Below, piece after piece: positions 1 through 64,000 of a stretch of DNA of 64,000 bases. The DNA is taken from contig NZ_CP021355.1 in NCBI RefSeq assembly GCF_003130705.1, positions 868,001 through 932,000 on the forward strand. Direction: 5' to 3'. The stretch comes from Rhodococcus oxybenzonivorans. GTDB taxonomy: Bacteria; Actinomycetota; Actinomycetes; Mycobacteriales; Mycobacteriaceae. Made by a program: the position numbers and the translations under genes. Within the stretch, counting starts at the first letter, position 1, and every line of letters begins with the position of its first letter. The notes under the pieces were generated by a model. That model saw only the letters and a list, made by a program, of their open reading frames with translations. It did not search any database and was not told the origin of the DNA.

Positions 1-43
1 TTTTGCTCCTGTCCGCGAGTCGCGTCCCACTGGAGGAGGAACC

Positions 44-3000
44 ATGCAGCACACCTCCACCTCAGCCCATGAGTGGTCGAATTACGCGATACTCCAAGTC
101 CTCAAACGCACCCCTACCAGCGAGACACACCTCGCGGTGCAGCACCACACCGGCGCAAAAGTGATACTGAAAACCGCCGACGCTGACATGGCCTCGATCG
201 CCACCGGAATCCCCAGCGAGCGTCAAGCCGCGATACTGTCGAAGGAGCACTGTCCTGGCGTCGCCGCACCACTCGACATAAAGGTTTCTAACGGGCGGAT
301 CCACACCGTCCGGCCCTACATCGAGGGAATCTCGTTGCGGGAGTGCCTCACCGGCGGACCCCTCGGTCTCACCGACACCCTTGCGACGGGTCGCGGCGTT
401 TTGACCGCGCTGTCTTGTCTCCACGGGCAGGGTCTCACACACCGCGACGTCAAACCCGAAAACGTGATCGTCAACGACCCCGGCCCGCTGCAGTCCATCA
501 CGATCGTCGATCTCGCTGTCACCTCCACCCCGTTCCCCACTCAGGCCCACGGTGACCAGTCCGCCCGCACTCCCCGGTATATGGCCCCCGAACTCACGGG
601 GATTCTCGACCGAACCGTCGACGGACGCGCGGACCTCTATTCCCTCGGAATCGTGTTGTTCGAGTGCCTTACAGGGCGACCCCCGTTTGGCGCACCAGAA
701 ATGCGGGACCTGCTGCGGCAACACCTTTCTCAGCCCTTGCCGCCGCTCCGATCGATCGGCGTGCGGGCCCCACAGGCGCTGGAGGAAATCCTTCGGAGGC
801 TCACGCACAAGGACCCGGAAGACCGATACCACTCGGCGGAGGCGGCGCTCGCCGACATCGTCGCGTTGGGCCAAGCACTCGGTCGTGGTGTTCTCGAACC
901 CGACATCGCCGTCGGCTCCCACGATTGGCGCCAGACCCTGACCGAACCGGCGCTCACCGGGCGGGAGACGGAGCTGGGAGCTTTGCACCGGGGCATCACC
1001 GATGCCGGGGCAGGCGCGAGCCGGCTGATCATCCTCGAAGCCGAATCCGGCGGAGGTAAGTCGCGGGTCCTCGACGAGTTCTGTCGCCGAGCCGCGTCCG
1101 AGGGTGCCTGGGTGTTGCGTGGGCAGGGCATCGAACTGGCCGCCCAGCACCCCCTCCAGGTGCTCGCCGGCGTTGTTACCGGGATTACCGCTGACCGGAA
1201 CGAGATCCCGCGGATCGTCGATCGGCTCGGTGACGCCGTGGATCCACTGTGCCAAGCGCTACCGGAACTCGTTGATGTCCTGCCCGGCCCCTCGAGCCCT
1301 CCCATGGTCTCAGAGGCGCAAGCCCGGGTCCGCACTGTGACAGCGCTGGTGGATCTGCTCAATGCGCTCGGTTCGGCAAATCGGCCGGCAGTGGTCGCAC
1401 TCGACGATTGCCAATGGATCGACGAACTGACCCTGCAGGTACTCCAAGCCTGGTGTGAGCAGACCTATGACGACACGGCAGAGCCAGCGCACGTACTCGT
1501 CGTCCTCGCTGTGCGTCCTGACGAGGGCGCAACCCCCCAGCTCGTGGCGGGCCTGGCCGCGGCCGAGCGCGTGCTTCTCCCCAGATTGGACACCGAGCAG
1601 ATCAGCAAGATCGTCACGTCGATGGCCGGCGTGGTACCGGACGAAGCGATCCGCGCCGTTGTCGAGCTCTCCGGCGGCAACGCCTTCATGGTTTCGGCAG
1701 TACTGCGCGGGCTGGCGGAGTCCGGGACACTGCGCGCCGACCGACACGGGTGGCGCTTCACTCCTGGCCCGGGCGGATGGCAAGCATCACGGGAAGCGGC
1801 GGCGATCCTCGCCCAACGCATCGCACTCCTGGCCCCCGCCACCCGCCGGCTCCTCGCCGCCGGCGCAGTACTGGGGCGATCCTTCGATCTACGGCTAGCG
1901 GCGCGGCTGGCTGCCAGCGGAGAAGACCACACGCCCGCCGAAGTATCGGCCATCGTGCGGCAGGCAGTCGAGCGGCATCTGGTGTGGTGGGACGGACCCG
2001 GCGTGTGCAGCTTCGTGCACGATCGGTTACGGGAAAGTTTGCTCGTCGACCTCACCGCCACCGAACTCGCGGAGCTTCACCGCCGAGCAGCCGAGCACAT
2101 CGAGTCATCCGAGCCCTCGCGTGCGTTCGAACTCGCCTACCACTACGACGCAGCCGGCGAACCGGTGCGGGCACTGGGCTATGCCATGGAATCTGCATCC
2201 GCCGCCCGTGCCCGCCATGACCTGGAGTTGGCCGAGCGTCAATATCGGATCGCCGAACGCGGCGCCCCACACCATGATGCGAAAATGTGCTCGGAGATCG
2301 CGGAGGCCCTTGGGCAGATTCTCACTCTGCGTGGCCGCTACACCGAGGCCGCCGAACGGTTCGAGCTCGCGCTCTCGCTCACCGGCAATGAGATCGACAT
2401 CGCCCGACTCGAGGGGCAGCTCGGTGAGGTGTTGTTCCGCACCGATGATCTGGAAGCCTCGGTGCGCCACAGCGAGGCCGGGCTGCGGGTCCTCGGTGAG
2501 CGGATTCCCACGGGGACGGTCATGGTCGTGGTGGCGTTGCTGTGGGAAATCCTTCGCCGATTCACGACGGGCGGACTGAGCAGGCGACATCCCCCACGGG
2601 CCACCGCGACCGAGCGACAGCTGCTGAGATCGCACCTGTACACCCAGCTGCAGTATCCGCGATGGTTCCACAACCGCCGCATCGACGCGCTGTGGCTGAT
2701 GTTGCGCCAGGTGAACGTCGCAGAGCGGTGCCCGCAGAACCCAGAACTGGCTCACTCCTACGGGGTGTGGGGTGGTGCACTATCGGTGACCTTCCCGTTC
2801 CTGGCACGCAGCGGCCGCCGCTACGTCGACCGTAGTCGCGCCCTCAGCCACACCCGGCGCGACTCAAGAGGGGAAGGACACGCCGCCAGCATGCTGACCT
2901 GTCAGCTGCTCGGCGCCGCCGAATACCGGAAAGCGGCTGAGTCAGCGCAGCACGCTGCGGAGATGTTCGAACAGTATGGCGACCGGTGGGAAGTGAACTT

Positions 3001-4834
3001 CGCTTCGCGGAATCGGGCCCTCTGCCTCTACCGCCTGGGCCGATTCCGTGAGGCTGCCGAGGAAGCCCGCCGGGTGCACCGTCTCGCCATCGAAATCGGT
3101 GATGTGAACGCCGAGGTGACAGCGCTCGAGGTGATCGCCAAGGCAACCAATGGGCAGGTGTCGTCCGCACAGACGCAGCGAGCCCTGCGCCTGCGCGGGT
3201 CCGATCTGGAAGTGACCGTCGGTGCAGCGCAGGCAGAGGCGCTGAGGCTCCGCCGAGCGGGCCGGCTGGACGAGGCCGCGCGATACCTGGAAGACGCCGC
3301 CCTGGAAACCCGGCACGCCTGGCCCAGCAGCGTCTACCTGGTGCCGGTGCACTCGTGGCTTGCCACACTCCACCGCGAACTCGCGGAACATTGCGAGTTG
3401 CCGGGCCCCCGCAAGCGCGCCCTTCGACAGGCGCAGCGCTCGGCGCAGCGAGCCACTCGGCATGCGCGAATCTATCCGGGGGAGCGCCCCCATGCCCGGC
3501 GCGAAGCGGCGCTCGTCGCCGCCCTGGTGGGTCAGTCCCGCAGAGCCCGCCGTCTCGTGAAACGTAGTGTGACGGCGGCCGTAGCGCAGGAGGCGTGGGC
3601 CGAGCTGGCCGAGACACGACGACAGTGCAGCCGACTCGGGTTGCCGATGCTCGTATCATCGGCAATCGACGAGGCGCCGGAACCGGAAACTTTCACCGAT
3701 CCGGTCAAACTCCCCACTCTGGGACTTGCCGACCGTTTCGCTTCATTGCTGGAGGCTGGCGCGCTCCTGGCCTCGGCCGACTCGCCGGAGGCTATTACCG
3801 ATGCCGTGCGGCAGACCACGACCTCACTGCTGCGCGCCGACCAATGCCTCGTTGTGGGATTCGGCGTCGAGGATGCCGAATGGTCCGCCGACGCCCCGGC
3901 CGATTGGCGTGCCGGCCTCGAAGTGGCTCGATGGGTCGCGGAGTCGAAGCGCCCGATAGTGCTCAGTGAACCGTTCTCTACCGAACACGATGTCGTCGAC
4001 AGCCTCGTTCTCGCCGGAATTCGCTCGTTGGTGTGCGCTCCCGTGATCGTTCAGGGCGAGGTGGCCGGCTGCATCCTTGCCTCGCATTCACAGGTTGGGC
4101 AACTCTTCGGAGAAGAGGAGGAGCGACTGGTCGAGTTCATCGCGCGACTCGCCGGTGCGGCCATGGAGCGTCAACTGCTGCAGCGGCAATCACGCATCCG
4201 CGTCATCAACGCCCAAGAAGCTGAGCGCGCACGAATCGCGCGCGACCTTCACGACGAAATCGGCCAGGCTTTCACCGCGGTGTTGCTGCAAGTGCGCCTG
4301 ATCGAGGACAGCGCCGCTGACCTCGAGGGCGGGCTGCGACCGACACTGCTTCAACACATGTCTGAACTACGTGACCTCGTCAGTACCGGGCTGCGCACCG
4401 CACAACGACTGGCATTTGATCTCAGGCCCGCGGTTCTCGACGACCTCGGCCTGGTCGCTGCGCTGCGTCGGTTGGTCGTCACGGCGTCGGGTAACCCGTC
4501 GGTGACGGTGAGGCTGGAGGCTGTCGAGCTGAACGACGGCGATCGACTGCCCTCGGATGTCGAGACGACAGCGTATCGGGTGGTGCAGGAAGGTCTCACG
4601 AACGTCGCGCGGCACTCGAAGGCCTCCGAATGCAGTGTCGTCATCGCCCGCCAGGAGGATCGTCTGCGTGTCATCATCGAAGACGACGGGGTTGGCTTCG
4701 ACCCGGGTGACAGTCATCTCGGACTCGGGTTGCGGGGGATGAGTGAGCGCGCAGAACTCGCCGGTGGCACATTGAGGCTGAATTCAGTGCCCGGTGAGGG
4801 TACTACGATTGTGCTCGAGGTTCCCATTGACTGA
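44..4834 (+). CDS. Hybrid Ser/Thr kinase - AAA ATPase - GAF - histidine kinase (HstK-like)
   Basis: A 1596-residue signalling protein. The order is an N-terminal Ser/Thr kinase fold (residues ~15-270, with HRDVKPENVIV and the APE-type motif RYMAPEL), a large predicted ATPase (P-loop ESGGGKS near residue 332, Walker B VVALDDCQWID), a helical TPR-like middle, a GAF domain (~1230-1390), then a HisKA_3/HATPase_c module with the phospho-acceptor in LHDEIGQ (~1403) and N/G boxes (TNVARHSKAS, DDGVGFD, GLGLRGM). The usual kinase DFG is replaced by DLA, so Ser/Thr kinase activity may be weakened. GGAGGAGG lies just upstream of the ATG. The gene overlaps the response regulator downstream by 8 nt, so the two most likely form a two-component pair. 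Cytosolic: no membrane segment is seen. The domain architecture matches the HstK class known from cyanobacteria; the input signal is unknown. Confidence 0.93.
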   Translation: MQHTSTSAHEWSNYAILQVLKRTPTSETHLAVQHHTGAKVILKTADADMASIATGIPSERQAAILSKEHCPGVAAPLDIKVSNGRIHTVRPYIEGISLRECLTGGPLGLTDTLATGRGVLTALSCLHGQGLTHRDVKPENVIVNDPGPLQSITIVDLAVTSTPFPTQAHGDQSARTPRYMAPELTGILDRTVDGRADLYSLGIVLFECLTGRPPFGAPEMRDLLRQHLSQPLPPLRSIGVRAPQALEEILRRLTHKDPEDRYHSAEAALADIVALGQALGRGVLEPDIAVGSHDWRQTLTEPALTGRETELGALHRGITDAGAGASRLIILEAESGGGKSRVLDEFCRRAASEGAWVLRGQGIELAAQHPLQVLAGVVTGITADRNEIPRIVDRLGDAVDPLCQALPELVDVLPGPSSPPMVSEAQARVRTVTALVDLLNALGSANRPAVVALDDCQWIDELTLQVLQAWCEQTYDDTAEPAHVLVVLAVRPDEGATPQLVAGLAAAERVLLPRLDTEQISKIVTSMAGVVPDEAIRAVVELSGGNAFMVSAVLRGLAESGTLRADRHGWRFTPGPGGWQASREAAAILAQRIALLAPATRRLLAAGAVLGRSFDLRLAARLAASGEDHTPAEVSAIVRQAVERHLVWWDGPGVCSFVHDRLRESLLVDLTATELAELHRRAAEHIESSEPSRAFELAYHYDAAGEPVRALGYAMESASAARARHDLELAERQYRIAERGAPHHDAKMCSEIAEALGQILTLRGRYTEAAERFELALSLTGNEIDIARLEGQLGEVLFRTDDLEASVRHSEAGLRVLGERIPTGTVMVVVALLWEILRRFTTGGLSRRHPPRATATERQLLRSHLYTQLQYPRWFHNRRIDALWLMLRQVNVAERCPQNPELAHSYGVWGGALSVTFPFLARSGRRYVDRSRALSHTRRDSRGEGHAASMLTCQLLGAAEYRKAAESAQHAAEMFEQYGDRWEVNFASRNRALCLYRLGRFREAAEEARRVHRLAIEIGDVNAEVTALEVIAKATNGQVSSAQTQRALRLRGSDLEVTVGAAQAEALRLRRAGRLDEAARYLEDAALETRHAWPSSVYLVPVHSWLATLHRELAEHCELPGPRKRALRQAQRSAQRATRHARIYPGERPHARREAALVAALVGQSRRARRLVKRSVTAAVAQEAWAELAETRRQCSRLGLPMLVSSAIDEAPEPETFTDPVKLPTLGLADRFASLLEAGALLASADSPEAITDAVRQTTTSLLRADQCLVVGFGVEDAEWSADAPADWRAGLEVARWVAESKRPIVLSEPFSTEHDVVDSLVLAGIRSLVCAPVIVQGEVAGCILASHSQVGQLFGEEEERLVEFIARLAGAAMERQLLQRQSRIRVINAQEAERARIARDLHDEIGQAFTAVLLQVRLIEDSAADLEGGLRPTLLQHMSELRDLVSTGLRTAQRLAFDLRPAVLDDLGLVAALRRLVVTASGNPSVTVRLEAVELNDGDRLPSDVETTAYRVVQEGLTNVARHSKASECSVVIARQEDRLRVIIEDDGVGFDPGDSHLGLGLRGMSERAELAGGTLRLNSVPGEGTTIVLEVPID

Positions 4835-5474
4835 GCAACTGCGCGTACTCCTCTGCGACGACCATACGATCATGCGCAGCGGACTTCGCCGCATCCTCGG
4901 TGACGCGGCAGACATCACGGTGATAGGTGAAACCGGCACCGCCGCGGACGCCGTCGAAATGGCCCGTACCGAGAAACCCGACATCGTGGTCATGGACCTG
5001 ACCCTGCCCGATGCGAGCGGGATCACGGCCATTGAGCGGATCCGCACTGTGAGTCCCGCGAGTCGAGTGCTGGTACTCACGATGCACGAAGATATCGCCT
5101 ACCTACGAGAGGCCTTCGCGGCCGGCGCCGCCGGATACCTGGTCAAGGCAGCAGCCGATGCCGAACTTCTGCGTGCGGTCCACGACGTCGCAGCCGGGAC
5201 GCGATACGTCGATCCATCGATGGGAGCGGCCCTGGTGGACGGCGGAACACAACCACAAAACCTCGCCGAGGCCGCAGTTGCCTCACTTTCCGAACGCGAA
5301 CTGGAAATTTTGCGGCTGGTCGCGCTCGGCTACACCAATCCGGAGATGGCGAAAAAACTGATCCTGTCGGTACGCACCATCGAGACCTACCGCTCGCGCA
5401 TCCAACAAAAGGTCGGCCTCCGCTCCCGTGCGGAACTCGCGCGTCTCGCACGTGAAGCCGGTATCACCCGCTGA
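4827..5474 (+). CDS. NarL/LuxR-family response regulator
   Basis: Receiver domain (LRVLLCDDH acidic pocket, phospho-acceptor Asp in DIVVMDLTLPD, conserved Lys in YLVKAA) followed by a LuxR-type HTH (LSERELEILRLVALGYTNPEMAKKL). I chose the TTG at 4827, which gives MTEQLRVLLCDDH, a normal N-terminus; the ATG at 4794 would add eleven residues that are only the upstream gene read in another frame. The 8-nt overlap with the histidine kinase gene implies translational coupling and makes it the obvious phospho-transfer partner. About 215 residues, the normal family length. Confidence 0.93.
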   Translation: MTEQLRVLLCDDHTIMRSGLRRILGDAADITVIGETGTAADAVEMARTEKPDIVVMDLTLPDASGITAIERIRTVSPASRVLVLTMHEDIAYLREAFAAGAAGYLVKAAADAELLRAVHDVAAGTRYVDPSMGAALVDGGTQPQNLAEAAVASLSERELEILRLVALGYTNPEMAKKLILSVRTIETYRSRIQQKVGLRSRAELARLAREAGITR

Positions 5475-5671
5475 TCCTCACTCAGTGCGTACGGGCGACG
5501 AACGCCGGCGATGCCAGTCGTGTTTCGCGTTGCGGCACCGCAAGATCGGGAACGTGGGCCTACCGGAGCAGCCCTGCCCGTGCATGACAGGTCTCGTTCG
5601 ACTGACCGTCGTCCATCGAATGCACCGACGCTCCACCCCACCGCATCCGTGCCTGAATGTGCATTTCCGGG

Positions 5672-6976
5672 TCAATCAGGGCGGGGGCGGTCCCCCTCAG
5701 CCGAGGGAAGTGCGGCGAACGGCGGAAGTCGCCGGCCGGCGAGAATAACGAACAACGCCGCGGTGACCTGGGCACCGACCATCACGGACCAGGCAGCCGA
5801 GTACGAACTCGTCGCGATGATCACTCCCATGATGACCGGTCCGATCACGCCACCGATGAAGTACGCACTTTGGACGATGCCGGAGGCCCGAGCCACCGCG
5901 TGCGGGTATCGGCACATGACACCATGAACAAGCAGTGAAATCCACGACCACCCTGGGCCGAGGGCGAGAAGAAGTCCGAGGACATATGTCCAGGAAGCCG
6001 ACGAAGCGAGGAATCCGAAACCGACAGCCCCAGCCAACATCATCAGCCAACACATCGGGAACGGGTCCCAACCTCGTCGATCAACGAGTGCGGCACACAC
6101 CAGTCGCAACACGATGGACGCACCCGCTCCGGCAGATACTGCAAGGGAAGCGTGATCGGAGTCCATCCCGGCTGCGGGAGCTGCCAGGACCATGAACGCG
6201 GTGGCGGCGCCCAACGCCAGATTCCCGGCCAGGACACCCACCATCATCACCGCCAGCGGACGCAGGGACGGAGCCCGCGGATTCGAGTCGGTGTGGTCCG
6301 CGGCCGGTGGGGTCGGTGTGGTCGGTGGTGTTTCGGCCGCGCTTTTCACCAACGGGGTGTGTAGGACAGCAGCGATTCCGCTCAGCACGAATGCGCATCG
6401 CCATCCGATCGAACTTTCGAATGCCGACCCGACTATCCCAGCCAACATCAAAGCTGCCACCGGACCGGTGCTGGCCACCGCAAAGGCGGATGCTCGGCGG
6501 CGGGCCGGCACGGCCGACATGATCACCATGTTCATGGCAGGAGTGGCCAATGCGGGGGCGCACCCGGCGAGCCCGAGGGTGATTACCAGCGTGCCGGCAG
6601 AACGTGCGCTGCTGGCCAGCAAGATGCAGAGTAGGAAAGCGAGGATGCCGGCGACCCGCAGCGCGCGAACCGGTCCCCATATATTCGCTTTAGAGGCCAT
6701 CGGATAGGCCGCGACCGAGGCCACCAGCCAGAAAGCCGAAAACGCGAATCCGAGCACTACCGGGTCGAGTTGCAGATCGGACGCGATGGCGCCCGGCATC
6801 GAACTGACCAGGAAGCTGGGAAGGACGCACACAGCGTTCAGCAGGACCGCCACCAGTACCTGGCGGGCAGCGTTCCGTGTAACCGGCGAAGCCGGCGTCA
6901 CGGGTGGTGCTGTCCCGTCGTCGATGCGGTCCCGGCCGACTGGCTGCATCAGTTCACCGAACCGGTCACTGGTCAC
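5672..6976 (-). CDS. MFS transporter
   Basis: Integral membrane permease of 434 residues with about twelve hydrophobic segments, beginning after a polar N-terminus of ~35 residues (first helix VLVAVLLNAVCVLPSFLVSS). Family-typical small-residue-rich helices and a loop with RRRASAF are visible. The annotated start is a GTG inside a short tandem repeat of the unit CACTGGT (plus strand 6966-6988); an in-frame ATG at 6949 (MQPVGRD) is an alternative. It lies downstream of ribBA and a luciferase-like oxidoreductase on the same strand, so it may move the substrate of that monooxygenase or a flavin precursor, but a hairpin lies between it and ribBA. The substrate cannot be read from sequence. Confidence 0.85.
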   Translation of the reverse strand: MTSDRFGELMQPVGRDRIDDGTAPPVTPASPVTRNAARQVLVAVLLNAVCVLPSFLVSSMPGAIASDLQLDPVVLGFAFSAFWLVASVAAYPMASKANIWGPVRALRVAGILAFLLCILLASSARSAGTLVITLGLAGCAPALATPAMNMVIMSAVPARRRASAFAVASTGPVAALMLAGIVGSAFESSIGWRCAFVLSGIAAVLHTPLVKSAAETPPTTPTPPAADHTDSNPRAPSLRPLAVMMVGVLAGNLALGAATAFMVLAAPAAGMDSDHASLAVSAGAGASIVLRLVCAALVDRRGWDPFPMCWLMMLAGAVGFGFLASSASWTYVLGLLLALGPGWSWISLLVHGVMCRYPHAVARASGIVQSAYFIGGVIGPVIMGVIIATSSYSAAWSVMVGAQVTAALFVILAGRRLPPFAALPSAEGDRPRPD

Positions 6977-7084
6977 TGGTCACTGGTCATTCTTCTTCCT
7001 CCGATGTGGCTGCCAGCGCCGAACCGCGCCGACCGTCTCGATCGGCCACCGGTGGCGGCCGCAGGTGCGACAGCGAAATCTCAC

Positions 7085-7120
7085 CCTCCCCGTTCTGTGC
7101 CAAAGCGCGGAACGGGGAGG
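7085..7120 (-). terminator. Perfect 11-bp hairpin after ribBA
   Basis: CCTCCCCGTTC at 7085-7095 pairs perfectly with GAACGGGGAGG at 7110-7120 around a 14-nt loop, 20 bases beyond the ribBA stop and before the MFS gene. There is no long U tract, as is common for actinobacterial terminators. It may end, or attenuate, transcription from ribBA into the transporter gene. Confidence 0.5.
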
Positions 7121-7139
7121 CCGACCACTTGATGCGGTG

Positions 7140-8411
7140 TTATGACACCTCACTGCCGTTGGCGAACAGGGGGAAACCCGAGCCGAACTCGTGGTCGAGC
7201 CGGGTGCGTTTCGTCGTGAGGTATGCGATGTTCTCCGGATTCGGGGTGATGACCAATGGTTCGCGTGCGACGACACGTACGTCGTGCGCCGCCAGACCGC
7301 GACTCTTGGCGGGGTTGTTGCTCATCAACCGAACGTCGCGCACGCCGAGGTCTCGTAGGATTTCGGTGCTGACACCGTAGTCGCGACTGTCAACCGGGAG
7401 ACCCTGCATGAGGTTGGCGTCCACGGTGTCCAGCCCGGCATCCTGCAGGGTGTAGGCGCGCAGTTTGTGGCTGAGGCCGATACCCCGGCCCTCATGCCCA
7501 CGGAGGTACACGATCACACCGCGTCCCGCTTCACCGATCTTGGCCATTGCCCTGTCGAGCTGCTCCCCGCAGTCGCAACGCAGAGATGCAAAGACATCTC
7601 CTGTCAGGCACTCGGAGTGAACCCGGACCAGTACCGGCTCTGCGCCCACCGATGTCGGCTCAGTCGATGCTTGATCGACTTCGCCGCAAACCAGAGCGAC
7701 GTGCTCGACACCGTCAACGTGGGATCGATAGTTGATCGCGGTAAATTCTCCGTGCGGAGTGGGTACCCGCCCTTCCGCCTCGCGATGAATCGAGGCTTCG
7801 GTGGCGCGGCGATAGTCCACGATATCGGCGACGGTAATCATGGTCAGCCCATGAGTCTCTGCGAATCGGATCAGTTCCGGTCGGCGTGCCATGGCGCCGT
7901 CATCGTTGGTTACTTCCGCCAGCACCCCCGCCGGTGCGAGCCCGGCAAGTCTGCACAAATCCACGGCGGACTCGGTATGCCCGGTGCGTTGCAGGACACC
8001 TCCCGCACGGGCGCGCAAAGGAAAGATGTGACCGGGCCGAGACAAGTCTTCGGGTTGCGTCGCCGAATCCACCAGAGCTCGGATGGTCATGGCTCTGTCG
8101 GTTGCCGACACCCCGGTGCCGCACGTTTTCGAATCAACCGACACTGTGAACGCTGTGCCGCGTGGATCGTCGCTGTCGGTAACCATGAGCGGCAACCGCA
8201 GTTGGTCGGCGCGTTCGTCGGGAATGCCGACACAAAGTATGCCGCTGGTGTGCCGGATCATGAAAGCAATGGTCTCCGGCGTGGCCTTCTCGGCGGCCAT
8301 GATCAGGTCGCCCTCATTCTCGCGGTCCTCGTCGTCTACCACGAGAACCATGCGCCCGCGCCGTAGTTCGGCTAGCGCGGTCTCGATCACCTCCCAGGAG
8401 CCACCCACCAT
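7140..8411 (-). CDS. ribBA: Bifunctional DHBP synthase / GTP cyclohydrolase II
   Basis: Makes both starting compounds of riboflavin: 3,4-dihydroxy-2-butanone 4-phosphate from ribulose 5-phosphate and the pyrimidine precursor from GTP. The N-terminal half has the RibB signature DDEDRENEGD and GHTESAVDL. The C-terminal half has the RibA zinc-ligand motif (HSECLTGDVFASLRCDCGEQ) and the GTP-site motif RGHEGRGIG. I chose the ATG at 8411 (MVGGSWEVIE), which has AAAGGAC six bases upstream and fits the family N-terminus. An ATG at 8501 in the same frame also has AAAGGAC and would add a 30-residue polar extension. It lies 3' of a luciferase-like flavoprotein on the same strand, so it may be a dedicated flavin-supply paralogue rather than the housekeeping copy (inference). 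Confidence 0.93.
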   Translation of the reverse strand: MVGGSWEVIETALAELRRGRMVLVVDDEDRENEGDLIMAAEKATPETIAFMIRHTSGILCVGIPDERADQLRLPLMVTDSDDPRGTAFTVSVDSKTCGTGVSATDRAMTIRALVDSATQPEDLSRPGHIFPLRARAGGVLQRTGHTESAVDLCRLAGLAPAGVLAEVTNDDGAMARRPELIRFAETHGLTMITVADIVDYRRATEASIHREAEGRVPTPHGEFTAINYRSHVDGVEHVALVCGEVDQASTEPTSVGAEPVLVRVHSECLTGDVFASLRCDCGEQLDRAMAKIGEAGRGVIVYLRGHEGRGIGLSHKLRAYTLQDAGLDTVDANLMQGLPVDSRDYGVSTEILRDLGVRDVRLMSNNPAKSRGLAAHDVRVVAREPLVITPNPENIAYLTTKRTRLDHEFGSGFPLFANGSEVS

Positions 8412-8595
8412 GCCGTCCTTTCTCTCTTCTATCGAGTACTCGTCTTGTGTTGGGCTACGGAGCTCGCGCTGCGGGTTCCAATACGCCGACGTGTCGGGCA
8501 TGGTGGGGGTCCTTTCGGGCACTGGGTCAGACGGTGACGGCGGCGGCAGCGGCGGCGGTTTGCTCGTTGATGCGCCGGTTCACCTCGGGGCTGAC

Positions 8596-9669
8596 TTAGA
8601 GATCTTTGAACGCCGGCACGACTTTCTCGCCGAACAACTTCATGCTTGCCTTCACCTCATCGAAGGACTGACCGCCGTAAGAGCACAGGAACATCTGCTT
8701 GTAATCGCCGATCAGTTCGCGACGCATCTTGATTGTCTCGATGATCTGGTCGGGCGTGCCCTTCAACTGCAGGTCGGAGAATGCCTGGAAGCCAGCTTCT
8801 CGGCCGACCTCCCGCAGCATGTCGGCGCTATTCTGGTAGCTCTCATAGTTGTGAGTTTTTCCGAAGTGCTTGCCATCGAACTCGTAGTGGTCAACCATGG
8901 CGTTGTAAAAGGCACCCAGATATTTCTGCATGTGTGCCTCGACGTGGTCAGCATCCTCGTGGCAGTAAGCAAAGTCGAGAAGCACCGGCGCCGGCGGCTC
9001 CGTCTTGTGCGTCTCGCGATACTTCTCACGCCACTCGTCAAACACTGCGGCCTGCTGCTCGATCGGATACTGGTAGTTGAAGCACATGAGCGAGCCGCCG
9101 AACTCGGCGGCCTGCATTACCGATGGAGGTGACATCGCGATCGTGTGGAGGCGATCGTCCCAACTGTGGTCGGATCGTGGGTGGATGGTCGCGCGAGCCT
9201 GCTGGTAGTGCTTACCGTCGAACTTCTCAACGACGCCGTCACGCAGACCGCTTAACAGCATCTCGGCAGCCTCATCGTAGCGACCGCGCGAGTCTTCCAT
9301 CTCAATGCCGAAGGTTTCGTACTCGACACGGGCCAACCCACGGCCGACACCGAGAAGCACGCGGCCGTCACTCATGATGTCGAGAATGTTCAGGCGCTCG
9401 ACGAGGCGCACGGGATCATGGTGCCATGGCAGGATGATCGCTCCAGTGCCGAGCTGAATTGTCGAGGTGCGTGCAGCGATATGGTTGAGCACATCAAGGT
9501 TGTCCGGCGACATGCAGTACGGCGCATCGAAGTGGTGCTCCGGAGCCCACACCGAATCTAGGCCGCACTCCTCTGCATAGACGCCGAGGTCCACTTCGGC
9601 CTTGAACAACTCGGCCTCACTCATCGACTTGCCGGCCTGCGCGAATAGCAGAAGCGTTCCGAAATGCAT
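8596..9669 (-). CDS. Luciferase-like (LLM class) flavin-dependent monooxygenase
   Basis: A 357-residue bacterial-luciferase-fold protein: MHFGTLLLF start, WAPEHHF, IQLGTGAIILPWHHDPVRLVERLNI-type core (split here for length), GRVLLGVGRG, and a C-terminal GTPDQI motif typical of the family. It uses reduced FMN or F420 to oxidise a small organic substrate in the cytosol. AAGGAGAATTG sits directly before the ATG. It is the first gene of a minus-strand run with ribBA (184 bp to the chosen ribBA start, 73 bp to the longest ORF) and an MFS permease, which fits an FMN-dependent catabolic or detoxifying unit. The substrate is unknown. Confidence 0.88.
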   Translation of the reverse strand: MHFGTLLLFAQAGKSMSEAELFKAEVDLGVYAEECGLDSVWAPEHHFDAPYCMSPDNLDVLNHIAARTSTIQLGTGAIILPWHHDPVRLVERLNILDIMSDGRVLLGVGRGLARVEYETFGIEMEDSRGRYDEAAEMLLSGLRDGVVEKFDGKHYQQARATIHPRSDHSWDDRLHTIAMSPPSVMQAAEFGGSLMCFNYQYPIEQQAAVFDEWREKYRETHKTEPPAPVLLDFAYCHEDADHVEAHMQKYLGAFYNAMVDHYEFDGKHFGKTHNYESYQNSADMLREVGREAGFQAFSDLQLKGTPDQIIETIKMRRELIGDYKQMFLCSYGGQSFDEVKASMKLFGEKVVPAFKDL

Positions 9670-10187
9670 TCAATTCTCCTTCTCGGTAGATTCTCCAAAA
9701 GGACCGAACACACGAACAGTCAATTGTGCGGAGGGTCCGGGCCAGGTGGAGTCGGATCGTGTACCGAGTGGATCGGTGTGCAGCCGCCGTGGTGGGCGGT
9801 GCTTTGATCGGGACTGCACCTGGCCTGCATCAAGAGTGATGCACATCACGCGTCTGGCCAACCGAGGGCACTACGGTTAAAGATGCGGACCACGTCCGGG
9901 GAAAACACGGACAATGATGCCGACGGTCATCCCGGATGTGGCGGCGCCACCACACGATTTTTGCGGCCACATCCTCCGTTCCCCGACGTGCACGGTAAGC
10001 CGATCGCCACGCCGTGGCGCACTCGCGCAGGAAAAAGCAGCCTCGAATGGTCCGCCACCCGCACGGGCGGCGGAATCACCGCCGCTCGGCCGCATAACCG
10101 GCAGGAAGCCAGAGGCACTCCACCGCACAACGATTCGAGTACTACCTCGGACGCGAGACGAGGCATTCGGCGCGTAGATTGCACGGC
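9670..10187. other. Divergent intergenic region
   Basis: 518 bases between the luciferase-like gene (minus) and the crotonase gene (plus). It should hold both promoters. I looked for an FMN riboswitch that could control the ribBA unit and saw no recognisable RFN core. No convincing gene is present; the overlapping open frames here lack ribosome sites and family features. Confidence 0.5.
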
Positions 10188-11009
10188 ATGAATGAAGAGA
10201 GAGTTCGTATCCGAGTAGGTGACAACGGTGTCGCAACGGTTGCGATGGTGCGCCGGGACAAGCACAACGCGTTGGATCAGGCGATGTTTGAAGGTCTGCG
10301 GCGCGCCGCCAGTCAACTGGCAGATGACCGGAAAATTCGGGCAGTGGTGCTTTACGGAGAAGGCAAGAGTTTCTGCTCGGGTTTGGATATCCCGAGCTTC
10401 CTCGCCGACCCTGTTGAAGGTATTGAGGCCCTGCTCGTCCGTGAACACGGACATGCGGCCAACTTCGCGCAACGCGCCGCCTATGACTGGTCCCGCGTTC
10501 CCGTGCCGGTGATCGCCGCAATCAGTGGTCACTGTTTTGGGGGAGGCATGCAGATCGCACTGGGTGCTGACATTCGTATCGCCGCACCCGACTCGAGTCT
10601 GTCCATCATGGAGGTCAAATGGGGGCTCGTGCCGGACATGGCCATCACGCAGTCGCTGCCGCGACTTGTGGCCATCGATGTCGCCAAGGAACTTACCTTT
10701 ACCGGTCGCATCGTCTCGGGCGCCGAAGGTGAAGCACTTGGTCTGGTCACCCGCACGGCAGACGACCCGCTCGCCTCTGCACTGGCTCTCGCAGAGGAGA
10801 TCGCTCAGAAATCACCCGATGCGGTCCGCGCGGCCAAGCATCTCTACGACCAGACGTGGACCGGTACTGACGCTGCCGCAGCCCTTGTTCTCGAGACCGA
10901 TCTGCAAAGAAAACTTCACGGAAGCCCAAATCAGATCGCCGCTGTCACTGCCGGCATGGCGAAGCAGCCTCCGGTATTCGTAGATCCCGACCATGATCGG
11001 CTGCAGTAG
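10188..11009 (+). CDS. Enoyl-CoA hydratase/isomerase family protein (crotonase)
   Basis: A 273-residue crotonase-fold enzyme. The oxyanion-hole segments are visible as KSFCSGLDI and GHCFGGGMQIALGADIRIA, followed by EVKWGLVPDM, where the catalytic acidic residue of many members lies. It acts on acyl-CoA thioesters. The ATG at 10188 (MNEERVRIRV) is preferred over the TTG at 10179. It stands alone, divergent from the luciferase-like unit. Which acyl-CoA it uses, and whether it is a hydratase or isomerase, cannot be decided from sequence. Confidence 0.88.
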   Translation: MNEERVRIRVGDNGVATVAMVRRDKHNALDQAMFEGLRRAASQLADDRKIRAVVLYGEGKSFCSGLDIPSFLADPVEGIEALLVREHGHAANFAQRAAYDWSRVPVPVIAAISGHCFGGGMQIALGADIRIAAPDSSLSIMEVKWGLVPDMAITQSLPRLVAIDVAKELTFTGRIVSGAEGEALGLVTRTADDPLASALALAEEIAQKSPDAVRAAKHLYDQTWTGTDAAAALVLETDLQRKLHGSPNQIAAVTAGMAKQPPVFVDPDHDRLQ

Positions 11010-11501
11010 TTTTCCCAGGTTTCATCGGGTCCCGACACACACCTCAACTCCAGCCGAGGCGGCTTTCGTAATTTCGTAGCCGACGCGGCTGTACGTAATG
11101 CCAGTTAGCCAAACTTGTCCCGATAGCCCCCGGAGGGTTCCGTCGCTCGATGTGCCGTCAACCTCAACCGCCGCTGTCATCCCACCGAACATCCAGTCAG
11201 TGCGTAGTGCCTCAAGAGTCCTCCCTCGCCGATACAATCACTGCATCGTAAGCCGTTGATGACCGCTGGTCCGCCAAGTCGCCTCGGCTCAGATTTGGAA
11301 GCCCCAGTATTCAGCTTTATCGCTGACCTGGGGCTTTCCTGTATTTCGGGTTGGTCTAACCGAGCCTTCTGACGGAAACCGCAGTTCAGTGGGGTTTCAC
11401 CGTCGACAAGTCGGGATATCACGCTCTACCGGCCTGAGACGGCGGCACAAGTCAGCCACACAGGCAGGCAGGTTCGTTGTTCGGCGCGGGTTGCTCGTGG
11501 G
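11010..11501. other. Intergenic region at the edge of the accessory island
   Basis: 492 bases without a convincing gene. It contains one strong inverted repeat (listed separately) and an 11-base stretch ACATCCAGTCA near 11189 that equals one arm of the palindrome at 54,999-55,030. Downstream, gene content changes from metabolic chromosome genes to mobile and stress genes, so an island boundary may lie here. No tRNA or other obvious attachment site was found. Confidence 0.4.
11300..11337 (+). terminator. 9-bp hairpin AAGCCCCAG / CTGGGGCTT
   Basis: AAGCCCCAG (11300-11308) and CTGGGGCTT (11329-11337) form a perfect stem with a 20-nt loop, followed by TTCCTGTATTT. It resembles a rho-independent terminator on the plus strand, about 290 bases after the crotonase stop. 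Confidence 0.45.
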
Positions 11502-12701
11502 TCATGTGCTGATCAGGTGAAGTTCCGGACGTGTGGTGGGTTCGCCGAGGAGGAGTCGGAGGCGGGGCAGTTTGAAGGACAATTCTGCGGCGAGGTCCTT
11601 GAGGCTGAGTCCGTTGGCTTCGGCGAGTTCGAACGCTCGGGTGAGGAGGACGGGGATTTCCCCGGGGTATCCGTCGACTGGTTCCGGACGGAACAAGTTG
11701 AGTTTGCGGAGCTGGTTGAGGCGTTGATAGGCGCGGCGGTAGGCGGCGTCACTGACGGCCCCGACCTCGCGGCACCGGTAGATCAACGAGTCGACCGATA
11801 CACCCCAACCCTTGCCGAGCTGTTCGAGGGCTTTGAGGTCGAGTCGGGGCGGTAGGTGCGGGGTGATCTGCGCGGAGGGAGTAAGTAGCTCCGCGGCGAA
11901 TCGGTCGGCTTCCTTTTCCTGCTGTGGATCTCCGGTAGCCAGTTCACCATGCATCACAAGATGACCGAGTTCGTGCGCGGCGGTGAAACGGTGCCGGTAG
12001 ATGTCGTTGGCGCGGTCAGGCGTGAGCACGACGACCGGGCGATCGAGATGGGAGGTGGAGAAAGCATCGACGGTGGCGGTCGCTGCGCCGGCGAACGGTG
12101 ACAGCGTCACGATGAGGCCGTGTGTCTCCATGGTGCGGACCAGGTGAGCGATCGGTCCGGTCTGCAGTCCCCAGCGTTCCCGTAGTAATCGGGCGGCCGC
12201 TTCGGGGCCGGCGGGGTCATCGACGAGAACTTCGGCAGGCAGCGTTGGCAGATCCACCGGGGGCAGCTGCACCCGCTTCTCGAGTGCGTGGGCCAGTTCC
12301 CAGACCTGTTCGGTATAGGCAATCGCTTTATCTCGCTGGGTGGCAGGGGTGCGGCGCAGGCTGCGAAAGTGCGCGGACGAACTATCGAGTCGTGCATAGG
12401 GACGGCCTGCTGCGAAGAACGGCGGGATCACGTCGAGGACTTCGGCGAGGTGGCCGATGTTGTCGGGCCGTGGTGTCGTTGTCCCTGCCTCCCACTGGCT
12501 CACCGCGACCGGGGACACACCGAGTTCTTCGGCGACAGCTTTTTTGGTGAGACCGGCGAGACGACGAGCTTGAGTCAGTCGGGCGGGGTCGAAGCCAGCA
12601 GCAATCGCCGTCAACTGCTGTCGATCACCGTGTTGACCGGACACGGAGGATGACTCGTCGAGAAGAGAGAGTTGCCCGCGCAGGCGGGGTTGAGGATTCA
12701 C
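11502..12701 (-). CDS. XRE-family regulator with ImmA/IrrE metallopeptidase domain
   Basis: A 399-residue protein with an N-terminal Cro/C1-type HTH (LTQARRLAGLTKKAVAEELG, SPVAVSQWEAGTTTPRPDNI) and a C-terminal ImmA/IrrE zinc-peptidase domain with the HExxH motif in TAAHELGHLVMHG and a downstream acidic KEADRFAAELL. Members of this family cleave phage or element repressors in response to stress. Its start overlaps the stop of the upstream gene by 4 nt, so the two are co-translated. It sits immediately before an IS nest and may belong to an integrated element. The DNA target and protease substrate are unknown. Confidence 0.88.
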   Translation of the reverse strand: MNPQPRLRGQLSLLDESSSVSGQHGDRQQLTAIAAGFDPARLTQARRLAGLTKKAVAEELGVSPVAVSQWEAGTTTPRPDNIGHLAEVLDVIPPFFAAGRPYARLDSSSAHFRSLRRTPATQRDKAIAYTEQVWELAHALEKRVQLPPVDLPTLPAEVLVDDPAGPEAAARLLRERWGLQTGPIAHLVRTMETHGLIVTLSPFAGAATATVDAFSTSHLDRPVVVLTPDRANDIYRHRFTAAHELGHLVMHGELATGDPQQEKEADRFAAELLTPSAQITPHLPPRLDLKALEQLGKGWGVSVDSLIYRCREVGAVSDAAYRRAYQRLNQLRKLNLFRPEPVDGYPGEIPVLLTRAFELAEANGLSLKDLAAELSFKLPRLRLLLGEPTTRPELHLIST

Positions 12702-13492
12702 ACGTCATCACTCCCGGCCTTCAGCTCAAGCTCTACTTCGGCCGCGTGCAACGGTTCAGCTGTGCGTGGGGCGAGCACGAGGTCATCGAGCGGTGTATCG
12801 TCGAACCGAACACCACCGGTGACGGGAACGGGTGGCTGCACGAGGGACGGACGCAGTTCCAGCGACTCCCAGGTTCCGTTCAAGGGCTCCCAGTGACGCC
12901 ATACGACGGCGCCGGTCTCCTCATCGGCGAGAACAATTTCAGCAAGGCCCAGGTCGAACAGGCCTGACGGGTTGCTTGCATATCCGACCGTCACCACCCG
13001 ACCGAACTCGGCGAGCTGATCGAGTGCAGCCTGCTCGTCGGCGAAGTCCTGCGGATCCTCATCGACCTGATCGAAAGACAACTGAGCTTCAGCGTTCGGG
13101 GTTGCAAGTGTCAACAGCGACCGCCGCAGATCGGACAGCGGTTTGGGAAGCTTCGCGTCCTTGCGGCGGGTCCACCCATCCACCGCGAAGCGCCACGGGT
13201 ACAGCACAACCGCCGTCTCATCAAACACGACAAGATCGAACCTGCTGGTCACCTCGGCTGGCTTACGTGTAGTCACGCCGGGAATGTGTGCGGTGCATGC
13301 GATCAGCTGCTCGTGCTGGGCGGCCTTGAGGGTGTTTCCATAGGCGTCGTTCGTGCTTAGTTCACCTGCGATGTGAGCGGCGAGAGACTGCTGGTGGGCA
13401 CGGTGAATCGCGAGCGGAATGGCGTATAGAAACTCCTCAGCCGCATCACCGAATCGTTCCCGCGACCACTGCGAAGGCTTCATTTCTGACAC
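12698..13492 (-). CDS. Conserved-looking partner of XRE-ImmA protein, function unknown
   Basis: A 264-residue soluble protein, rich in Asp/Glu, with no signal peptide or membrane segment. It precedes the XRE-ImmA gene and overlaps it by ATGA. I do not recognise a domain. The alternating strand-like pattern (RFDLVVFDETAVVLYPWRF) and acidic C-terminal half give no catalytic motif. The tight coupling suggests that it is the partner, substrate or antagonist of the ImmA-type protease (inference). Confidence 0.75.
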   Translation of the reverse strand: MSEMKPSQWSRERFGDAAEEFLYAIPLAIHRAHQQSLAAHIAGELSTNDAYGNTLKAAQHEQLIACTAHIPGVTTRKPAEVTSRFDLVVFDETAVVLYPWRFAVDGWTRRKDAKLPKPLSDLRRSLLTLATPNAEAQLSFDQVDEDPQDFADEQAALDQLAEFGRVVTVGYASNPSGLFDLGLAEIVLADEETGAVVWRHWEPLNGTWESLELRPSLVQPPVPVTGGVRFDDTPLDDLVLAPRTAEPLHAAEVELELKAGSDDV

Positions 13493-13772
13493 GAAGCTTG
13501 CCCACCTATCTTCTGTTTATCGCACCCCTGCGGCGCAGGGCTTAACTTTACGACACAATTTGCGCAATCGCGACTTTCTGGGTGTGGCGTCGCGCACCAT
13601 TGGAAGGTGGAGGTTAACGGGAGGGTCCTATGACTTCCTGACCCCGAAACGCTGCAGGCCGGCGGCCAACCCAGATGGTTGCATCGATCCACCCCTACGA
13701 GCTCTTAGCGGGTGCACGCGCGGTGCGGCCGGAATGCGACTACCGGACAGCTGATGGTGTTTGACTGGATCC

Positions 13773-14120
13773 ATGACACAGTGGTTCAACGTTGAAGCTG
13801 ACTATCACCAGTTCAATCTGGCTGCCCCAGAAGCCGACACGACGGCATTCCAGGAATTTGGCAGCGTATTCGATACGGGGACCGCCTTCGTGACCTTCCA
13901 TACGGGAATCGCGTGCGGGCCGGTAACAGTCGGGATCGACATGCTGCAGTCGCCTCCGGAATGGAGCGAATCGGCGGAGTGGGACAACGTTGACGAGGCG
14001 GTCCTTTCCGCGCCGACCCCCCTCCGAGTCATCACCAATTCAGGGACAGTGCAGGAGGCCTTCGGGCAAATCGATGCCCCCTCTTCCGGGAAGTTCGGTA
14101 TACGAGGGTTGCGTCCATGA
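13773..14120 (+). CDS. Hypothetical protein next to IS110, possibly truncated
   Basis: 115 residues from the ATG at 13773 (MTQWFNVEADYHQFNL). The composition looks like a genuine beta-rich acidic protein (AFVTFHTGIACGPVTVGID). The C-terminus FGIRGLRP ends abruptly about 20 bases before the coding part of the IS110-family element. Downstream in another frame the text changes character, so the 3' end may have been lost or shifted by the insertion. Family not recognised. Confidence 0.5.
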   Translation: MTQWFNVEADYHQFNLAAPEADTTAFQEFGSVFDTGTAFVTFHTGIACGPVTVGIDMLQSPPEWSESAEWDNVDEAVLSAPTPLRVITNSGTVQEAFGQIDAPSSGKFGIRGLRP

Positions 14121-14141
14121 CGATGGATGCTCCTATTGCTG

Positions 14142-14354
14142 TCAAGCCGTGTCGGCCAGGGATAGGGAGCTGGATTTCTGCTCGCGGTCGGTGAGCCACC
14201 GCGAGTAGGTGAGGGCGAGATCGGGGTCGAGGCGTTGCCCGATTTCGAGACGTCGTATGCGCTGGTAGGGAACCGCGAGTGCGGTTGCCACCGTGGTGAT
14301 CGGGATGGCCAGTGTTCGGCGACGTTGGCGAAGTCGGCCCGTGCCGTTATTCAC
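14142..14354 (-). CDS. Small HTH-like protein translationally coupled to IS110 transposase
   Basis: 70 residues from a GTG that overlaps the transposase stop by 8 bases (GTGAATAA). The sequence has an XRE-like helix-turn-helix pattern: LRQRRRTLAIPITTVATALA, then VPYQRIRRLEIGQ, then LALTYSRWL. Its position, coupling and codon use indicate a real gene of the element rather than a shadow. It may bind the element ends or regulate transposase or guide-RNA expression (inference); I know of no established role. Confidence 0.6.
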   Translation of the reverse strand: MNNGTGRLRQRRRTLAIPITTVATALAVPYQRIRRLEIGQRLDPDLALTYSRWLTDREQKSSSLSLADTA

Positions 14355-15435
14355 TGGCAGCGGATTCTCCGATGATCTTGAAAACCTCGCGCGCGACGAA
14401 GCGTTTGAGGCAGCGGATGATCTCGCGCTCGGACTTGCGTTCCGCTGTGCGTCGCGCAATGTAGTCGACGGTGCGTGTGTCACCGGCGGACATCCGCACG
14501 AGCACGATGCGATGGATCGCGGAGTTGGCGGTGCGGTCACCGCCCCGGGAGAGCCGGTGCCGCTGATGCTTACCCGACGAGGCGGGGATGGGTGCAGTGC
14601 CGCACAGTGCGGCGAACTGCTGCTCGCTGCTCAGTCGTTCGGGGTTGTCACCGCAGGCGACCAGAAGCTGGCTGGCGACGAGAGGGCCGACGCCGGGCAG
14701 CTGCAATAGGGCCGGGTTGACCTGGGTGGCCAGCTCACCGAGCCGGGTGTCGATGCCATCGATGTCGGACGTGTGCTGCTGATGGCGCACGGCCAGTCGC
14801 TTCAAAGAGCCGCGGAGGGTTTGCTGCGGGCCGTGACCGGGAGTCGGCCGTGATCGAGCGAGTGCGGCAACGAGTTTCACGTTGCCGAGATTTCGGTAGG
14901 TAGCGCGTATCTGTTCCGGTGCGGTCACCAGCAGAGCATGGATCTGGTTCATCGCCGCGCCTCGCGCCTTGCGAGCCGAGGACCGTTCGGTGAGCAGGAT
15001 CCGCATCGATTCGACCAGCCCGTCGCGGTCTTTCGGGGTCGCCAGCCCGCGCCCGGACAGTGCAGTGACGGCCGCCTGGAGCGCGTCGAGCGGGTCGGAC
15101 TTGCCGTGCAGGCGGCGTGCCCGGCGGTCGGGCCGGGCGACCTCGAGAACGGTCATCCCGGCACGGCGCAGTACGCGCGCCAGTTCGGCGCCGTAGCTGC
15201 CGGTGCCCTCCACCGCGACCGCGACGACGACGCCGAATCCGCGAAGATAATCGATGACCTTCCGGTAGCCGGCGCCGGTGGCCCCGAACTCGCGGTCACC
15301 GAGTGGCCGTCCGTGTTCGTCGATGACCGCGACGTGATGGGTGTCCTTGTGGGTGTCGATTCCCCCGTAGACGCTGATCTTGCTCTCGTGGTCGGTGCCC
15401 ACAGATGATGCCCTTCCCTCGATCGGTGTGGACAC
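14347..15435 (-). CDS. IS110-family transposase
   Basis: 362 residues. The N-terminal DEDD/RuvC-like domain starts with VYGGIDTHKDTHHVAVIDEHG (first Asp in GIDTHK). The C-terminal Transposase_20 domain contains LPGVGPLVASQLLVACG and the catalytic-serine region PASSGKHQRHRLSRGGDR. Length is normal and no frameshift is seen, so it may be active. The GTG at 15402 with GGGAAGGG upstream is an alternative start. Enzymes of this family recombine target and donor using a structured RNA from the element's own non-coding end. Confidence 0.93.
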   Translation of the reverse strand: MSTPIEGRASSVGTDHESKISVYGGIDTHKDTHHVAVIDEHGRPLGDREFGATGAGYRKVIDYLRGFGVVVAVAVEGTGSYGAELARVLRRAGMTVLEVARPDRRARRLHGKSDPLDALQAAVTALSGRGLATPKDRDGLVESMRILLTERSSARKARGAAMNQIHALLVTAPEQIRATYRNLGNVKLVAALARSRPTPGHGPQQTLRGSLKRLAVRHQQHTSDIDGIDTRLGELATQVNPALLQLPGVGPLVASQLLVACGDNPERLSSEQQFAALCGTAPIPASSGKHQRHRLSRGGDRTANSAIHRIVLVRMSAGDTRTVDYIARRTAERKSEREIIRCLKRFVAREVFKIIGESAASE

Positions 15436-15560
15436 GCACCAACCGGGCGGGCAGACAGCACATAGACGAGACTGCCGAAGTCAAGCTCCTATCAAGTCAT
15501 GCCTGCCCGGTCGGTGCGCGCAGCCACGAGGTGACGGACAGATCCATCGGAAGACAGTCC
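15436..15560 (-). ncRNA. Candidate IS110 bridge-RNA region
   Basis: The non-coding flank upstream of the transposase is where IS110-group elements encode their bridge RNA (established for IS621). Here a long imperfect stem is visible: ACCAACCGGGCGGGCAG near 15440 against CTGCCCGGTCGGT near 15510. Exact ends, guide loops and transcription are not determinable without a second copy or folding. Confidence 0.35.
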
Positions 15561-15734
15561 CACATCGGGGCGTCGGTGTACGACCGGGTCACGTCACCCC
15601 GCGGCCCGTATCCATCATCTATGTGTACGAGCCGGATCTCGTACCAATGACCGGCGTGTCGTAACCGGACGAGAGACGGTCACCGCGTGATTCTTCGAGA
15701 GAGGTACCAACTCGACTCGACGAAAGAGCACGCG

Positions 15735-16506
15735 ATGACCACTGCCCACGATATCGACCTGCATCAGATCCTGACCGACCGACTCACCGGTGCGAGCCCC
15801 GACCTGCTGCGCGAGCTGCTGACGCTGTTCATCCATACCCTGATGGGCGCCGAAGCCGACGCGCTGTGCGGCGCCGGCTACGGACAACGCTCCGACGAGC
15901 GCACCAACTCCCGTAACGGGTACCGGCACCGCGACTTCGATACCCGCGTCGGCACTCTCGACGTCGCCATCCCCAAACTGCGATCTGGTTCGTACTTCCC
16001 CGACTGGTTGCTCGAACGCCGCAAGCGTGCCGAGCGGGCGCTGACCTCGGTGGTGGCCACCTGCTACCTGCTCGGCGTCTCCACCCGCCGGATGGACCGG
16101 CTCGTCGATACCTTGGGCATCACCAGCCTGTCCAAGTCTCAGGTGTCCGTCATGGCCAAGGAACTCGACACCCAAGTCGAGGCGTTCCGCAGCCGGCCGC
16201 TCGATGCCGGGCCGTACACGTTCGTCGCCGCCGACGCGCTCGTGTTGAAGGTCCGGGAGAACGGGCGGGTGGTCAACGTGCACACCCTGGTCGCGGTCGG
16301 CGTCAACGCCTTGGGCTACCGGGAGATCCTGGGCCTGGATGTGACCTCCAGCGAGGATGGTGCCGGGTGGTTGGCGTTCTTCCGGTCGCTGGTCGCGCGC
16401 GGTTTGTCCGGGGTGCGGTTGGTGACCTCCGACGCGCACGCCGGTCTCGTGTCTGCGATCGGCGCTACCTTGCCGGGAGCGGCATGGCAACGGTGCCGAA
16501 CGCATT
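15735..16506 (+). pseudogene. IS256-family transposase, N-terminal part (left copy)
   Basis: Starts MTTAHDIDLHQILTDR and shows the Mutator/IS256 core (TNSRNGYRHRDFDTRVGTLD, RRMDRLVDTLGI) and two acidic catalytic regions (FVAADALVLKV, VTSDAHAGLVSAIG). It ends at WQRCRTH, where the ISAzo13-family element is inserted; the next codons (YSTNL...) resume at 18,678. The long open frame that continues past this point is only the antisense of the inserted transposase. Non-functional. Confidence 0.85.
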
Positions 16507-18677
16507 GTGACTGTAAGGAATTAATGTGTCGATTCGGGTGTGTCGCCCTCTCGTGGTGGTATGGCAGCGAGGAGGGCGGCGGCGGTGCGGTAGCGGATGG
16601 TTGCCGGTGCCGGGGTGTAGCCGTCCTGTTCGAGCAGTGGCCGCACGTCGAGCAGGGCATTGCCGATGGTGCGTGGGCTGACCTGGAACAGTTCGGCCAG
16701 GACGGCGCGGTTGCAGAGCTGGCGCATATGCAGAACGGTGGCCAGGACGCGTTCGGCATCGGTGATCTTCTGGAGGAAGATTCCGCCGCGGCCCCCGGGC
16801 ATGCGTTCGCCGCCGCGTTGGGCGTAGCGGCGTCGTTCGACCATGGCGGCTTGCCGGACGGCGAGGCGTTCGACGAGGTCGCCCAGTTGCCGGCGACTCA
16901 TGCCGGTCAGTGCCGGATGCGACAGTGCCTCGGGGAGCGGCCGATTCGGTGTCGGGTCGGGTGCCGTGCCGTCACGGAGAAATCCCGCGAGGTCTGCGGC
17001 GGTGCTGAAGCGCAGCCCGATGGTCGGGGTGACGTGATGGCCGTGTTCGTCGAGCAGCATCCGCGTTTCGGCGATGATTTCGCCGATGGAGTTCGGATTC
17101 ACCCCGAGCAGATCCGACAGCACCCGCTGAGGGCAGACCTGCCGCAGATACACGACGGTGATCAGCAGGGCCGCGGCGTCCGACAGCAGGCGTCGCCCGC
17201 CGGCACCCGGGGCATTGCGGCGCCGGCCGCCGCGTTGGTGCCAGCGGCGTTGCTCGGCGCGGGCGGCCTGAGCCGGTGCCAGCCGTGCGGTGAGTTCCTC
17301 CAGCTCGTCGCCCGTCATGCCAGTCAGGCGCGAGTCGGCGAGCATCGCGACGGCCGCGGCACGCTCGCCTTCCCGGTCCCGGTTGGGAACCGGAGCGGCG
17401 TCGGCGTGAGTGGGTTCGATGGTGTAGTTCCACGTTCCGCACTGGGCGTGCGGGCGGATGGGCAACGCGCGCAACTCCTCTCGACCAACCGAGATCCCGA
17501 TCGGGTAGTCGCCGGTGTCCAGCTCGGCGTCCACGCGCAGCCCGGTGCGGGTGCGGGTGGAGGCGATGGTCTTGACCACGACCTCGTGGCTGGTCAGCGG
17601 CCGCCCCCGCCAGTTCATGGTGATCTGGGAGAACAGCCGGTGCTCGATCTTGTTCCACTTCGAGGTGCCGGGCGGGAAGTGGCAGACCGTAATCGCCAAC
17701 CCGGTCTCGGTTGCCAGCGCAGCCAATTCCGCCTTCCACAACCGGTACCGGTAGCTGTTGGAGCCACCGGCGTCGGCGGTGATCAGCAGCCGGCGCGCGT
17801 GCGGGTAGTCGGCGGCGCCGCGGGCCTGCCGCCAGCGGCGGATGGAGGCGACCGCGAACGCGGCGGTGTCGTGGTCGACGCCGACATTGACCCAACCTGC
17901 GTCGGTGGTCAAGTCGTAGACGCCGTACGGGATGGCCCGGTCCGCATTCGGTCCGGTGAAGAAGCTGTGATCGACCACCCGCACCGGATCGCCGTGCGGC
18001 CGCCACTCGCGCCCCGGGGTGGGCAGCTGGCCGAGTTGTTCCTTCTTCTTCGAATCGACGCTGATCACCGGCTCGCCCGCGTCCTGGTGCGCCTTGACCT
18101 GCTCGTTGATGTAGCGGAACTGCACGTCCCGGTCCGGGTGCTGCTCGCCTTCCAACGTCTTGGCGTTGGCCTGCAAACTGAATCCGTTGTCCCGCAACAA
18201 CCGTCCCACCGTCGGTGCGGACACCGGATGGCCCTGCCGGGTCAGCTCCTCGGCCAGGTGTCGCAGCGACTTGGTCGTCCACCGCAACGGAGACTCCGGA
18301 TCCCCACGCTCATCCGGCTCGACCAGCGCCAACAACGCAGGCACCAGCTGCGGATTCAGCGCGTCCGCACCCTTGCGGCCCCCACCCGGACGGCGGACCC
18401 GACCCGTCGGCGCCGGCTGCTCGCCGGCCTCCAACTCGAACACGCCCCTGCGAACCGTGGTCTCGCTGACACCGACCGCCCGGGCCACCGCCCGCACCCC
18501 GCCATGCCCCAGCGACCGGGCCTCCGCCGCCAACGCCAAACGCCGCTGCCGCTCGTTCAGGTGCGGCAACAAGACCTCGAACCGCTCCCGCAACCGGTCC
18601 TCGACCTCGCTCACAACCGCCCTACCGCACCGACCTGACTCAAACTGCAAAACACCATGTTATTACCTTACAGTCAC
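16507..18677 (-). mobile_element. ISAzo13-family element, copy A (2171 bp)
   Basis: Ends are GTGACTGTAAGG (16507) and CCTTACAGTCAC (18677), a 12-bp perfect terminal inverted repeat, flanked by a 3-bp target duplication ATT at 16504-16506 and 18678-18680. Joining the flanks restores an uninterrupted IS256 transposase frame (CRTH-YSTNL), which proves the boundaries. Confidence 0.92.
16521..18614 (-). CDS. ISAzo13-family transposase (DDE)
   Basis: 697 residues from GTG 18614 (a TTG at 18650 is possible). The N-terminal HTH region (LSLGHGGVRAVARAVGVSET-like) is followed by a DDE catalytic core: first Asp in VISVDSKKK, second in LLITADAGGSNSY, Glu in TSKWNKIEHRLFSQI. After it comes a ~290-residue C-terminal extension with repeated RRRYAQRGGER/RRWHQRGGRRR segments. 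The frame is intact and probably active; the second copy in this window is one base shorter and frameshifted. Confidence 0.92.
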   Translation of the reverse strand: MSEVEDRLRERFEVLLPHLNERQRRLALAAEARSLGHGGVRAVARAVGVSETTVRRGVFELEAGEQPAPTGRVRRPGGGRKGADALNPQLVPALLALVEPDERGDPESPLRWTTKSLRHLAEELTRQGHPVSAPTVGRLLRDNGFSLQANAKTLEGEQHPDRDVQFRYINEQVKAHQDAGEPVISVDSKKKEQLGQLPTPGREWRPHGDPVRVVDHSFFTGPNADRAIPYGVYDLTTDAGWVNVGVDHDTAAFAVASIRRWRQARGAADYPHARRLLITADAGGSNSYRYRLWKAELAALATETGLAITVCHFPPGTSKWNKIEHRLFSQITMNWRGRPLTSHEVVVKTIASTRTRTGLRVDAELDTGDYPIGISVGREELRALPIRPHAQCGTWNYTIEPTHADAAPVPNRDREGERAAAVAMLADSRLTGMTGDELEELTARLAPAQAARAEQRRWHQRGGRRRNAPGAGGRRLLSDAAALLITVVYLRQVCPQRVLSDLLGVNPNSIGEIIAETRMLLDEHGHHVTPTIGLRFSTAADLAGFLRDGTAPDPTPNRPLPEALSHPALTGMSRRQLGDLVERLAVRQAAMVERRRYAQRGGERMPGGRGGIFLQKITDAERVLATVLHMRQLCNRAVLAELFQVSPRTIGNALLDVRPLLEQDGYTPAPATIRYRTAAALLAAIPPREGDTPESTH

Positions 18678-18926
18678 ATTATTCGACGAATCTCATGTCC
18701 CAGACCCCGAAGAACTCGTGGCCCTGGGTGCGTGCGCTCCTGCACTCCGTTTACGACCAACCAGACGCCGATTCTGTTCATGCTCAATATGATCGGGTGA
18801 TTGATGCATTGTCGGAGAAGCTCCCGAGGGTCGCCGATCACCTCGATGCAGCCCGGGTGGATCTGCTCGCGTTCACCGCGTTTCCCAAGCAGATCTGGCG
18901 TCAGATCTGGTCCAACAATCCCGAGG
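18678..18926 (+). pseudogene. IS256-family transposase, middle part (left copy)
   Basis: Continues the frame of 15735-16506: MSQTPKNSWPWVRALLHSVY, AFPKQIWRQIWSNNP. The family's final segment (ERLNREIRRRTDVVGIFP-type, carrying the last catalytic Glu) is absent because the recombinase element abuts at ~18,921-18,930. Confidence 0.85.
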
Positions 18927-18976
18927 AGATTAACCGGCCTTCGCGTGTGGGTCAATCGCAGACTGGCGATCTGGAG

Positions 18977-20921
18977 TCAGCGGTCGAGCCGGTGGAGGTG
19001 ATCGGTCAGGGCGTCTGCAACGCGGTGGTGGCGAGCAGCTTCGTCGGGCCAGCCGCGGTCGCAGGCATCGGCTTCGAGGGCCTGGACGTCGGTGCGTTGC
19101 GCCTCGAGCGCGTCGTGGAACTCGGGTCCGGTGACGAAGTTGTCGCAGGTCTCGCAGATGTTGGCATAGGGACAGGCTCCGGCCGCCTCGTGCCGAGAAC
19201 AGTAGCCGTGGGCGAGGCGGGTTTTGAGCATCTCGCTGCCGAGCCAGCTGACGGTGTCGGGAACGATCGGCTTGCCGACCGGGGTAAGGGTGAACCGGCG
19301 GCGCATCTTGCCCATGGCCTGGTCGTAGGCGTCGCGCAACGTCGGCGATGCCAGGGTGGCGTAACGGAGAGTCATCTGAGGAGTGACGTGCCCGAGCAGC
19401 GCCATCAACGCCTGCAGGCTCATACCGGCATTGGCGAGCTCGGTCGCCCAGGTATGCCGCAGCTGATGTGGGGTGACGATCAGCGGCTTGCCGCCGGCGC
19501 CGCGCAGCCCGGACCGTTCGACGGCGGTGAGCAGCCCGTTGCGCAGCCGGGTCTGGCCGAGGCGGCGGCCGTGCGCGACGAACAGGAAATCGGTCAAAGC
19601 TCCTGTTCGCGGATGTGGCAGCGGCCGGCAGACGCCGCGCCCGCTGGTCCACTCGTCCAACGCCGAGACCGTGGCCGCCGAGAGCGGCACCATGCGCTCG
19701 GTGGCGAGTTTGCCCAGCGGCACCTTCAGCCAGGTCCCGGCCGGGCCGTAGTCCATCACGCTGCCGAGCTCGAGATCGAGCAGTTCCCCGACCCGCAACC
19801 CCGCCCCGCGGAGCGCCGTCAACCCGATGCGGGCGAACGAATCCTCCAACCCGGCAACAGCGTTCATCACCACGCCGTCGACGTCGGGTGCCAGTGCGCG
19901 GGGCAACGGCTGGTCGAGCTTGGGGACGTCGGCGGCGAAGACCAGCCGGCGCGGCGGCGCCTGCTCCCAGCCCCATTCGGTGAGATCGTCGAGTAAGTTG
20001 CGCAGGCTCAGCACCGTCGATTGGATCACGGCCCTCGAGATGGTGCGACCGGCGCCGGCGGCGGTGCGTTGCCCGCGCCAGGTGCGGGTGCGGTTCCAGA
20101 CGAGGAAGCCCTCGATGTGACTGCGGTCCAGCTCGCGCAGACAGGTCAGGTCGCGGTGGTGTGTGGTGAGGTAGTCCGCGAACGGCAGCAGGTCGTTGAT
20201 CAGTGATTCGACGGATTTCGGGCGAAGCACGGCGGCTCGGACGGTCACATAGCGCAACAACGTCTCGCGGATCGCGTCTGCCATCGGCAGCGTCGGCGAA
20301 CCGTTGGGCGTAGCTGCGGGCCCAGACGCGGCGCCGTGGTGGAATATCGACGATGCGGGCCTCGAACAGCACCTGCCGCAGACCCGCGATCCGATTGCGG
20401 TAGGCCCGCCGTGACGACGGCGGAATAGCTTGTGTTGCAGCCAATGCGGCATCGAAATCGTCGACGGTGTCGTTGGTGATGCCGCTGACGAGTCCGCCAT
20501 GCCAGGCGAGCAGCACCGCCAGGCACTCGCCGAGGACGGTCTCGACCCACGACGGTGCCCAGCCCAAGGCCAGTCCGGCGGTCCGGGCCGCGGCGAACCC
20601 GTCCGGGTCGCGGGCCTCGATGGCACTCCCGAGTCCGGTGAGGTTCTTGACGGCGGCGAACTCGAGGTCCAGTCGCAGCTCGTCTCGACCGATGACGTGA
20701 CACAACAGGGGCCACGCCCCGGTGCTGCGGAGTTCGGTAAGCCGGTCCGAGGCAGGCCGGGCCATCCATTCCCGCAGATCCGGGTGCTCGACCAGGAATG
20801 CGGTTGCGATGCGGGTGCGGCCGCGGACGGCTCTTCCGCCCAGCCCGAGGGTGGCGACGTGGTCGAGATAGCCGGCCAGCACCGTATCCGGGTCGAATAC
20901 GGTCGGCCATGCCGTGGTCAT
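18977..20921 (-). pseudogene. Large tyrosine recombinase (TnpB-like), frameshifted
   Basis: The reading frame from ATG 20921 (MTTAWPTVFDPDTVLAGYL) makes sense down to ...SYAQRFADAA near 20,285. The homology then continues one base out of frame from MADAIRETLLRYVTV (ATG 20283) to the stop at 18977. The C-terminal part holds the catalytic domain (LRGAGLRVGELLDLEL, HQLRHTWATELANAG, LGHVTPQMTLRYATL) and a terminal Cys cluster (CPYANICETC), as in TnpB proteins. Either a one-base indel has split the gene or two polypeptides are made. It overlaps the upstream recombinase by ATGA. Confidence 0.7.
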
Positions 20922-21979
20922 CGCCGTGCCCCGGCGAGACTGGCTCGGGCGGCGCCGTATTCGGCGGCGAGCTGCTCGATCGACAGGTGCACGTACTCGG
21001 CGGTGGTCTCCGGGGACGCGTGCCCCATCAGCTCCCGCAGCACCATCAGATCGATTCCCGCGGAGGCGAGTTCGGTGCCGTAGGTGTGTCGCAGCCGGTG
21101 CGGACGCACCCGACCCGCGCCGGACAGGTTCCGGTGCCGCCGGAACAATGATCGCAGCCCGGCCTCGGTCACCGGCGCCCCCACGGTGGGGCCCCGCAGC
21201 ACGACGAAGCACTCCGGTGTGACCACCCCGGGTGGCCGCTCGAGGCGCAGATAGGCCGATAGTTCGGTGAAGAACACCGCATCGACCGGTACCACACGCT
21301 CCTTCGAACCCTTGCCGAGCACCCGCAGACGGCGTCGACCGAAATCCACCTCCGCCAACCGGAGCGACCGCACCTCGGCGCTTCGCAGACCCCCGAGCAG
21401 CATCGCCCACACCATCGCCCGGTCCCGATGGGTGCGCAGCGACGAGACGAACACGTCCACCGCGTCGGCGTCGAGGGATTCGGGCAGCAACCGCGGCTGG
21501 CGCACCAGCCGGCCTCCGGCCCGGGGCCGGCCGGGCCCGAGATGCCCGAGCAAACCCCGCCCCGACGGACGTAACCCTTGACCCCGCCGGGGTGAGGGCA
21601 CCGGATTGTCGGCGCGCACCCCGGTCATCACCAGGTACTCGAACAACGCCCGCACCGCCGCGACCCGCCGGTTGATCGTCGACGCCGCCGCCGTGCGCTG
21701 CCGGCCGTTCCTCGTCGTTGCGCCGGGTCGGGGATCACGGCGCACGCCCTGCCAGTCGATCCACTCGAACACGGTCACCGGCGTCACCGCCGCCAATCCG
21801 AGATCGCGGGCGATCAGGAACCGCGCCAGGTTCAGCACATCGAACGCATACGCCCGCACCGTCGCCACGCTGTACGCGCGCCCGGCCAGATGTTTGAGGA
21901 ACGCGTTCGCCGCCGCGCAACCCTCCCACTCGCCGACCACCACATAACCGTCGTCCACCGCGTGCACCCGAACGGCCAT
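20918..21979 (-). CDS. Tyrosine recombinase (TnpA-like)
   Basis: 353 residues from ATG 21979, preceded by GAGAGGAGCAGGCG. An N-terminal SAM-like core-binding domain (NAFLKHLAGRAYSVATVRAY) is followed by a catalytic domain with Arg in GGLRSAEVRSLRLAEV, the box II HRLRHTYGTELASAG, and the Tyr nucleophile in GHASPETTAEYVHLS. It is the first gene of the two-recombinase element and is intact. The long in-frame upstream extension is IS256 sequence read in another frame and was excluded. Confidence 0.88.
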   Translation of the reverse strand: MAVRVHAVDDGYVVVGEWEGCAAANAFLKHLAGRAYSVATVRAYAFDVLNLARFLIARDLGLAAVTPVTVFEWIDWQGVRRDPRPGATTRNGRQRTAAASTINRRVAAVRALFEYLVMTGVRADNPVPSPRRGQGLRPSGRGLLGHLGPGRPRAGGRLVRQPRLLPESLDADAVDVFVSSLRTHRDRAMVWAMLLGGLRSAEVRSLRLAEVDFGRRRLRVLGKGSKERVVPVDAVFFTELSAYLRLERPPGVVTPECFVVLRGPTVGAPVTEAGLRSLFRRHRNLSGAGRVRPHRLRHTYGTELASAGIDLMVLRELMGHASPETTAEYVHLSIEQLAAEYGAARASLAGARR

Positions 21980-22094
21980 CGCCTGCTCCTCTCCGATCGA
22001 GCCGCCACCGTCAGCATGCGCCCCATCCGGCCATCGGCCCCGGACCTCAGGCCGCGGACAGAATCGTGTCGCCCGAGAGCCGGTTAACCGATCG

Positions 22095-22339
22095 CGGATT
22101 GTTGCTCCAGATCTGTTTCCAGATCTGCTTGGGAAACGCGGTGAACGCGAGCAGATCCACCCGGGCTGCATCGAGGTGGTCGGCGACCTTCGGCAACTTC
22201 TCCGACAGTGCGCCGATGATTCGATCATATTGGGCATGAACAGAATCCGCGTCGGGTTGGTCGTAGACCGAGTGCAACAGCGTCTTCACCCAAGGCCACG
22301 AGTTCTTCGGGGTCTGGGACATGAGATTCGTCGAGTAAT
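22095..22339 (-). pseudogene. IS256-family transposase, middle part (right copy)
   Basis: Minus-strand remnant MSQTPKNSWPWVKTLLHSVY ... AFPKQIWKQIWSNNP, cut at the same codon as the left copy. It differs from it at about eight residues (for example KT/RA, II/VI, K/R). Confidence 0.83.
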
Positions 22340-24509
22340 GTGACTGTAAGGTAATAACATGGTGTTTTGCAGTTTGAGTCAGGTCGGTGCGGTAGGGCGG
22401 TTGTGAGCGAGGTCGAGGACCGGTTGCGGGAGCGGTTCGAGGTCTTGTTGCCGCACCTGAACGAGCGGCAGCGGCGTTTGGCGTTGGCGGCGGAGGCCCG
22501 GTCGCTGGGGCATGGCGGGGTGCGGGCGGTGGCCCGGGCGGTCGGTGTCAGCGAGACCACGGTTCGCAGGGGCGTGTTCGAGTTGGAGGCCGGCGAGCAG
22601 CCGGCGCCGACGGGTCGGGTCCGCCGTCCGGGTGGGGGCCGCAAGGGTGCGGACGCGCTGAATCCGCAGCTGGTGCCTGCGTTGTTGGCGCTGGTCGAGC
22701 CGGATGAGCGTGGGGATCCGGAGTCTCCGTTGCGGTGGACGACCAAGTCGCTGCGACACCTGGCCGAGGAGCTGACCCGGCAGGGCCATCCGGTGTCCGC
22801 ACCGACGGTGGGACGGTTGTTGCGGGACAACGGATTCAGTTTGCAGGCCAACGCCAAGACGTTGGAAGGCGAGCAGCACCCGGACCGGGACGTGCAGTTC
22901 CGCTACATCAACGAGCAGGTCAAGGCGCACCAGGACGCGGGCGAGCCGGTGATCAGCGTCGATTCGAAGAAGAAGGAACAACTCGGCCAGCTGCCCACCC
23001 CGGGGCGCGAGTGGCGGCCGCACGGCGATCCGGTGCGGGTGGTCGATCACAGCTTCTTCACCGGACCGAATGCGGACCGGGCCATCCCGTACGGCGTCTA
23101 CGACTTGACCACCGACGCAGGTTGGGTCAATGTCGGCGTCGACCACGACACCGCCGCGTTCGCGGTCGCCTCCATCCGCCGCTGGCGGCAGGCCCGCGGC
23201 GCCGCCGACTACCCGCACGCGCGCCGGCTGCTGATCACCGCCGACGCCGGTGGCTCCAACAGCTACCGGTACCGGTTGTGGAAGGCGGAATTGGCTGCGC
23301 TGGCAACCGAGACCGGGTTGGCGATTACGGTCTGCCACTTCCCGCCGGCACCTCGAAGTGGAACAAGATCGAGCACCGGCTGTTCTCCCAGATCACCATG
23401 AACTGGCGGGGGCGGCCGCTGACCAGCCACGAGGTCGTGGTCAAGACCATCGCCTCCACCCGCACCCGCACCGGGCTGCGCGTGGACGCCGAGCTGGACA
23501 CCGGCGACTACCCGATCGGGATCTCGGTTGGTCGAGAGGAGTTGCGCGCGTTGCCCATCCGCCCGCACGCCCAGTGCGGAACGTGGAACTACACCATCGA
23601 ACCCACTCACGCCGACGCCGCTCCGGTTCCCAACCGGGACCGGGAAGGCGAGCGTGCCGCGGCCGTCGCGATGCTCGCCGACTCGCGCCTGACTGGCATG
23701 ACGGGCGACGAGCTGGAGGAACTCACCGCACGGCTGGCACCGGCTCAGGCCGCCCGCGCCGAGCAACGCCGCTGGCACCAACGCGGCGGCCGGCGCCGCA
23801 ATGCCCCGGGTGCCGGCGGGCGACGCCTGCTGTCGGACGCCGCGGCCCTGCTGATCACCGTCGTGTATCTGCGGCAGGTCTGCCCTCAGCGGGTGCTGTC
23901 GGATCTGCTCGGGGTGAATCCGAACTCCATCGGCGAAATCATCGCCGAAACGCGGATGCTGCTCGACGAACACGGCCATCACGTCACCCCGACCATCGGG
24001 CTGCGCTTCAGCACCGCCGCAGACCTCGCGGGATTTCTCCGTGACGGCACGGCACCCGACCCGACACCGAATCGGCCGCTCCCCGAGGCACTGTCGCATC
24101 CGGCACTGACCGGCATGAGTCGCCGGCAACTGGGCGACCTCGTCGAACGCCTCGCCGTCCGGCAAGCCGCCATGGTCGAACGACGCCGCTACGCCCAACG
24201 CGGCGGCGAACGCATGCCCGGGGGCCGCGGCGGAATCTTCCTCCAGAAGATCACCGATGCCGAACGCGTCCTGGCCACCGTTCTGCATATGCGCCAGCTC
24301 TGCAACCGCGCCGTCCTGGCCGAACTGTTCCAGGTCAGCCCACGCACCATCGGCAATGCCCTGCTCGACGTGCGGCCACTGCTCGAACAGGACGGCTACA
24401 CCCCGGCACCGGCAACCATCCGCTACCGCACCGCCGCCGCCCTCCTCGCTGCCATACCACCACGAGAGGGCGACACACCCGAATCGACACATTAATTCCT
24501 TACAGTCAC
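22340..24509 (+). mobile_element. ISAzo13-family element, copy B (2170 bp)
   Basis: Same 12-bp ends as copy A (GTGACTGTAAGG ... CCTTACAGTCAC) with target duplication AAT at 22337-22339 and 24510-24512, in the same IS256 codon as copy A. It is one base shorter than copy A. Confidence 0.92.
22403..24495 (+). pseudogene. ISAzo13-family transposase with one-base deletion
   Basis: Apparently identical to the copy A transposase until residue ~315. A CCC run in copy A (CACTTCCCGCCCGGC on the coding strand) has lost one C near 23,347, so HFPPGTSKWNK becomes HFPPAPRSG and the first frame stops at 23,401. The remainder of the protein, with the catalytic Glu, is open in the next frame to 24,495. Inactive unless frameshifting occurs. 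Confidence 0.9.
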
Positions 24510-25281
24510 AATGCGTTCGGCACCGTTGCCATGCCGCTCCCGGCAAGGTAGCGCCGATCGCAGACACGAGACCGGCGTGCGCGTCGGAGGTCACCAACCG
24601 CACCCCGGACAAACCGCGCGCGACCAGCGACCGGAAGAACGCCAACCACCCGGCACCATCCTCGCTGGAGGTCACATCCAGGCCCAGGATCTCCCGGTAG
24701 CCCTCGGCGTTGACGCCGACCGCCACGAGGGCGTGCACGTTGACCACCCGCCCGTTCTCCCGGACCTTCAACACGAGGGCGTCGGCGGCGACGAACGTGT
24801 ACGGCCCGGCGTCCAAGGGTCGGCTGCGGAACGCCTCCACCTGGGCGTCGAGGTCCTTGGCCATGACGGACACCTGCGACTTCGAAAGCGAGGTGATTCC
24901 GAGGGAATCGACGAGTTTCTCCATCCGGCGGGTGGAGACTCCGAGCAGGTAGCAGGTGGCCACCACCGAGGTCAGCGCCCGCTCGGCACGCTTGCGGCGC
25001 TGCAGCAACTAGTCCGGGAAATACGAACCCTGACGCAGCTTCGGGATGGCGACGTCGAGAGTGCCGGCGCGGGTATCGAAGTCGCGGTGTCGGTACCCGT
25101 TGCGGCTGTTGGTGCGGTCCTCGGAGCGTTCGCCGAAGCCGGCACCGCACAGGGTGTCAGCCTCGGCGCCCATGAGCGCGTCGATGAACGTGGACAGCAA
25201 ACTCCGCAGCAGATCGGGGCTGGCGTCGGCGAGCTGATCGCTCAGGAACTGGTGCAGGTCGATATCGTGGGCAGTGGCCAT
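24510..25281 (-). pseudogene. IS256-family transposase, N-terminal part (right copy)
   Basis: Starts MATAHDIDLHQFLSDQ at 25281. A TGG-to-TAG change at SYFPD-stop-LLQRR (near 25,010; the left copy reads SYFPDWLLERR) truncates it, and the frame is then interrupted by ISAzo13 copy B after WQRCRTH. Doubly dead. Confidence 0.85.
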
Positions 25282-25389
25282 CGCGTGGTCCTTCATCGAG
25301 TGACTTTGGTCGGTCTCTCGAAGAGTCACGCGATGGCCGCCTTCATAGGGCTACGACACGCCGGTCAGGTTCGGATCCGGCTCGTACAC

Positions 25390-25713
25390 CACTCTGCTGG
25401 ACGCAACCCCCTGCGAACACCACCACGGATGTGAATCTGGGGGTGGATCGGCTCTCTTAGTTCGCACAGGAGCATATCGAGACATTCCGACCAAATCGGC
25501 CACTTGATCATCGGGCCGGCGTGGGCCGTTCATATTTGCCCGCAGCACTGAGGACGAACGACCTTGATGCCGGGCGAGGATCCGCCGCATGCTGAGAGCC
25601 CGGGTCGACGAGGGGTGAAGAAGTGTGGTTCAGGTTGTGGGCGCCTCCCGGTGTTCTGGTCGGGGAGCAACTTTGTGTGGTGGCCTGTGCCGGCGCCCGG
25701 GTTCGGGGGGCGT
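25390..25713. other. Region right of the IS nest, no clear gene
   Basis: About 320 bases between the IS256 terminus and the next plausible short gene. Open frames exist, but none has a ribosome site or recognisable family. The bases before 25,714 may encode the remnant of a larger protein whose 5' part was lost when the IS nest formed (inference). Confidence 0.35.
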
Positions 25714-25806
25714 ATGGAGCTCCGCAGTGACACCGGGTCGGTGGCGTGGCGCACGGTCGCCGACGTCCAGGCCACCGGCCCCACCCCACTGCGAGCGGCG
25801 CTGTGA
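25714..25806 (+). CDS. Short ORF / C-terminal remnant
   Basis: 30 codons from ATG 25714 behind a GGGGGG run, ending PTPLRAAL. It overlaps the following ORF as TGATG. The text (VAWRTVADVQATGPTPLRAA) looks like genuine coding sequence but could be the tail of a truncated gene whose frame opens further upstream. Not recognised. Confidence 0.35.
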   Translation: MELRSDTGSVAWRTVADVQATGPTPLRAAL

Positions 25807-25871
25807 TGAACACCGACAGCTGGACCGAACGATGGCCAGAACCATTCAAGGTCGCGGTCGGTCTGCTTTGA
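25806..25871 (+). CDS. 21-residue ORF coupled by TGATG
   Basis: Begins at the A of the preceding stop (TGATG) and encodes a short Trp-containing peptide (MNTDSWTERWPEPFK...) ending seven bases before the DUF4429-like gene. It is too short for certainty; the stop-start overlap and position are the only support. Confidence 0.3.
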   Translation: MNTDSWTERWPEPFKVAVGLL

Positions 25872-25878
25872 TATTCCG

Positions 25879-26634
25879 ATGGCCGTTCACACATACACCG
25901 GCGCGGGGTCCACCGTCTCGTTCGATGACGTCTCGGGGACTGTCACGTTTGAGCACACACACTGGCGGCAGCCACGCAATAAGCGGGCGGCGTCTCCGTG
26001 GACCGTTCCGGTAGGCGCGATCGAAGGCATTTCCTGGCGTGAGGCCACTGCGTCCAAGCCTGCCCAGATGAGGTTGCGCCTCCGCGGACGCGTAGGGCAC
26101 AGCAAGGACGGCCGAGCTGACTTCAACTACATCACCGGCAAAGATGAGATTGGGGTCTTGGTTACAGCGATCAACGCCGCTGTCCAAATCGCTGAGCCAG
26201 TACTCGGATTCGGGGACGAGCTGACCCCGCGACAGGCACCCGCGCCGCCGGCGGTGTCAGTCAACGTCCCTGTCGCTGGCGGCCCGCCGGCGCCCGACAA
26301 GGAGGAGTTCGGCGGATTCAAACTGAACGGAAAGATCCTTACCTACAAAGGCGTGCGATATGGCGTCGCCGGTATGAAGGCGACGGTAGACATCGGGGGG
26401 ACCCAGCGACGCACGACCCTCACACGCGTTGTCGTCGGGACCGCAATCGACCCCGGTAAAGGGACGCTCATCGGGGCGATGGCGAAGAAGCAGACGAGCT
26501 ATGTCTACCTGACGGTCGAGTTCCCGAATGGAACGGAGATCATGGTCGAAGCGCCCGGCAACTATGAGTTGTTCGCTCGCAGTTTCGCATCGGCGCTCAA
26601 CTCTGCCAGCCGCTCGGCGTCGCGCTCGGGCTAG
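25879..26634 (+). CDS. DUF4429-like protein (PH-fold suspected)
   Basis: A 251-residue soluble protein with two beta-rich halves. The first (HTYTGAGSTVSFDDVSGTVT, TVPVGAIEGISWREAT, MRLRLRGRVGH) reads like the PH-like repeat of DUF4429 proteins. A Pro/Ala linker (~residues 115-140) leads to a second half beginning KEEFGGFKLNGKILTYKGVR that resembles another such unit. The C-terminus is Ser/Arg-rich. The gene is convergent with, and overlaps by 4 bases, the last peptide gene of the Trp-rich array. Function unknown; the DUF assignment is from memory of the family pattern. Confidence 0.65.
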   Translation: MAVHTYTGAGSTVSFDDVSGTVTFEHTHWRQPRNKRAASPWTVPVGAIEGISWREATASKPAQMRLRLRGRVGHSKDGRADFNYITGKDEIGVLVTAINAAVQIAEPVLGFGDELTPRQAPAPPAVSVNVPVAGGPPAPDKEEFGGFKLNGKILTYKGVRYGVAGMKATVDIGGTQRRTTLTRVVVGTAIDPGKGTLIGAMAKKQTSYVYLTVEFPNGTEIMVEAPGNYELFARSFASALNSASRSASRSG

Positions 26635-26726
26635 GATGCTGATCGGATAAGGATCCGTGTCCGAGCTTGCGACGCTGCGAGCGGAAGCCACATCATGGAG
26701 CCAAGGTCGGGCAGTAGGCCGATCAT
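26631..26726 (-). CDS. Array peptide 5 (MIG-LPDL N-terminus, divergent tail)
   Basis: 31 residues from ATG 26726, preceded by AAGGAG at the usual distance. It starts MIGLLPDL, like peptides 3 and 4, but the C-terminal half is unrelated (Ala/Arg/Ser-rich, ending RSAS) and lacks the WWN-F ending. This member looks recombined or frame-lost. It overlaps the 3' end of the convergent DUF4429-like gene by 4 bases. Confidence 0.5.
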   Translation of the reverse strand: MIGLLPDLGSMMWLPLAASQARTRILIRSAS

Positions 26727-26736
26727 TGCGCGCTCC

Positions 26737-26841
26737 TTAGAACGGATTCCACCAGTTGGCGATTTGGGTAAGGATGGGGAACCAGAAGGCCGATTCCCCT
26801 TCCGAAAACCAGCCGGGGAGGTCAGGCAGATTGCCGATCAT
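26737..26841 (-). CDS. Array peptide 4 (Trp-rich micropeptide)
   Basis: 34 residues. GAGGAG lies 6 bases before ATG 26841 and overlaps the stop of peptide 3. It begins MIGNLPDLPGWF and ends QIANWWNPF. No Lys, Arg or Cys; net acidic; hydrophobic and aromatic. The ends match peptides 1 and 3, which shows repeated duplication of one gene followed by divergence of the centre. Function unknown. Confidence 0.7.
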   Translation of the reverse strand: MIGNLPDLPGWFSEGESAFWFPILTQIANWWNPF

Positions 26842-26850
26842 CTCGACTCC

Positions 26851-26955
26851 TCAGAACTGATTCCACCAGGTAGCGAATGCGATCCATGCGGAGCCCGGAA
26901 ATAGATAGGGCGCCGAGAAGATGTCGACGGGCAGGTCGGGCAGAAATCCAATCAT
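26851..26955 (-). CDS. Array peptide 3 (Trp-rich micropeptide)
   Basis: 34 residues. Its ATG overlaps the stop of peptide 2 as TGATG, so translation is coupled. It begins MIGFLPDLPVDIF and ends IAFATWWNQF. The middle is Pro/Tyr/Phe-rich (SAPYLFPGSAW). It is uncharged apart from two Asp. This is the clearest match to the consensus MIG-x-LPDLP ... FA-x-WWNQF. Confidence 0.72.
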   Translation of the reverse strand: MIGFLPDLPVDIFSAPYLFPGSAWIAFATWWNQF

Positions 26956-27062
26956 CAGTTCATCGCCTGCCACCACTCGACGATCGGCCACCAGACCGGC
27001 ATGGTCACGGTTGCGAACCACACGTAGAAGTCACCGATTGGGCCATACATTCCGGGTGACAT
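26955..27062 (-). CDS. Array peptide 2 (Trp-rich micropeptide, variant)
   Basis: 35 residues from ATG 27062, three bases past the stop of peptide 1, without its own good ribosome site, so probably translated by reinitiation. It begins MSPGMYGPIGDFYVWF and ends PIVEWWQAMN: five Trp, two of them as the WW pair near the C-terminus, but without the MIG/LPDLP start. It looks like a diverged sibling. Confidence 0.6.
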   Translation of the reverse strand: MSPGMYGPIGDFYVWFATVTMPVWWPIVEWWQAMN

Positions 27063-27064
27063 GG

Positions 27065-27163
27065 CTAGAACTGATTCCACCAGTTGGCGAAGTTGACGTA
27101 CCAAACACCCGGTGGCCAGATCGGGTCGCCGAACACTGGGATGTCAAACACGATGCCGATCAT
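27065..27163 (-). CDS. Array peptide 1 (Trp-rich micropeptide)
   Basis: 32 residues; GGAGGACCAGGAGACAGTC precedes ATG 27163. It begins MIGIVFDIPVFGDPIW and ends VNFANWWNQF. Four Trp, four Phe, two Asp and no basic residue. It is the first gene of the five-peptide array, 108 bases downstream of the recombinase/HTH operon on the same strand. The size and tandem layout recall leaderless multi-peptide bacteriocins, but those are cationic, so the analogy is weak. Confidence 0.7.
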   Translation of the reverse strand: MIGIVFDIPVFGDPIWPPGVWYVNFANWWNQF

Positions 27164-27340
27164 GACTGTCTCCTGGTCCTCCCGACCTGCCTGACGTATC
27201 GCTGACCTGGCAAAGCCCGTTACCCAGACAGGGCCCACGCCACCCTAATCGGAGGACGGCCCAGGACGCATCACCTGCGTACTCGCCGCCGACGTCCTGT
27301 CGGAGAAGGCAGCCTAGAGCCGCCTCCGCTCATCTTGCCG

Positions 27341-27475
27341 TCAGTCGTTGACCTTGAGCCGTGACGCGTAGGCAAGTGCGTCCTGGAACGCGTCGTCCGC
27401 CGCATCCAGGGCGCGATCGACGCCGCCCAGGCGCAGCAGCACCGCATCGAGCGCCTCTGTAGCAACGCAGGCCAT
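27341..27475 (-). CDS. 44-residue helical ORF
   Basis: ATG 27475 to TGA 27341, encoding MACVATEALDAVLLRLGGVD... with a heptad-like acidic helix (RALDAADDAFQDALAYASRL). Composition and helical periodicity look like a real small protein. No ribosome site is seen. It overlaps another open frame (27271-27567, start ATGA-overlapping the gene upstream) whose text degenerates into Arg-rich shadow; a frameshift could join the two. Confidence 0.35.
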   Translation of the reverse strand: MACVATEALDAVLLRLGGVDRALDAADDAFQDALAYASRLKVND

Positions 27476-27563
27476 GCGAATAACCAACTTACTACTGGTA
27501 ACCCCGCGTATTCGGTCCGTGCGTATGTGGACTCCGAATGATGACGGTCGTTAGGCGTGAGTT

Positions 27564-27803
27564 TCATCTGTCAACGGTCGCTCGGCGGCGCAGGACATTC
27601 TGTGTGCGCTCGGACACCTCCTGGAACGGTGCCAGCTCGTCCATATCCGCGTCATTCATGATGGACTCCACACCAGTGGTAGCCAGGTATCGGACGCCTC
27701 CACGGTTCACGTACGGATACCAGCACGGACCGGTACTTCGATACACCACACCCTCCGGAACTTTCCTCCAGCTGTTCCAGGTGCCCTGATTTGCGTCAGT
27801 CAT
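27564..27803 (-). CDS. Hypothetical protein coupled to recombinase gene
   Basis: 79 residues from ATG 27803, preceded by GAAAGGAACAAA; the ATG overlaps the recombinase stop (ATGA). Polar and soluble, with an aromatic stretch (VVYRSTGPCWYPYVNRGGVR) and an acidic helix (MNDADMDELAPFQEVSER). No family recognised. Being the fourth link in an ATGA chain argues that it is a real gene of the recombinase operon. Confidence 0.55.
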   Translation of the reverse strand: MTDANQGTWNSWRKVPEGVVYRSTGPCWYPYVNRGGVRYLATTGVESIMNDADMDELAPFQEVSERTQNVLRRRATVDR

Positions 27804-28806
27804 TTTGTTCCTTTCATCTGTGGTCCCGCGGCGTATCCGGCCCAAGGTTGCGCCACTTCAGCGGCGTGGCGATGTGCGATCTGCTGGCTGTAGCCGAGCA
27901 TGTCCGCCACGACCGGAGCAGGCACCTCCGACACCAATGTTCGGATCGCTGTGGTGCGAGTACCGAGGAGATCGATACCGAGGGTGCGCAACCGGTTCAT
28001 GATCGTGTTCGGGTGCAGGTGACGGCCGGGCGTGCGGCCGGGGAAGAGCCACTCCGAGTCACCATCTCGGACCGCATGCAGGTTGGGGCGTTGTGCGAGG
28101 TGTTCGGTGAGCATGCCCGCGAACGGCGTCGGAATGGGCGCAGGATGGGTGCCGAGGGAAAGATATGGACCGTCTGACGCCAGGAGGACGTCGGACGTGC
28201 GATGGGATGCGATCCTCGCGATCGTTGAGCGTAGAGGAGCAGCAGTGTGCCGGCGATCCGATAGGGCAGGGATTCGCTGTTACCGGTCAGCAGTTCACGC
28301 AGCCAGGCGATCCGTTGGTCCTGGGTGATGGTGGGGGAGGAGCGGGCGCTGCGGTGGTTGATCAGGATGCCGGTGTTGACCCGCGCCCGTCGAGACCAGA
28401 CGAAGAACGTTCGGATGCCGTGGCGGGTGGTTGGTCCAGCGGTAAGCCATTCATCGACGTCGCGTTGGTTGCATGTCGAGGCGACACGGCCGTGTGCTTC
28501 GAGGAGCCAGTCCAAGAACTTGATCGTCTCGGCAATCTCCTGCTTGGCCGCGTGGACCGGACCGCGCGTCGAGGTTCCGGTGGCGGAGATAACGCGGATC
28601 CGCCGAAGGTGGTGCCATGTAGCGAACTGTTCGACGGGTTGCCGGACGGCCGCGTCGCCGATGGCATCGAGCTTGACCCGCAGCCAGTGTTCGAAGCGGG
28701 CGAGATAGGCGTCGCGTTGGGGTAGGAGACCCTGATGCTCGAGCAGACCCCGGAGGTGGGACGCTCGATGGCCGTGTCCGAGCTCGTCGATCCCTTCGTG
28801 ACTCAT
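27800..28806 (-). pseudogene. Recombinase/integrase-like protein, frameshifted
   Basis: Starts MSHEGIDELGHGHRASHLRG at 28806 (ATGA overlap with the HTH gene) and runs to LLLLYAQR near 28,225. It resumes one base out of frame as IARIASHRTSDVLLASDGPY through LFPGRTPGRHLHPNTIMNRL to the stop at 27,800. The family is the common actinobacterial integrase-like protein paired with an XRE gene; the C-terminus lacks a canonical Tyr motif (VVADMLGYSQQIAHRHAAE). A single-base deletion explains the break. Confidence 0.7.
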
Positions 28807-29030
28807 TGAGATCTCGCCAACCGCCAGCTTGCGCAACATCTCTCGTAGAGCGCTGCGACCATCTGCAGCGAAACACGTTCGGGGCGCTGGGTGACCAACC
28901 GGTAGACCTGGGGGCGGGAGAGGTCGATTCCACGTTCATGCAGTAGGGGAATCAGGTCGGTGCTGTTGTGCTGCCCGCGCGCGGCCATGAGTTCTGCCAG
29001 CCGCCAGGTGTAGTCGACGGTGCGTTTCAC
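28803..29030 (-). CDS. XRE-type HTH regulator, C-terminus probably altered
   Basis: 75 residues: MKRTVDYTWRLAELMAARGQ, then the HTH region (STDLIPLLHERGIDLSRPQV, YRLVTQRPERVSLQMVAALY). The tail after MVAALYERCC does not look like the rest of the family and may be frame-shifted. ATGA overlaps on both sides place it between two recombinase genes, a recurrent three-gene module in actinobacterial mobile elements (from memory). Confidence 0.68.
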   Translation of the reverse strand: MKRTVDYTWRLAELMAARGQHNSTDLIPLLHERGIDLSRPQVYRLVTQRPERVSLQMVAALYERCCASWRLARSQ

Positions 29031-29461
29031 GACATTCTTCCTTCGTCGGAGAGTGCGGCATCCATCGCGGCGTCGAGGGCACGACGCAACGTGCGGATCC
29101 GGAAGTCACTGGACACGCAGGTGTAGAGGGCGGTGCTGCTGGCGTGGTCGTGACCCATCTGCTGTTGCACGAACAGAGCGTCCCAGCCGTCCTCGATGAG
29201 GTGGGTGGCGTAGGAACGACGCAGCGAGTGCAAGTCGAGCCCGGGCTCGAGGTTCAGTTCAATGCAATTCTCTGCACTTGTCAACAAGTTCGGGATTCGT
29301 TGGCAAAGCGCATGGATCGCAGCAAGTTTAGCTGCGAGTCGCGTGATTACACCGAGTGTGAGACAGACCCGGTAGAAACTGTCGAGCGCAAAATCGGTGA
29401 AGACGAGACCACCCGCGAAGCCCAGGGGCGTTCGCTCCCGAGGAGCGGCCGGACACTCCAT
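29027..29461 (-). pseudogene. Tyrosine recombinase, C-terminal remnant
   Basis: Only the last third is recognisable: LDLHSLRRSYATHLIEDGWD (box II H-x-x-R), FVQQQMGHDHASSTALYTCV (Tyr nucleophile). The first ~70 residues are unrelated text, so the 5' half of the gene is missing; a broken comB-like gene follows immediately on the other strand. Confidence 0.7.
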
Positions 29462-29508
29462 CGGTGCGTCCGCACGTAGAAGTGTCCAGATATGCCAGAG
29501 TGTGTGGG

Positions 29509-30015
29509 GTGAATCGCGAGCATCGACATGACTATTCTCTTCGCTTCGAGTGGGGATTGTCTGAGGCCACCGCAGTGGCGTCCGACGCCGACGTCGCGGT
29601 TATCGTCGATGTTCTGTCCTTCACCACCACCCTGTCAGTCGCGATCGATGCTGGTATCGAGGTGCTTCCCTATCGATGGCGGGACGCTTCTGCGGTGCAA
29701 TATGCCGCAGCCCAAGATGCTGTGCTGGCTGTTGGTAGGAGTGTTGCAACGCCGGGTTCGATCAGTCTGTCGCCGGGCACGATTCGTTCGGCGCAGGGGG
29801 TGGATCGACTCGTCCTTCCGTCCCCGGACGGTTCATCGATAGCGTACGAGCTGAACTCCTCCGTGGGGGTATGTATCGGAGCTTCGCTACGCCCGTGCGG
29901 TCGCGAGATGGATCTCCGAAAACTACACGAAGGAAACGGTCGTGGCGGTGATTGCAGCCGGTGAGAAGTGGCCGGATGACACCTTGCGGCCGGCGGTGGA
30001 AGACCACTGGGGCTG
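29509..30015 (+). pseudogene. ComB-like 2-phosphosulfolactate phosphatase, broken
   Basis: From GTG 29509 the text matches the ComB family (VAVIVDVLSFTTTLSVAIDA, SLSPGTIRSAQGVDRLVLPS, GVCIGASLR). A one-base loss near 29,887 shifts the frame; homology resumes as ARAVARWISENYTKETVVAV ... KWPDDTLRPAVEDHWG and stops abruptly at ~30,015 where recombinase sequence of opposite strand begins. The gene is frameshifted and cut. In intact form the family removes phosphate from 2-phosphosulfolactate or a related compound. Confidence 0.68.
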
Positions 30016-30600
30016 CCGCATCGGTGCACGCCGCAGCCGGGGCGACGGGTCTATCGGGCTCAGCTGTTGCATCCGTCGGCGATCGGGTGCGGCCGGGACC
30101 GGATTGACCAGTGGGCCGCGGCCGAACATGCGGTGGAACTCGTAGAACGAGTACACCACGGTCAACGCATGGTTGATCGTCGACGGCGCGTACCCCGCAG
30201 GTAGGACCGGTTTCCCGGTCTTGAGATTCACTGACCCCGGCTGCGACACCGACAGACTTGAGCGCCGGTGCTGCGGGTTGACCGCTGATCGCAGCCACCC
30301 CACCATCACCTCGACGTCCTCGCGAGTCGCGCGATCCCACCGCAGCCCGAGCACTGTCAGGACCTTCCACCACCGCAGCAGATCGTGGGCATAAGACCGC
30401 ACCGTCAACGCACTGACGTCGGAGATGACCAGACCCGACAAATACACCGAGACGGGCTCGACCTCCACCCCGTCGACCACCACCACGTACGGCACCACAG
30501 CCGGAGGCGCCGCGCGCTGCACGCTCCCCACCGCCGGCAACTCGATGCGTCTTCGCGAACCGCTCGCCGCAGCTCGTCCATCTACCCACCCCCGTAGCAT
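30010..30600 (-). pseudogene. Tyrosine recombinase, N-terminal remnant
   Basis: Core-binding (SAM-like) domain of a phage-type integrase: VYLSGLVISDVSALTVRSYA, LLRWWKVLTVLGLRWDRATR, STINHALTVVYSFYEFHRMF. It ends at PIDPSPRLRRAPMRQP, where comB-like sequence begins; no catalytic domain follows. It may be the other half of a different recombinase from the one at 29,027, since the family texture differs. Confidence 0.65.
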
Positions 30601-30903
30601 CCGCCCGTAGGCTACCTATCCTTCGAGACCTTCTAAGTGCAGTTAACAGGTCCCGCGGCGAATGGCTCGCATCGTGCACCTTCACCATCCCCACCGGCAA
30701 CAAGTTGGGAAGTCTCGAGGTCACCCACTGGTGCCCCGCAGCGGCCGTCACCGCCGCCGACCAGGACTGACCCATCCAATGCGTTCCTACCGCCCGGCGG
30801 TGGACATTGCGTGAGGTACCCGTGACCCGATCTGCTGCACTCGGACAGTGAGACGCCGACGCCCTGTTCCTCATCGCGGCCACCCACGGACTGTAGGGAA
30901 TGA
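30601..30903. other. Intergenic, no supported gene
   Basis: About 300 bases upstream of the broken recombinase. Open frames on both strands lack ribosome sites. One minus-strand stretch (SWSAAVTAAAGHQWVTSRLP near 30,700-30,760) reads plausibly as protein but is isolated and probably a remnant. Confidence 0.3.
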
Positions 30904-31233
30904 ATGACCCCCACCACCACTCACCGAACCTCGAGTGCGAACCCAGATATGCCGCGCTGGTCGAAACAACCGCGGCAGGGGGTTGGCCACTCGGACGAAA
31001 TCAACCGCCTCCTGGCTCGACTCGACATCGACGACAGCGCAGCCAAATATGGCAGGAACGATCCACTCGATCCTCCCGAATGGCGTTCGTCGCGCTCGAC
31101 ATCGAGTCCACAGCCACGCGGAGGCGCAGTCGGGCGTGACTTGGGGCGCGAGATGCCTGCCATCTCCTCGTCCGGGAGATCGGGCAACCTCGGGAAGCGT
31201 GCTGTCCCGGATCCGCCTGACCCCGAGACGTAA
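30904..31233 (+). CDS. Hypothetical polar protein
   Basis: 109 residues from ATG 30904 with GTAGGGAATG in front. Low hydrophobicity; a short helical stretch (DEINRLLARLDIDDSAAKYG) in an otherwise Pro/Ser/Arg-rich chain suggests disorder. It is followed after ~30 bases by two hairpins. No family recognised. Confidence 0.4.
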   Translation: MTPTTTHRTSSANPDMPRWSKQPRQGVGHSDEINRLLARLDIDDSAAKYGRNDPLDPPEWRSSRSTSSPQPRGGAVGRDLGREMPAISSSGRSGNLGKRAVPDPPDPET

Positions 31234-31263
31234 TCGCTCCGGGCAGTCATTAGACTGACGGGC

Positions 31264-31340
31264 GTTCTGGTGAACATCCCCCCAACTTGTTTCCAGAACA
31301 CCCCCTGTGGCCCGGCATCACCCCCCGATGCCGGGCCACA
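31264..31340. repeat. Two adjacent hairpins, one with a 14-bp perfect stem
   Basis: GTTCTGG (31264-31270) pairs with CCAGAAC (31293-31299). Directly after it TGTGGCCCGGCATC (31306-31319) pairs perfectly with GATGCCGGGCCACA (31327-31340) around a 7-nt loop. It could be a double terminator for 30904-31233 or a recombination/attachment structure. Confidence 0.6.
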
Positions 31341-31578
31341 CCCCTGCGGTAGCGACGACGAAACATCGGCCCCACGAGCGGGATCCGGTCGTATAGAGCG
31401 ATACCGGACCCCCGAACGCGTGCGTGGGCATTACGGCATGCCGTTGTAGGGTCATTCCGAGGAAAGTCCCGCACCGCCTGGCGCAGTATCGCGGCCGGTC
31501 CGCCGGGTCGACCGCCGGGCCGCAACCGAACTACCACCGCATCGTCGACAGGCGATGAACAGGAAGGGCTCTCGCTAT

Positions 31579-31824
31579 ATGGCCAACCCACATCGACTGA
31601 CCACCGATCAGGTCATCGACCTGATCAAGAAGGAAACCGGTACCGAGCTGTCGGTCTCTACGTTCCGCGGGTACGTCTCCCGCGGGCAAGCGCCGGCGCC
31701 GGTGGAGAAGATCGGCCGCACTCCGCTGTGGAAGCGCTCGGAAATCGTCGAGTGGGCGAACAACAGGCCGGGCCAGGGCGCGCGCACCGACATCCGCAAA
31801 CCGCGCCGACGCCGCGCCGAGTGA
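31579..31824 (+). CDS. Excisionase/AlpA-like small HTH protein
   Basis: 81 residues from ATG 31579 (MANPHRLTTDQVIDLI); an ATG at 31555 would add eight. The MerR/Xis-like winged HTH pattern is clear: TTDQVIDLIKKETG, VSTFRGYVSRGQAPAP, GRTPLWKRSEIVEWANNRPG, with a basic tail. Such proteins act as excisionases or activators in integrative elements. It is a good marker that this stretch is, or was, an integrated mobile element. Confidence 0.72.
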   Translation: MANPHRLTTDQVIDLIKKETGTELSVSTFRGYVSRGQAPAPVEKIGRTPLWKRSEIVEWANNRPGQGARTDIRKPRRRRAE

Positions 31825-32749
31825 GCACCTTCCTTCTTGCGACGCCGAAGGCCTGGACTCCCGTCCGCCGAAGTTCGCCCCCTGAAGGCCGGGCCGCACC
31901 ACGCCAGCTGAACTACTGCTCGGGGGGAGTGGTGGTGCGTACAGGCGGCACGCACCTGCCTTATGGGCATCCCGCCTGACGAATTCCGTTGATGCCGCAC
32001 GTGTAGCTCGAGAGAGCCTCTGCAGCTTCATAGCTCGGTCGTCGATCGTGTGTGACCGAAGGGGCGGTACGGTGAGCGGCGCCCGAATTACATCACGGTG
32101 ACGAAAGTGAGGGGGTGGTCTACGCACGTTGGGATCGTCTGATGAAACGCCGGTGGCGCAGTTGAGGAGGCGCCTCAACGGATCGCCGGCGGCCGCTCGC
32201 ACCAAGGTGCTGTGCACGGACTGATCGTCAGGATCTGACGCTTGCAATCCTAGCTAGCGTAGCTATCGGTGATGCAAGTGTCCGGTAGCGGGACCATACC
32301 GACCACCTCGAAAGTCGTCGTTTTCGTGACGAGTAGGGCTGTGTAATTGGTCGGTGCCGTCGATGGGCTCGTGTTCGTCGATCCGGGCTAGAGGTTTAGT
32401 TGCACGTTGGAGGGGGCGAGTGCGATCGGTTTCGATGATGAGTACGCCAGCGGGTTCCGCGAAACCCCTCGACACATGTTGGTGTGGGGCGGGGCGGTGA
32501 GCGCCGCTCATCCCGTGTCCGCATCCGCGCCGGACCGTGTAAACCCCCACGGCGCTCGGTGCTCCTGCAGTGCACGGCTGGGGATCGGTGAGGGGCCGCG
32601 CGGCGCCGGCTGAGGTCTGTCGTGGTCGGTGCCGCGCCACTGTTCGGGGTGCATGATGTTGTCAGGACCAGACTCTGGGGCTCTGCTTCGTCGGTTGGCT
32701 GTGCGATGCTGGTGCCACGGTTCGGATTCGGTGACGTCGCGAGGGTGAC
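31825..32749. other. Long non-coding stretch with one operator-like palindrome
   Basis: 925 bases without a convincing gene on either strand. The only structure I can support is the nested palindrome at 32,241-32,278 (listed separately). In an integrative element such a stretch could hold an origin or a control region, but no iterons or nic-like site were recognised. Confidence 0.4.
32241..32278. promoter_or_regulatory. Nested palindrome (operator-like)
   Basis: CTTGCA (32241) and TGCAAG (ends 32278) flank two copies of the self-palindromic TAGCTA (32251-32256 and 32260-32265) separated by GCG. The inner 15 bases are a perfect palindrome-like arrangement. It is AT-richer than its surroundings, which fits a repressor or integrase-accessory binding site. 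Confidence 0.4.
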
Positions 32750-32935
32750 ATGACTGTGCAGGTAATCCAATCCAGTGGACACAATGGGTGGGCGGTGCGG
32801 TGCGATCTGTGTGAGCACCGATTCGAGGCCGCGGTCGCCGGACAAACGGCGGCGGTGGCCTTCGCCCGGATCAACGGGTGGGTCGTCGGCGAGACCACCC
32901 GGTGCCCGATGTGCGCGACGGCTCGAATCGGCTGA
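32750..32935 (+). CDS. Small CxxC/CxxC zinc-ribbon-like protein
   Basis: 61 residues from ATG 32750, preceded by GAGGGTGAC. Two Cys pairs, RCDLCEHRF and TRCPMCATARI, bracket a helix (VAGQTAAVAFARINGWVVGE), the pattern of a treble-clef or zinc ribbon. Probably a nucleic-acid or protein-binding accessory protein of the element. No specific family recognised. Confidence 0.6.
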   Translation: MTVQVIQSSGHNGWAVRCDLCEHRFEAAVAGQTAAVAFARINGWVVGETTRCPMCATARIG

Positions 32936-33031
32936 GCGTCAGACGCCAGTGTGCGGTACCGGTCAGTTCCGATAACCAGGAATCGACAACAGTCGCTCAA
33001 CATGCAGCTCGTCGAGCACAGTCGGACACCG

Positions 33032-33529
33032 TCACCGACGGGCATCGGACCCGAAGGTGGTGGGGAAGGGGCTGGGTCCGAGCGTGAGGGTGACCGAGGT
33101 GGGGTGGAGTCCGACCTGTGGCCAGCTGGTGGTGAGGGTCAGTGATCCGGTGGGCGGATAGGTGCCGATCCAGTACTGCGGCGTGGTTCGGTACGGCCCG
33201 GATTCCTCCGGGCCGGAGTCGGGGACCGCGTGGAACGGGTCAGCAAGCCCGCCCAGGTCGTCGGCGAGGATGCGCACGGCCAGATAGGACCACTGCGCCG
33301 ACCAGTCTTGTGGGTCGGTCAGGGGTCGCGTTTCGTAACGCGCGAAGTCGGCGCGGACACCGGTGACCGATAGCGTGAACCGCAGCAGAAGCCCGGACGC
33401 GAACGCGGTCGCGGCGGACAGTTCGAGGGTGAGGTCGTTCTCGGCCACGATCGGCATGCCCGCGTGCACTGTGATCCCTCCGTGGTGGGCGGCGCGAGGG
33501 CCGGCCAACGATGGCGGCGCATGCTTCAT
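33032..33529 (-). CDS. Hypothetical beta-rich protein
   Basis: 165 residues from ATG 33529 (MKHAPPSLAGPRAAHHGG). The protein reads as alternating strands (LLLRFTLSVTGVRADFARYE, GSLTLTTSWPQVGLHPTSVT) without signal peptide or catalytic motif. It is the last gene of a minus-strand group that begins with two small membrane proteins. Family not recognised. Confidence 0.55.
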   Translation of the reverse strand: MKHAPPSLAGPRAAHHGGITVHAGMPIVAENDLTLELSAATAFASGLLLRFTLSVTGVRADFARYETRPLTDPQDWSAQWSYLAVRILADDLGGLADPFHAVPDSGPEESGPYRTTPQYWIGTYPPTGSLTLTTSWPQVGLHPTSVTLTLGPSPFPTTFGSDARR

Positions 33530-33606
33530 CGTCGCATCACTCGGCCCCGCGATGTCTGTGAGTATCCTGAGAGTTCCTCCCCGCGAGAACGATTCGAGAA
33601 CGAGAC

Positions 33607-33738
33607 CTACAGCCCGGTAACTGAGAGCAGGGTGCCGGCCCCTGTGCTGTCGCCGAAGAGGGTCGTGTCTGCTCCAGAACCACAGAGCACGACGAACGCA
33701 GGATGCTGGGTGACACCGCGCACTACCGGAACACACAC
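33607..33738 (-). CDS. 43-residue ORF between membrane protein and hypothetical gene
   Basis: In the same frame as, and directly after the stop of, the gene at 33,766-34,068. From a GTG at 33738 it reads VCVPVVRGVTQHPAFVVLCG ... LLSVTGL. The text looks coding but has no good ribosome site. It might be a separate small protein, or the lost C-terminal part of the upstream gene. Confidence 0.25.
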   Translation of the reverse strand: MCVPVVRGVTQHPAFVVLCGSGADTTLFGDSTGAGTLLSVTGL

Positions 33739-33765
33739 GCCGGCGGTCGGGGCATACGGGCAGTG

Positions 33766-34068
33766 TCAGAGGGCGGCGGTGATCAAGCCGACAATGCCGG
33801 CGACCGCGACGAGCGCGAGAAGGGCCAGCGGAAAAGATCCGAGGACCGTGCACACGACGGTGGTCAGCAGCGACAGGCCGATGGTCACGGCGATACCCGC
33901 TTCCCAGGACTCGAGGAGCGCCTCGCCGGTCGACGCCGGGTCGTCGCGACCGGTGTCGAGGGTGGTCTGTGTGATGGGCAGATGCGGGCCGGGGACGGCG
34001 GTCACGGGTTGGTGCGGATCCTTCCAAAAGTCGAGGACGGGGCGTGTAGGGGCTGGTGCGCGGGTCAC
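33766..34068 (-). CDS. Small membrane protein
   Basis: 100 residues from a GTG that overlaps the upstream gene stop (GTGA). Polar N-terminal half, then two closely spaced hydrophobic segments (AGIAVTIGLSLLTTVVCTVL, FPLALLALVAVAGIVGLITA). Co-translated with the membrane protein at 34,065. Function unknown. Confidence 0.58.
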   Translation of the reverse strand: MTRAPAPTRPVLDFWKDPHQPVTAVPGPHLPITQTTLDTGRDDPASTGEALLESWEAGIAVTIGLSLLTTVVCTVLGSFPLALLALVAVAGIVGLITAAL

Positions 34069-34391
34069 GGGTACTCCAGCACCGGAAAGAGCGCGATCGC
34101 GGACACCGTGATCCCCGCGACTCCGGCGACGACGCCGAGCAACGCCCGCAGCGACGCGGACTCATCGTCGACTACGCCGGACCGGGATGTGGCGAGAGCA
34201 CCGCACACTACGGCGCTCACACCCAGGACGAACCCGAGTCCGACCACCCAGAACGACGCGATGGACAATGCCCCCAAGGCGATCGACACGGAGGGCAACC
34301 GCGATCCACCGCGCGGCGCTCGCCGGCGTGCGCGCCCGGAGGAACGCCCGCCACGGGTGACACCTGATGGTCGCGAGGTAGCGGCGGTCAT
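34065..34391 (-). CDS. Small membrane protein (DUF4190-like)
   Basis: 108 residues; GGAGGATC stands directly before ATG 34391. A basic, Arg/Gly-rich N-terminus is followed by two or three hydrophobic helices (VSIALGALSIASFWVVGLGF, ALLGVVAGVAGITVSAIALF), as in DUF4190-type proteins. The basic cytosolic tail fits the positive-inside rule. It heads the minus-strand group 34,391-33,032. Confidence 0.58.
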   Translation of the reverse strand: MTAATSRPSGVTRGGRSSGRARRRAPRGGSRLPSVSIALGALSIASFWVVGLGFVLGVSAVVCGALATSRSGVVDDESASLRALLGVVAGVAGITVSAIALFPVLEYP

Positions 34392-34636
34392 GATCCTCCT
34401 CCAGTGCGTCGGGTGGTCCGGTCGTCTGTGGTGCGACGCCGGATGTGCCGATCAAGGGCAACCTTCCATCACTGCCCCGACCCGGTGGCAATTTTGCCGT
34501 GCACCGGGACCAGCGACTGTGACTGGGCCCAGCGGCTTCTCGCGGGGCCGTGCCATCGATTAAAGAGAGAATTTAGCACTCTCGATGGTTGAGTGCTAAT
34601 GATTTGTCCGGTCGGCTTGGCGACCATCGGGTCGGA

Positions 34637-34777
34637 TCAGTCATCGGGTGGGGCGTCGAGTTCTCGTGGATCAGGTGGCAAGGCCAGTCCTCGTCGTTCG
34701 GCGTTTCGTTGTCGGTAGAGCTCGAGTTCCCATCGGACGAAGTCGTCGAGATTCGGGTCATCGGGGCGCATCGTCAT
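34637..34777 (-). CDS. 46-residue acidic/helical small protein
   Basis: From ATG 34777: MTMRPDDPNLDDFVRWELEL, then YRQRNAERRGLALPPDPREL and an acidic end. The helical charge pattern looks genuinely coding. It is antisense to a longer open frame that has no family features. No ribosome site is obvious. Confidence 0.45.
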   Translation of the reverse strand: MTMRPDDPNLDDFVRWELELYRQRNAERRGLALPPDPRELDAPPDD

Positions 34778-34923
34778 ACTCGGTTGGACGCGCGCAGCAG
34801 CAAGCCGGTTCCATCCTTGTAGAAATTGTCCGGCAGACTGCTGGACAAATTTCGCACGTCCCCTGCCCCCACCCTCCTTCTCGAGCGGCTTGGGGTCAGC
34901 CTCGGATAGTCAGGGTGGTTGCG

Positions 34924-35565
34924 TCACAGTGAATGTGGGATGGGGAGAACGGTGATCCCGGTGTCCTGTTGAAGTTCCTGCATCAGGTTGCGGCGCTCGA
35001 TGAGGGGGTTGGTCGCGATGACCGAGTAGACGGGTGATTGTGCCCCCTCGGCGGGGCGGGCGCCGGCGGTATCGAACAACGCGAGGCACGCGTGGGTGTG
35101 GGCGAGGTCGTGCCGTGCCCAGTACCGGATGCCGTCGAACCCTGCTGCGTGGAGCGCGGATGCCCACGTCTGGGTCAGTTGGTAGTTCCCGGTCGTGAAG
35201 ATCTCGGCGGTGACCCCAAACTGGGCGGCCGTGTTCGAGGTCAGGTCCGCCAGCATCCGGTCGGTGGTTACCTGCATGCGCGAGACCGCGCGGGCGGTGA
35301 GTTCGGTACTCGGGATCACCCGCATCCCACCCCAGGTTTCGAGGAGGGTGATCTGCTCGGATTCGGCGGTGTAGCAGGTGCCCTGGGTGTCGGCGAGGTC
35401 GAACCTGCCGTACCCGGCGTTGGCGAACCACAGCGGTCCGTGTTCAGCGCCGTGACACCGGAACACCTCCGTCCCGGCGGGGCAGAGCCAAGACGGGAAC
35501 CGGTCGTGCAGGTGTTCCGGTGGTGAGGGTGCGAGCAGGTGCAGAGCAGTGCGGGGTGAACTCAC
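34924..35565 (-). CDS. RES-domain toxin
   Basis: 213 residues from a GTG overlapping the antitoxin stop (GTGA). RES-family features are visible: TEVFRCHG near the start, PLWFANAGYGRFDLADTQGT, CYTAESEQITLLETWGG with the conserved Glu. Characterised RES toxins (MbcT, ParT) destroy or modify NAD+ or a metabolic enzyme. Length and order (Xre-like antitoxin first, RES second) match the type II RES-Xre systems. The longer upstream open frame belongs to another frame of the antitoxin gene and was excluded. Confidence 0.82.
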   Translation of the reverse strand: MSSPRTALHLLAPSPPEHLHDRFPSWLCPAGTEVFRCHGAEHGPLWFANAGYGRFDLADTQGTCYTAESEQITLLETWGGMRVIPSTELTARAVSRMQVTTDRMLADLTSNTAAQFGVTAEIFTTGNYQLTQTWASALHAAGFDGIRYWARHDLAHTHACLALFDTAGARPAEGAQSPVYSVIATNPLIERRNLMQELQQDTGITVLPIPHSL

Positions 35566-36068
35566 GCGGCGAGCCGCCCGGTGGCCGCACGAGCAAGATC
35601 GACCACTGAAGGCCCATCCCCGTCGAGCAACGCCTGCCGCGGCGTCCTGCCGCCGAGCTCGGGTTGTTCGGTCATCATCCAGGACGCGGCCATCCACCCG
35701 GTACCGTCGGCGTCCGCCCACACCCGCAGGACATCCTTGACCCCGAGGATGGGGCGGGCCGGAGCGGCACCGTCGAACCCCGCGACGGAGTATCCGGCGG
35801 AGCCGTCCTCGGCCTTGAGGCGCAGGACTCGATGATCACGCACCGCCTGGCTTAGCGCCTGCTTCGTCCAGCCGGTCACCTCGAGGACCTGCTTGTGGGT
35901 GAGGATCGCCCCGATGTGGTTCTCCCAGGCGCGGCGGGCCTTCAGCCCGGAGAGCACACCGCGGATCCCGTTCTCGACGTACGCGGCGTCGCCCGGGTTC
36001 AGCTCGGTCTGGTCGAGACCGCTGGCGGCGAGCTCGGCGGCCACGATATCCCGCAGTGGTGTGCTCAT
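35562..36068 (-). CDS. Xre/MbcA-ParS-type antitoxin
   Basis: 168 residues from ATG 36068 (MSTPLRDIVAAEL). A central helical DNA-binding region (ILTHKQVLEVTGWTKQALSQ) precedes a C-terminal toxin-binding domain with WMMTEQPELGGRTPRQALLD and DGDGPSVVDLARAA, the pattern of the Xre-MbcA-ParS antitoxin C-terminus. It is translationally coupled to the RES toxin. Direct repeats upstream probably form its own operator. Confidence 0.8.
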   Translation of the reverse strand: MSTPLRDIVAAELAASGLDQTELNPGDAAYVENGIRGVLSGLKARRAWENHIGAILTHKQVLEVTGWTKQALSQAVRDHRVLRLKAEDGSAGYSVAGFDGAAPARPILGVKDVLRVWADADGTGWMAASWMMTEQPELGGRTPRQALLDGDGPSVVDLARAATGRLAA

Positions 36069-36079
36069 GCCTTGATCAT

Positions 36080-36112
36080 TCTCGGTCAACGAGGTCAAGT
36101 CAACCAGGTCAA
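36080..36112 (-). promoter_or_regulatory. Repeat operator/promoter of the RES-Xre operon
   Basis: Three GGTCAA copies (36084-36089, 36093-36098, 36107-36112 on plus) with an intervening GTCAACC give, on the coding strand, TTGACCTGGTTGACTTGACC followed by TCGTTGACC. They lie 12-44 bases before the antitoxin ATG, as expected for an autoregulated toxin-antitoxin operator. Confidence 0.55.
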
Positions 36113-36359
36113 GCTGGAGTGGTGTGTGGAATGGGCGTCAGAACTTTGCAGAGGGAGCCGAGCATCAGGCGGGCCCGAGGTGACCGGTCGCAGTGCATTC
36201 GGTGTCGGCGGGCACGCACCGAACATCCGGCATCATCGTCCGGCTCGGTAACGCTGCGTCGCCCGCGGGTCCGCATCAGTCGGTCGCTCACACAGTTGTC
36301 GGAGGTACCCGCAATACTTGCGATCACACCAGCCCCACAGGTAACAGGAGACCAGACAC

Positions 36360-37073
36360 ATGCGCCATCGCCCCCGGACCGCCTTCCTCGCTCTCGGTGC
36401 GGTCACCGTCATCGGTCTGACCGGGTGCTCGGCCATCGCCGATGCAGATCCGGGCACCGGGTCACTCGGGGGCGCACCGGCCGCCCCCGCACCGGTCTTC
36501 GATGCGGCACCGGCGTTGGCGAAGCTCGACACCCTGGCGGTCAAGGGCCGCGCCCCGAAGACCGGCTACTCACGAGAGCAGTTCGGTCCATCGTGGTCCG
36601 ACGACAACGGCGTCGAGGGCGGTCACAACGGCTGCGACACCCGCAACGACATCCTCCGCCGCGACCTGGTGGACCTGACCTACAAGACCAGTACGCGGGA
36701 TTGTGTGGTGGCGACCGGCACCCTGCACGACACCTACACCGGCACCACCATCGCGTTCGTCCGCGGTCAGGACACCTCCACGGCGGTGCAGATCGATCAC
36801 GTGGTCGCCCTGTCGGATGCGTGGCAGAAGGGCGCCCAGCAGCTCAGCCCGGAGCAGCGTCGCGACCTGGCCAACGACCCACGGAACCTGCAAGCCGTCG
36901 ACGGGCCCACCAATTCGAAGAAGTCCGATTCCGACGCCGCTTCCTGGTTGCCGCCGAACAAGAGCTACCGGTGCACCTACGTCTCCCGGCAGATCGACGT
37001 CAAAGCCCTCTACGGGCTCTGGGTGACCCAGGCGGAGAAGGACGCAATGAGCCAGGTCCTGCACTCCTGCTAA
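36360..37073 (+). CDS. Secreted lipoprotein with HNH/DUF1524 nuclease domain
   Basis: 237 residues. A lipoprotein signal (RTAFLALGAVTVIGLTGC, lipobox LTGC) is followed by a Pro/Ala linker and a DUF1524-type HNH domain: QIDHVVALSDAWQKGAQ, RDLANDPRNLQAVDGPTNSK, KSDSDAASWLPPN. Exported nucleases of this type are widespread in actinobacteria and may degrade extracellular DNA. CAGGAG lies ~10 bases before the ATG. Confidence 0.88.
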   Translation: MRHRPRTAFLALGAVTVIGLTGCSAIADADPGTGSLGGAPAAPAPVFDAAPALAKLDTLAVKGRAPKTGYSREQFGPSWSDDNGVEGGHNGCDTRNDILRRDLVDLTYKTSTRDCVVATGTLHDTYTGTTIAFVRGQDTSTAVQIDHVVALSDAWQKGAQQLSPEQRRDLANDPRNLQAVDGPTNSKKSDSDAASWLPPNKSYRCTYVSRQIDVKALYGLWVTQAEKDAMSQVLHSC

Positions 37074-37187
37074 CAAACACCCTTCCTGGGTTCGGCCGCG
37101 AGGGCAGCGGTGGCCACCAACGCAACCCCGGTACAGGAGGACGCTCATCCAATCGCAGGAACAGCTTGGAGCTGGCGAGATTCGCGC

Positions 37188-37781
37188 TCAGATTCGCGTT
37201 TCCGCCGAAAGCTGCCGGTCGCGGCGATGGACTGCCGATCTGGTGTGCTGTGCCGGCGTTCGCGGCCCCCGCGGCCGTGGACCAGGGTAGACCCCGAGAG
37301 CGGCGAGCGGACGACGTTCGTCCTCGGGCAACGAGTCGGCACGCCACTTCTTGACCGCCCGATAGAGCCACTGACCTACCTGTTCACCGTCGGCTGTGAC
37401 ATAGTTCGCGGGCACCAGCGCATTGCCGTGCTCTTCTCGGTAGGCAGCGATTTCGGTAAGCATCCGCCGCCGCTTGCTGTCGGCGCATGACACAGTCGGA
37501 AGTGGGACATCGTCGTCATCGCTCCACACGAACCCAATCGCATCGAGTTGCTGAATGCGTTGGGGCGGCAGGGTACCGAGCATGCGGGCAACCCGCTGGC
37601 GCTCCTGCCATCGGCCCAGTCGAAAACCGCACTCGGCGACGTAGTCGACGGGCATCACGCTTCGGGGATCATGCCGGCGAAACGCAGCGTAGAGGCGCAG
37701 AGGTGAGGCGGAGGCCCGGGTTGCTCGCACCGAGATCGCATCCTTGTGAGAGCCGTAAAGCGTTGTCCGGATAGTCATCAC
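37188..37781 (-). CDS. Helicase-associated (HA) domain protein
   Basis: 197 residues with two HA-type repeats, each with a Gly-x-Trp motif: VAECGFRLGRWQERQRVARM ... RIQQLDAIGFVW, and VPANYVTADGEQVGQWLYRA ... LAALGVYPG. HA domains occur in multiples on phage- and plasmid-type helicases and as stand-alone proteins; the role is probably nucleic-acid binding. The basic C-terminal tail may be read-on after an early frame loss. Confidence 0.65.
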   Translation of the reverse strand: MMTIRTTLYGSHKDAISVRATRASASPLRLYAAFRRHDPRSVMPVDYVAECGFRLGRWQERQRVARMLGTLPPQRIQQLDAIGFVWSDDDDVPLPTVSCADSKRRRMLTEIAAYREEHGNALVPANYVTADGEQVGQWLYRAVKKWRADSLPEDERRPLAALGVYPGPRPRGPRTPAQHTRSAVHRRDRQLSAETRI

Positions 37782-37856
37782 TTCAAGTATGTCAACTAGT
37801 TTGACGACTTGTCACCAAAGTCGAGCAATGTTGGATCGAAAAATGCTGCGAATCAA

Positions 37857-37979
37857 ATGAACCACCCACTCGCACACCCGGACGCAGAGATGCTCGACCT
37901 CCTCACCCGCCGCCTGGAGGGGCGTTGGGCATCTTCGGCATCTTCTCGCCGCTCGGAATCTGCGTTCAGCATCCTGTGA
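37857..37979 (+). CDS. 40-residue ORF
   Basis: ATG 37857: MNHPLAHPDAEMLDLLTRRL ... SAFSIL. The first half reads as an acidic amphipathic helix; the tail is Ser-rich. A palindrome-like GTCAACTAGTTTGAC sits ~55 bases upstream. No ribosome site, so support is weak. Confidence 0.25.
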   Translation: MNHPLAHPDAEMLDLLTRRLEGRWASSASSRRSESAFSIL

Positions 37980-38238
37980 CTGTGACCGGGGAATCACCAG
38001 GAACCGGGGCGTTCCCGCACCCCGGCGGGTCCGGCACGTTCACTGGAATAACCTGTCGGCCGGGCGCATCAGGTGTTGCTCCCGTCAGCGCGAGCGCCCC
38101 CGGGCGCAGTCACCGCGACGATCGGCGCCGGGTATATCGACGCCCTCGACGGATGCATCCTCCCTTAGCCGTCCTCGACTGTTGTCCGATCCGCAGGTGG
38201 GTGGCGCCCACGCCTTAACTCGCTGGAGGGGACGTGTC

Positions 38239-38511
38239 ATGTCCACGGGTAGTGATGTATTTCTTTCGGACGCGACGGGTGGCGTGACTCCACTGCGGAG
38301 TGGCCTGTGCGGCGACTGCCGGAGCGGGACCGCGTGCACCGCGGGATCGCAGGCGGATGGAACGGTCGCAGCCCGTTGTAATGGGGTCCGGTGTTGTCGG
38401 CGGCACCGAGGGTTAGCAGTCAACGGCGTTGGGGCGGGATGCCCGCAACTGGGATCCCACCCGCGCGTGTCACACGTCACACACCGGTTTGGGAACCTTG
38501 CGCGCCTTTGA
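38239..38511 (+). CDS. Hypothetical Cys-rich ORF
   Basis: 90 residues from ATG 38239; GGAGGGGACGTGTC precedes the start at a plausible distance. The first 35 residues (MSTGSDVFLSDATGGVTPLR, LCGDCRSGTACTAGS) look coding and include CxxC-type cysteines. The rest is Arg/Cys-rich and may be out of frame. Unrecognised. Confidence 0.3.
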   Translation: MSTGSDVFLSDATGGVTPLRSGLCGDCRSGTACTAGSQADGTVAARCNGVRCCRRHRGLAVNGVGAGCPQLGSHPRVSHVTHRFGNLARL

Positions 38512-38668
38512 GACCTCCCACTTGTGTATCGAACAGGAGCGCAACTGGCCGTCCAGTCCCGAGTTTGTTGTGGGGCCGCAATCTATCCCGGTTGGTCAGA
38601 CACTGACATCGAGCACGCGGAACCGGCGCGCGAGCCACTCCTATGTCACAACAGAAGGCGAGCATCAC

Positions 38669-38880
38669 ATGAAGAAGATCATGCGCGGAGCGATTCTGAC
38701 TGCTGTCGCAGCAGGCATCACACTCGGCGCGGTCAACGCAGCGCGCCGAACCGGTAGATGATCAGCTGCGTGTGAAGGCCGCGTGCGAATCAATTGCCGC
38801 GCAGTACACCCGTTTCGGCGAGGGCCAGCCGGGCTGGCGCCGTCACTCAGGCGGCCTGCCGCGGCGGGGCGGTGTTCCCG
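38669..38880 (+). pseudogene. Small secreted protein, frameshifted after the signal peptide
   Basis: A classic signal peptide (MKKIMRGAILTAVAAGITLG, AVNA) is read into a stop at 38,761. In another frame the text continues sensibly as PVDDQLRVKAACESIAAQYT, RFGEGQPGWRRH. A one-base change near 38,740 separates export signal and mature part. Confidence 0.5.
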
Positions 38881-38925
38881 GGGTGGAGTACAGAACTGGC
38901 AGCGTTGCCGTCGAGGTGGAAGGTG

Positions 38926-40541
38926 ATGAGCGAGAAGAGCATGGGCCGGGTACCGGTGGGTGATCCGATCCCGCTGCGGTTCGATCCGACCACCAAGCAA
39001 CGGCTCGAGGAGTTAGCCGCCGGCATCGGTCCGCGTCGATTCGGGCGCTGGTGCGGGTCGCCGCACGACGACTTCTCGCGGACCCTGATCGGCTGCCGGA
39101 TGCACTGGTCCAGGCCCGCCGGGCCTCCGCAGAGGCCCGCCGCATCATCTGGGCGGAGCGACCGCTGGATCTCGACCCCGAAGCCGGCACTCGCCTCAAC
39201 CAGCTCGCCCGCGAGTTCCACACCGACCGGAGCTCGATCGTCCGTGTCGCTCTGCACCGCTTCCTCACCGGGGCAGGCCGTTTCCGGCACCCGGTGCTCC
39301 GCGAAGATGCCCGCACCGATCTGAGCTGCCGCATCCGCGTGTACGTCAACCGCTCCACGCTGGTCCGCCTCGACTGGCTGATCGGCCGCAACGGTGACGT
39401 CCTCACCTCCGCTGCGATCCGGGTCGCGGTACGCCGACTCCTCGACGATCCGGAAGCCCTCGTCGCCGACCTGGCCACGATCGGCGCCGCCCGCGACCTG
39501 ACCCCGGAAGACCTCGGCCCTCGCACGAACGTGCACTTCGACGACGACCTGCGCCAGCAACTCGATGCCCTCGCCGGGCAGCTCGACTCCGACCGCGCCG
39601 AACTCATGCGCCTGGCAGCCCGCCAACTGCTGGCGAACCCGCGTGACCTCGACCAGGCGGTCACCGAGGAGATCTACCGCGGGGGCGCCAACCGGGCAAA
39701 GCTCCTCGCCCGGAACACCCGCCGCCAGCAGACCGCGGCCGCAAACCAGGCCCCCCGCACGCCCGCCGTCCGCAAGGCGCCCAGCCCGCAAGGCAACCCG
39801 TTCGGGAAACGGCATGTCTTCCGGTTCGATGTGGACACCAAACGCCGCCTCGAAGAGCTGGCGAACGAATACGGTCCCCGCCGGATCTCCGCGCTGCTCC
39901 GCGTCGGGATCCGCAGACTCATCGGGTCCCCGCACGCCGATGTCGACCTCGCGCAGGCCCGCCGGGTGGCCGCCCAGGTACGGGCGCTTCCGCACGACCC
40001 GGTGACCCTGAAACTGGACTCGCCGACGGCGGCCCGCTTCCGCGCCCTCGCCGCCCGCCACGAGGCGTCGCCGCGGGACCTGGTCGCGGTCGCGGTGCAC
40101 CGCTTCCTCGCCGCCCCCGGGCACTATCGGCCGACCCTGATCGACGAGGCCGCCGCATCCGGGCTCGACGAGAAGTTCAAGGTGTCGCTCTGCCCATCCG
40201 TCCGCCGCGACATCGAGCGGCTCGCCGACCGGCAGGGGAGTCGGTTGGCCTCTGCGTTGGTGCGGGTTGCGGTGCGCCGGCTCCTGGACAACCCTGGCGA
40301 CCTCGCGGGCGACCTGAAGACCGTTGCGCCGGTGCACGACCTGCGACCGCCACCGCCCACCGCCCGGATCGACGTCGCCCTCGACGACGAACTCCTCGCA
40401 CACCTCGACGCCCTCGCTGAACGGCTCGGCTCGGACCGTCAGGAACTGGTGTATCTGGCCGCCAAACGCATCCTCCGCTTCCATCACAACATCGAAAACC
40501 GGATGCTCGACGAGATGTTCCGCGCCCAGAACAACCGTTAG
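38926..40541 (+). CDS. Protein of eight concatenated ribbon-helix-helix units (5' frameshift)
   Basis: GGAAGGTG before ATG 38926 starts MSEKSMGRVPVGDPIPLRFD ... GIGPRR. One base is missing near 39,036 and the frame continues as IRALVRVAARRLLADPDRL to the stop at 40,541, ~538 residues in all. An alternative start is GTG 39051. The chain is a series of strand-helix-helix units of the type 'LRFDPTTKQRLEELA...IRALVRVAARRLL'. I count eight, in two blocks of four: units 1-4 resemble units 5-8 pairwise (FDPTTKQRLEELA/FDVDTKRRLEELA; VRVALHRFL/VAVAVHRFL; IRVAVRRLLDDP/VRVAVRRLLDNP). RHH proteins are normally ~45-residue dimers, so this could be a self-contained multi-operator DNA binder. Function unknown. 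Confidence 0.72.
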
Positions 40542-40654
40542 CACCTGCTGGCCAAACATGCCCGCCGCGAGCGGATTCGTCGGATGGACCGCGGCAGCGA
40601 CACCTGACCTGGGAGAATGGGCGGTGTGTCGGGCCCGCACCACCGGAGGATGCC

Positions 40655-40972
40655 ATGTCTCGGTTTCTGCGCCTCACCCTCGTCGCGGCGGCCACAGCGG
40701 CTGCGGCGATGTCTCTAACCGCGGCGCCCGCACACGCCGCACCGCCCGTCCCGGGTGGATGCGCATGGTAGAGTTTCGTCATTGGCGGGCTGTCGACGTG
40801 TGCACCGAGTTCGGTGAATTCCCATCAAGTGGAGGTGGTGTGCCATCTGCTCGGCGGATTCCCCTATATGGACTTTTCCGTGTGGGGGCCGGCGGTGCCC
40901 ACCTCCCTGCCGTCGATCGCGCTGTGCCCGCCGCTTCACGTTGGACTCGGCGGCACCGTGCACGCCCGATAG
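40655..40972 (+). pseudogene. Secreted protein with an in-frame amber codon
   Basis: GGAGGATGCC precedes ATG 40655. A clear signal peptide (MSRFLRLTLVAAATAAAAMS, LTAAPAHA) leads to APPVPGGCAW and then a TAG at 40,769-40,771. The same frame continues as coding-like text (SFVIGGLSTCAPSSVNSHQV, VPTSLPSIALCPPLHVGLGG) to 40,972, giving a ~105-residue small secreted Cys-containing protein if the amber were sense. If the amber acts as a stop, a 38-residue precursor of a ten-residue exported peptide remains. Confidence 0.6.
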
Positions 40973-41093
40973 CTCCGGCGCGCCCAGTGAACTGCGGAAA
41001 TGACACGTCCCCGGGGTCGGTCCGCCCGATCGGCCGCCGCCGCCAGTAGGGTTCTGCCTGCTGTATCGAGAAGCCGTGAGAGATCGGGGAACT

Positions 41094-41442
41094 GTGGCGC
41101 GCAAAGTAGTTGTCGAACTGGTCGACGACATCGACGGAACCATCTTCGGCGAGGACGGGGAGAACATCACCTTTTCCGTCAACGGGGTGGACTACGAAAT
41201 TGATTTGAAAGACAAGCACGCCAGCAAGTTTCACTAGAAGATCGGATTCTTCATCGGACACGTCACCCGAGTCGGTGGCCGCAAACGACGCTTGGATCGG
41301 CCCGTCGCCCCGGACGCCCCGCCGCGGGGGAGGGGGGAACTCCAAGGAGATTCGCGCCTGGGCGGCCGAACATGGCTACGAAATCTCCTCGCGCGGGCGC
41401 ATTCCCACCGAGGTCGAGCAGGCGTTCCAGGACGCCCACTGA
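41094..41442 (+). pseudogene. lsr2: Lsr2-family nucleoid protein, broken
   Basis: From GTG 41094: ARKVVVELVDDIDGTIFGED, FSVNGVDYEIDLKDKHASKF, the Lsr2 dimerisation domain. An amber codon stands at 41,235. Beyond it RVGGRKRRLDRPVAPDAP continues in frame, then a frame change in a G-run near 41,332 leads to the DNA-binding domain KEIRAWAAEHGYEISSRGRI, PTEVEQAFQDAH to 41,442. Lsr2 silences AT-rich foreign DNA; this paralogue was probably element-borne and is now dead. Confidence 0.8.
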
Positions 41443-41496
41443 CACCCAGTAGTGGGCATGTAGCGTGGGATTCCGACATGACACAGGGGTTTGACG

Positions 41497-41721
41497 GTGA
41501 ACGAAACCGACCAAGGGAACACGAGAGCGCGTGATTGGCTGCTGTCCGGCGTGCTGGATTTGCGCGTGAGCCTGGGCCTGGGTGCTTGCGTTCTTCTGCT
41601 GGCGGTCATCGGGACGTCGAACAACGGTCCGGGGTTGGTTACTGCGATCGTGGTGGTGTGTCTAGCTGCCAGTGTCATCGCATTCGTCGCTGCCGTGACG
41701 AGGGGGGCGAAGGATCGTTGA
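41497..41721 (+). CDS. Small two-helix membrane protein
   Basis: 74 residues from GTG 41497 (AGGGG upstream). Two hydrophobic helices (LGLGACVLLLAVIG, LVTAIVVVCLAASVIAFVAA) are separated by a short loop, with a basic C-terminus. It follows the broken lsr2. Function unknown. Confidence 0.5.
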   Translation: MNETDQGNTRARDWLLSGVLDLRVSLGLGACVLLLAVIGTSNNGPGLVTAIVVVCLAASVIAFVAAVTRGAKDR

Positions 41722-41812
41722 CCCGATCGCTGCGTAACCCCTGGTATCGGGCTCGGTGCGCCGAGCGGCGAGCGAGCATTGGCTGACCACCGGCAGCCGC
41801 GGGTTACGTGGC

Positions 41813-42049
41813 ATGACGGGTGAGCCGGTGGAACTCAGCGACACCGAGGCCGCCACCGTCCTCGCTGCCCTAGTCGAAACCACCGGCGGTCGGTGGCCGG
41901 CCCACCCTGCACGCATTGTCCGCGCACTTCGCCGGCTCGGCATCGACGGCAATGCCGAGCAGATGGCCGCAGTAATAACCGCTCTGGTGAGCGACCCGGC
42001 CTGGCCGCACCGTGCCCGCGAGATTACGTCCGGCGCATCGGACTGGTAG
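41813..42049 (+). CDS. Hypothetical helical protein
   Basis: 78 residues from ATG 41813 (MTGEPVELSDTEAATVLAAL). Amphipathic helices (VRALRRLGIDGNAEQMAAVI) and no membrane segment; the composition is coding-like. No family recognised. Confidence 0.5.
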   Translation: MTGEPVELSDTEAATVLAALVETTGGRWPAHPARIVRALRRLGIDGNAEQMAAVITALVSDPAWPHRAREITSGASDW

Positions 42050-42180
42050 GCCGGAACGGCTCATTCACCTGGGGGGATGACATGTCCCCATCGCTACGGG
42101 GTTGAGGAGGCGTTGTACCGATCCGCCTCTTCCCGGCGATACACAGCGCAGGAGGTCGTTGTCATGCTCAGCTCGTCCTA

Positions 42181-42249
42181 GTGGTTCCCGAAATCATCCG
42201 CATCCTGAACGGAGCATTCGCGTGGTGGGAATCGCTCCCTTTCCGCTGA
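42181..42249 (+). CDS. 22-residue Trp-containing micro-ORF (AWW motif)
   Basis: GTG 42181 overlaps the stop of a five-codon ORF that itself has an excellent ribosome site (AGGAGG, ATG 42164), so it may be reached by reinitiation. The peptide reads VVPEIIRILNGAFAWW, then ESLPFR. The WW pair and length recall the array at 26.6-27.2 kb. Weakly supported alone. Confidence 0.35.
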   Translation: MVPEIIRILNGAFAWWESLPFR

Positions 42250-42265
42250 CCCGGAGGTGATAACG

Positions 42266-42360
42266 ATGGTTCCGATCCCCCGTACGGGTTGGGAACAAGC
42301 TGGATGGTGTGGACACTTTGGCTGGTGCCCATAATTCTCTGGTGGAACTCCTGGCACTGA
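42266..42360 (+). pseudogene. Second Trp-rich micropeptide locus, probably frameshifted
   Basis: CCGGAGG lies ten bases before ATG 42266. In the annotated frame it gives a 22-residue peptide (MVPIPRTGWEQAGWCGHFGW, CP). One extra C in the CCCCC run (42,277-42,281) would instead read MVPIPPYGLGTSW ... LVPIILWWNSWH to the TGA at 42,360: 31 residues with the same size, Pro-rich start and WWN-aromatic ending as the array peptides. I read it as a decayed relative; the sequencing of the C-run decides. Confidence 0.4.
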
Positions 42361-42821
42361 CCCAGTACCTACTGCGCCGCCGGCGATGGACGGGCGGTGA
42401 CGGCCGTGCGGTTGTCGTGATTCTGTAATCAGCGTCGAGTTCGGCAGAATTGGGGTTGACCTGCGATGACGACAGGTCGCCAGGAAAGGATGAGGCGAGC
42501 GCCGGAGTGTGTGCGGGTTCGTTTGACCGGTTGCCGGATGGATTTGCCCTTTTCAGCTGGCAGTGGAGTACCCGACTCGCACTGAGAGCTGTCGGACGGT
42601 TTCACGTGTCACTGACGGATTCCATGAGTCAGGTGTGGATTCGGCTTGTTCGTGATGGATTCCGTTACTTGCCTGCCGCTGTCGGCCCTTCGATATTCCT
42701 CATCGTTCAGCCGAAAGAGCCGCTCGGTATCTGCAGCTGTCTCACGGTGTGTGGATCGTCGGCGACGGTCTTGCGGCCGGTCGCTCGTCGATGAGCTTGT
42801 TCTGGTGCGGGCTGGTGATGC
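42361..42821. other. Intergenic, no supported gene
   Basis: About 460 bases between the micropeptide-like locus and the 3' end of the decayed amidohydrolase. Plus-strand open frames exist (for example from 42,450), but none has a ribosome site or recognisable features. Confidence 0.35.
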
Positions 42822-43724
42822 TCAGAGTTTCAGTAATGCTTGGGCGTGGGTGCGGGCGATCTTGATGTGGTCGTTGTCGTTGATTCGAGTCGGTCGAACC
42901 ATTCCGCAGCTTCGCGCATGTCCTCGAACGGGTAGTCGGCGGAGAACAGCAATCGGTCGGCACCGACTTCTTGGATGGTGTTCAGCAGCGCCGGGGTGCG
43001 GAAGTTCGCGCTGGTGGTGAGGTAGAAGTTGGTGCGGAGGTAGTGGCCGAACGAGTGCTGGATGTCGATGCCCCGCGGTGCCACTGCGCTGCGGTGGTCG
43101 GTGCGCCAGATGTTGAAGGGCAGCAGCTCACCGAGGTGGCCGAGGATGATGTTCAGGTTTGGGTGCCGGTCGAACAAGCCGCTCCCCATCAGGCGGAGGG
43201 CGTGGGTTCCGGTTTCGACGGAGAACGCCCACGCGGACCCGTAGAGCCAGGGGTGGCCGTGGTACTGCGGCGTGGTGGACTCGAGCGGGTCACGCGGGTG
43301 CAGATAGACGGGAATATCGAGTTCCTCGACAGTGGACCAGAATTCGGCGTATCGGGGGCGTCGAGGTAGACGACGGTGTTCTCGTCACCGACCTGGGAGA
43401 ATCCGTTGACGAGGGTGCCGACGAGGCCGAGTTCGGTGACGGCGCGGCGTATTTCGGCGTGGTCGCGGCGGCGGGGTCCTGCATGGGTAGTGCAGGTGCG
43501 TGCGGGTCGAGGTCATCGATCGATTCGTCGCGATTCATGATCGTCAGCGTCGTATGCCGGTCGAGGAGGGACCGCACCATGATCCCGGGTGTGTTCCAAT
43601 CCTCGACTTTCCGGGAACGGAACAGCATGCGGTCACCGCTGTCGTCGAACAGGTGACCGTTCAGTTGCGCGATCTCGCGGCGGTACTTGCGCTTGATCTG
43701 CGCCAACAGCTTGTTCGCCGTCAC
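42822..43724 (-). pseudogene. Amidohydrolase of the gamma-resorcylate decarboxylase type, multiply broken
   Basis: Pieces of a metal-dependent decarboxylase/amidohydrolase: LPMQDPAAAT (43,480 region), then out of frame ELGLVGTLVNGFSQVGDENT, then MGSGLFDRHPNLNIILGHLG, NFRTPALLNTIQEVGADRLL, FSADYPFEDMREAAEWFDRL. The last ~14 codons are shifted again (HIKIARTHAQALLKL). At least three frame breaks. The first ~75 residues (MTANKLLAQIKRKYRREIAQ...) do not belong to this family, so the 5' end was replaced by a deletion fusion. Intact relatives decarboxylate 2,6-dihydroxybenzoate. Confidence 0.72.
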
Positions 43725-43946
43725 TGTCGCTTCTCATCATCTCGCGCCGTTGGGCGTCTCTCGTGATCCGTGACACCGCACGTTTTCGCCCAGCGTGGAT
43801 CCTGATGACCGATGGCCACCGGATAGCCCAGGAGGCACCCGTCTGTCCGGTGTGCGCGGCCGCGGGAACATTCCGGAATGTCGCCGCATCTAGAAGCCCA
43901 CGGGAGATCCGCTCCCAGGCACCTGGAAAGGGACATTGCGATTCCA

Positions 43947-44648
43947 ATGACGACTCCCGCTGAGAACACTGACACCGCCCCGGCCGCCGTCCCTGTGCCC
44001 GTACCGACCCCCATCCCGGCCTCGGCCCCCGAAGCGGACCCGTTGGCCGACGTCGGGATCGACCTGGCAAGCCTTCTCGGCGAGGGTTCGGCCGATGTGT
44101 CGACCTTGGAAATCGACGGCGGCATATCCGGCGCCGGCGGCATATCCGGCGCCGGCGGTGTGCAGATGAGTGCCGGCGTCGAGGCGTTCGTGAGCGCCCC
44201 CGCGGGTATCCCGCAGGTCGGTGCCGGTGTAGGTGCGCAGTTCGCGGCAGAAGGCGAATTCGATACCTACGGTAGCTACGAAGACGTCGACGTCAGCACG
44301 GACGCCGATGCCGGCACAACCGATGTGTCCGCAGAGGTGATCGACGGTGGCGTGTCCGGAGAGGCCGGGATCGAGGTCGGCGGCGAGTTCGGAGTCGACT
44401 TCCAGCCGGTAAATGGTGGGATCCCCGAGATCGGCATCGAAGCCGGTGGCGAGTTCGGCACATACGGCGGCTACGACGTGCACGGAGGTTACGAGCAGAT
44501 CGATGCCCACCACCAGAGCGAGGACGCCATATGTCGGCTGACCATGGCGCCTTCAACCCTAGCAGCACCAGAACCGCAGGACATTATGCCGGCTAGATGC
44601 CTAAGCGCTCTGTGTTGTCTCTCGTCGCCCTGCACTGGATGCCCTTGA
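43947..44648 (+). CDS. Low-complexity acidic Gly/Val/Ala-rich protein
   Basis: Up to 233 residues from ATG 43947 (MTTPAENTDTAPAAVPVPVP). A Pro/Ala start is followed by Gly-rich acidic repeats: ISGAGG twice in tandem (an 18-bp perfect DNA repeat near 44,119-44,156) and GIEVGGEFG/GIEAGGEFGTYGGYD. No Lys at all in the core. After ~residue 190 the text changes to Cys/Ser-rich and may be frame-lost. Many actinobacteria encode such proteins; function unknown, possibly surface or scaffold. Confidence 0.55.
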   Translation: MTTPAENTDTAPAAVPVPVPTPIPASAPEADPLADVGIDLASLLGEGSADVSTLEIDGGISGAGGISGAGGVQMSAGVEAFVSAPAGIPQVGAGVGAQFAAEGEFDTYGSYEDVDVSTDADAGTTDVSAEVIDGGVSGEAGIEVGGEFGVDFQPVNGGIPEIGIEAGGEFGTYGGYDVHGGYEQIDAHHQSEDAICRLTMAPSTLAAPEPQDIMPARCLSALCCLSSPCTGCP

Positions 44649-44864
44649 ACGCGCCCCCGAGAGCTTAACCGCGCACAGTTCGAGCAGACCACGTCTAGTT
44701 GTGAATTCGACTCCGCCGAGCGCTCTCGCCATCAGTATGGCCTGGAGGCGCCGGTAGAACACTGTCGGAAGCAATCCAAACTCTGGAAGGATGTGCTCGT
44801 CTCCGCCTCCGTAGGGCGCCCAGCGCAGGGCGAAGGTAATCATGGCGACTTCATCTTGAGTCAT
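44601..44864 (-). CDS. DUF3263-like small protein A
   Basis: 87 residues from ATG 44864 (ATG 44876 possible). Core FALRWAPYGGGDEHILPEFG, LLPTVFYRRLQAIL, matching the actinobacterial DUF3263 pattern (aromatic-Trp-PYGG, then a regulator-like helix pair). Its 3' end overlaps the convergent low-complexity gene by 48 bases. A paralogue lies 460 bases upstream. Confidence 0.6.
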   Translation of the reverse strand: MTQDEVAMITFALRWAPYGGGDEHILPEFGLLPTVFYRRLQAILMARALGGVEFTTRRGLLELCAVKLSGARSRASSAGRRETTQSA

Positions 44865-45322
44865 GGTCACTCGCATTTCGAGAATCAGGTGGACTGCGGA
44901 GAACTTGAAGCAAACCACTGCTGAAAGCGTGTGACAGTCTCCCTCAGGATTATCTCTGTACCCCGTTCGAGATATGTTCCGGCTCACAGTGAATGATGGA
45001 GCTCTGAACGGTGAGTTGAAATTTCTTGTCGTTCAACGTGTGGGAGCCCATCACGTCGGTAGACCCCTGCGTCGATTGGTTCGTCGACTCCTCGTGTTGA
45101 GAACCAACTCAGTGGTCGGTAGCGATGCGTAGCGTACACAAGACAATTGGTGCAGTGAGTTTTTCGTTTCGAAGCCGCCGGGATGTGGACTCACTTCGCG
45201 GGACCCGCTAACGGCGTCGGTGGTCGGCTCACCCCCGAATTAGTCCCGGGGCAGCGAGGTGCATGTGCGGCAGCGCGGTCCGGCGGCCCCGTCGCGGAGT
45301 GTCCCATTGCCGGGCCACGTGG
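44865..45322. other. Intergenic between two DUF3263-like paralogues
   Basis: About 460 bases. The minus-strand open frame extends somewhat upstream of the chosen start of the 44,601 gene but loses coding character. Otherwise nothing recognised. Confidence 0.35.
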
Positions 45323-45565
45323 CTACGCGGTCGGGGCGGGCCGTGAGGCGCGTACGGACACGAAACGACGGAGGTCGTCGCGGAAGTTGGGATCGAGTTG
45401 GTTGGCTGTCGGTCCTGCCAGGATGCTGTCCAGTCTCGCGATGTAGCAGGCTGGAGTCATGCCGAACTCGACCAGGAGGTCGCCGGTTGTACCACCGCCG
45501 TAGGGAAGCCATTGGCGCGCGAACTCGATGATCCTCATGTCTTCGATAGCAGAGTCGTCGATCAC
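45323..45565 (-). CDS. DUF3263-like small protein B
   Basis: 80 residues from GTG 45565, with GGAGG seven bases upstream. Core IIEFARQWLPYGGGTTGDLL, VEFGMTPACYIARLDSIL, clearly homologous to the protein at 44,601-44,864. Probably a small DNA-binding or regulatory protein. Confidence 0.65.
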   Translation of the reverse strand: MIDDSAIEDMRIIEFARQWLPYGGGTTGDLLVEFGMTPACYIARLDSILAGPTANQLDPNFRDDLRRFVSVRASRPAPTA

Positions 45566-45771
45566 GGTTTTACCTCCAACCGTCATACCTGGACAAACGC
45601 GGAGAGATGAGTCTTTCCGACCGAGTTGTTCCGGGTGGGTGCCCTTGGCCCCGGTCAGGCTGTCGCCAGAATTGGATTGCCGTCTGATCTTCCTACCGAG
45701 TGCGCGAGACCATTTGATCTGTCTAGTGCACCAGCGCGTGGACTGGACTGCAACTCCTTATAGGAAGGATC

Positions 45772-45792
45772 CCCCTGTTGGGGAGTGTTTTT
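45772..45792 (+). terminator. Short hairpin with T tract
   Basis: CCCC-TGTT-GGGG (45772-45783) followed by AGTG and TTTTT, then a second CCCCC/GGGGGG pair. It resembles a rho-independent terminator on plus, and the second hairpin one on minus. It marks the change from accessory to chromosomal genes. Confidence 0.4.
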
Positions 45793-45913
45793 CCCCCTTG
45801 GGGGGAGTCCGGTCAGGTGATGTGAGCCATATCTTGAGAGATGTCTTGGTACGGCGTTTGGGTCTATGTACCTCAAATCCCGGCATGTTCATCCCTGGAA
45901 GTTTGGAGTACCG

Positions 45914-47005
45914 ATGTCAGCCGTCAGCTCGGTAGAACCGCCCGGGGAGGGGGTTGGTGTTGTCGGAGGGAACCACACTCGAAGGGTGGGGACCGAATCG
46001 GATTTCTTGACACGTTCGAGTTTCTTTCCTGGCAACAGCATTCAGTCAAAGCTTCTGACACACGCGTTACGTGTGACGGTCAAACCTGCGCTCGGTGTGT
46101 GGGCACACGTTCCGAGCGCACGTTGGGCCGCGCGGGTGGTTGACCAGGCCGCGCGCGTGCTACCCCCACTCGATGGGGTCGGGCATCGTCGTGTGCGCTT
46201 GGCGGATTGCGACGCGGATTGGATCCAGGCGCACAACGCCGACCTGCGCAGCGTGGTCCTCTACCTTCACGGCGGGGGGTTCCTGACCGGTGGCCTCAAT
46301 ACGCACCGCCGTCTTGCCTCTCGGATTTCGCAGTCGGCCGACGCCAGCGTGCTCAGCGTCAACTATCGACTGATGCCCACGCATGCGATAGGGGACGCCG
46401 TCGCCGACGGGATCGCCGGCTATCGCTGGTTGCTTGCACGAGGATTCTCCCCGACCCAGATCGTCATCTCCGGTGATTCCGCCGGCGGATATCTCGCGTT
46501 CATGGTGGCACTGGCACTCGCCGACCTGGATCTGCCGAGGCCTGCCGGTCTGGTCGCATTGTCACCGCTCACCGACTTGGACCCGACCGTCAAGTTGCAG
46601 CATCCCGCGTCTGCGCAATGCCCGATCCTTCCCAGTTCGGCGCTGGTGGCGCTGACCGCCCTCACCGAGCGCGTGGAGTGCCGTACTCGTGGCGTTTCGG
46701 GGCTGCCTTTGTCTCCTGTCGATGCAGATCTGCGCGGGCTTCCGCCAGTACTACTTCAGGTCGGATCCAGAGACATGCTGTATCCCGATGCGCGGCTGAT
46801 GTTCGAGTGCCTTACCGATGCCGGGGTCCCGGTTGCCCTCGAGATATGGGATGGCCAGTTCCACGTCTTTCATGTGGCTGCGGATCTTCTGCCTGAGGCA
46901 CGCAGGGCAATTGAGCGTGTCGCGGAGTTCATTCGCGCGGTGACCACCGTTCGAACCGGCGATTCGGCACCTGATCCCCTCGGTTCGGACCGCGAGATCG
47001 CTTGA
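45914..47005 (+). CDS. Alpha/beta-hydrolase (HSL-type esterase/lipase)
   Basis: 363 residues from ATG 45914. Hormone-sensitive-lipase motifs: oxyanion hole YLHGGGFLTGG, nucleophile elbow VISGDSAGGYLAF, acid/His end region LLQVGSRDMLYPDARLMFEC and DGQFHVFHVAADLL (His). No secretion signal is obvious. Substrates are probably short or medium acyl esters. Confidence 0.88.
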   Translation: MSAVSSVEPPGEGVGVVGGNHTRRVGTESDFLTRSSFFPGNSIQSKLLTHALRVTVKPALGVWAHVPSARWAARVVDQAARVLPPLDGVGHRRVRLADCDADWIQAHNADLRSVVLYLHGGGFLTGGLNTHRRLASRISQSADASVLSVNYRLMPTHAIGDAVADGIAGYRWLLARGFSPTQIVISGDSAGGYLAFMVALALADLDLPRPAGLVALSPLTDLDPTVKLQHPASAQCPILPSSALVALTALTERVECRTRGVSGLPLSPVDADLRGLPPVLLQVGSRDMLYPDARLMFECLTDAGVPVALEIWDGQFHVFHVAADLLPEARRAIERVAEFIRAVTTVRTGDSAPDPLGSDREIA

Positions 47006-47064
47006 CGCAATCGGTACGGGCGATGCTCCGGGATCGAACCTCCACAGCAGATCGCTAGCGCGGT

Positions 47065-47092
47065 GTGACAGCAAATCTGTGACGGCAAATCT
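47065..47092 (+). repeat. 14-bp tandem repeat upstream of the SMR pair
   Basis: GTGACAGCAAATCT (47065-47078) is followed directly by GTGACGGCAAATCT (47079-47092), then GTGTGAGCAA. It lies ~90 bases before the first SMR gene and may be an operator. No ykkC-type guanidine riboswitch was recognised. Confidence 0.45.
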
Positions 47093-47181
47093 GTGTGAGC
47101 AACATTTCGGCACGAGCCGCCACAGAGCGATCTGCGTGAAAGATACGGCAAAACCCTCACGATGGATGGGAATCGATTTCA

Positions 47182-47496
47182 ATGGCGTGGTTGTTGCTCG
47201 TTACAGCGATTGTTCTCGAGGTTGCGGCTACGAGCATGCTGCCGCTCACTCACGAGTTCACCCGAGTCCGGTTATCTGCTGCGGTGCTGGGGCTCTATGG
47301 AAGCGCCTTCTTTTTGTTGGCGAAGGCGGTCATCCAGATCGACATCGGTGTTGTGTACGCGCTGTGGTCGGCGCTGGGGACGGCGGCGGTGGTCGCACTC
47401 GGTGCCCTCTTCCACGGGGAACGTATCTCACGGGTCAAGATTGTCGGTCTCGCGCTGACCGTCGTTGGTATCGTCGCGATGAATTTTGGAGGGTAG
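47182..47496 (+). CDS. SMR-family efflux subunit A
   Basis: 104 residues, four transmembrane helices, with the family Glu in helix 1 (LLLVTAIVLEVAATSMLPL) and the signature VVYALWSALGTAAVVALGAL. Paired with a second SMR gene five bases downstream, as in heterodimeric exporters (EbrAB/YkkCD type). Likely substrates are quaternary or guanidinium-type cations. Confidence 0.88.
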   Translation: MAWLLLVTAIVLEVAATSMLPLTHEFTRVRLSAAVLGLYGSAFFLLAKAVIQIDIGVVYALWSALGTAAVVALGALFHGERISRVKIVGLALTVVGIVAMNFGG

Positions 47497-47501
47497 GCGC
47501 C

Positions 47502-47873
47502 ATGGGCTGGTCCTACCTCATGGGTGCGGTTGTCGTGGAAATCCTTGCCACAACCGGACTTCACTCGACTGAAGGGTTCACTCAGCCGATCCCAACGGTG
47601 GGGGTCCTCGCCGGGTACCTCCTGTCGTTCTTCTTCCTGTCGAAAGCGCTCAGATCGATCTCGCTCGGTGTCTCGTACGCGTTGTGGTCGGCAATAGGCA
47701 CCGCCTCTATTGCGGTGGTCGGAGTGCTGCTGTTCGGCGATGCTGTGTCGGTCGCGCGCGTGGTTGGATTGATATGCATTGTGGCCGGGGTCGTCACTTT
47801 GAACATGGAGGCGGACCGCGAGTCCAGGCCTACCGTGCCCGTGGACGCCCGGCAGTCGGTGGAGTTCGACTGA
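47502..47873 (+). CDS. SMR-family efflux subunit B
   Basis: 123 residues from ATG 47502. Four helices, helix-1 Glu in LMGAVVVEILATTGLHS, signature GVSYALWSAIGTASIAVVGV, and a polar 20-residue C-terminal tail longer than in subunit A. The spacing implies an operon and a heterodimer. Confidence 0.87.
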   Translation: MGWSYLMGAVVVEILATTGLHSTEGFTQPIPTVGVLAGYLLSFFFLSKALRSISLGVSYALWSAIGTASIAVVGVLLFGDAVSVARVVGLICIVAGVVTLNMEADRESRPTVPVDARQSVEFD

Positions 47874-47967
47874 GATCAATCGCGCAAAGCGTGGACCATC
47901 GCGATGCCGCGAGCGAGCGTTCCCGGGACGGAAGCGGCGCATCTTGGAGGACCACGTCTGGGTGCTG

Positions 47968-50900
47968 TCAGGTCGCGGCCAATATGTTGGCGATGCGTGC
48001 GTCCTCATCCAACAATATTTGAGTCAATCCGAGCTCCGTGCATCTCGCTGCGACCGGAGCCAGCACGGACCGCGCCTCCGTGAACCGCTCCGAGGCGGAC
48101 AAGCACACCGCCAACAGTAATTTCGCGCGGATGAGCGCCCGGGGCCTGCCCTGTTTTTCGATGCTGAGCACGAGCTCTTTCGCCCGCGAACAGGCGTGCG
48201 CGACATCGTCGGAGGTACTCGCACCGAGCAGGATCCTGATCGAAGAGTCTTCGTCGAGTTCGGATGTGATGGTAGCGATCCCGTCTGCTTGCGGACGGTA
48301 CGCGTTCAAGCCCATCAGTCGAGTGCGGACGTCTTCGCCGACGGGCAGCCCTGAGCGGATCCGCTCGTTGACCATCCGGGCGGCCAGACGTGGCAGCCGC
48401 AGCGATTCGGCAATCCTGGCGCCCTCCTCGAGTCGACGTTCGGCCTCTTCATGATGTCGGAGTGAGGCTTTGACCCGTGATCCGGTGCCGTAGGTGGCAA
48501 GCATGAATTCCACGAGGCCGCCACCCTCGGAACCGAGTTTGTAGCTTTCGTCGAGGAGTCGTTCGGCCTCTGTAATGTTTCCCATCTCGTAGAGAAGCGC
48601 TCCGAGCAAGGCTCCGGCGAGTCGTGCTGCATGGGCGTGGACGCCGGATTTCCCGGTCATCGCCACTGCGGATCGGAAGTAGTTCTCGGCCGCGGGAATA
48701 TCGAGTTGTTCGTATGCCGCTGCGCCGGCCAGGCAGTATCCGTACATGACACTGAAGGGGCCGCTGGTTTGCGCATGATATGCGGCGGCCCAGTCCTGCC
48801 AACGGCGCGCTGCGTCGAAATCGAATGTGTAGAGGGCCACGAAGGAAGCGATGCTGCCGGCGCCCGACGCGAGGAAGGGCCGCACCGCATCCGGGTGGCG
48901 CAAACAATCGGCGACGAGTTCCTGCACCCCTGCGATCTCATCGGCGAAGAGTTTGCCGGATGCTTGGACGACGGCGGCTTCGACGCGAAGGGCATCAGTC
49001 GCGGTGTCGTCTGTCTGGGTGTTCGTGAGTGCGGCATCGAAGAGATCGAGGGCAGCTCTCATCTGTCGTGGACGCTGCATCAGTATGTTCGCCCACGCTA
49101 TGTTCAATTGGAGTCGGGCACTTGTCACAGCAAGGTTCGGGGGAAGTTTCGCGACCAGGCCGAGGAGGGTTGTCATCCGCGAGTCCTCGATGAGTGTCAT
49201 GCCGCCGTCTTCGACCAGCCGAAGGGCGTGGTCGGTGTCGCCGGCGGCAAGTGCGTTGTCGACAGCCTCGCTGAGCATGTTGTGGTCGGCAAACCAGTGC
49301 GCCGCGATCCGGTGGAGTTCTTCACGACGGCCCGGATGGAGGCGTTCGAGGCGGCGATGGAGGAGATCGGCGAACAGGTGGTGGTAGCGGAACCATTCCC
49401 TGTCGTCATCGATGCTTTGCAGAAACAGGTCTCGCCGTTCGATTTCCTCGAGCATCTCTTGGCCGGATGGAACGTGTGTCAGCATGCCGGCGAGGTCACC
49501 GCAGATCTTCTCCGTAATGGCTGTCGCCAGGAGGAACTCGAGGATGGTCGGCTCGAGTGTGCTCAGGACGTTCTCCACCAAATATTCGTGGATGGCATGG
49601 TGGCCTCCGGAAAGATGCGCGATGAAGTCCATGCGATCGCTGCGGCCGCGTAGCGACAGGGACGCCAGTTGCAGCGCCGCGACCCATCCGTCGGTCGATC
49701 TTCGAAGACTGCTCACTTCTTGGTCATCGAGTGTGAGTCCGTTGACGTCGACGAGGAATGCCCGGGATTCCGCGGTGTCGAAACGCATTGCCGTCGGCCC
49801 GATCTCGACGAGTTCGTCGCGTACTCGCATGAGGCTCAGCGGGAGACCGGATTGGGATCGTGTTGCGACGATCACCTGGACGTGATGGCATCCGTTCTCG
49901 AGCAGGAAGTTCATTGCCGCCACGGTGTCGGGCGAGGTCACCCGGTGCCAGTCGTCGATCACAATGGCGATCGCGTGGCCACTGTCGTGGATGTCGTTGA
50001 TCAACGAGGGCAGCACATAGCGCGCTGCATCTTCGTAGTGGTCTTCGAGGATGCGCTCGAGGTCGGGCGCGGTCGTGGGCAGCGCGGTGTGGATCGCCTC
50101 CACCAGGTGGGACAGAAACCAGGTGACGTTGTTGTCATCGCGGTCGATGGTGAGCCAGGCGACGGGCATTCCCTCGGCTATCAGAGCGTGCCGCCATTGG
50201 GAGGCCAGGGTGCTCTTACCGAAACCTGCGGGGGCGTGGATCACTGTCAGGCGCCGCCCAGCGCCGGCGCGGAGGGTCTCGAGGAGTCGTCGGCGCTCGA
50301 CCAATGGCCGTGCCGAGGTCGGGGGACGAAATTTCGTGGCGGCGGTGGGCGGGGTGTTCGGCATTGCTGCCGGGGTCTTCTCCGCGGGTGCCCCGCCGGT
50401 TCCGGGCGGGGGCGAGGTGGCTCGGAACGGATCGGCGGGCATCGCCATCGCGTCCATTTGCAGCCCGTGCAGGAGTTGGACCGTTCGAAGCTCGTTTCCG
50501 AATGCGTCGGCCGATGCTGGTCGATCGGCGGGAACGCCCGCCATGGCGTGTTCGATGGCGGTGCACACGTCGTCGGGAATGCCGTGCTCACGCAGGTCCG
50601 GGATCGGTTGATTGGTGACCCGCACGAACTGGGCAACCACCCCTTCCCGGGTGCGGCGCTCGAAGGCGGCGTGTCCAGTCATCAGGCAGAACAGCGTCGC
50701 ACCGAGACCGTATACATCGGACGCGGGACTCGGTGGTTGGCCCTTGAGCACCTCGGGGGCGGTGAAGGCGGGGGTGCCGACGATGCTGCCCGCGGATGTT
50801 TCGAAATCGCCCCCGATCCGGGCGATGCCGAAGTCGGTCAGTTGCGGCTCGCCGTATCCCGTGATCAGGATGTTGGCGGGTTTGATGTCACGGTGGAGGA

Positions 50901-51342
50901 TGCCCTCACGGTGAGCGGCCGCCAGAGCCCCGGCCAGTTTCACTCCGATCCCGAGCACGGTGGGCAACGGGAAGGGACCCTTCTGCCGAAGCAGGGTTTG
51001 GAGAGAACCGTGTTCGTGGTAGGGCATCACGAGAAAGAGGGAGCCGTTCGCGGTGACGCCGACGTGGAGAATTTGGACGATGTGGGGATGGCTGGAGAGT
51101 TTGCCCATGGCGCGTTGTTCTCGTACGAAGCGGGTGCGGTCGTCGGGTCCGACATCGGAGGTCAGCACTTTGACGGCGACCGGTCGATCGAGGGAACGCT
51201 CGGTGCAGCGATAGACCACCCCGAATCCTCCGCGTCCGACCTCCTGCGCATTCTCGAGTCCGGCCATGTCCAATTCGGTGGCGATATCGCGGCTCACATC
51301 GCGCTGAGTATTCGGCAGGTCGACTTCGTCGAACTCGTCCAT
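47968..51342 (-). CDS. pknK: PknK-type Ser/Thr protein kinase with STAND ATPase and TPR region
   Basis: 1124 residues, near the length of M. tuberculosis PknK. N-terminal kinase: GRGGFGVVYRC loop, AVKVL Lys, HRDIKPANILI, TDFGIARIGG, TAPEVL. Linker, then a MalT-like ATPase (P-loop APAGFGKSTLASQW, Walker B AIVIDDWHRV) and a long TPR-like helical C-terminus. There is no terminal LuxR HTH, as in PknK. Known homologues control transcription of nearby catabolic or regulatory genes by phosphorylation. Confidence 0.93.
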   Translation of the reverse strand: MDEFDEVDLPNTQRDVSRDIATELDMAGLENAQEVGRGGFGVVYRCTERSLDRPVAVKVLTSDVGPDDRTRFVREQRAMGKLSSHPHIVQILHVGVTANGSLFLVMPYHEHGSLQTLLRQKGPFPLPTVLGIGVKLAGALAAAHREGILHRDIKPANILITGYGEPQLTDFGIARIGGDFETSAGSIVGTPAFTAPEVLKGQPPSPASDVYGLGATLFCLMTGHAAFERRTREGVVAQFVRVTNQPIPDLREHGIPDDVCTAIEHAMAGVPADRPASADAFGNELRTVQLLHGLQMDAMAMPADPFRATSPPPGTGGAPAEKTPAAMPNTPPTAATKFRPPTSARPLVERRRLLETLRAGAGRRLTVIHAPAGFGKSTLASQWRHALIAEGMPVAWLTIDRDDNNVTWFLSHLVEAIHTALPTTAPDLERILEDHYEDAARYVLPSLINDIHDSGHAIAIVIDDWHRVTSPDTVAAMNFLLENGCHHVQVIVATRSQSGLPLSLMRVRDELVEIGPTAMRFDTAESRAFLVDVNGLTLDDQEVSSLRRSTDGWVAALQLASLSLRGRSDRMDFIAHLSGGHHAIHEYLVENVLSTLEPTILEFLLATAITEKICGDLAGMLTHVPSGQEMLEEIERRDLFLQSIDDDREWFRYHHLFADLLHRRLERLHPGRREELHRIAAHWFADHNMLSEAVDNALAAGDTDHALRLVEDGGMTLIEDSRMTTLLGLVAKLPPNLAVTSARLQLNIAWANILMQRPRQMRAALDLFDAALTNTQTDDTATDALRVEAAVVQASGKLFADEIAGVQELVADCLRHPDAVRPFLASGAGSIASFVALYTFDFDAARRWQDWAAAYHAQTSGPFSVMYGYCLAGAAAYEQLDIPAAENYFRSAVAMTGKSGVHAHAARLAGALLGALLYEMGNITEAERLLDESYKLGSEGGGLVEFMLATYGTGSRVKASLRHHEEAERRLEEGARIAESLRLPRLAARMVNERIRSGLPVGEDVRTRLMGLNAYRPQADGIATITSELDEDSSIRILLGASTSDDVAHACSRAKELVLSIEKQGRPRALIRAKLLLAVCLSASERFTEARSVLAPVAARCTELGLTQILLDEDARIANILAAT

Positions 51343-51563
51343 CGGTGGCTCAATCCTCTATGCACTTCTACCTCTTTGTGGCAGGTCAGAGGGTGTGCCA
51401 CGACTGTGGGCCTCGGCATTCGGGGCGAAGTCCGCCCGCGAGCGGTTCATGCGCACCTCCAACCAGTGTGATCCAACTCACATGCTAACTCAGTGCGATT
51501 CGGTGCTGTTCCCAAATCCGAGTGGACAGCAGGGGGTGGCGGCAGATCCCATCTGGTCAGCCG

Positions 51564-52166
51564 CTACCGGCGCCGCATTCCCTCGAAGGTCAGGCGTAGG
51601 ACTGCCTCGGCGAGATCCTCGGCTGATCCTCCGGTTCGCGGCCGGTGCCACTCGATGAGCGAGTTGAGCATGCCGAACACAAGGCGGCCGGTGAGCGCGG
51701 GATCGATGCCTGGCCGAAGGTCTCCCTCCTCGGCGGCCCCGACGACGAGGTCCCGCACGAAGAGATCGAATTCCCGTCGACGGGCGAGGGCGCGGCGTTC
51801 CACGGGAGTGTTCCCACGAACGCGCAGCAGGAGGGTGACGTAGGGCAGTTCTGCGACCAGGATCTCGGCGGTGCGCCGGACGAGGTACTCGAGGCGGTCG
51901 ATGTGTCGGCCGCTGGTGGCCTGCCGTTCGGTGGTGACGGCGAACAGTGCGTCGAGCGCCCGCGCCAAGGCTCGCTCCAGCAGTTCGGTCTTTCCTGAAA
52001 CATGGTGGTAGATAGATGACTTCGTGATTCCCAGCCGCTGGGACAAGGCCTCCATGCTGGTGCCCTCGTACCCCTTGTCGTTGAAGACCGTCACGGTGAC
52101 GGCGAGGAGGGAGTCGAGGTCATAGCCGGGTCGGCCGGGCCGCTGAGCGGGGTGTGCGGTCGTCAT
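51564..52166 (-). CDS. TetR/AcrR-family regulator
   Basis: 200 residues. HTH: LLAVTVTVFNDKGYEGTSME, ALSQRLGITKSSIYHHVSGK. The ligand-binding half is helical with GRLVFGMLNSLIEWHRP near the end, a pattern frequent in acyl-CoA-sensing TetR proteins. It stands alone between pknK and a cell-wall hydrolase; target and ligand unknown. Confidence 0.88.
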   Translation of the reverse strand: MTTAHPAQRPGRPGYDLDSLLAVTVTVFNDKGYEGTSMEALSQRLGITKSSIYHHVSGKTELLERALARALDALFAVTTERQATSGRHIDRLEYLVRRTAEILVAELPYVTLLLRVRGNTPVERRALARRREFDLFVRDLVVGAAEEGDLRPGIDPALTGRLVFGMLNSLIEWHRPRTGGSAEDLAEAVLRLTFEGMRRR

Positions 52167-52327
52167 GGGTTACGGTCCTTCCCGGTGCGCCCGTGCGACG
52201 TTGCCGTGCCCGTCGAGATCGTCTGCCATGTCCGCTTTCGCCGAGGTGATGCTTCTCTGGCTCCGTGGGTCGGGAGGGGCGCACTCCGGATGGTCGAGCC
52301 CGTGTCGGCGGATCCCCGGGTGCCGTC

Positions 52328-53665
52328 TCACACCACTCGCCGCGCTTTCATTCCGTCGAACACGGGCGCGATCCGAACCACGTCGCCGGTGGTGGGCGCG
52401 TGCACCATTTTGCCGCTGCCGAGGTAGATTGCCACGTGCCCGGGGCCGGCGGGACCCCAGTTGCCGAACAGCAGATCACCGGGTCTGGCGTCGGCGAGGG
52501 GAATCTCGGTACCGACGTTCCACTGAGTTTCCGACGTCCGAGGTAGGGAGACATTCTCTGTTGTTGCGGCGTGGACGGCGTAGGAGGTGAGTCCGGAACA
52601 GTCGAAACCGCCGCCGGAGGGCCCGTTCACGTTGCCGCCGCCCCACACGTAGGGAAGGCCCAGATAGCGTAGGGCAGCCTCGACGATCCTGCCGCCGACG
52701 CCTCCCCAGTCGCCCGACCCAGGATCGAGGATCGACGCGAAGCGGGATTCGGCCGCGCGGATCTTCGCCACGTAGGGCTTTGTCTGATTCTCGTAGTCGG
52801 GGAGTCCCGAGGGCATTCCGCCCGATCGGCGGACCGCTCCCACGCCGGCGTTGTATCCGGCGAGCGTCAGGTCCAGCACGTCACCCGAGACGAGGCCGGC
52901 CTGCTTCCACGAATCGATCTCCTCGTACATGTCGCAGAGTAGATGTCCCGATGCCATGACCGAGTCGCCGACGGCAAGGACATCCACCTTTCCGTCACCG
53001 TCGGCGTCGCGCCCGTATTTCGCCCAGGTGCCGGGCATGAACTGGCCGGGACCACGGGCGCCATCCGGCGACACGGGCGCCGAGGCGCCGTATCGGAAGT
53101 TGTTCTCCGCCGAGTACAAGGCCGCCAGGACAGGGGCCTTGATGCCGTCGCAGATGCTTCCCGCCTTCTGAAACCAGGGGACGAATACTGCGATCGCCCC
53201 CAGCTGTGAGGCTGCCCGAGTGGGGGCGTCGGACACGGTGGGGAGGTGGGAGATTCCGGAGACGGCAAGCGGCGTCGAGTCGAATTGTTCAACGGGGTCA
53301 CCATACTCGAGGACGGTCCCGTCGGATTCGGGTTCGTGCTCGGCGGCAGGAATATCGCCCGTGGTGTCACCGGTCGCGTCGGGTGGGGGAGAGGCACTCT
53401 CGGGCGGTGGCGAGTAGGCGCCTATCGCCTCCTGGACGGCATCTGCGGTATCGGTGATTGCTTGCTGCACTGCGCCTTGCGCCTCGGGAGGTAGCTGCTC
53501 GACGGCGTCGTTGACCTGTTGCCCGATCGCGGGTGCGGCATCGGTGATCTGTTGCACCTGTTGGGTACCATAGTCTTTCAAGGCCGGAGGCGCCTCCGAT
53601 CCGTGTACCGCGCCACCGAGCGCTGTGGCGACTGCGACAATGATCGCCGAAGGATCGACCGACAT
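52328..53665 (-). CDS. Lytic transglycosylase / NlpC-P60 peptidoglycan hydrolase
   Basis: 445 residues. A short hydrophobic N-terminus (SAIIVAVATALGGAVHG) and an acidic Pro/Ala linker precede an SLT-type domain (APVLAALYSAENNFRYGASA with catalytic Glu, GARGPGQFMPGTWAKYGRDA) and an NlpC/P60 domain (FDCSGLTSYAVHAA, Cys; PGHVAIYLGSGKMVHAPTTG, His). Two activities on one chain, typical of wall-remodelling or conjugation-associated enzymes. The N-terminus is not a perfect Sec signal; export is assumed. Confidence 0.88.
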   Translation of the reverse strand: MSVDPSAIIVAVATALGGAVHGSEAPPALKDYGTQQVQQITDAAPAIGQQVNDAVEQLPPEAQGAVQQAITDTADAVQEAIGAYSPPPESASPPPDATGDTTGDIPAAEHEPESDGTVLEYGDPVEQFDSTPLAVSGISHLPTVSDAPTRAASQLGAIAVFVPWFQKAGSICDGIKAPVLAALYSAENNFRYGASAPVSPDGARGPGQFMPGTWAKYGRDADGDGKVDVLAVGDSVMASGHLLCDMYEEIDSWKQAGLVSGDVLDLTLAGYNAGVGAVRRSGGMPSGLPDYENQTKPYVAKIRAAESRFASILDPGSGDWGGVGGRIVEAALRYLGLPYVWGGGNVNGPSGGGFDCSGLTSYAVHAATTENVSLPRTSETQWNVGTEIPLADARPGDLLFGNWGPAGPGHVAIYLGSGKMVHAPTTGDVVRIAPVFDGMKARRVV

Positions 53666-53935
53666 CTACTTCCTCCCGTGCTGTGACCCAACCCTGTGAA
53701 AACTTCTGATGTGATCCAAGTCTCGACCACTGGGCGGCTATGTTCCTCACACCATTTGGGGATAAGGGTCCACCTTTAGAGAGATTCGCGGGGTGTCGTG
53801 TCGGTACTTCCCTTGCGGGCGGGACGCGCCCCTCGAATCGAACTGGCCGATCCGACGACGATCGCGCCGGGCCGGTCCGGCGATGATGTCGCCGCCTCAC
53901 CAGGGTGACCGCGGGTGGGCGGTGGGCGTTGCGGA

Positions 53936-54982
53936 TCAGGGCGTTGTGGGCCGATTGTGGACTCCGGAGACAACCGTGCTCCGGGTCGCTGCGTCGAGGC
54001 CGTACGGGGTGTACAGGGTGAATCGGTCGATGATGCCGCCGAACCTGCGTGATATCTCGGCCGCGGCCGCGTCGGGCTCGCCGACGACCGCGAAGGTGCG
54101 CAGGACGGTGTCGTCGATCAGCCGGGTCATGGACGCCCAGTCGTCGAGCTTGGACAGCCGGTGGAGCTCGGTCTGCAGATCACCCCAGCCGTGAAGGTCG
54201 AGGACCGCCCGGTACGCCGGGGTGGACCCGTAGAAGGCGATCTGTTTGCGCACGGCGGTCGCCGCTTCCTCGAATTGCCGTTCATCTGACCCGGTGACGA
54301 CGAGTCCGGGATAGGACAGGGTGAAATCTTCGAAGACTTTTCCGGCCTTGGCGAGGGCCGATTTGATCTGCGGGACGGTCACTTCCCGGAGATATCGTTC
54401 GGTAGTGAAGCCGTGGACGAGCATCCCGTCCGCGACCTCGGCGGCGACGGACGTCATCTGCGGGCCCACGGCGGCGATCATCACTTGGGGAGGCCCGAAT
54501 TCGTTACGCGGAGGCCGGAACATCGGTGTCATCAGGGTATGGCTGTAGTAATCCCCGCGGAAGTCGAGGGCTGTCTGGTTTTGCCAGCTCTCCCAGATGG
54601 CGTGGAGCGCCCTGACGAATTCCCGCATCCTCGGCGCCGGCGCGGACCACGGCATGCTGAACCGGCGCTCGATGTGCGGCTTGATCTGTGATCCCAGTCC
54701 GAGCGTGAATCTCCCGGAGCTGAAGGACTGCATGTCGTTGGCGACCGTGGCGAGGGTCATGGGATTGCGTGCAAATGCCACGGCGATGGCGGTGCCCACG
54801 TGGAGTCGGGGTGCGTTCTCCGCGGCGAGCAGGAGCGGCAGGAAGGGGTCGCGACTGACTTCCGTCGACCACACCCCGTCGAAGCCGGCCCGTTCCGCGA
54901 GTCCGACCTGCTCGTGTATCTCGTGGAGGCTTGCCCCTGCCGTCCCGTCGATGGATCCGCCTATGTTGCCGTCGATCAGCAT
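53936..54982 (-). CDS. LLM-class F420-dependent-type oxidoreductase
   Basis: 348 residues, luciferase fold: [60 protein letters not shown], which is typical of the F420-dependent TIGR03617-like group. Divergent from fadA with a palindromic operator between them, so it probably belongs to the same catabolic regulon. Substrate unknown. Confidence 0.88.
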
Positions 54983-54998
54983 CCGAACTCCCTACCCT

Positions 54999-55030
54999 CC
55001 AACATCCAGTCAGGGTTGACTGGATGTTGG
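54999..55030. promoter_or_regulatory. Perfect 14-bp palindrome between LLM oxidoreductase and fadA
   Basis: CCAACATCCAGTCA (54999-55012) and TGACTGGATGTTGG (55017-55030) with a 4-base centre, in the 180-bp divergent region. Size and symmetry fit a TetR-type operator; the TetR genes at 51.6 or 58.6 kb are candidate ligands (inference). Confidence 0.65.
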
Positions 55031-55162
55031 TTCGACGATACCGTGAGCGAACGGTCGGCGACAGTGGTTCGACCGCAGGTTCTTCACTTCGTCCCCTGTG
55101 GCTCTGCGCATCTCGCAGATCGCGTCCCCAGGGGATTCGTTCACGATCCGAGGAGAGTTGCC

Positions 55163-56374
55163 TTGTCTGAAGAGGCATTTGTATACGAGGCCATTCGCAC
55201 GCCTCGCGGTAAGGGCAAGAACGGAAGTCTGCACTCGGTCAAACCGATCGACCTCGTGGTGGGCCTGATCGACGAGCTGCGCGCACGGTTTCCGGACCTG
55301 GACCCGGGCTACATCGACGACATCGTGCTGGGTGTCGTCTCCCCGGTCGGCGAACAGGGTGGTGATATCGCCCGGGCCGCGGCGTTGGTGGCGGGCCTGC
55401 CTCTGACGGTGGCCGGACTGCAGATCAACCGGTTCTGCGCATCCGGACTCGAGGCGACGAACCTCGCCGCCCAGAAAGTACGGTCGGGCTTCGAGAACCT
55501 GGTGATCGCCGGTGGCGTCGAGTCCATGTCGCGAGTGCCGCTGGGCAGCGACGGAGGTGCCCTCTTCAACGACCCGACGACCGCATACGACCTCCACTTC
55601 GCTCCGCAGGGAATCGGTGCGGACCTGATCGCCACGATCGAGGGTTTCAGCCGCGAAGACGTCGATGCCTACGCTGCGCGGTCGCAGGCCCGCGCCGAGG
55701 CCGCCTGGTCCGGTGGATATTTCGCCAAGTCGGTCGTTCCGGTCAAGGATTTCAACGGTGTCCCGCTGCTCGATCACGACGAGCACCGCCGTCCGGGCAC
55801 CACCGTCGAATCGCTGGCCTCGTTGAAGCCGTCCTTTGCGGCACTCGGTCAACAGGGCGGCTTCGATGCTGTTGCGCTGCAGAAGTATACGTCGGTGGAG
55901 CGGATCAACCACGTCCATCACGGCGGTAACAGTTCCGGCATCGTGGACGGCGCGGCGCTGGTCCTGATCGGCAACGAAAAGGCCGGCAAGCAGTTCGGCC
56001 TCACACCCCGCGCCCGGATTATCGCCACCGCTGTCACCGGGGCAGACCCTACGATCATGCTCACCGCCCCCACCCCGGTGGCGCTGAAGGCACTCGATGT
56101 CGCCGGACTCACCGTCGACGACATCGATCTGTTCGAACTGAACGAGGCGTTTGCCTCGGTGGTCCTGAAATTCCAGAAGGATCTGGCCATTCCGGACGAG
56201 AAACTCAACGTGAACGGCGGCGCGATCGCCATGGGCCACCCCTTGGGAGCGACCGGCGCGATGCTCGTCGGAACGGTGATCGACGAGTTGGAGCGGCGCG
56301 GCGACCGGCGCGCATTGATCAACCTGTGCGTCGGTGGCGGCATGGGTATCGCGGCCATCATCGAGCGAGTCTGA
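55163..56374 (+). CDS. fadA: Acetyl-CoA acetyltransferase / 3-ketoacyl-CoA thiolase
   Basis: 403 residues from TTG 55163 (AGGAGAG upstream), reading [20 protein letters not shown]. Thiolase signatures: active Cys in [42 protein letters not shown] (His), and the second Cys in [10 protein letters not shown]. Cleaves 3-ketoacyl-CoA in beta-oxidation. Seventeen bases before fadB, forming the FadAB complex. Confidence 0.93.
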
Positions 56375-56391
56375 AAGGCAACGGCAACAAC

Positions 56392-58542
56392 ATGAGTGCA
56401 ACATCAACCATCACGTGGTCGCAGGATTCGGACGGAATCGTGCTGCTGACCCTCGACGATCCGGCCCAGTCCGCAAACACCATGAACTCGCAGTACGTCG
56501 AGTCCATGGGCAACGTACTCGACCGGCTCGAGGCCGAGCGTGACTCTGTCACCGGTGTCGTGATCACGTCGGCGAAGAAGACCTTCTTCGCGGGCGGTGA
56601 CCTCAACGACCTGGTCCGTGCCACCGCGCAGGATGCGGTCAAGTTCACGGACTTCGCGAATGGGATCAAGGCCCAGTTCCGACGTCTCGAGACCCTGGGC
56701 CGTCCGGTGGTGGCGGCGGTCAACGGTGCCGCCCTCGGCGGTGGCCTCGAGATCACCCTGGCCACCCACCACCGCATCGCGGTCGATTCGAGATCGGTGA
56801 TCTTCGGACTGCCCGAAGTGACGCTCGGGTTGCTCCCCGGTGTCGGCGGAATCACCCGGACCGTTCGGATGTTGGGGCTCGAGAAGGCACTGACGAGCCT
56901 GCTGCTGACCGGGAAGACGTTCAGCCCCGCGGCCGCGAAGACACTCGGCCTCGTCGACGACCTGGTGGCCAGCGCCGACGAACTCGTTCCCGCCGCCAAG
57001 ACGTGGATCAAGGACAACCCCGAGGGCGGTGTACAGCCGTGGGATCGGAAGGGGTTCCGGATCCCCGGCGGCACCGCGCTCAATCCGGCGGTGACGGCGA
57101 ACCTGCGCCGCACCGTGGCAGGGGCACCCCTGGAGGCGCCGCGGGCCATCGTCGCCGCCGCTGCCGAGGGAGCGTTGGTCGACCTCGACACGGCAGCACA
57201 GATCGAGACGCGCTACTTCGTCGGCCTTGTCACCGGTCAGGTGTCGACGAACATGATCAAGGCACAGTTTTTCGATCTGCAGAGCATCAAAGCCGGCGGA
57301 AGCCGGCCGGAGGGGCATCCCAGGTTCGCGGCACAGAAGGTTGGCGTGATCGGCGCCGGGATGATGGGTGCCGCGGTGGCCTACGTCTCGGCGAAGGCGG
57401 GAATCGACGTCGTGCTACAGGACGTCTCGATCGAGTCGGCGCGAAAAGGGAAGGCCTACGCCGAAAAGCTGGAGGCCAAGGCCCTCGCTCGTGGAACAAC
57501 GACCGAGGAGAAGTCCGCCGCGCTACTCGCCCGCATCACCGCGACCGACAATCCGGCCGACTTCGCGAATGTCGATTTCGTCGTCGAGGCGGTCTTCGAG
57601 AGCGTGGAGGTCAAACAGGCGGTCTTCAAGTCGATCCAGGACGTCGTCGCCCCCGACGCCGTGCTGGGCTCGAATACGTCGACGCTGCCGATTACCACGC
57701 TGGCCGAAGGCGTCGACCGTAAGGAAGACTTCATCGGGGTGCACTTCTTCTCCCCGGTCGAACGGATGCCGTTGGTCGAGATCATCGTTGGCGCACACAC
57801 CGCACCGGCAACATTGGCGAAGGCGTTCGACTTCGCGCAGCAGATCAAGAAGACCCCGATCGTGGTCAACGACAGCCGCGGCTTCTTCACCAGCCGCGTG
57901 ATCACGAAGTTCCTCGACGAGGCCGCCGCCGCGGTCGGTGAGGGCATCGAACCGGTGATCATCGAGCAAGCGGGGGCCCAGGCCGGCTATCCCGCACCCC
58001 CGCTGCAGCTGCTCGACGAGCTGACGTTGACCCTGCCGCGCAAGATTCGTCAGGAAGCCCGTGCGGCGGTCGAGGCGGACGGCGGCGTCTGGGTCGAGCA
58101 CGGATCGGAGGCCGTCCTCGACCGGCTGGTCGAGGAACTCGATCGTCGAGGTCGGTCGACCGGTGGCGGCTTCTACGAGTACGACGAGTCGGGCAGCCGC
58201 GTCGGCCTGTGGCCGGGGCTGCGCGACGCCTTCCAGTCGGGGAGCACCGAGATCCCGTTCGACGACCTCAAGGAACGGATGCTGTTCGCGGAGTCCCTCG
58301 AGACGGTGCGCTGCCTCGACGAAGGGGTCCTGACGTCGGTCGCCGACGCCAACGTCGGGTCCCTGCTCGGTATCGGGTTCCCGGCGTGGACTGGCGGCGT
58401 CCTCCAGTACATCAACGGCTACCCGGGTGGGATCGCGGCGTTCGTCGAGCGGGCACGCGTACTTGCCGCCCGGTACGGCACTCGCTTCGAGCCGCCCGCC
58501 TCACTGGTGGCCAAGGCCGAGCGCGGAGAGACCTACGAGTAA
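56392..58542 (+). CDS. fadB: Multifunctional beta-oxidation enzyme (enoyl-CoA hydratase / 3-hydroxyacyl-CoA dehydrogenase)
   Basis: 716 residues from ATG 56392. N-terminal crotonase domain (KTFFAGGDLNDL, NGAALGGGLEITLATHHRI, PEVTLGLLPGVGG); a Rossmann NAD domain begins VGVIGAGMMGAAVAYVSAKA; the dehydrogenase motif NTSTLPITTLA ... GVHFFSPVERMPLVEII is followed by the C-terminal domains. Complete. The partner of the thiolase immediately upstream. Confidence 0.94.
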   Translation: MSATSTITWSQDSDGIVLLTLDDPAQSANTMNSQYVESMGNVLDRLEAERDSVTGVVITSAKKTFFAGGDLNDLVRATAQDAVKFTDFANGIKAQFRRLETLGRPVVAAVNGAALGGGLEITLATHHRIAVDSRSVIFGLPEVTLGLLPGVGGITRTVRMLGLEKALTSLLLTGKTFSPAAAKTLGLVDDLVASADELVPAAKTWIKDNPEGGVQPWDRKGFRIPGGTALNPAVTANLRRTVAGAPLEAPRAIVAAAAEGALVDLDTAAQIETRYFVGLVTGQVSTNMIKAQFFDLQSIKAGGSRPEGHPRFAAQKVGVIGAGMMGAAVAYVSAKAGIDVVLQDVSIESARKGKAYAEKLEAKALARGTTTEEKSAALLARITATDNPADFANVDFVVEAVFESVEVKQAVFKSIQDVVAPDAVLGSNTSTLPITTLAEGVDRKEDFIGVHFFSPVERMPLVEIIVGAHTAPATLAKAFDFAQQIKKTPIVVNDSRGFFTSRVITKFLDEAAAAVGEGIEPVIIEQAGAQAGYPAPPLQLLDELTLTLPRKIRQEARAAVEADGGVWVEHGSEAVLDRLVEELDRRGRSTGGGFYEYDESGSRVGLWPGLRDAFQSGSTEIPFDDLKERMLFAESLETVRCLDEGVLTSVADANVGSLLGIGFPAWTGGVLQYINGYPGGIAAFVERARVLAARYGTRFEPPASLVAKAERGETYE

Positions 58543-58559
58543 CGGCGTCATTTACGATC

Positions 58560-58595
58560 GGGGTTGGCACCACTGTGGGCAGTGGTGCCAACCCC
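58560..58595 (+). terminator. 15-bp perfect hairpin after fadB
   Basis: GGGGTTGGCACCACT (58560-58574) pairs perfectly with AGTGGTGCCAACCCC (58581-58595) with a 6-nt loop, 18 bases after the fadB stop. Probable terminator of the fadAB operon. Confidence 0.75.
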
Positions 58596-58627
58596 GTTGA
58601 GGGCTTTTCTCCGAACGGATGGAGCTG

Positions 58628-59245
58628 ATGTCGGTGTCGATCAGTGACGCCTCGGTCAAGCGCACCCAGCAAGAACGGCGGGCGATCACACGCAGGCAGA
58701 TACTCGACGCCGCCGTTGCGGTGTTGTTCCGGGACGGCTACTCCGCCGCCACCACGTTGCGGATCCAACACGAGGCGGGGGTGTCCCGCGGCCGTCTCTT
58801 ACAACAATTTCCCTCCCGCGAAGCGCTGCTCGTCGCCGCCGTCCAGCATCTCGCGACGGCGCGGATGGAGGACATGCGGCATCGCGACGATTGGCCACAC
58901 GACCCCACAGAGCGCATCGACTGGGCGATCGAGATCATGTGGCCCACCTTCCACCAGCCGTATTTCTGGGCCGCGACCGAGCTGTGGCTCGCCTCCCGCG
59001 CCAACGACAAGTTACGCGAAGCGCTGCTGCCGGAGGAGCGCCGGCTGGGCCACCTCGTGAGAGCAACGACCGACGCGTTCTTCGGCGGCGAGTTGTGCGC
59101 ACGCCCGCGCTACGAGTTGGTACGCGAACAACTCAACACCTCGATGCGGGGTGCCGCACTGACCTATGCGCTCGATCCGCGCGATCCCGCCACCGACCCG
59201 CACCTGCACGAGTGGAAACTGATGGCGCGAGAACTGCTTACCTGA
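58628..59245 (+). CDS. TetR/AcrR-family regulator
   Basis: 205 residues from ATG 58628 (an ATG at 58619 is possible). HTH: RRQILDAAVAVLFRDGYSAA, TLRIQHEAGVSRGRLLQQFP. Aromatic-rich ligand domain (IEIMWPTFHQPYFWAATELW), suiting a hydrophobic acyl ligand. Directly downstream of the fadAB terminator; it may control that operon or its own. Its 3' end overlaps the convergent gene by 8 bases. Confidence 0.88.
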   Translation: MSVSISDASVKRTQQERRAITRRQILDAAVAVLFRDGYSAATTLRIQHEAGVSRGRLLQQFPSREALLVAAVQHLATARMEDMRHRDDWPHDPTERIDWAIEIMWPTFHQPYFWAATELWLASRANDKLREALLPEERRLGHLVRATTDAFFGGELCARPRYELVREQLNTSMRGAALTYALDPRDPATDPHLHEWKLMARELLT

Positions 59246-60197
59246 CGGCCTGTACGGCGGAGCTATCCCGCGCCACCGATCTGGCGCGGGATTCCTCGTA
59301 TTCCCGGGCGGTCTTCTCGATGAGCGTGGCGACCGAGAGGACCGCGTCCACCCCGGACACGCTGTGCCCACCACTCCACGCCGTGCGGTTGCTGAGCAAT
59401 CGGTCCTGGCGGAAACCCTCGGATGCGGGATGCTCGGCCGCGGCAGCGTCTCCGGCCTGCCGATCGACCCAGCACTTGAGCAGGCTCGCCGGAATGCCAC
59501 CTACCTGGGTCGAGAGCACGACGTCGTCGAGGCTCGCCTCGACCAGCGCGCGCCGATAGTCGTTGTCGGCCCGACTTTCGTCGGTGGCGATGAACTTCGT
59601 TCCCATGTACCCGAGGTCGGCGCCGAGAACCTGGGCGGCATGCAACGCCACGCCGTCACTGATACCGCCGGCCAGAACGATGGTGCCGTCGAATCGCTCG
59701 CGGACGGCGCGGACGAAGGAGAACGGGTTCGCCCAGCCCGTCTGGCCGCCGGCACCCGCGGTCAGGAGCACCAACCCGTCCACGCCCAAGGCGATGGCCC
59801 GGGCCGCATGCTGCAACGTCGCGACGTCGGCGTAGACCTGGCATCCGATCGCGCGCAGCGGGGCAAGAACGGGCTCGGGGGACCCGACACTGGTGATGAC
59901 GAGTTCTACGCCGTGATCCACCAGGCACGCGAGGTCTTCGCGCAGTCGCCGGTTCGATCGGTGCACCACGAGGTTCGGCGCAAAGGGCGCCGACCTCGGG
60001 ACCTCGCTCAGGGCCGTCTCGATGCGGGTGAGCCAGTGGTCGAGTTCACCGGTGGTGGCCGCATTGTGGGTGGGCAAGGATCCCACGACGCCTTCGCGGC
60101 ACGCCGCGATGACCAGGTCGGGGCCGGATACCTCCGTCATCGGGGCGGCGATCAACGGAACGGTCAATCGATTCGCCAACGCTTCGGAAATGGACAC
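59238..60197 (-). CDS. Nitronate monooxygenase / NPD-like FMN protein
   Basis: 319 residues from GTG 60197, with AGGAG seven bases upstream. TIM-barrel FMN enzyme: VPLIAAPMTEVSGPDLVIAA, VVGSLPTHNA, LVLLTAGAGGQTGW, FDGTIVLAGGISDGVALHAA, GADLGYMGTKFIATDESRA. Most such proteins oxidise nitronates or reduce quinones; the mycolic actinomycete branch often sits with lipid-degradation genes. Divergent from the double-TetR gene. Confidence 0.85.
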   Translation of the reverse strand: MSISEALANRLTVPLIAAPMTEVSGPDLVIAACREGVVGSLPTHNAATTGELDHWLTRIETALSEVPRSAPFAPNLVVHRSNRRLREDLACLVDHGVELVITSVGSPEPVLAPLRAIGCQVYADVATLQHAARAIALGVDGLVLLTAGAGGQTGWANPFSFVRAVRERFDGTIVLAGGISDGVALHAAQVLGADLGYMGTKFIATDESRADNDYRRALVEASLDDVVLSTQVGGIPASLLKCWVDRQAGDAAAAEHPASEGFRQDRLLSNRTAWSGGHSVSGVDAVLSVATLIEKTAREYEESRARSVARDSSAVQAVR

Positions 60198-60239
60198 GTC
60201 AGACTCCTTGCGAGAACCACGAGAGGCAGGGTGTGCACC

Positions 60240-60320
60240 TAAGTAAATGCCGGGAAATCGGCGATGGCGCATGCTAGGTTGAAATCAAGCTACAACCCCG
60301 GTAAGTAAATCTCAAGCCAC
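60240..60320. promoter_or_regulatory. Divergent control region with two TAAGTAAAT motifs
   Basis: TAAGTAAAT occurs at 60240-60248 and again within GTAAGTAAATCTCAAGCCAC (60301-60320), between the NPD-like gene and the double-TetR gene. The longer copy recurs at 61,682 before the GAF-LuxR genes. Likely binding sites of one regulator, perhaps the double TetR itself. Confidence 0.55.
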
Positions 60321-60325
60321 ATCGA

Positions 60326-61540
60326 ATGCGCCGAAAAGGGGCGGGGAGCATCGACGAACCAGTGCGCCCGAGTCGAGCTCGGCTCACCAGCACTCCGCGT
60401 CCCCGCAACCGCAGGGCCCAGATCCTGGTGGCCGCGAGCGCCCTGTTCTCCGAACGCGGTTACCACAATGTGGGCACCGAGGACATCGCCTCGTCCGTCG
60501 GGATCACCGCCGGGGCCTTGTACCGGCACTTTCGGAGTAAACAGGAATTGCTCGCCTGCACGGTGGCCGAGAGCTTCGATCAGGCGGGTGAGTTGTTGAT
60601 CTCACGCGGAATCGATGACCTCCCGGCACTGCTGCACGGTCTGGCGGAAACGGCCGGCACTCGACGTGACCTCGGAGTTCTGTGGAATCGCGAGATTCGA
60701 CACCTGGCACCGGAGCGGCAGGCGTCCCTGCGTGACCGATTGCATGAGGTGGTGTCGCGTCTCTCCGCGGCGCTCGGCCATTCCGTGCCGGGGGTGGGCG
60801 CCGCTGACGCGGAACTGCTGGCGTGGTGCACTCTTGCGGTTCTGACCAGCCCGGGCTATCACCGCACCGAGATCCTGCCGGGCCGTTTGATCGACCTGCT
60901 CGCCACCATGGCCGTGGCCGTCAGCGCGGCGCCGTTGAACAGTGCAGCTGAACCGGCCGCCGATCTGCCCGGACGGGGCGGCATGGCGCCGGCCTCGCGC
61001 CGCGAGGCTCTCCTGGGCGCGGCCACCAGACTGTTCGGCGCGAAGGGGTACCAAGCAGTCACGATGGACGAGATCGCAGCCGCTGTGCAGGTCCACAGCG
61101 CCAGCGTGTACCGGCACTTCGATACGAAGGCCGATCTCCTGGCCGCCGTGATCGACCGGGGCGCGGAACCGCTCCAGTTGGGGCTGTCGCAGGCACTGTT
61201 CTCCGCGGACACCTCCCAGGAGGCTCTGGACGCCGCGGTCGATGCGTACATCGCGTTCGCGATGATCCACCACGACCTGCTGGCCGTGCTGACCTGCGAG
61301 GTACTCAGCCTTCCACCCGCCCGCCGGCACGCTGTGCGCAGCGCGCAGCACGACTACGTCGGGCAGTGGTTCCAACTGCTGCAAGAATCCCGGCCCGAAC
61401 TCGACGACACCGAGGTGCGATTTCGTGTTCACGCTGCGTTGACAATCGTCAACGATGTATCCAGGACGGTACGGTTGCGCTGCATGCCCAACGTGCAGGA
61501 ACGTGTGCGCCTGGCCACCCGCCGCGCATTGTATGGCTGA
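60326..61540 (+). CDS. Double TetR regulator (two TetR domains in one chain)
   Basis: 404 residues containing two complete TetR units. First HTH: AASALFSERGYHNVGTEDIA, SSVGITAGALYRHFRSKQEL. Second HTH: GAATRLFGAKGYQAVTMDEI, AAAVQVHSASVYRHFDTKAD. Each is followed by a ligand-binding helical region. TetR proteins dimerise, so the fusion may be an intramolecular pseudo-dimer or read two operators. The tandem motif region upstream fits autoregulation. Confidence 0.9.
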   Translation: MRRKGAGSIDEPVRPSRARLTSTPRPRNRRAQILVAASALFSERGYHNVGTEDIASSVGITAGALYRHFRSKQELLACTVAESFDQAGELLISRGIDDLPALLHGLAETAGTRRDLGVLWNREIRHLAPERQASLRDRLHEVVSRLSAALGHSVPGVGAADAELLAWCTLAVLTSPGYHRTEILPGRLIDLLATMAVAVSAAPLNSAAEPAADLPGRGGMAPASRREALLGAATRLFGAKGYQAVTMDEIAAAVQVHSASVYRHFDTKADLLAAVIDRGAEPLQLGLSQALFSADTSQEALDAAVDAYIAFAMIHHDLLAVLTCEVLSLPPARRHAVRSAQHDYVGQWFQLLQESRPELDDTEVRFRVHAALTIVNDVSRTVRLRCMPNVQERVRLATRRALYG

Positions 61541-61681
61541 CACTCCCCGCCCCATAGTTAAGGGCAATTCACTACCGATCGCGACCTCAACCCCGCACGA
61601 TTTCAGCGCATACCCCCTGACGAGGGAGTTTTCAAGGTCGGCGCGTTGACAATAGTGATGCGGGTCACCACAATGGCAGAC

Positions 61682-61701
61682 GTAAGTAAATCGTGAGCCA
61701 C
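61682..61701 (+). promoter_or_regulatory. GTAAGTAAATC...GAGCCAC motif before GAF-LuxR operon
   Basis: GTAAGTAAATCGTGAGCCAC, identical at 17 of 20 positions to the copy at 60,301-60,320, ~100 bases upstream of the first GAF-LuxR gene. It suggests shared regulation with the double-TetR/NPD pair. Confidence 0.55.
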
Positions 61702-61727
61702 GACATGGTGAATTGAAGGCAGGTGCA

Positions 61728-61805
61728 GTGCCGCAGCATCCCGAGGAGGACGTCGCCGACATGGCGGCAATGGATGCCCCGCACCCGGAGATGGAGGAAC
61801 AGTGA
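61728..61805 (+). CDS. 25-residue acidic leader ORF coupled to GAF-LuxR gene
   Basis: GTG 61728 to TGA 61805; the stop overlaps the GTG start of the regulator (GTGA). The peptide is acidic and Met-rich ([20 protein letters not shown]). It may couple translation or be part of an attenuation device. It is short and without family, so uncertain. Confidence 0.4.
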
Positions 61806-62914
61806 ATACTTCCGCCGCCCAGCCGTCCGTCGCCCACCGGCTGAGCGAGATGGCGGCCGCGATGCGAGAAATGGCGGGGGTGGAGGTCACCGAGACCCGA
61901 AACGCGGGTGACACGATCGATGAGACCGGTGCTTTGTCCGCCATTCTCGACGAGCTACACCACGCGCAGGGCGTCCTCTACGAGCAGGCCTGCCTGACTC
62001 CCCAGCGCGGTCTGGAACGCGTGCTCGGTTCGCTGGCCCGCCTGCGCTCGGCGGCGACCGGGCCCGGCCAGTTCTTCAGTAGTTCGGCCGAAGAACTGTG
62101 TACCGCAGGGGGATTCGACCGGGTTCTGGTCTCTCGCATCCAGGGTTCGATGTGGATTCCGCACACCCTGCACCTGGTCTCCGAGGCCATCTCCGCCGCG
62201 CTGCGCAACTATCTGAGCGATCTGGAGATCCCCTTGAGCGCGTCGCCGCTCGAGGCCGATGTCGTACGGCGCCGGATCCCGATGCTGGTGAGCGATGCCG
62301 GGGCAGAAACCCGGACCTATCGTCCGCTCATCAGGTTGTCGAGGACCACAAGCTATGTCGTTGCGCCGGTGGTGGTCGACGGAACAGTCGTCGCCCTGCT
62401 TCATGCCGACACCAATATCTCAGGCCGGGTGCTGACGTCCGCGGACCGTGACATCGTTCGGCTCTTCGCCGACGGGCTGGGACCGATCTACGAACGGATG
62501 GTGCTCACCGAGCGACTGCGTGAGCAGCGTGACCGGCTCGGTATGGTCTTCAGCGCCACGGAAGCGATGATCGACGACGTTCACGGTGGCCCGCTGACCC
62601 TCGACGCCCCCATCGGGATGTTGCCCCCGGCGGCTGTCGATCCTTCTCGCCGAGATCGTGGGGCGGCGGGCGGATCGTCGGAGGTGCGGGTTACGGGTCG
62701 GCCCGAACGGCACTTGACCGCACGCGAGGTCGATGTGGTGGAACTGCTGTCGAAAGGCGCGTCGAACGCGGAAATCGCCGCCCAGCTCACCGTGTCCGAG
62801 AGCACCGTGAAATCCCATGTGAAACACATCTTCCGCAAGTTGGGTGCCACCAACAGGGCCAGCGCCATCGCGCGATACGGGAAGATGAAACGCTCGATGG
62901 GACGGACACTATGA
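61802..62914 (+). CDS. GAF-domain LuxR-family transcriptional regulator 1
   Basis: 370 residues from GTG 61802. N-terminal helical region, a GAF domain ([40 protein letters not shown]), a coiled stretch ([20 protein letters not shown]) and a C-terminal LuxR HTH ([40 protein letters not shown]). Overlaps the next regulator by ATGA. It probably senses a small aromatic or lipid-derived ligand. Confidence 0.9.
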
Positions 62915-64000
62915 CACAGGCATTGATCGCAACGACGCAGCACCAGACTGTACGGGGATCCTTGCAGGGGTGGCGACGCAAAGACATCGAACTGATCACT
63001 CGGCTGGAGGCCATCCGGGACGAGATCTTCGCTGATGTCGGTTCGACCACTCTTCCGGGGATCCGGCACGAGCGTCCCGCCCATTCCGCAGAGGCGATCT
63101 CAGTCCTGACGCATCACTGCGTCGACGAGCTGCGACGGGCCGCGGCAGCCGACACCGCCAAGGTGGAGCGACTGACCAAGACAGTCCTCGACCTGCAGCA
63201 GGTGGCGATGGATCTGTACCTGAACGAAATGGGCCGCAGGACCGAACGTCTGGCCGAATGCTCGGCGGGACTCCACCGGTTGCGGACCGTCCCGAGCACC
63301 TCCGACCTCCTCGACCGCCTCTGTGAGGACGTGGCCGTTCGTTGCGGATTCCGGCGGGTGGTGTTGTCGCGGGTCGAGGCGGGAACCTGGAAACCGTGGA
63401 AGGCGTACCTGGGCGAGGGCGATGAATCGGACTCATGGTTCACCGACTGGATCGATCGCGGGATACCGTTCGACGAGCGGGCTCCTGAAGCGCGGCTGCT
63501 GACCGATCATCGGCCGGCGATCGTCTACGACACGGAAAACGCGCCGGTATACCGGCCGATCATCGTCGAGTCGGGTCGCTCACGCTCGTACGTGGTCTCC
63601 GCCCTGGTTCTCGACAACAACGTTGTCGGTTTGCTTCATGCCGACCACTTCCCGGTTCCGAGCCGGATCGACGAGATCGACCGCGACGTCCTGTGGGCCT
63701 TCACCGAAGGGGTCGGCTACATCTACGAGCGGACGTCGCTGATGGAGCGGTTGCGCAGCCAACGCGACCAGATCAGGGAAATCCTCTCGTCGACGGTGGC
63801 GACGATGGACGAGCTGTGCGAATCGGGGATGGCCTCGGCCGGCCGGGCAGACTCCGATCCTGCCGGAGCCGACTCGTCGGCGGACTTCGCCTCGCGTCCC
63901 AGCTTGGTCCCGCTCGCCGAATTCACCTCCCGCGAACAAGAGGTGTTCACATTGATGGCGGCGGGGGCGACCAACAACGACATCGCCGAGTCCCTCGTCA
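62911..64000 (+). CDS. GAF-domain LuxR-family regulator 2 (runs off window)
   Basis: Starts ATG 62911 ([20 protein letters not shown]) in an ATGA overlap and is open to the window end. GAF domain: [40 protein letters not shown]. The LuxR HTH begins [26 protein letters not shown] and is cut by the window edge. Paralogue of the preceding gene (same layout, [17 protein letters not shown] coil). The pair may form heterodimers. Confidence 0.9.

Follow-up and report, generated by a model that had tools for sequence, protein, structure and literature searches.

A conserved row of tryptophan-rich micropeptide genes behind a SigD-type promoter element in Rhodococcus, and its possible role in the mycomembrane

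The stretch of DNA analysed here (the window, 64,000 nucleotides of Rhodococcus oxybenzonivorans) is part of a contig of 984,201 bases, in a genome that also has a contig of 6.6 Mb. Five ORFs of 31-35 codons follow each other on its minus strand, at 27163-26631, and the question they raise is whether frames this short are genes and, if so, where their tryptophan-rich products would act. A previous sequence-only reading had offered small membrane peptides as one possibility; that idea now takes a more specific form, envelope peptides regulated by SigD. Such rows recur in Rhodococcus, often behind an envelope-stress promoter, and probably yield small outer-membrane peptides.

Coding status of the micropeptide array

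We re-read the five ORFs at the positions first given for them, and the layout described by the sequence-only reading was borne out. Good Shine-Dalgarno sites are found upstream of ORFs 1, 4 and 5, while ORF 2 starts 2 nt past the stop of ORF 1 and the start of ORF 3 overlaps the stop of ORF 2 by 1 nt; the gaps from stop to next start, from ORF 1 to ORF 5, are 2, -1, 9 and 10 nt. Micropeptide 1 (27065..27163, minus strand; 32 aa; MIGIVFDIPVFGDPIWPPGVWYVNFANWWNQF) begins 34 nt past the -10 element of the promoter discussed below, and its ribosome site lies in GGACCAGGAGACAGTC. It is followed on the same strand by micropeptide 2 (26955..27062; 35 aa; MSPGMYGPIGDFYVWFATVTMPVWWPIVEWWQAMN), a divergent, coupled member, by micropeptide 3 (26851..26955; 34 aa; MIGFLPDLPVDIFSAPYLFPGSAWIAFATWWNQF), whose start is the overlapping one, and by micropeptide 4 (26737..26841; 34 aa; MIGNLPDLPGWFSEGESAFWFPILTQIANWWNPF). 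Peptides 1, 3, 4 and 5 begin with MIG, and the shared ends reported earlier for peptides 1, 3 and 4 (MIG-x and A-x-WWN-(Q/P)-F) were confirmed on re-reading.

Micropeptide 5 (26631..26726, minus strand; 31 aa) belongs to the family in its first ~17 residues, the rest being read from unrelated DNA. The window from 26675 to 27400 corresponds to plasmid pDK4 (locus L005) at 97% DNA identity, and the window from 25711 to 26675 corresponds to positions 9301-10268 of R. opacus pCP135 (L006) at 93%. The array of pCP135 ends at 6169, and the DNA left of the joint sits ~3.1 kb further downstream there. We place a deletion or rearrangement junction at 26675..26676, where the window lacks ~3.1 kb of the pCP135 layout. 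On these alignments, a deletion has reduced peptide 5 of the window to a stump. Complete relatives exist in L005, L058 and L059, the pDK4 version reading MIGLLPDLGYMMWLPLADPWNNFVDWFNQL. The earlier statement that peptide 5 keeps only the start of the family is right as to the start, and is corrected in that the peptide was cut at about 26675 and its relatives are whole. Similarly, the absence of basic residues holds for peptides 1-4, and not for peptide 5 as printed, which has three Arg; these residues and the odd tail arise because the stump is fused to unrelated sequence.

The array is not a chance arrangement, since peptides 1-4 and the start of peptide 5 recur on pDK4 at 97% DNA identity and related arrays are found at unrelated loci. 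Micropeptide 1 is also present in L005, L058, L059, L060 and L061, micropeptides 2 and 3 are each present in L005 and L058, and micropeptide 4 in L005, L059 and L006. Judged by their sequences, peptides 1-4 are intact genes, and the micropeptides almost certainly constitute a real, translated gene family.

Peptides 1, 3 and 4 are under purifying selection, and their pN/pS in comparisons with the window is 0-0.19. Among the 15 orthologous pairs of peptide 1, one is identical and 14 have pN/pS of 0-0.33; for peptide 3 the values are 0-0.11 in 3 pairs, and for peptide 4 they are 0-0.19 in five of 6 pairs, the other being identical. The single usable pair for peptide 2 (window and L005) differs by 3 synonymous and 0 replacement changes. 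For peptide 5, two pairs yielded 0.80 and 1.44, from few changes, and a third pair has no synonymous change. Of two further subfamilies, a chromosomal one (15 pairs) has pN/pS of 0-0.22 for pairs inside the genus and of 0.41-0.50 when compared with the locus outside it, and the VFDLP subfamily has 0.07-0.50 (6 pairs); a separate pair has 0.15. Equal rates of synonymous and nonsynonymous change, for which we checked, are not found in peptides 1, 3 and 4. The proposal of duplication under selection therefore stands for these tandem paralogues, whose orthologous copies show more synonymous than amino-acid change per site, and does not extend to the relatives of peptide 5.

Relatives, companions and composition

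A tblastn search with peptide 4 over 72,556 plasmid records (E ≤ 10) matched 8 records, 7 of them from Rhodococcus and 3 at 100% identity. None of the 8 has an annotated gene under the match, and over the pDK4 array the sole listed gene is a frame of 56 aa that covers peptide 3. When the five window peptides were aligned and used as the query (E ≤ 1), 21 of the 28 genus genomes gave matches, many of them weak; a 17-member alignment at E ≤ 0.01 matched 18 of the 301 family genomes, 13 from the genus itself and 5 from three other genera in the grouping of the tool. At E ≤ 0.001 the samples of the order (1 of 150) and of the class (1 of 296), both of which include genomes of the same family, returned the home genome alone. 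One subfamily, scanned against genome contigs, gave 6 loci, all named Rhodococcus. The homologous array in other genomes that the sequence-only reading had set as a check is thus present on Rhodococcus plasmids and chromosomes.

We looked closely at 26 loci, namely the window, five plasmid loci and twenty genome stretches. At least two listed members occur at 15 of the 26 and one at the remainder, the loci outside the genus having single members or doubtful pairs (the second member of L073 is at 7690-7794). Within arrays, neighbouring ORFs overlap by 1-4 nt or are separated by ~2-10 nt. With crude gene calling, no neighbouring protein cluster recurred in more than 3 of the 26 loci; as far as the sequences tell, the conserved unit is the array rather than its surroundings.

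Scans of the window peptides and their array companions against Pfam, NCBIfam, PHROGs and PADLOC gave no match; this includes all five window peptides in Pfam, in NCBIfam (E ≤ 1) and in PHROGs, and peptides 1-4 in PADLOC. A PDB profile search matched a streptococcal surface protein (E 0.00035) through profile positions 2-11; as the alignment covers no more than ten positions, we regard it as a chance match. Among 50,697 phage records, 2 had matches, both weak (E 3 and 5). Together with the lack of a PHROG and with several array copies on contigs of 6.4-8.7 Mb, this leaves the phage- or element-borne inhibitor suggested earlier without support. The same observations bear on another possibility, that the peptides are plasmid-borne and serve in surface exclusion, as decoys or in blocking phage receptors. 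The variable middles would suit such a role, as would the many plasmid and megaplasmid copies, some of which lie close to ParB-like and DnaB-like genes; against the copies on 6.4-8.7 Mb contigs, the absence of a PADLOC match for peptides 1-4 and the lack of homologues in phage records or PHROGs, we consider it quite improbable.

Arrays can be longer than that of the window and can include other members: seven ORFs stand in a row in WAY2 (L007) and five in the home genome (C3, L051/L057). The first member of the arrays L007 and L057 has 65 aa and, as judged by eye, a Sec-type signal (MRSIRTMAVLGTTALMMVLLTGTTSASPPSPDP...); a search with it over 5.8 billion proteins gave 6 matches at E ≤ 0.1, four of them full-length at <1e-23 and one named from Rhodococcus. 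Small coupled peptides follow it, for example MPNSPWDIFPYN...GGGS and MSNWLWPWSIV...GGAS. Such tails are found where the stop of a member overlaps the next start: 9 of 15 such members have Ser as their last residue and Gly at -1 or -2, strictly as G-x-S in 7 of them, compared with 59 of 4484 other overlapping open frames of the same loci. The nine are not independent, because they fall into about five related groups. Of the other six, three are copies of peptide 2 from different loci, one is a MIG peptide, and the last two end in GAA and in EWFL; the array of the window itself has no Gly-Ser-tailed member.

We compared 30 distinct MIG-type peptides, of mean length 32.5 aa. They contain 11.9% Trp, 11.2% Phe and 9.5% Pro, with a mean GRAVY of 0.35, and all 30 end in Phe or Leu, as the models used to find them favour. 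Most members have no signal peptide that we could recognise by eye. Lys is absent from all 30, 18 have neither Lys nor Arg, and every one is net acidic. Since Ser is missing from 15 and both Ser and Thr from 8, O-mycoloylation of every one of these peptides is impossible.

Leaderless multi-peptide bacteriocins are encoded by tandem small leaderless genes and their products are cationic. Secreted antimicrobial or intercellular signalling peptides of this kind, released upon envelope damage, could explain the tandem leaderless layout, the divergent paralogues, the patchy plasmid carriage and the Sec-signal member. However, the MIG-type peptides are acidic and free of lysine, and no common transporter or immunity gene was seen, as no neighbour cluster recurs in more than three of the 26 crudely called loci. 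The sequence-only reading had already set the peptides apart from leaderless bacteriocins by their charge; the larger set agrees, and we regard this explanation as improbable.

A SigD-type promoter element upstream of the arrays

The new observation of the present analysis is a promoter element. A SigD-type ECF promoter is found at 27198..27223 on the minus strand, with a -35 GTAACG (27223-27218), a spacer of 16 nt and a -10 CGAT (27201-27198). The SigD consensus is given as GTAAC(A/G) and GAT; rsdA is preceded by GTAAC-15 nt-CTCGAT, and sigD of Rhodococcus is described as having a putative SigD promoter upstream (PMC6338062). The window element GTAACG-N16-CGAT fits this published consensus (-35 GTAAC(A/G), ~15-17 nt, -10 (C)GAT), and the form GTAACG-N16-CGATA is common to the upstream regions of arrays in different places.

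We searched the 600 nt upstream of each locus with a strict pattern, GTAAC(G/A)-N15-17-CGAT. It precedes 13 of the 26 loci, or 18 when one relaxed base is allowed. Scanned on both strands, the 26 loci (890,992 bases) contain 4 further matches to the strict pattern, a number that rises to 26 with the relaxed one. When homologous upstream regions are merged into ~14 groups, the strict element is found in 5 and the strict or relaxed element in 9. The eight loci with no element within 600 nt (L007, L065, L068, L069, L070, L072, L074 and L075) include all five loci outside the genus (L068-L070, L072 and L075). At L007 an IS256 gene ends 53 nt before the first ORF and may have displaced the -35.

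The home genome has 10 copies of GTAACG-N15-17-CGATA (2 of the reversed control), three of which precede its three array loci, and 16 copies of GTAACG-N16-CGAT (3 of the reversed control). One copy of the latter lies 19 nt upstream of the TTG start of a sigD-like frame. This frame scores 298.7 bits against NF007230 (cut-off 209), a subfamily titled ShbA by NCBIfam, and its first matches in the PDB are 'ECF sigma factor' (9isn, E 5.4e-43) and then 'Probable RNA polymerase sigma-D factor' (3vep, E 6.6e-23). Another copy lies 236 nt before an Ag85-type mycolyltransferase (1dqy, E 3.5e-69), and two of the GTAACG-N15-17-CGATA matches are followed by genes for a secretory lipase and for a peptidoglycan-binding-domain protein; several other matches precede genes without an obvious function in the envelope, or have no clear gene behind them. 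The arrays thus share the -35 and -10 elements and their spacing with the SigD (ECF) regulon of Mycobacteriales, as do the sigD-like and Ag85-type genes of the home genome. From the promoter sequence, the micropeptide operon is very probably under SigD control. In the open-licence literature searched on small ORFs, SigD and the mycomembrane of Rhodococcus, we saw neither micropeptide operons listed as SigD targets nor the peptide family itself.

A stress-type promoter before tandem hydrophobic peptides of ~30 aa could also be expected of toxins in a system similar to type I toxin-antitoxin pairs. We consider this very improbable: the leader is 34 nt long with good ribosome sites, the peptides are acidic and have no lysine, and across 25500-28500 no Rfam family rose above threshold (one sub-threshold snoRNA match, E 0.9), a search that a new antisense RNA would escape.

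Proposed role and comparison with known systems

The peptides could be small, stress-induced hydrophobic regulators or protectants in the inner membrane, made under SigD, that bind and tune an envelope enzyme, a protease or a sensor there, like the small membrane proteins controlled by envelope regulators in other bacteria, in agreement with the SigD-type promoter, the absence of a visible signal peptide in most members and the tryptophan-rich, mildly hydrophobic composition (mean GRAVY 0.35). Small-membrane-protein regulators, however, are typically single genes coding for one long transmembrane helix, whereas here up to seven different peptides share one array, Pro, Gly and Asp occur in the middles, and two arrays include a member with a Sec-type signal. 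This makes the inner-membrane explanation unlikely, if less so than the alternatives above.

We favour a SigD-controlled micropeptide operon whose products would go to the mycomembrane and work like PorA and PorH without being homologous to them, and put the chances of this full statement at about even. We infer induction, export, location, assembly and pore function, a mycomembrane role being proposed from the regulation and by analogy. When assembly of the mycomembrane or arabinogalactan is disturbed, SigD-loaded RNA polymerase would transcribe the array from GTAACG-N16-CGAT, and translational coupling would yield a set of acidic peptides of ~26-39 residues, rich in Trp, Phe and Pro, the MIG-type ones being free of lysine. 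Most would leave the cytoplasm without a Sec signal, like PorA and PorH, and some operons would add one Sec-secreted Trp-rich member. An extracytoplasmic place for the peptides appears somewhat favoured. Assembly or a pore in the mycomembrane, for the combined statement, has about even chances: conserved aromatic ends would lie at the lipid interface, variable middles would give specificity for a partner or channel, and the assemblies would act as small pores or as plugs and stabilisers. Where coupled members carry a C-terminal Gly-Ser tail, that tail is a candidate site for O-mycoloylation.

A bolder version is that arrays encode modular, multi-component outer-membrane assemblies of ~30-residue Trp-rich peptides. 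Each SigD-driven array would mix several types (MIG-x-PDLP...WWNxF, MPNSPWDIF...GGGS, WLWPWSIV...GGAS and the Sec-exported member), some anchored by an O-mycoloylated Gly-Ser tail, with plasmids swapping subunits between strains, and the resulting pore or plug would be independent of PorA/PorH and MspA. This version is speculative and, as a whole, rather doubtful.

To our knowledge, few mycolic-acid outer-membrane proteins have been well studied. A family overlooked by annotation, whose promoter links it to the stress response of the mycomembrane, offers ready candidates for the question of leaderless export. It also illustrates that arrays of ~30-codon genes in high-GC genomes escape gene callers even when they are conserved across plasmids and chromosomes.

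The channels described for Rhodococcus are MspA-type porins with Sec signals, and the R. ruber precursors, from paired genes, have 213 and 267 aa (PMC9233653). These porins (PorARc, PorARr and PorBRr) share with our peptides the genus in the broad sense and the outer-membrane channel role proposed here; in contrast to the ~30-aa peptides, those of R. ruber are far larger and carry Sec signals. The closer parallel is with Corynebacterium. There, PorH (57 aa) and PorA (45 aa) are encoded in one operon, have no identifiable Sec signal and lie in the mycomembrane, with O-mycoloylation at S56 of PorH and S15 of PorA, and the route by which PorA, PorH and ProtX cross the membrane is stated to be unclear (PMC12632848). 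O-mycoloylation sites are described as Ser/Gly-rich stretches (PMC11066868), and a 40-aa leaderless peptide is reported to make a channel (PMC3792995). porH is up on sigD overexpression (PMC5508688), and the SigD regulon includes porH, cmt1 and ProtX, the pathway being required for surface exposure of PorH (PMC11175481).

PorA, PorH and ProtX resemble the micropeptides in being tiny (40-57 aa) and without a Sec signal, in their adjacent genes in one operon, in the SigD regulon (porH and ProtX) and in their occurrence in mycolic-acid bacteria, and PorA also in its acidity; for the arrays, the likeness in SigD control is seen at the level of the promoter sequence. In contrast to PorA and PorH, the MIG peptides are shorter (mean 32.5 aa), rich in Trp and Pro, arranged in arrays of up to seven and, in half of the cases, without Ser. 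The PorA sequence used for comparison is net acidic and scores 83.5 bits with the PorA model NF033925. This model found the C. glutamicum control and no match in the 28 genomes of the genus, and the window peptides have no HMM similarity to PorA (NCBIfam, E ≤ 1; NF033925). We also considered the likeness of MIGYVFDIPVFG to LIGYVFDFLG of PorA and did not count it as homology. Size, absent signal, acidity, array, a spread that has so far been seen within one family of mycolic-acid bacteria and the SigD element match PorA/PorH, whereas the sequence and the PorA model do not; we therefore propose that the micropeptides would work like this class, and do not file them in its family.

Surroundings of the array in the window

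Several tyrosine recombinases (PF00589/PF02899), two of them long and the rest fragmentary, are found at window 18977-22237 and 27800-30600, and transposase-like ORFs, recognized by eye, surround them. This proximity of tyrosine recombinases and transposase-like ORFs places the micropeptide array in a rearranged stretch. Convergent with the array, at window 25879-26634, lies a gene for a DUF4429 protein (PF14472, E 1.5e-6), which on the R. opacus plasmid pCP135 is the far-side neighbour of the 3.1 kb that are missing in the window.

Flanks of micropeptide loci elsewhere

At three chromosomal loci (L066, L067 and L074) the array begins downstream of an apparent tRNA 3' end, which reads TTCGAATCCTGCCGAGGGCAC in L066 and L074, while L067 is grouped with these two by their common flank (blastn). 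Of the two SigD-type promoter elements, L074 retains the -10 and lacks the -35. In two genomes of different genera (L062 and L075), the single member adjoins a gene that by eye is LysE-like, a shared neighbour which hints at an old chromosomal position of the single member.

Further genes in the window

The gene at window 36360-37073 encodes a lipoprotein-like protein that carries a GmrSD_C domain (PF07510). A look-alike with this domain, at L056 8941-9696, directly adjoins the micropeptide locus of the genome's C4 replicon; the likeness is judged by eye and by the domain. At window 34924-36098, a 178-aa protein with no Pfam match is followed on the same strand by a RES-domain protein (PF08808, E 8.9e-18). 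Together, with the partner assigned by eye, these two look like a toxin-antitoxin pair of the RES/Xre type.
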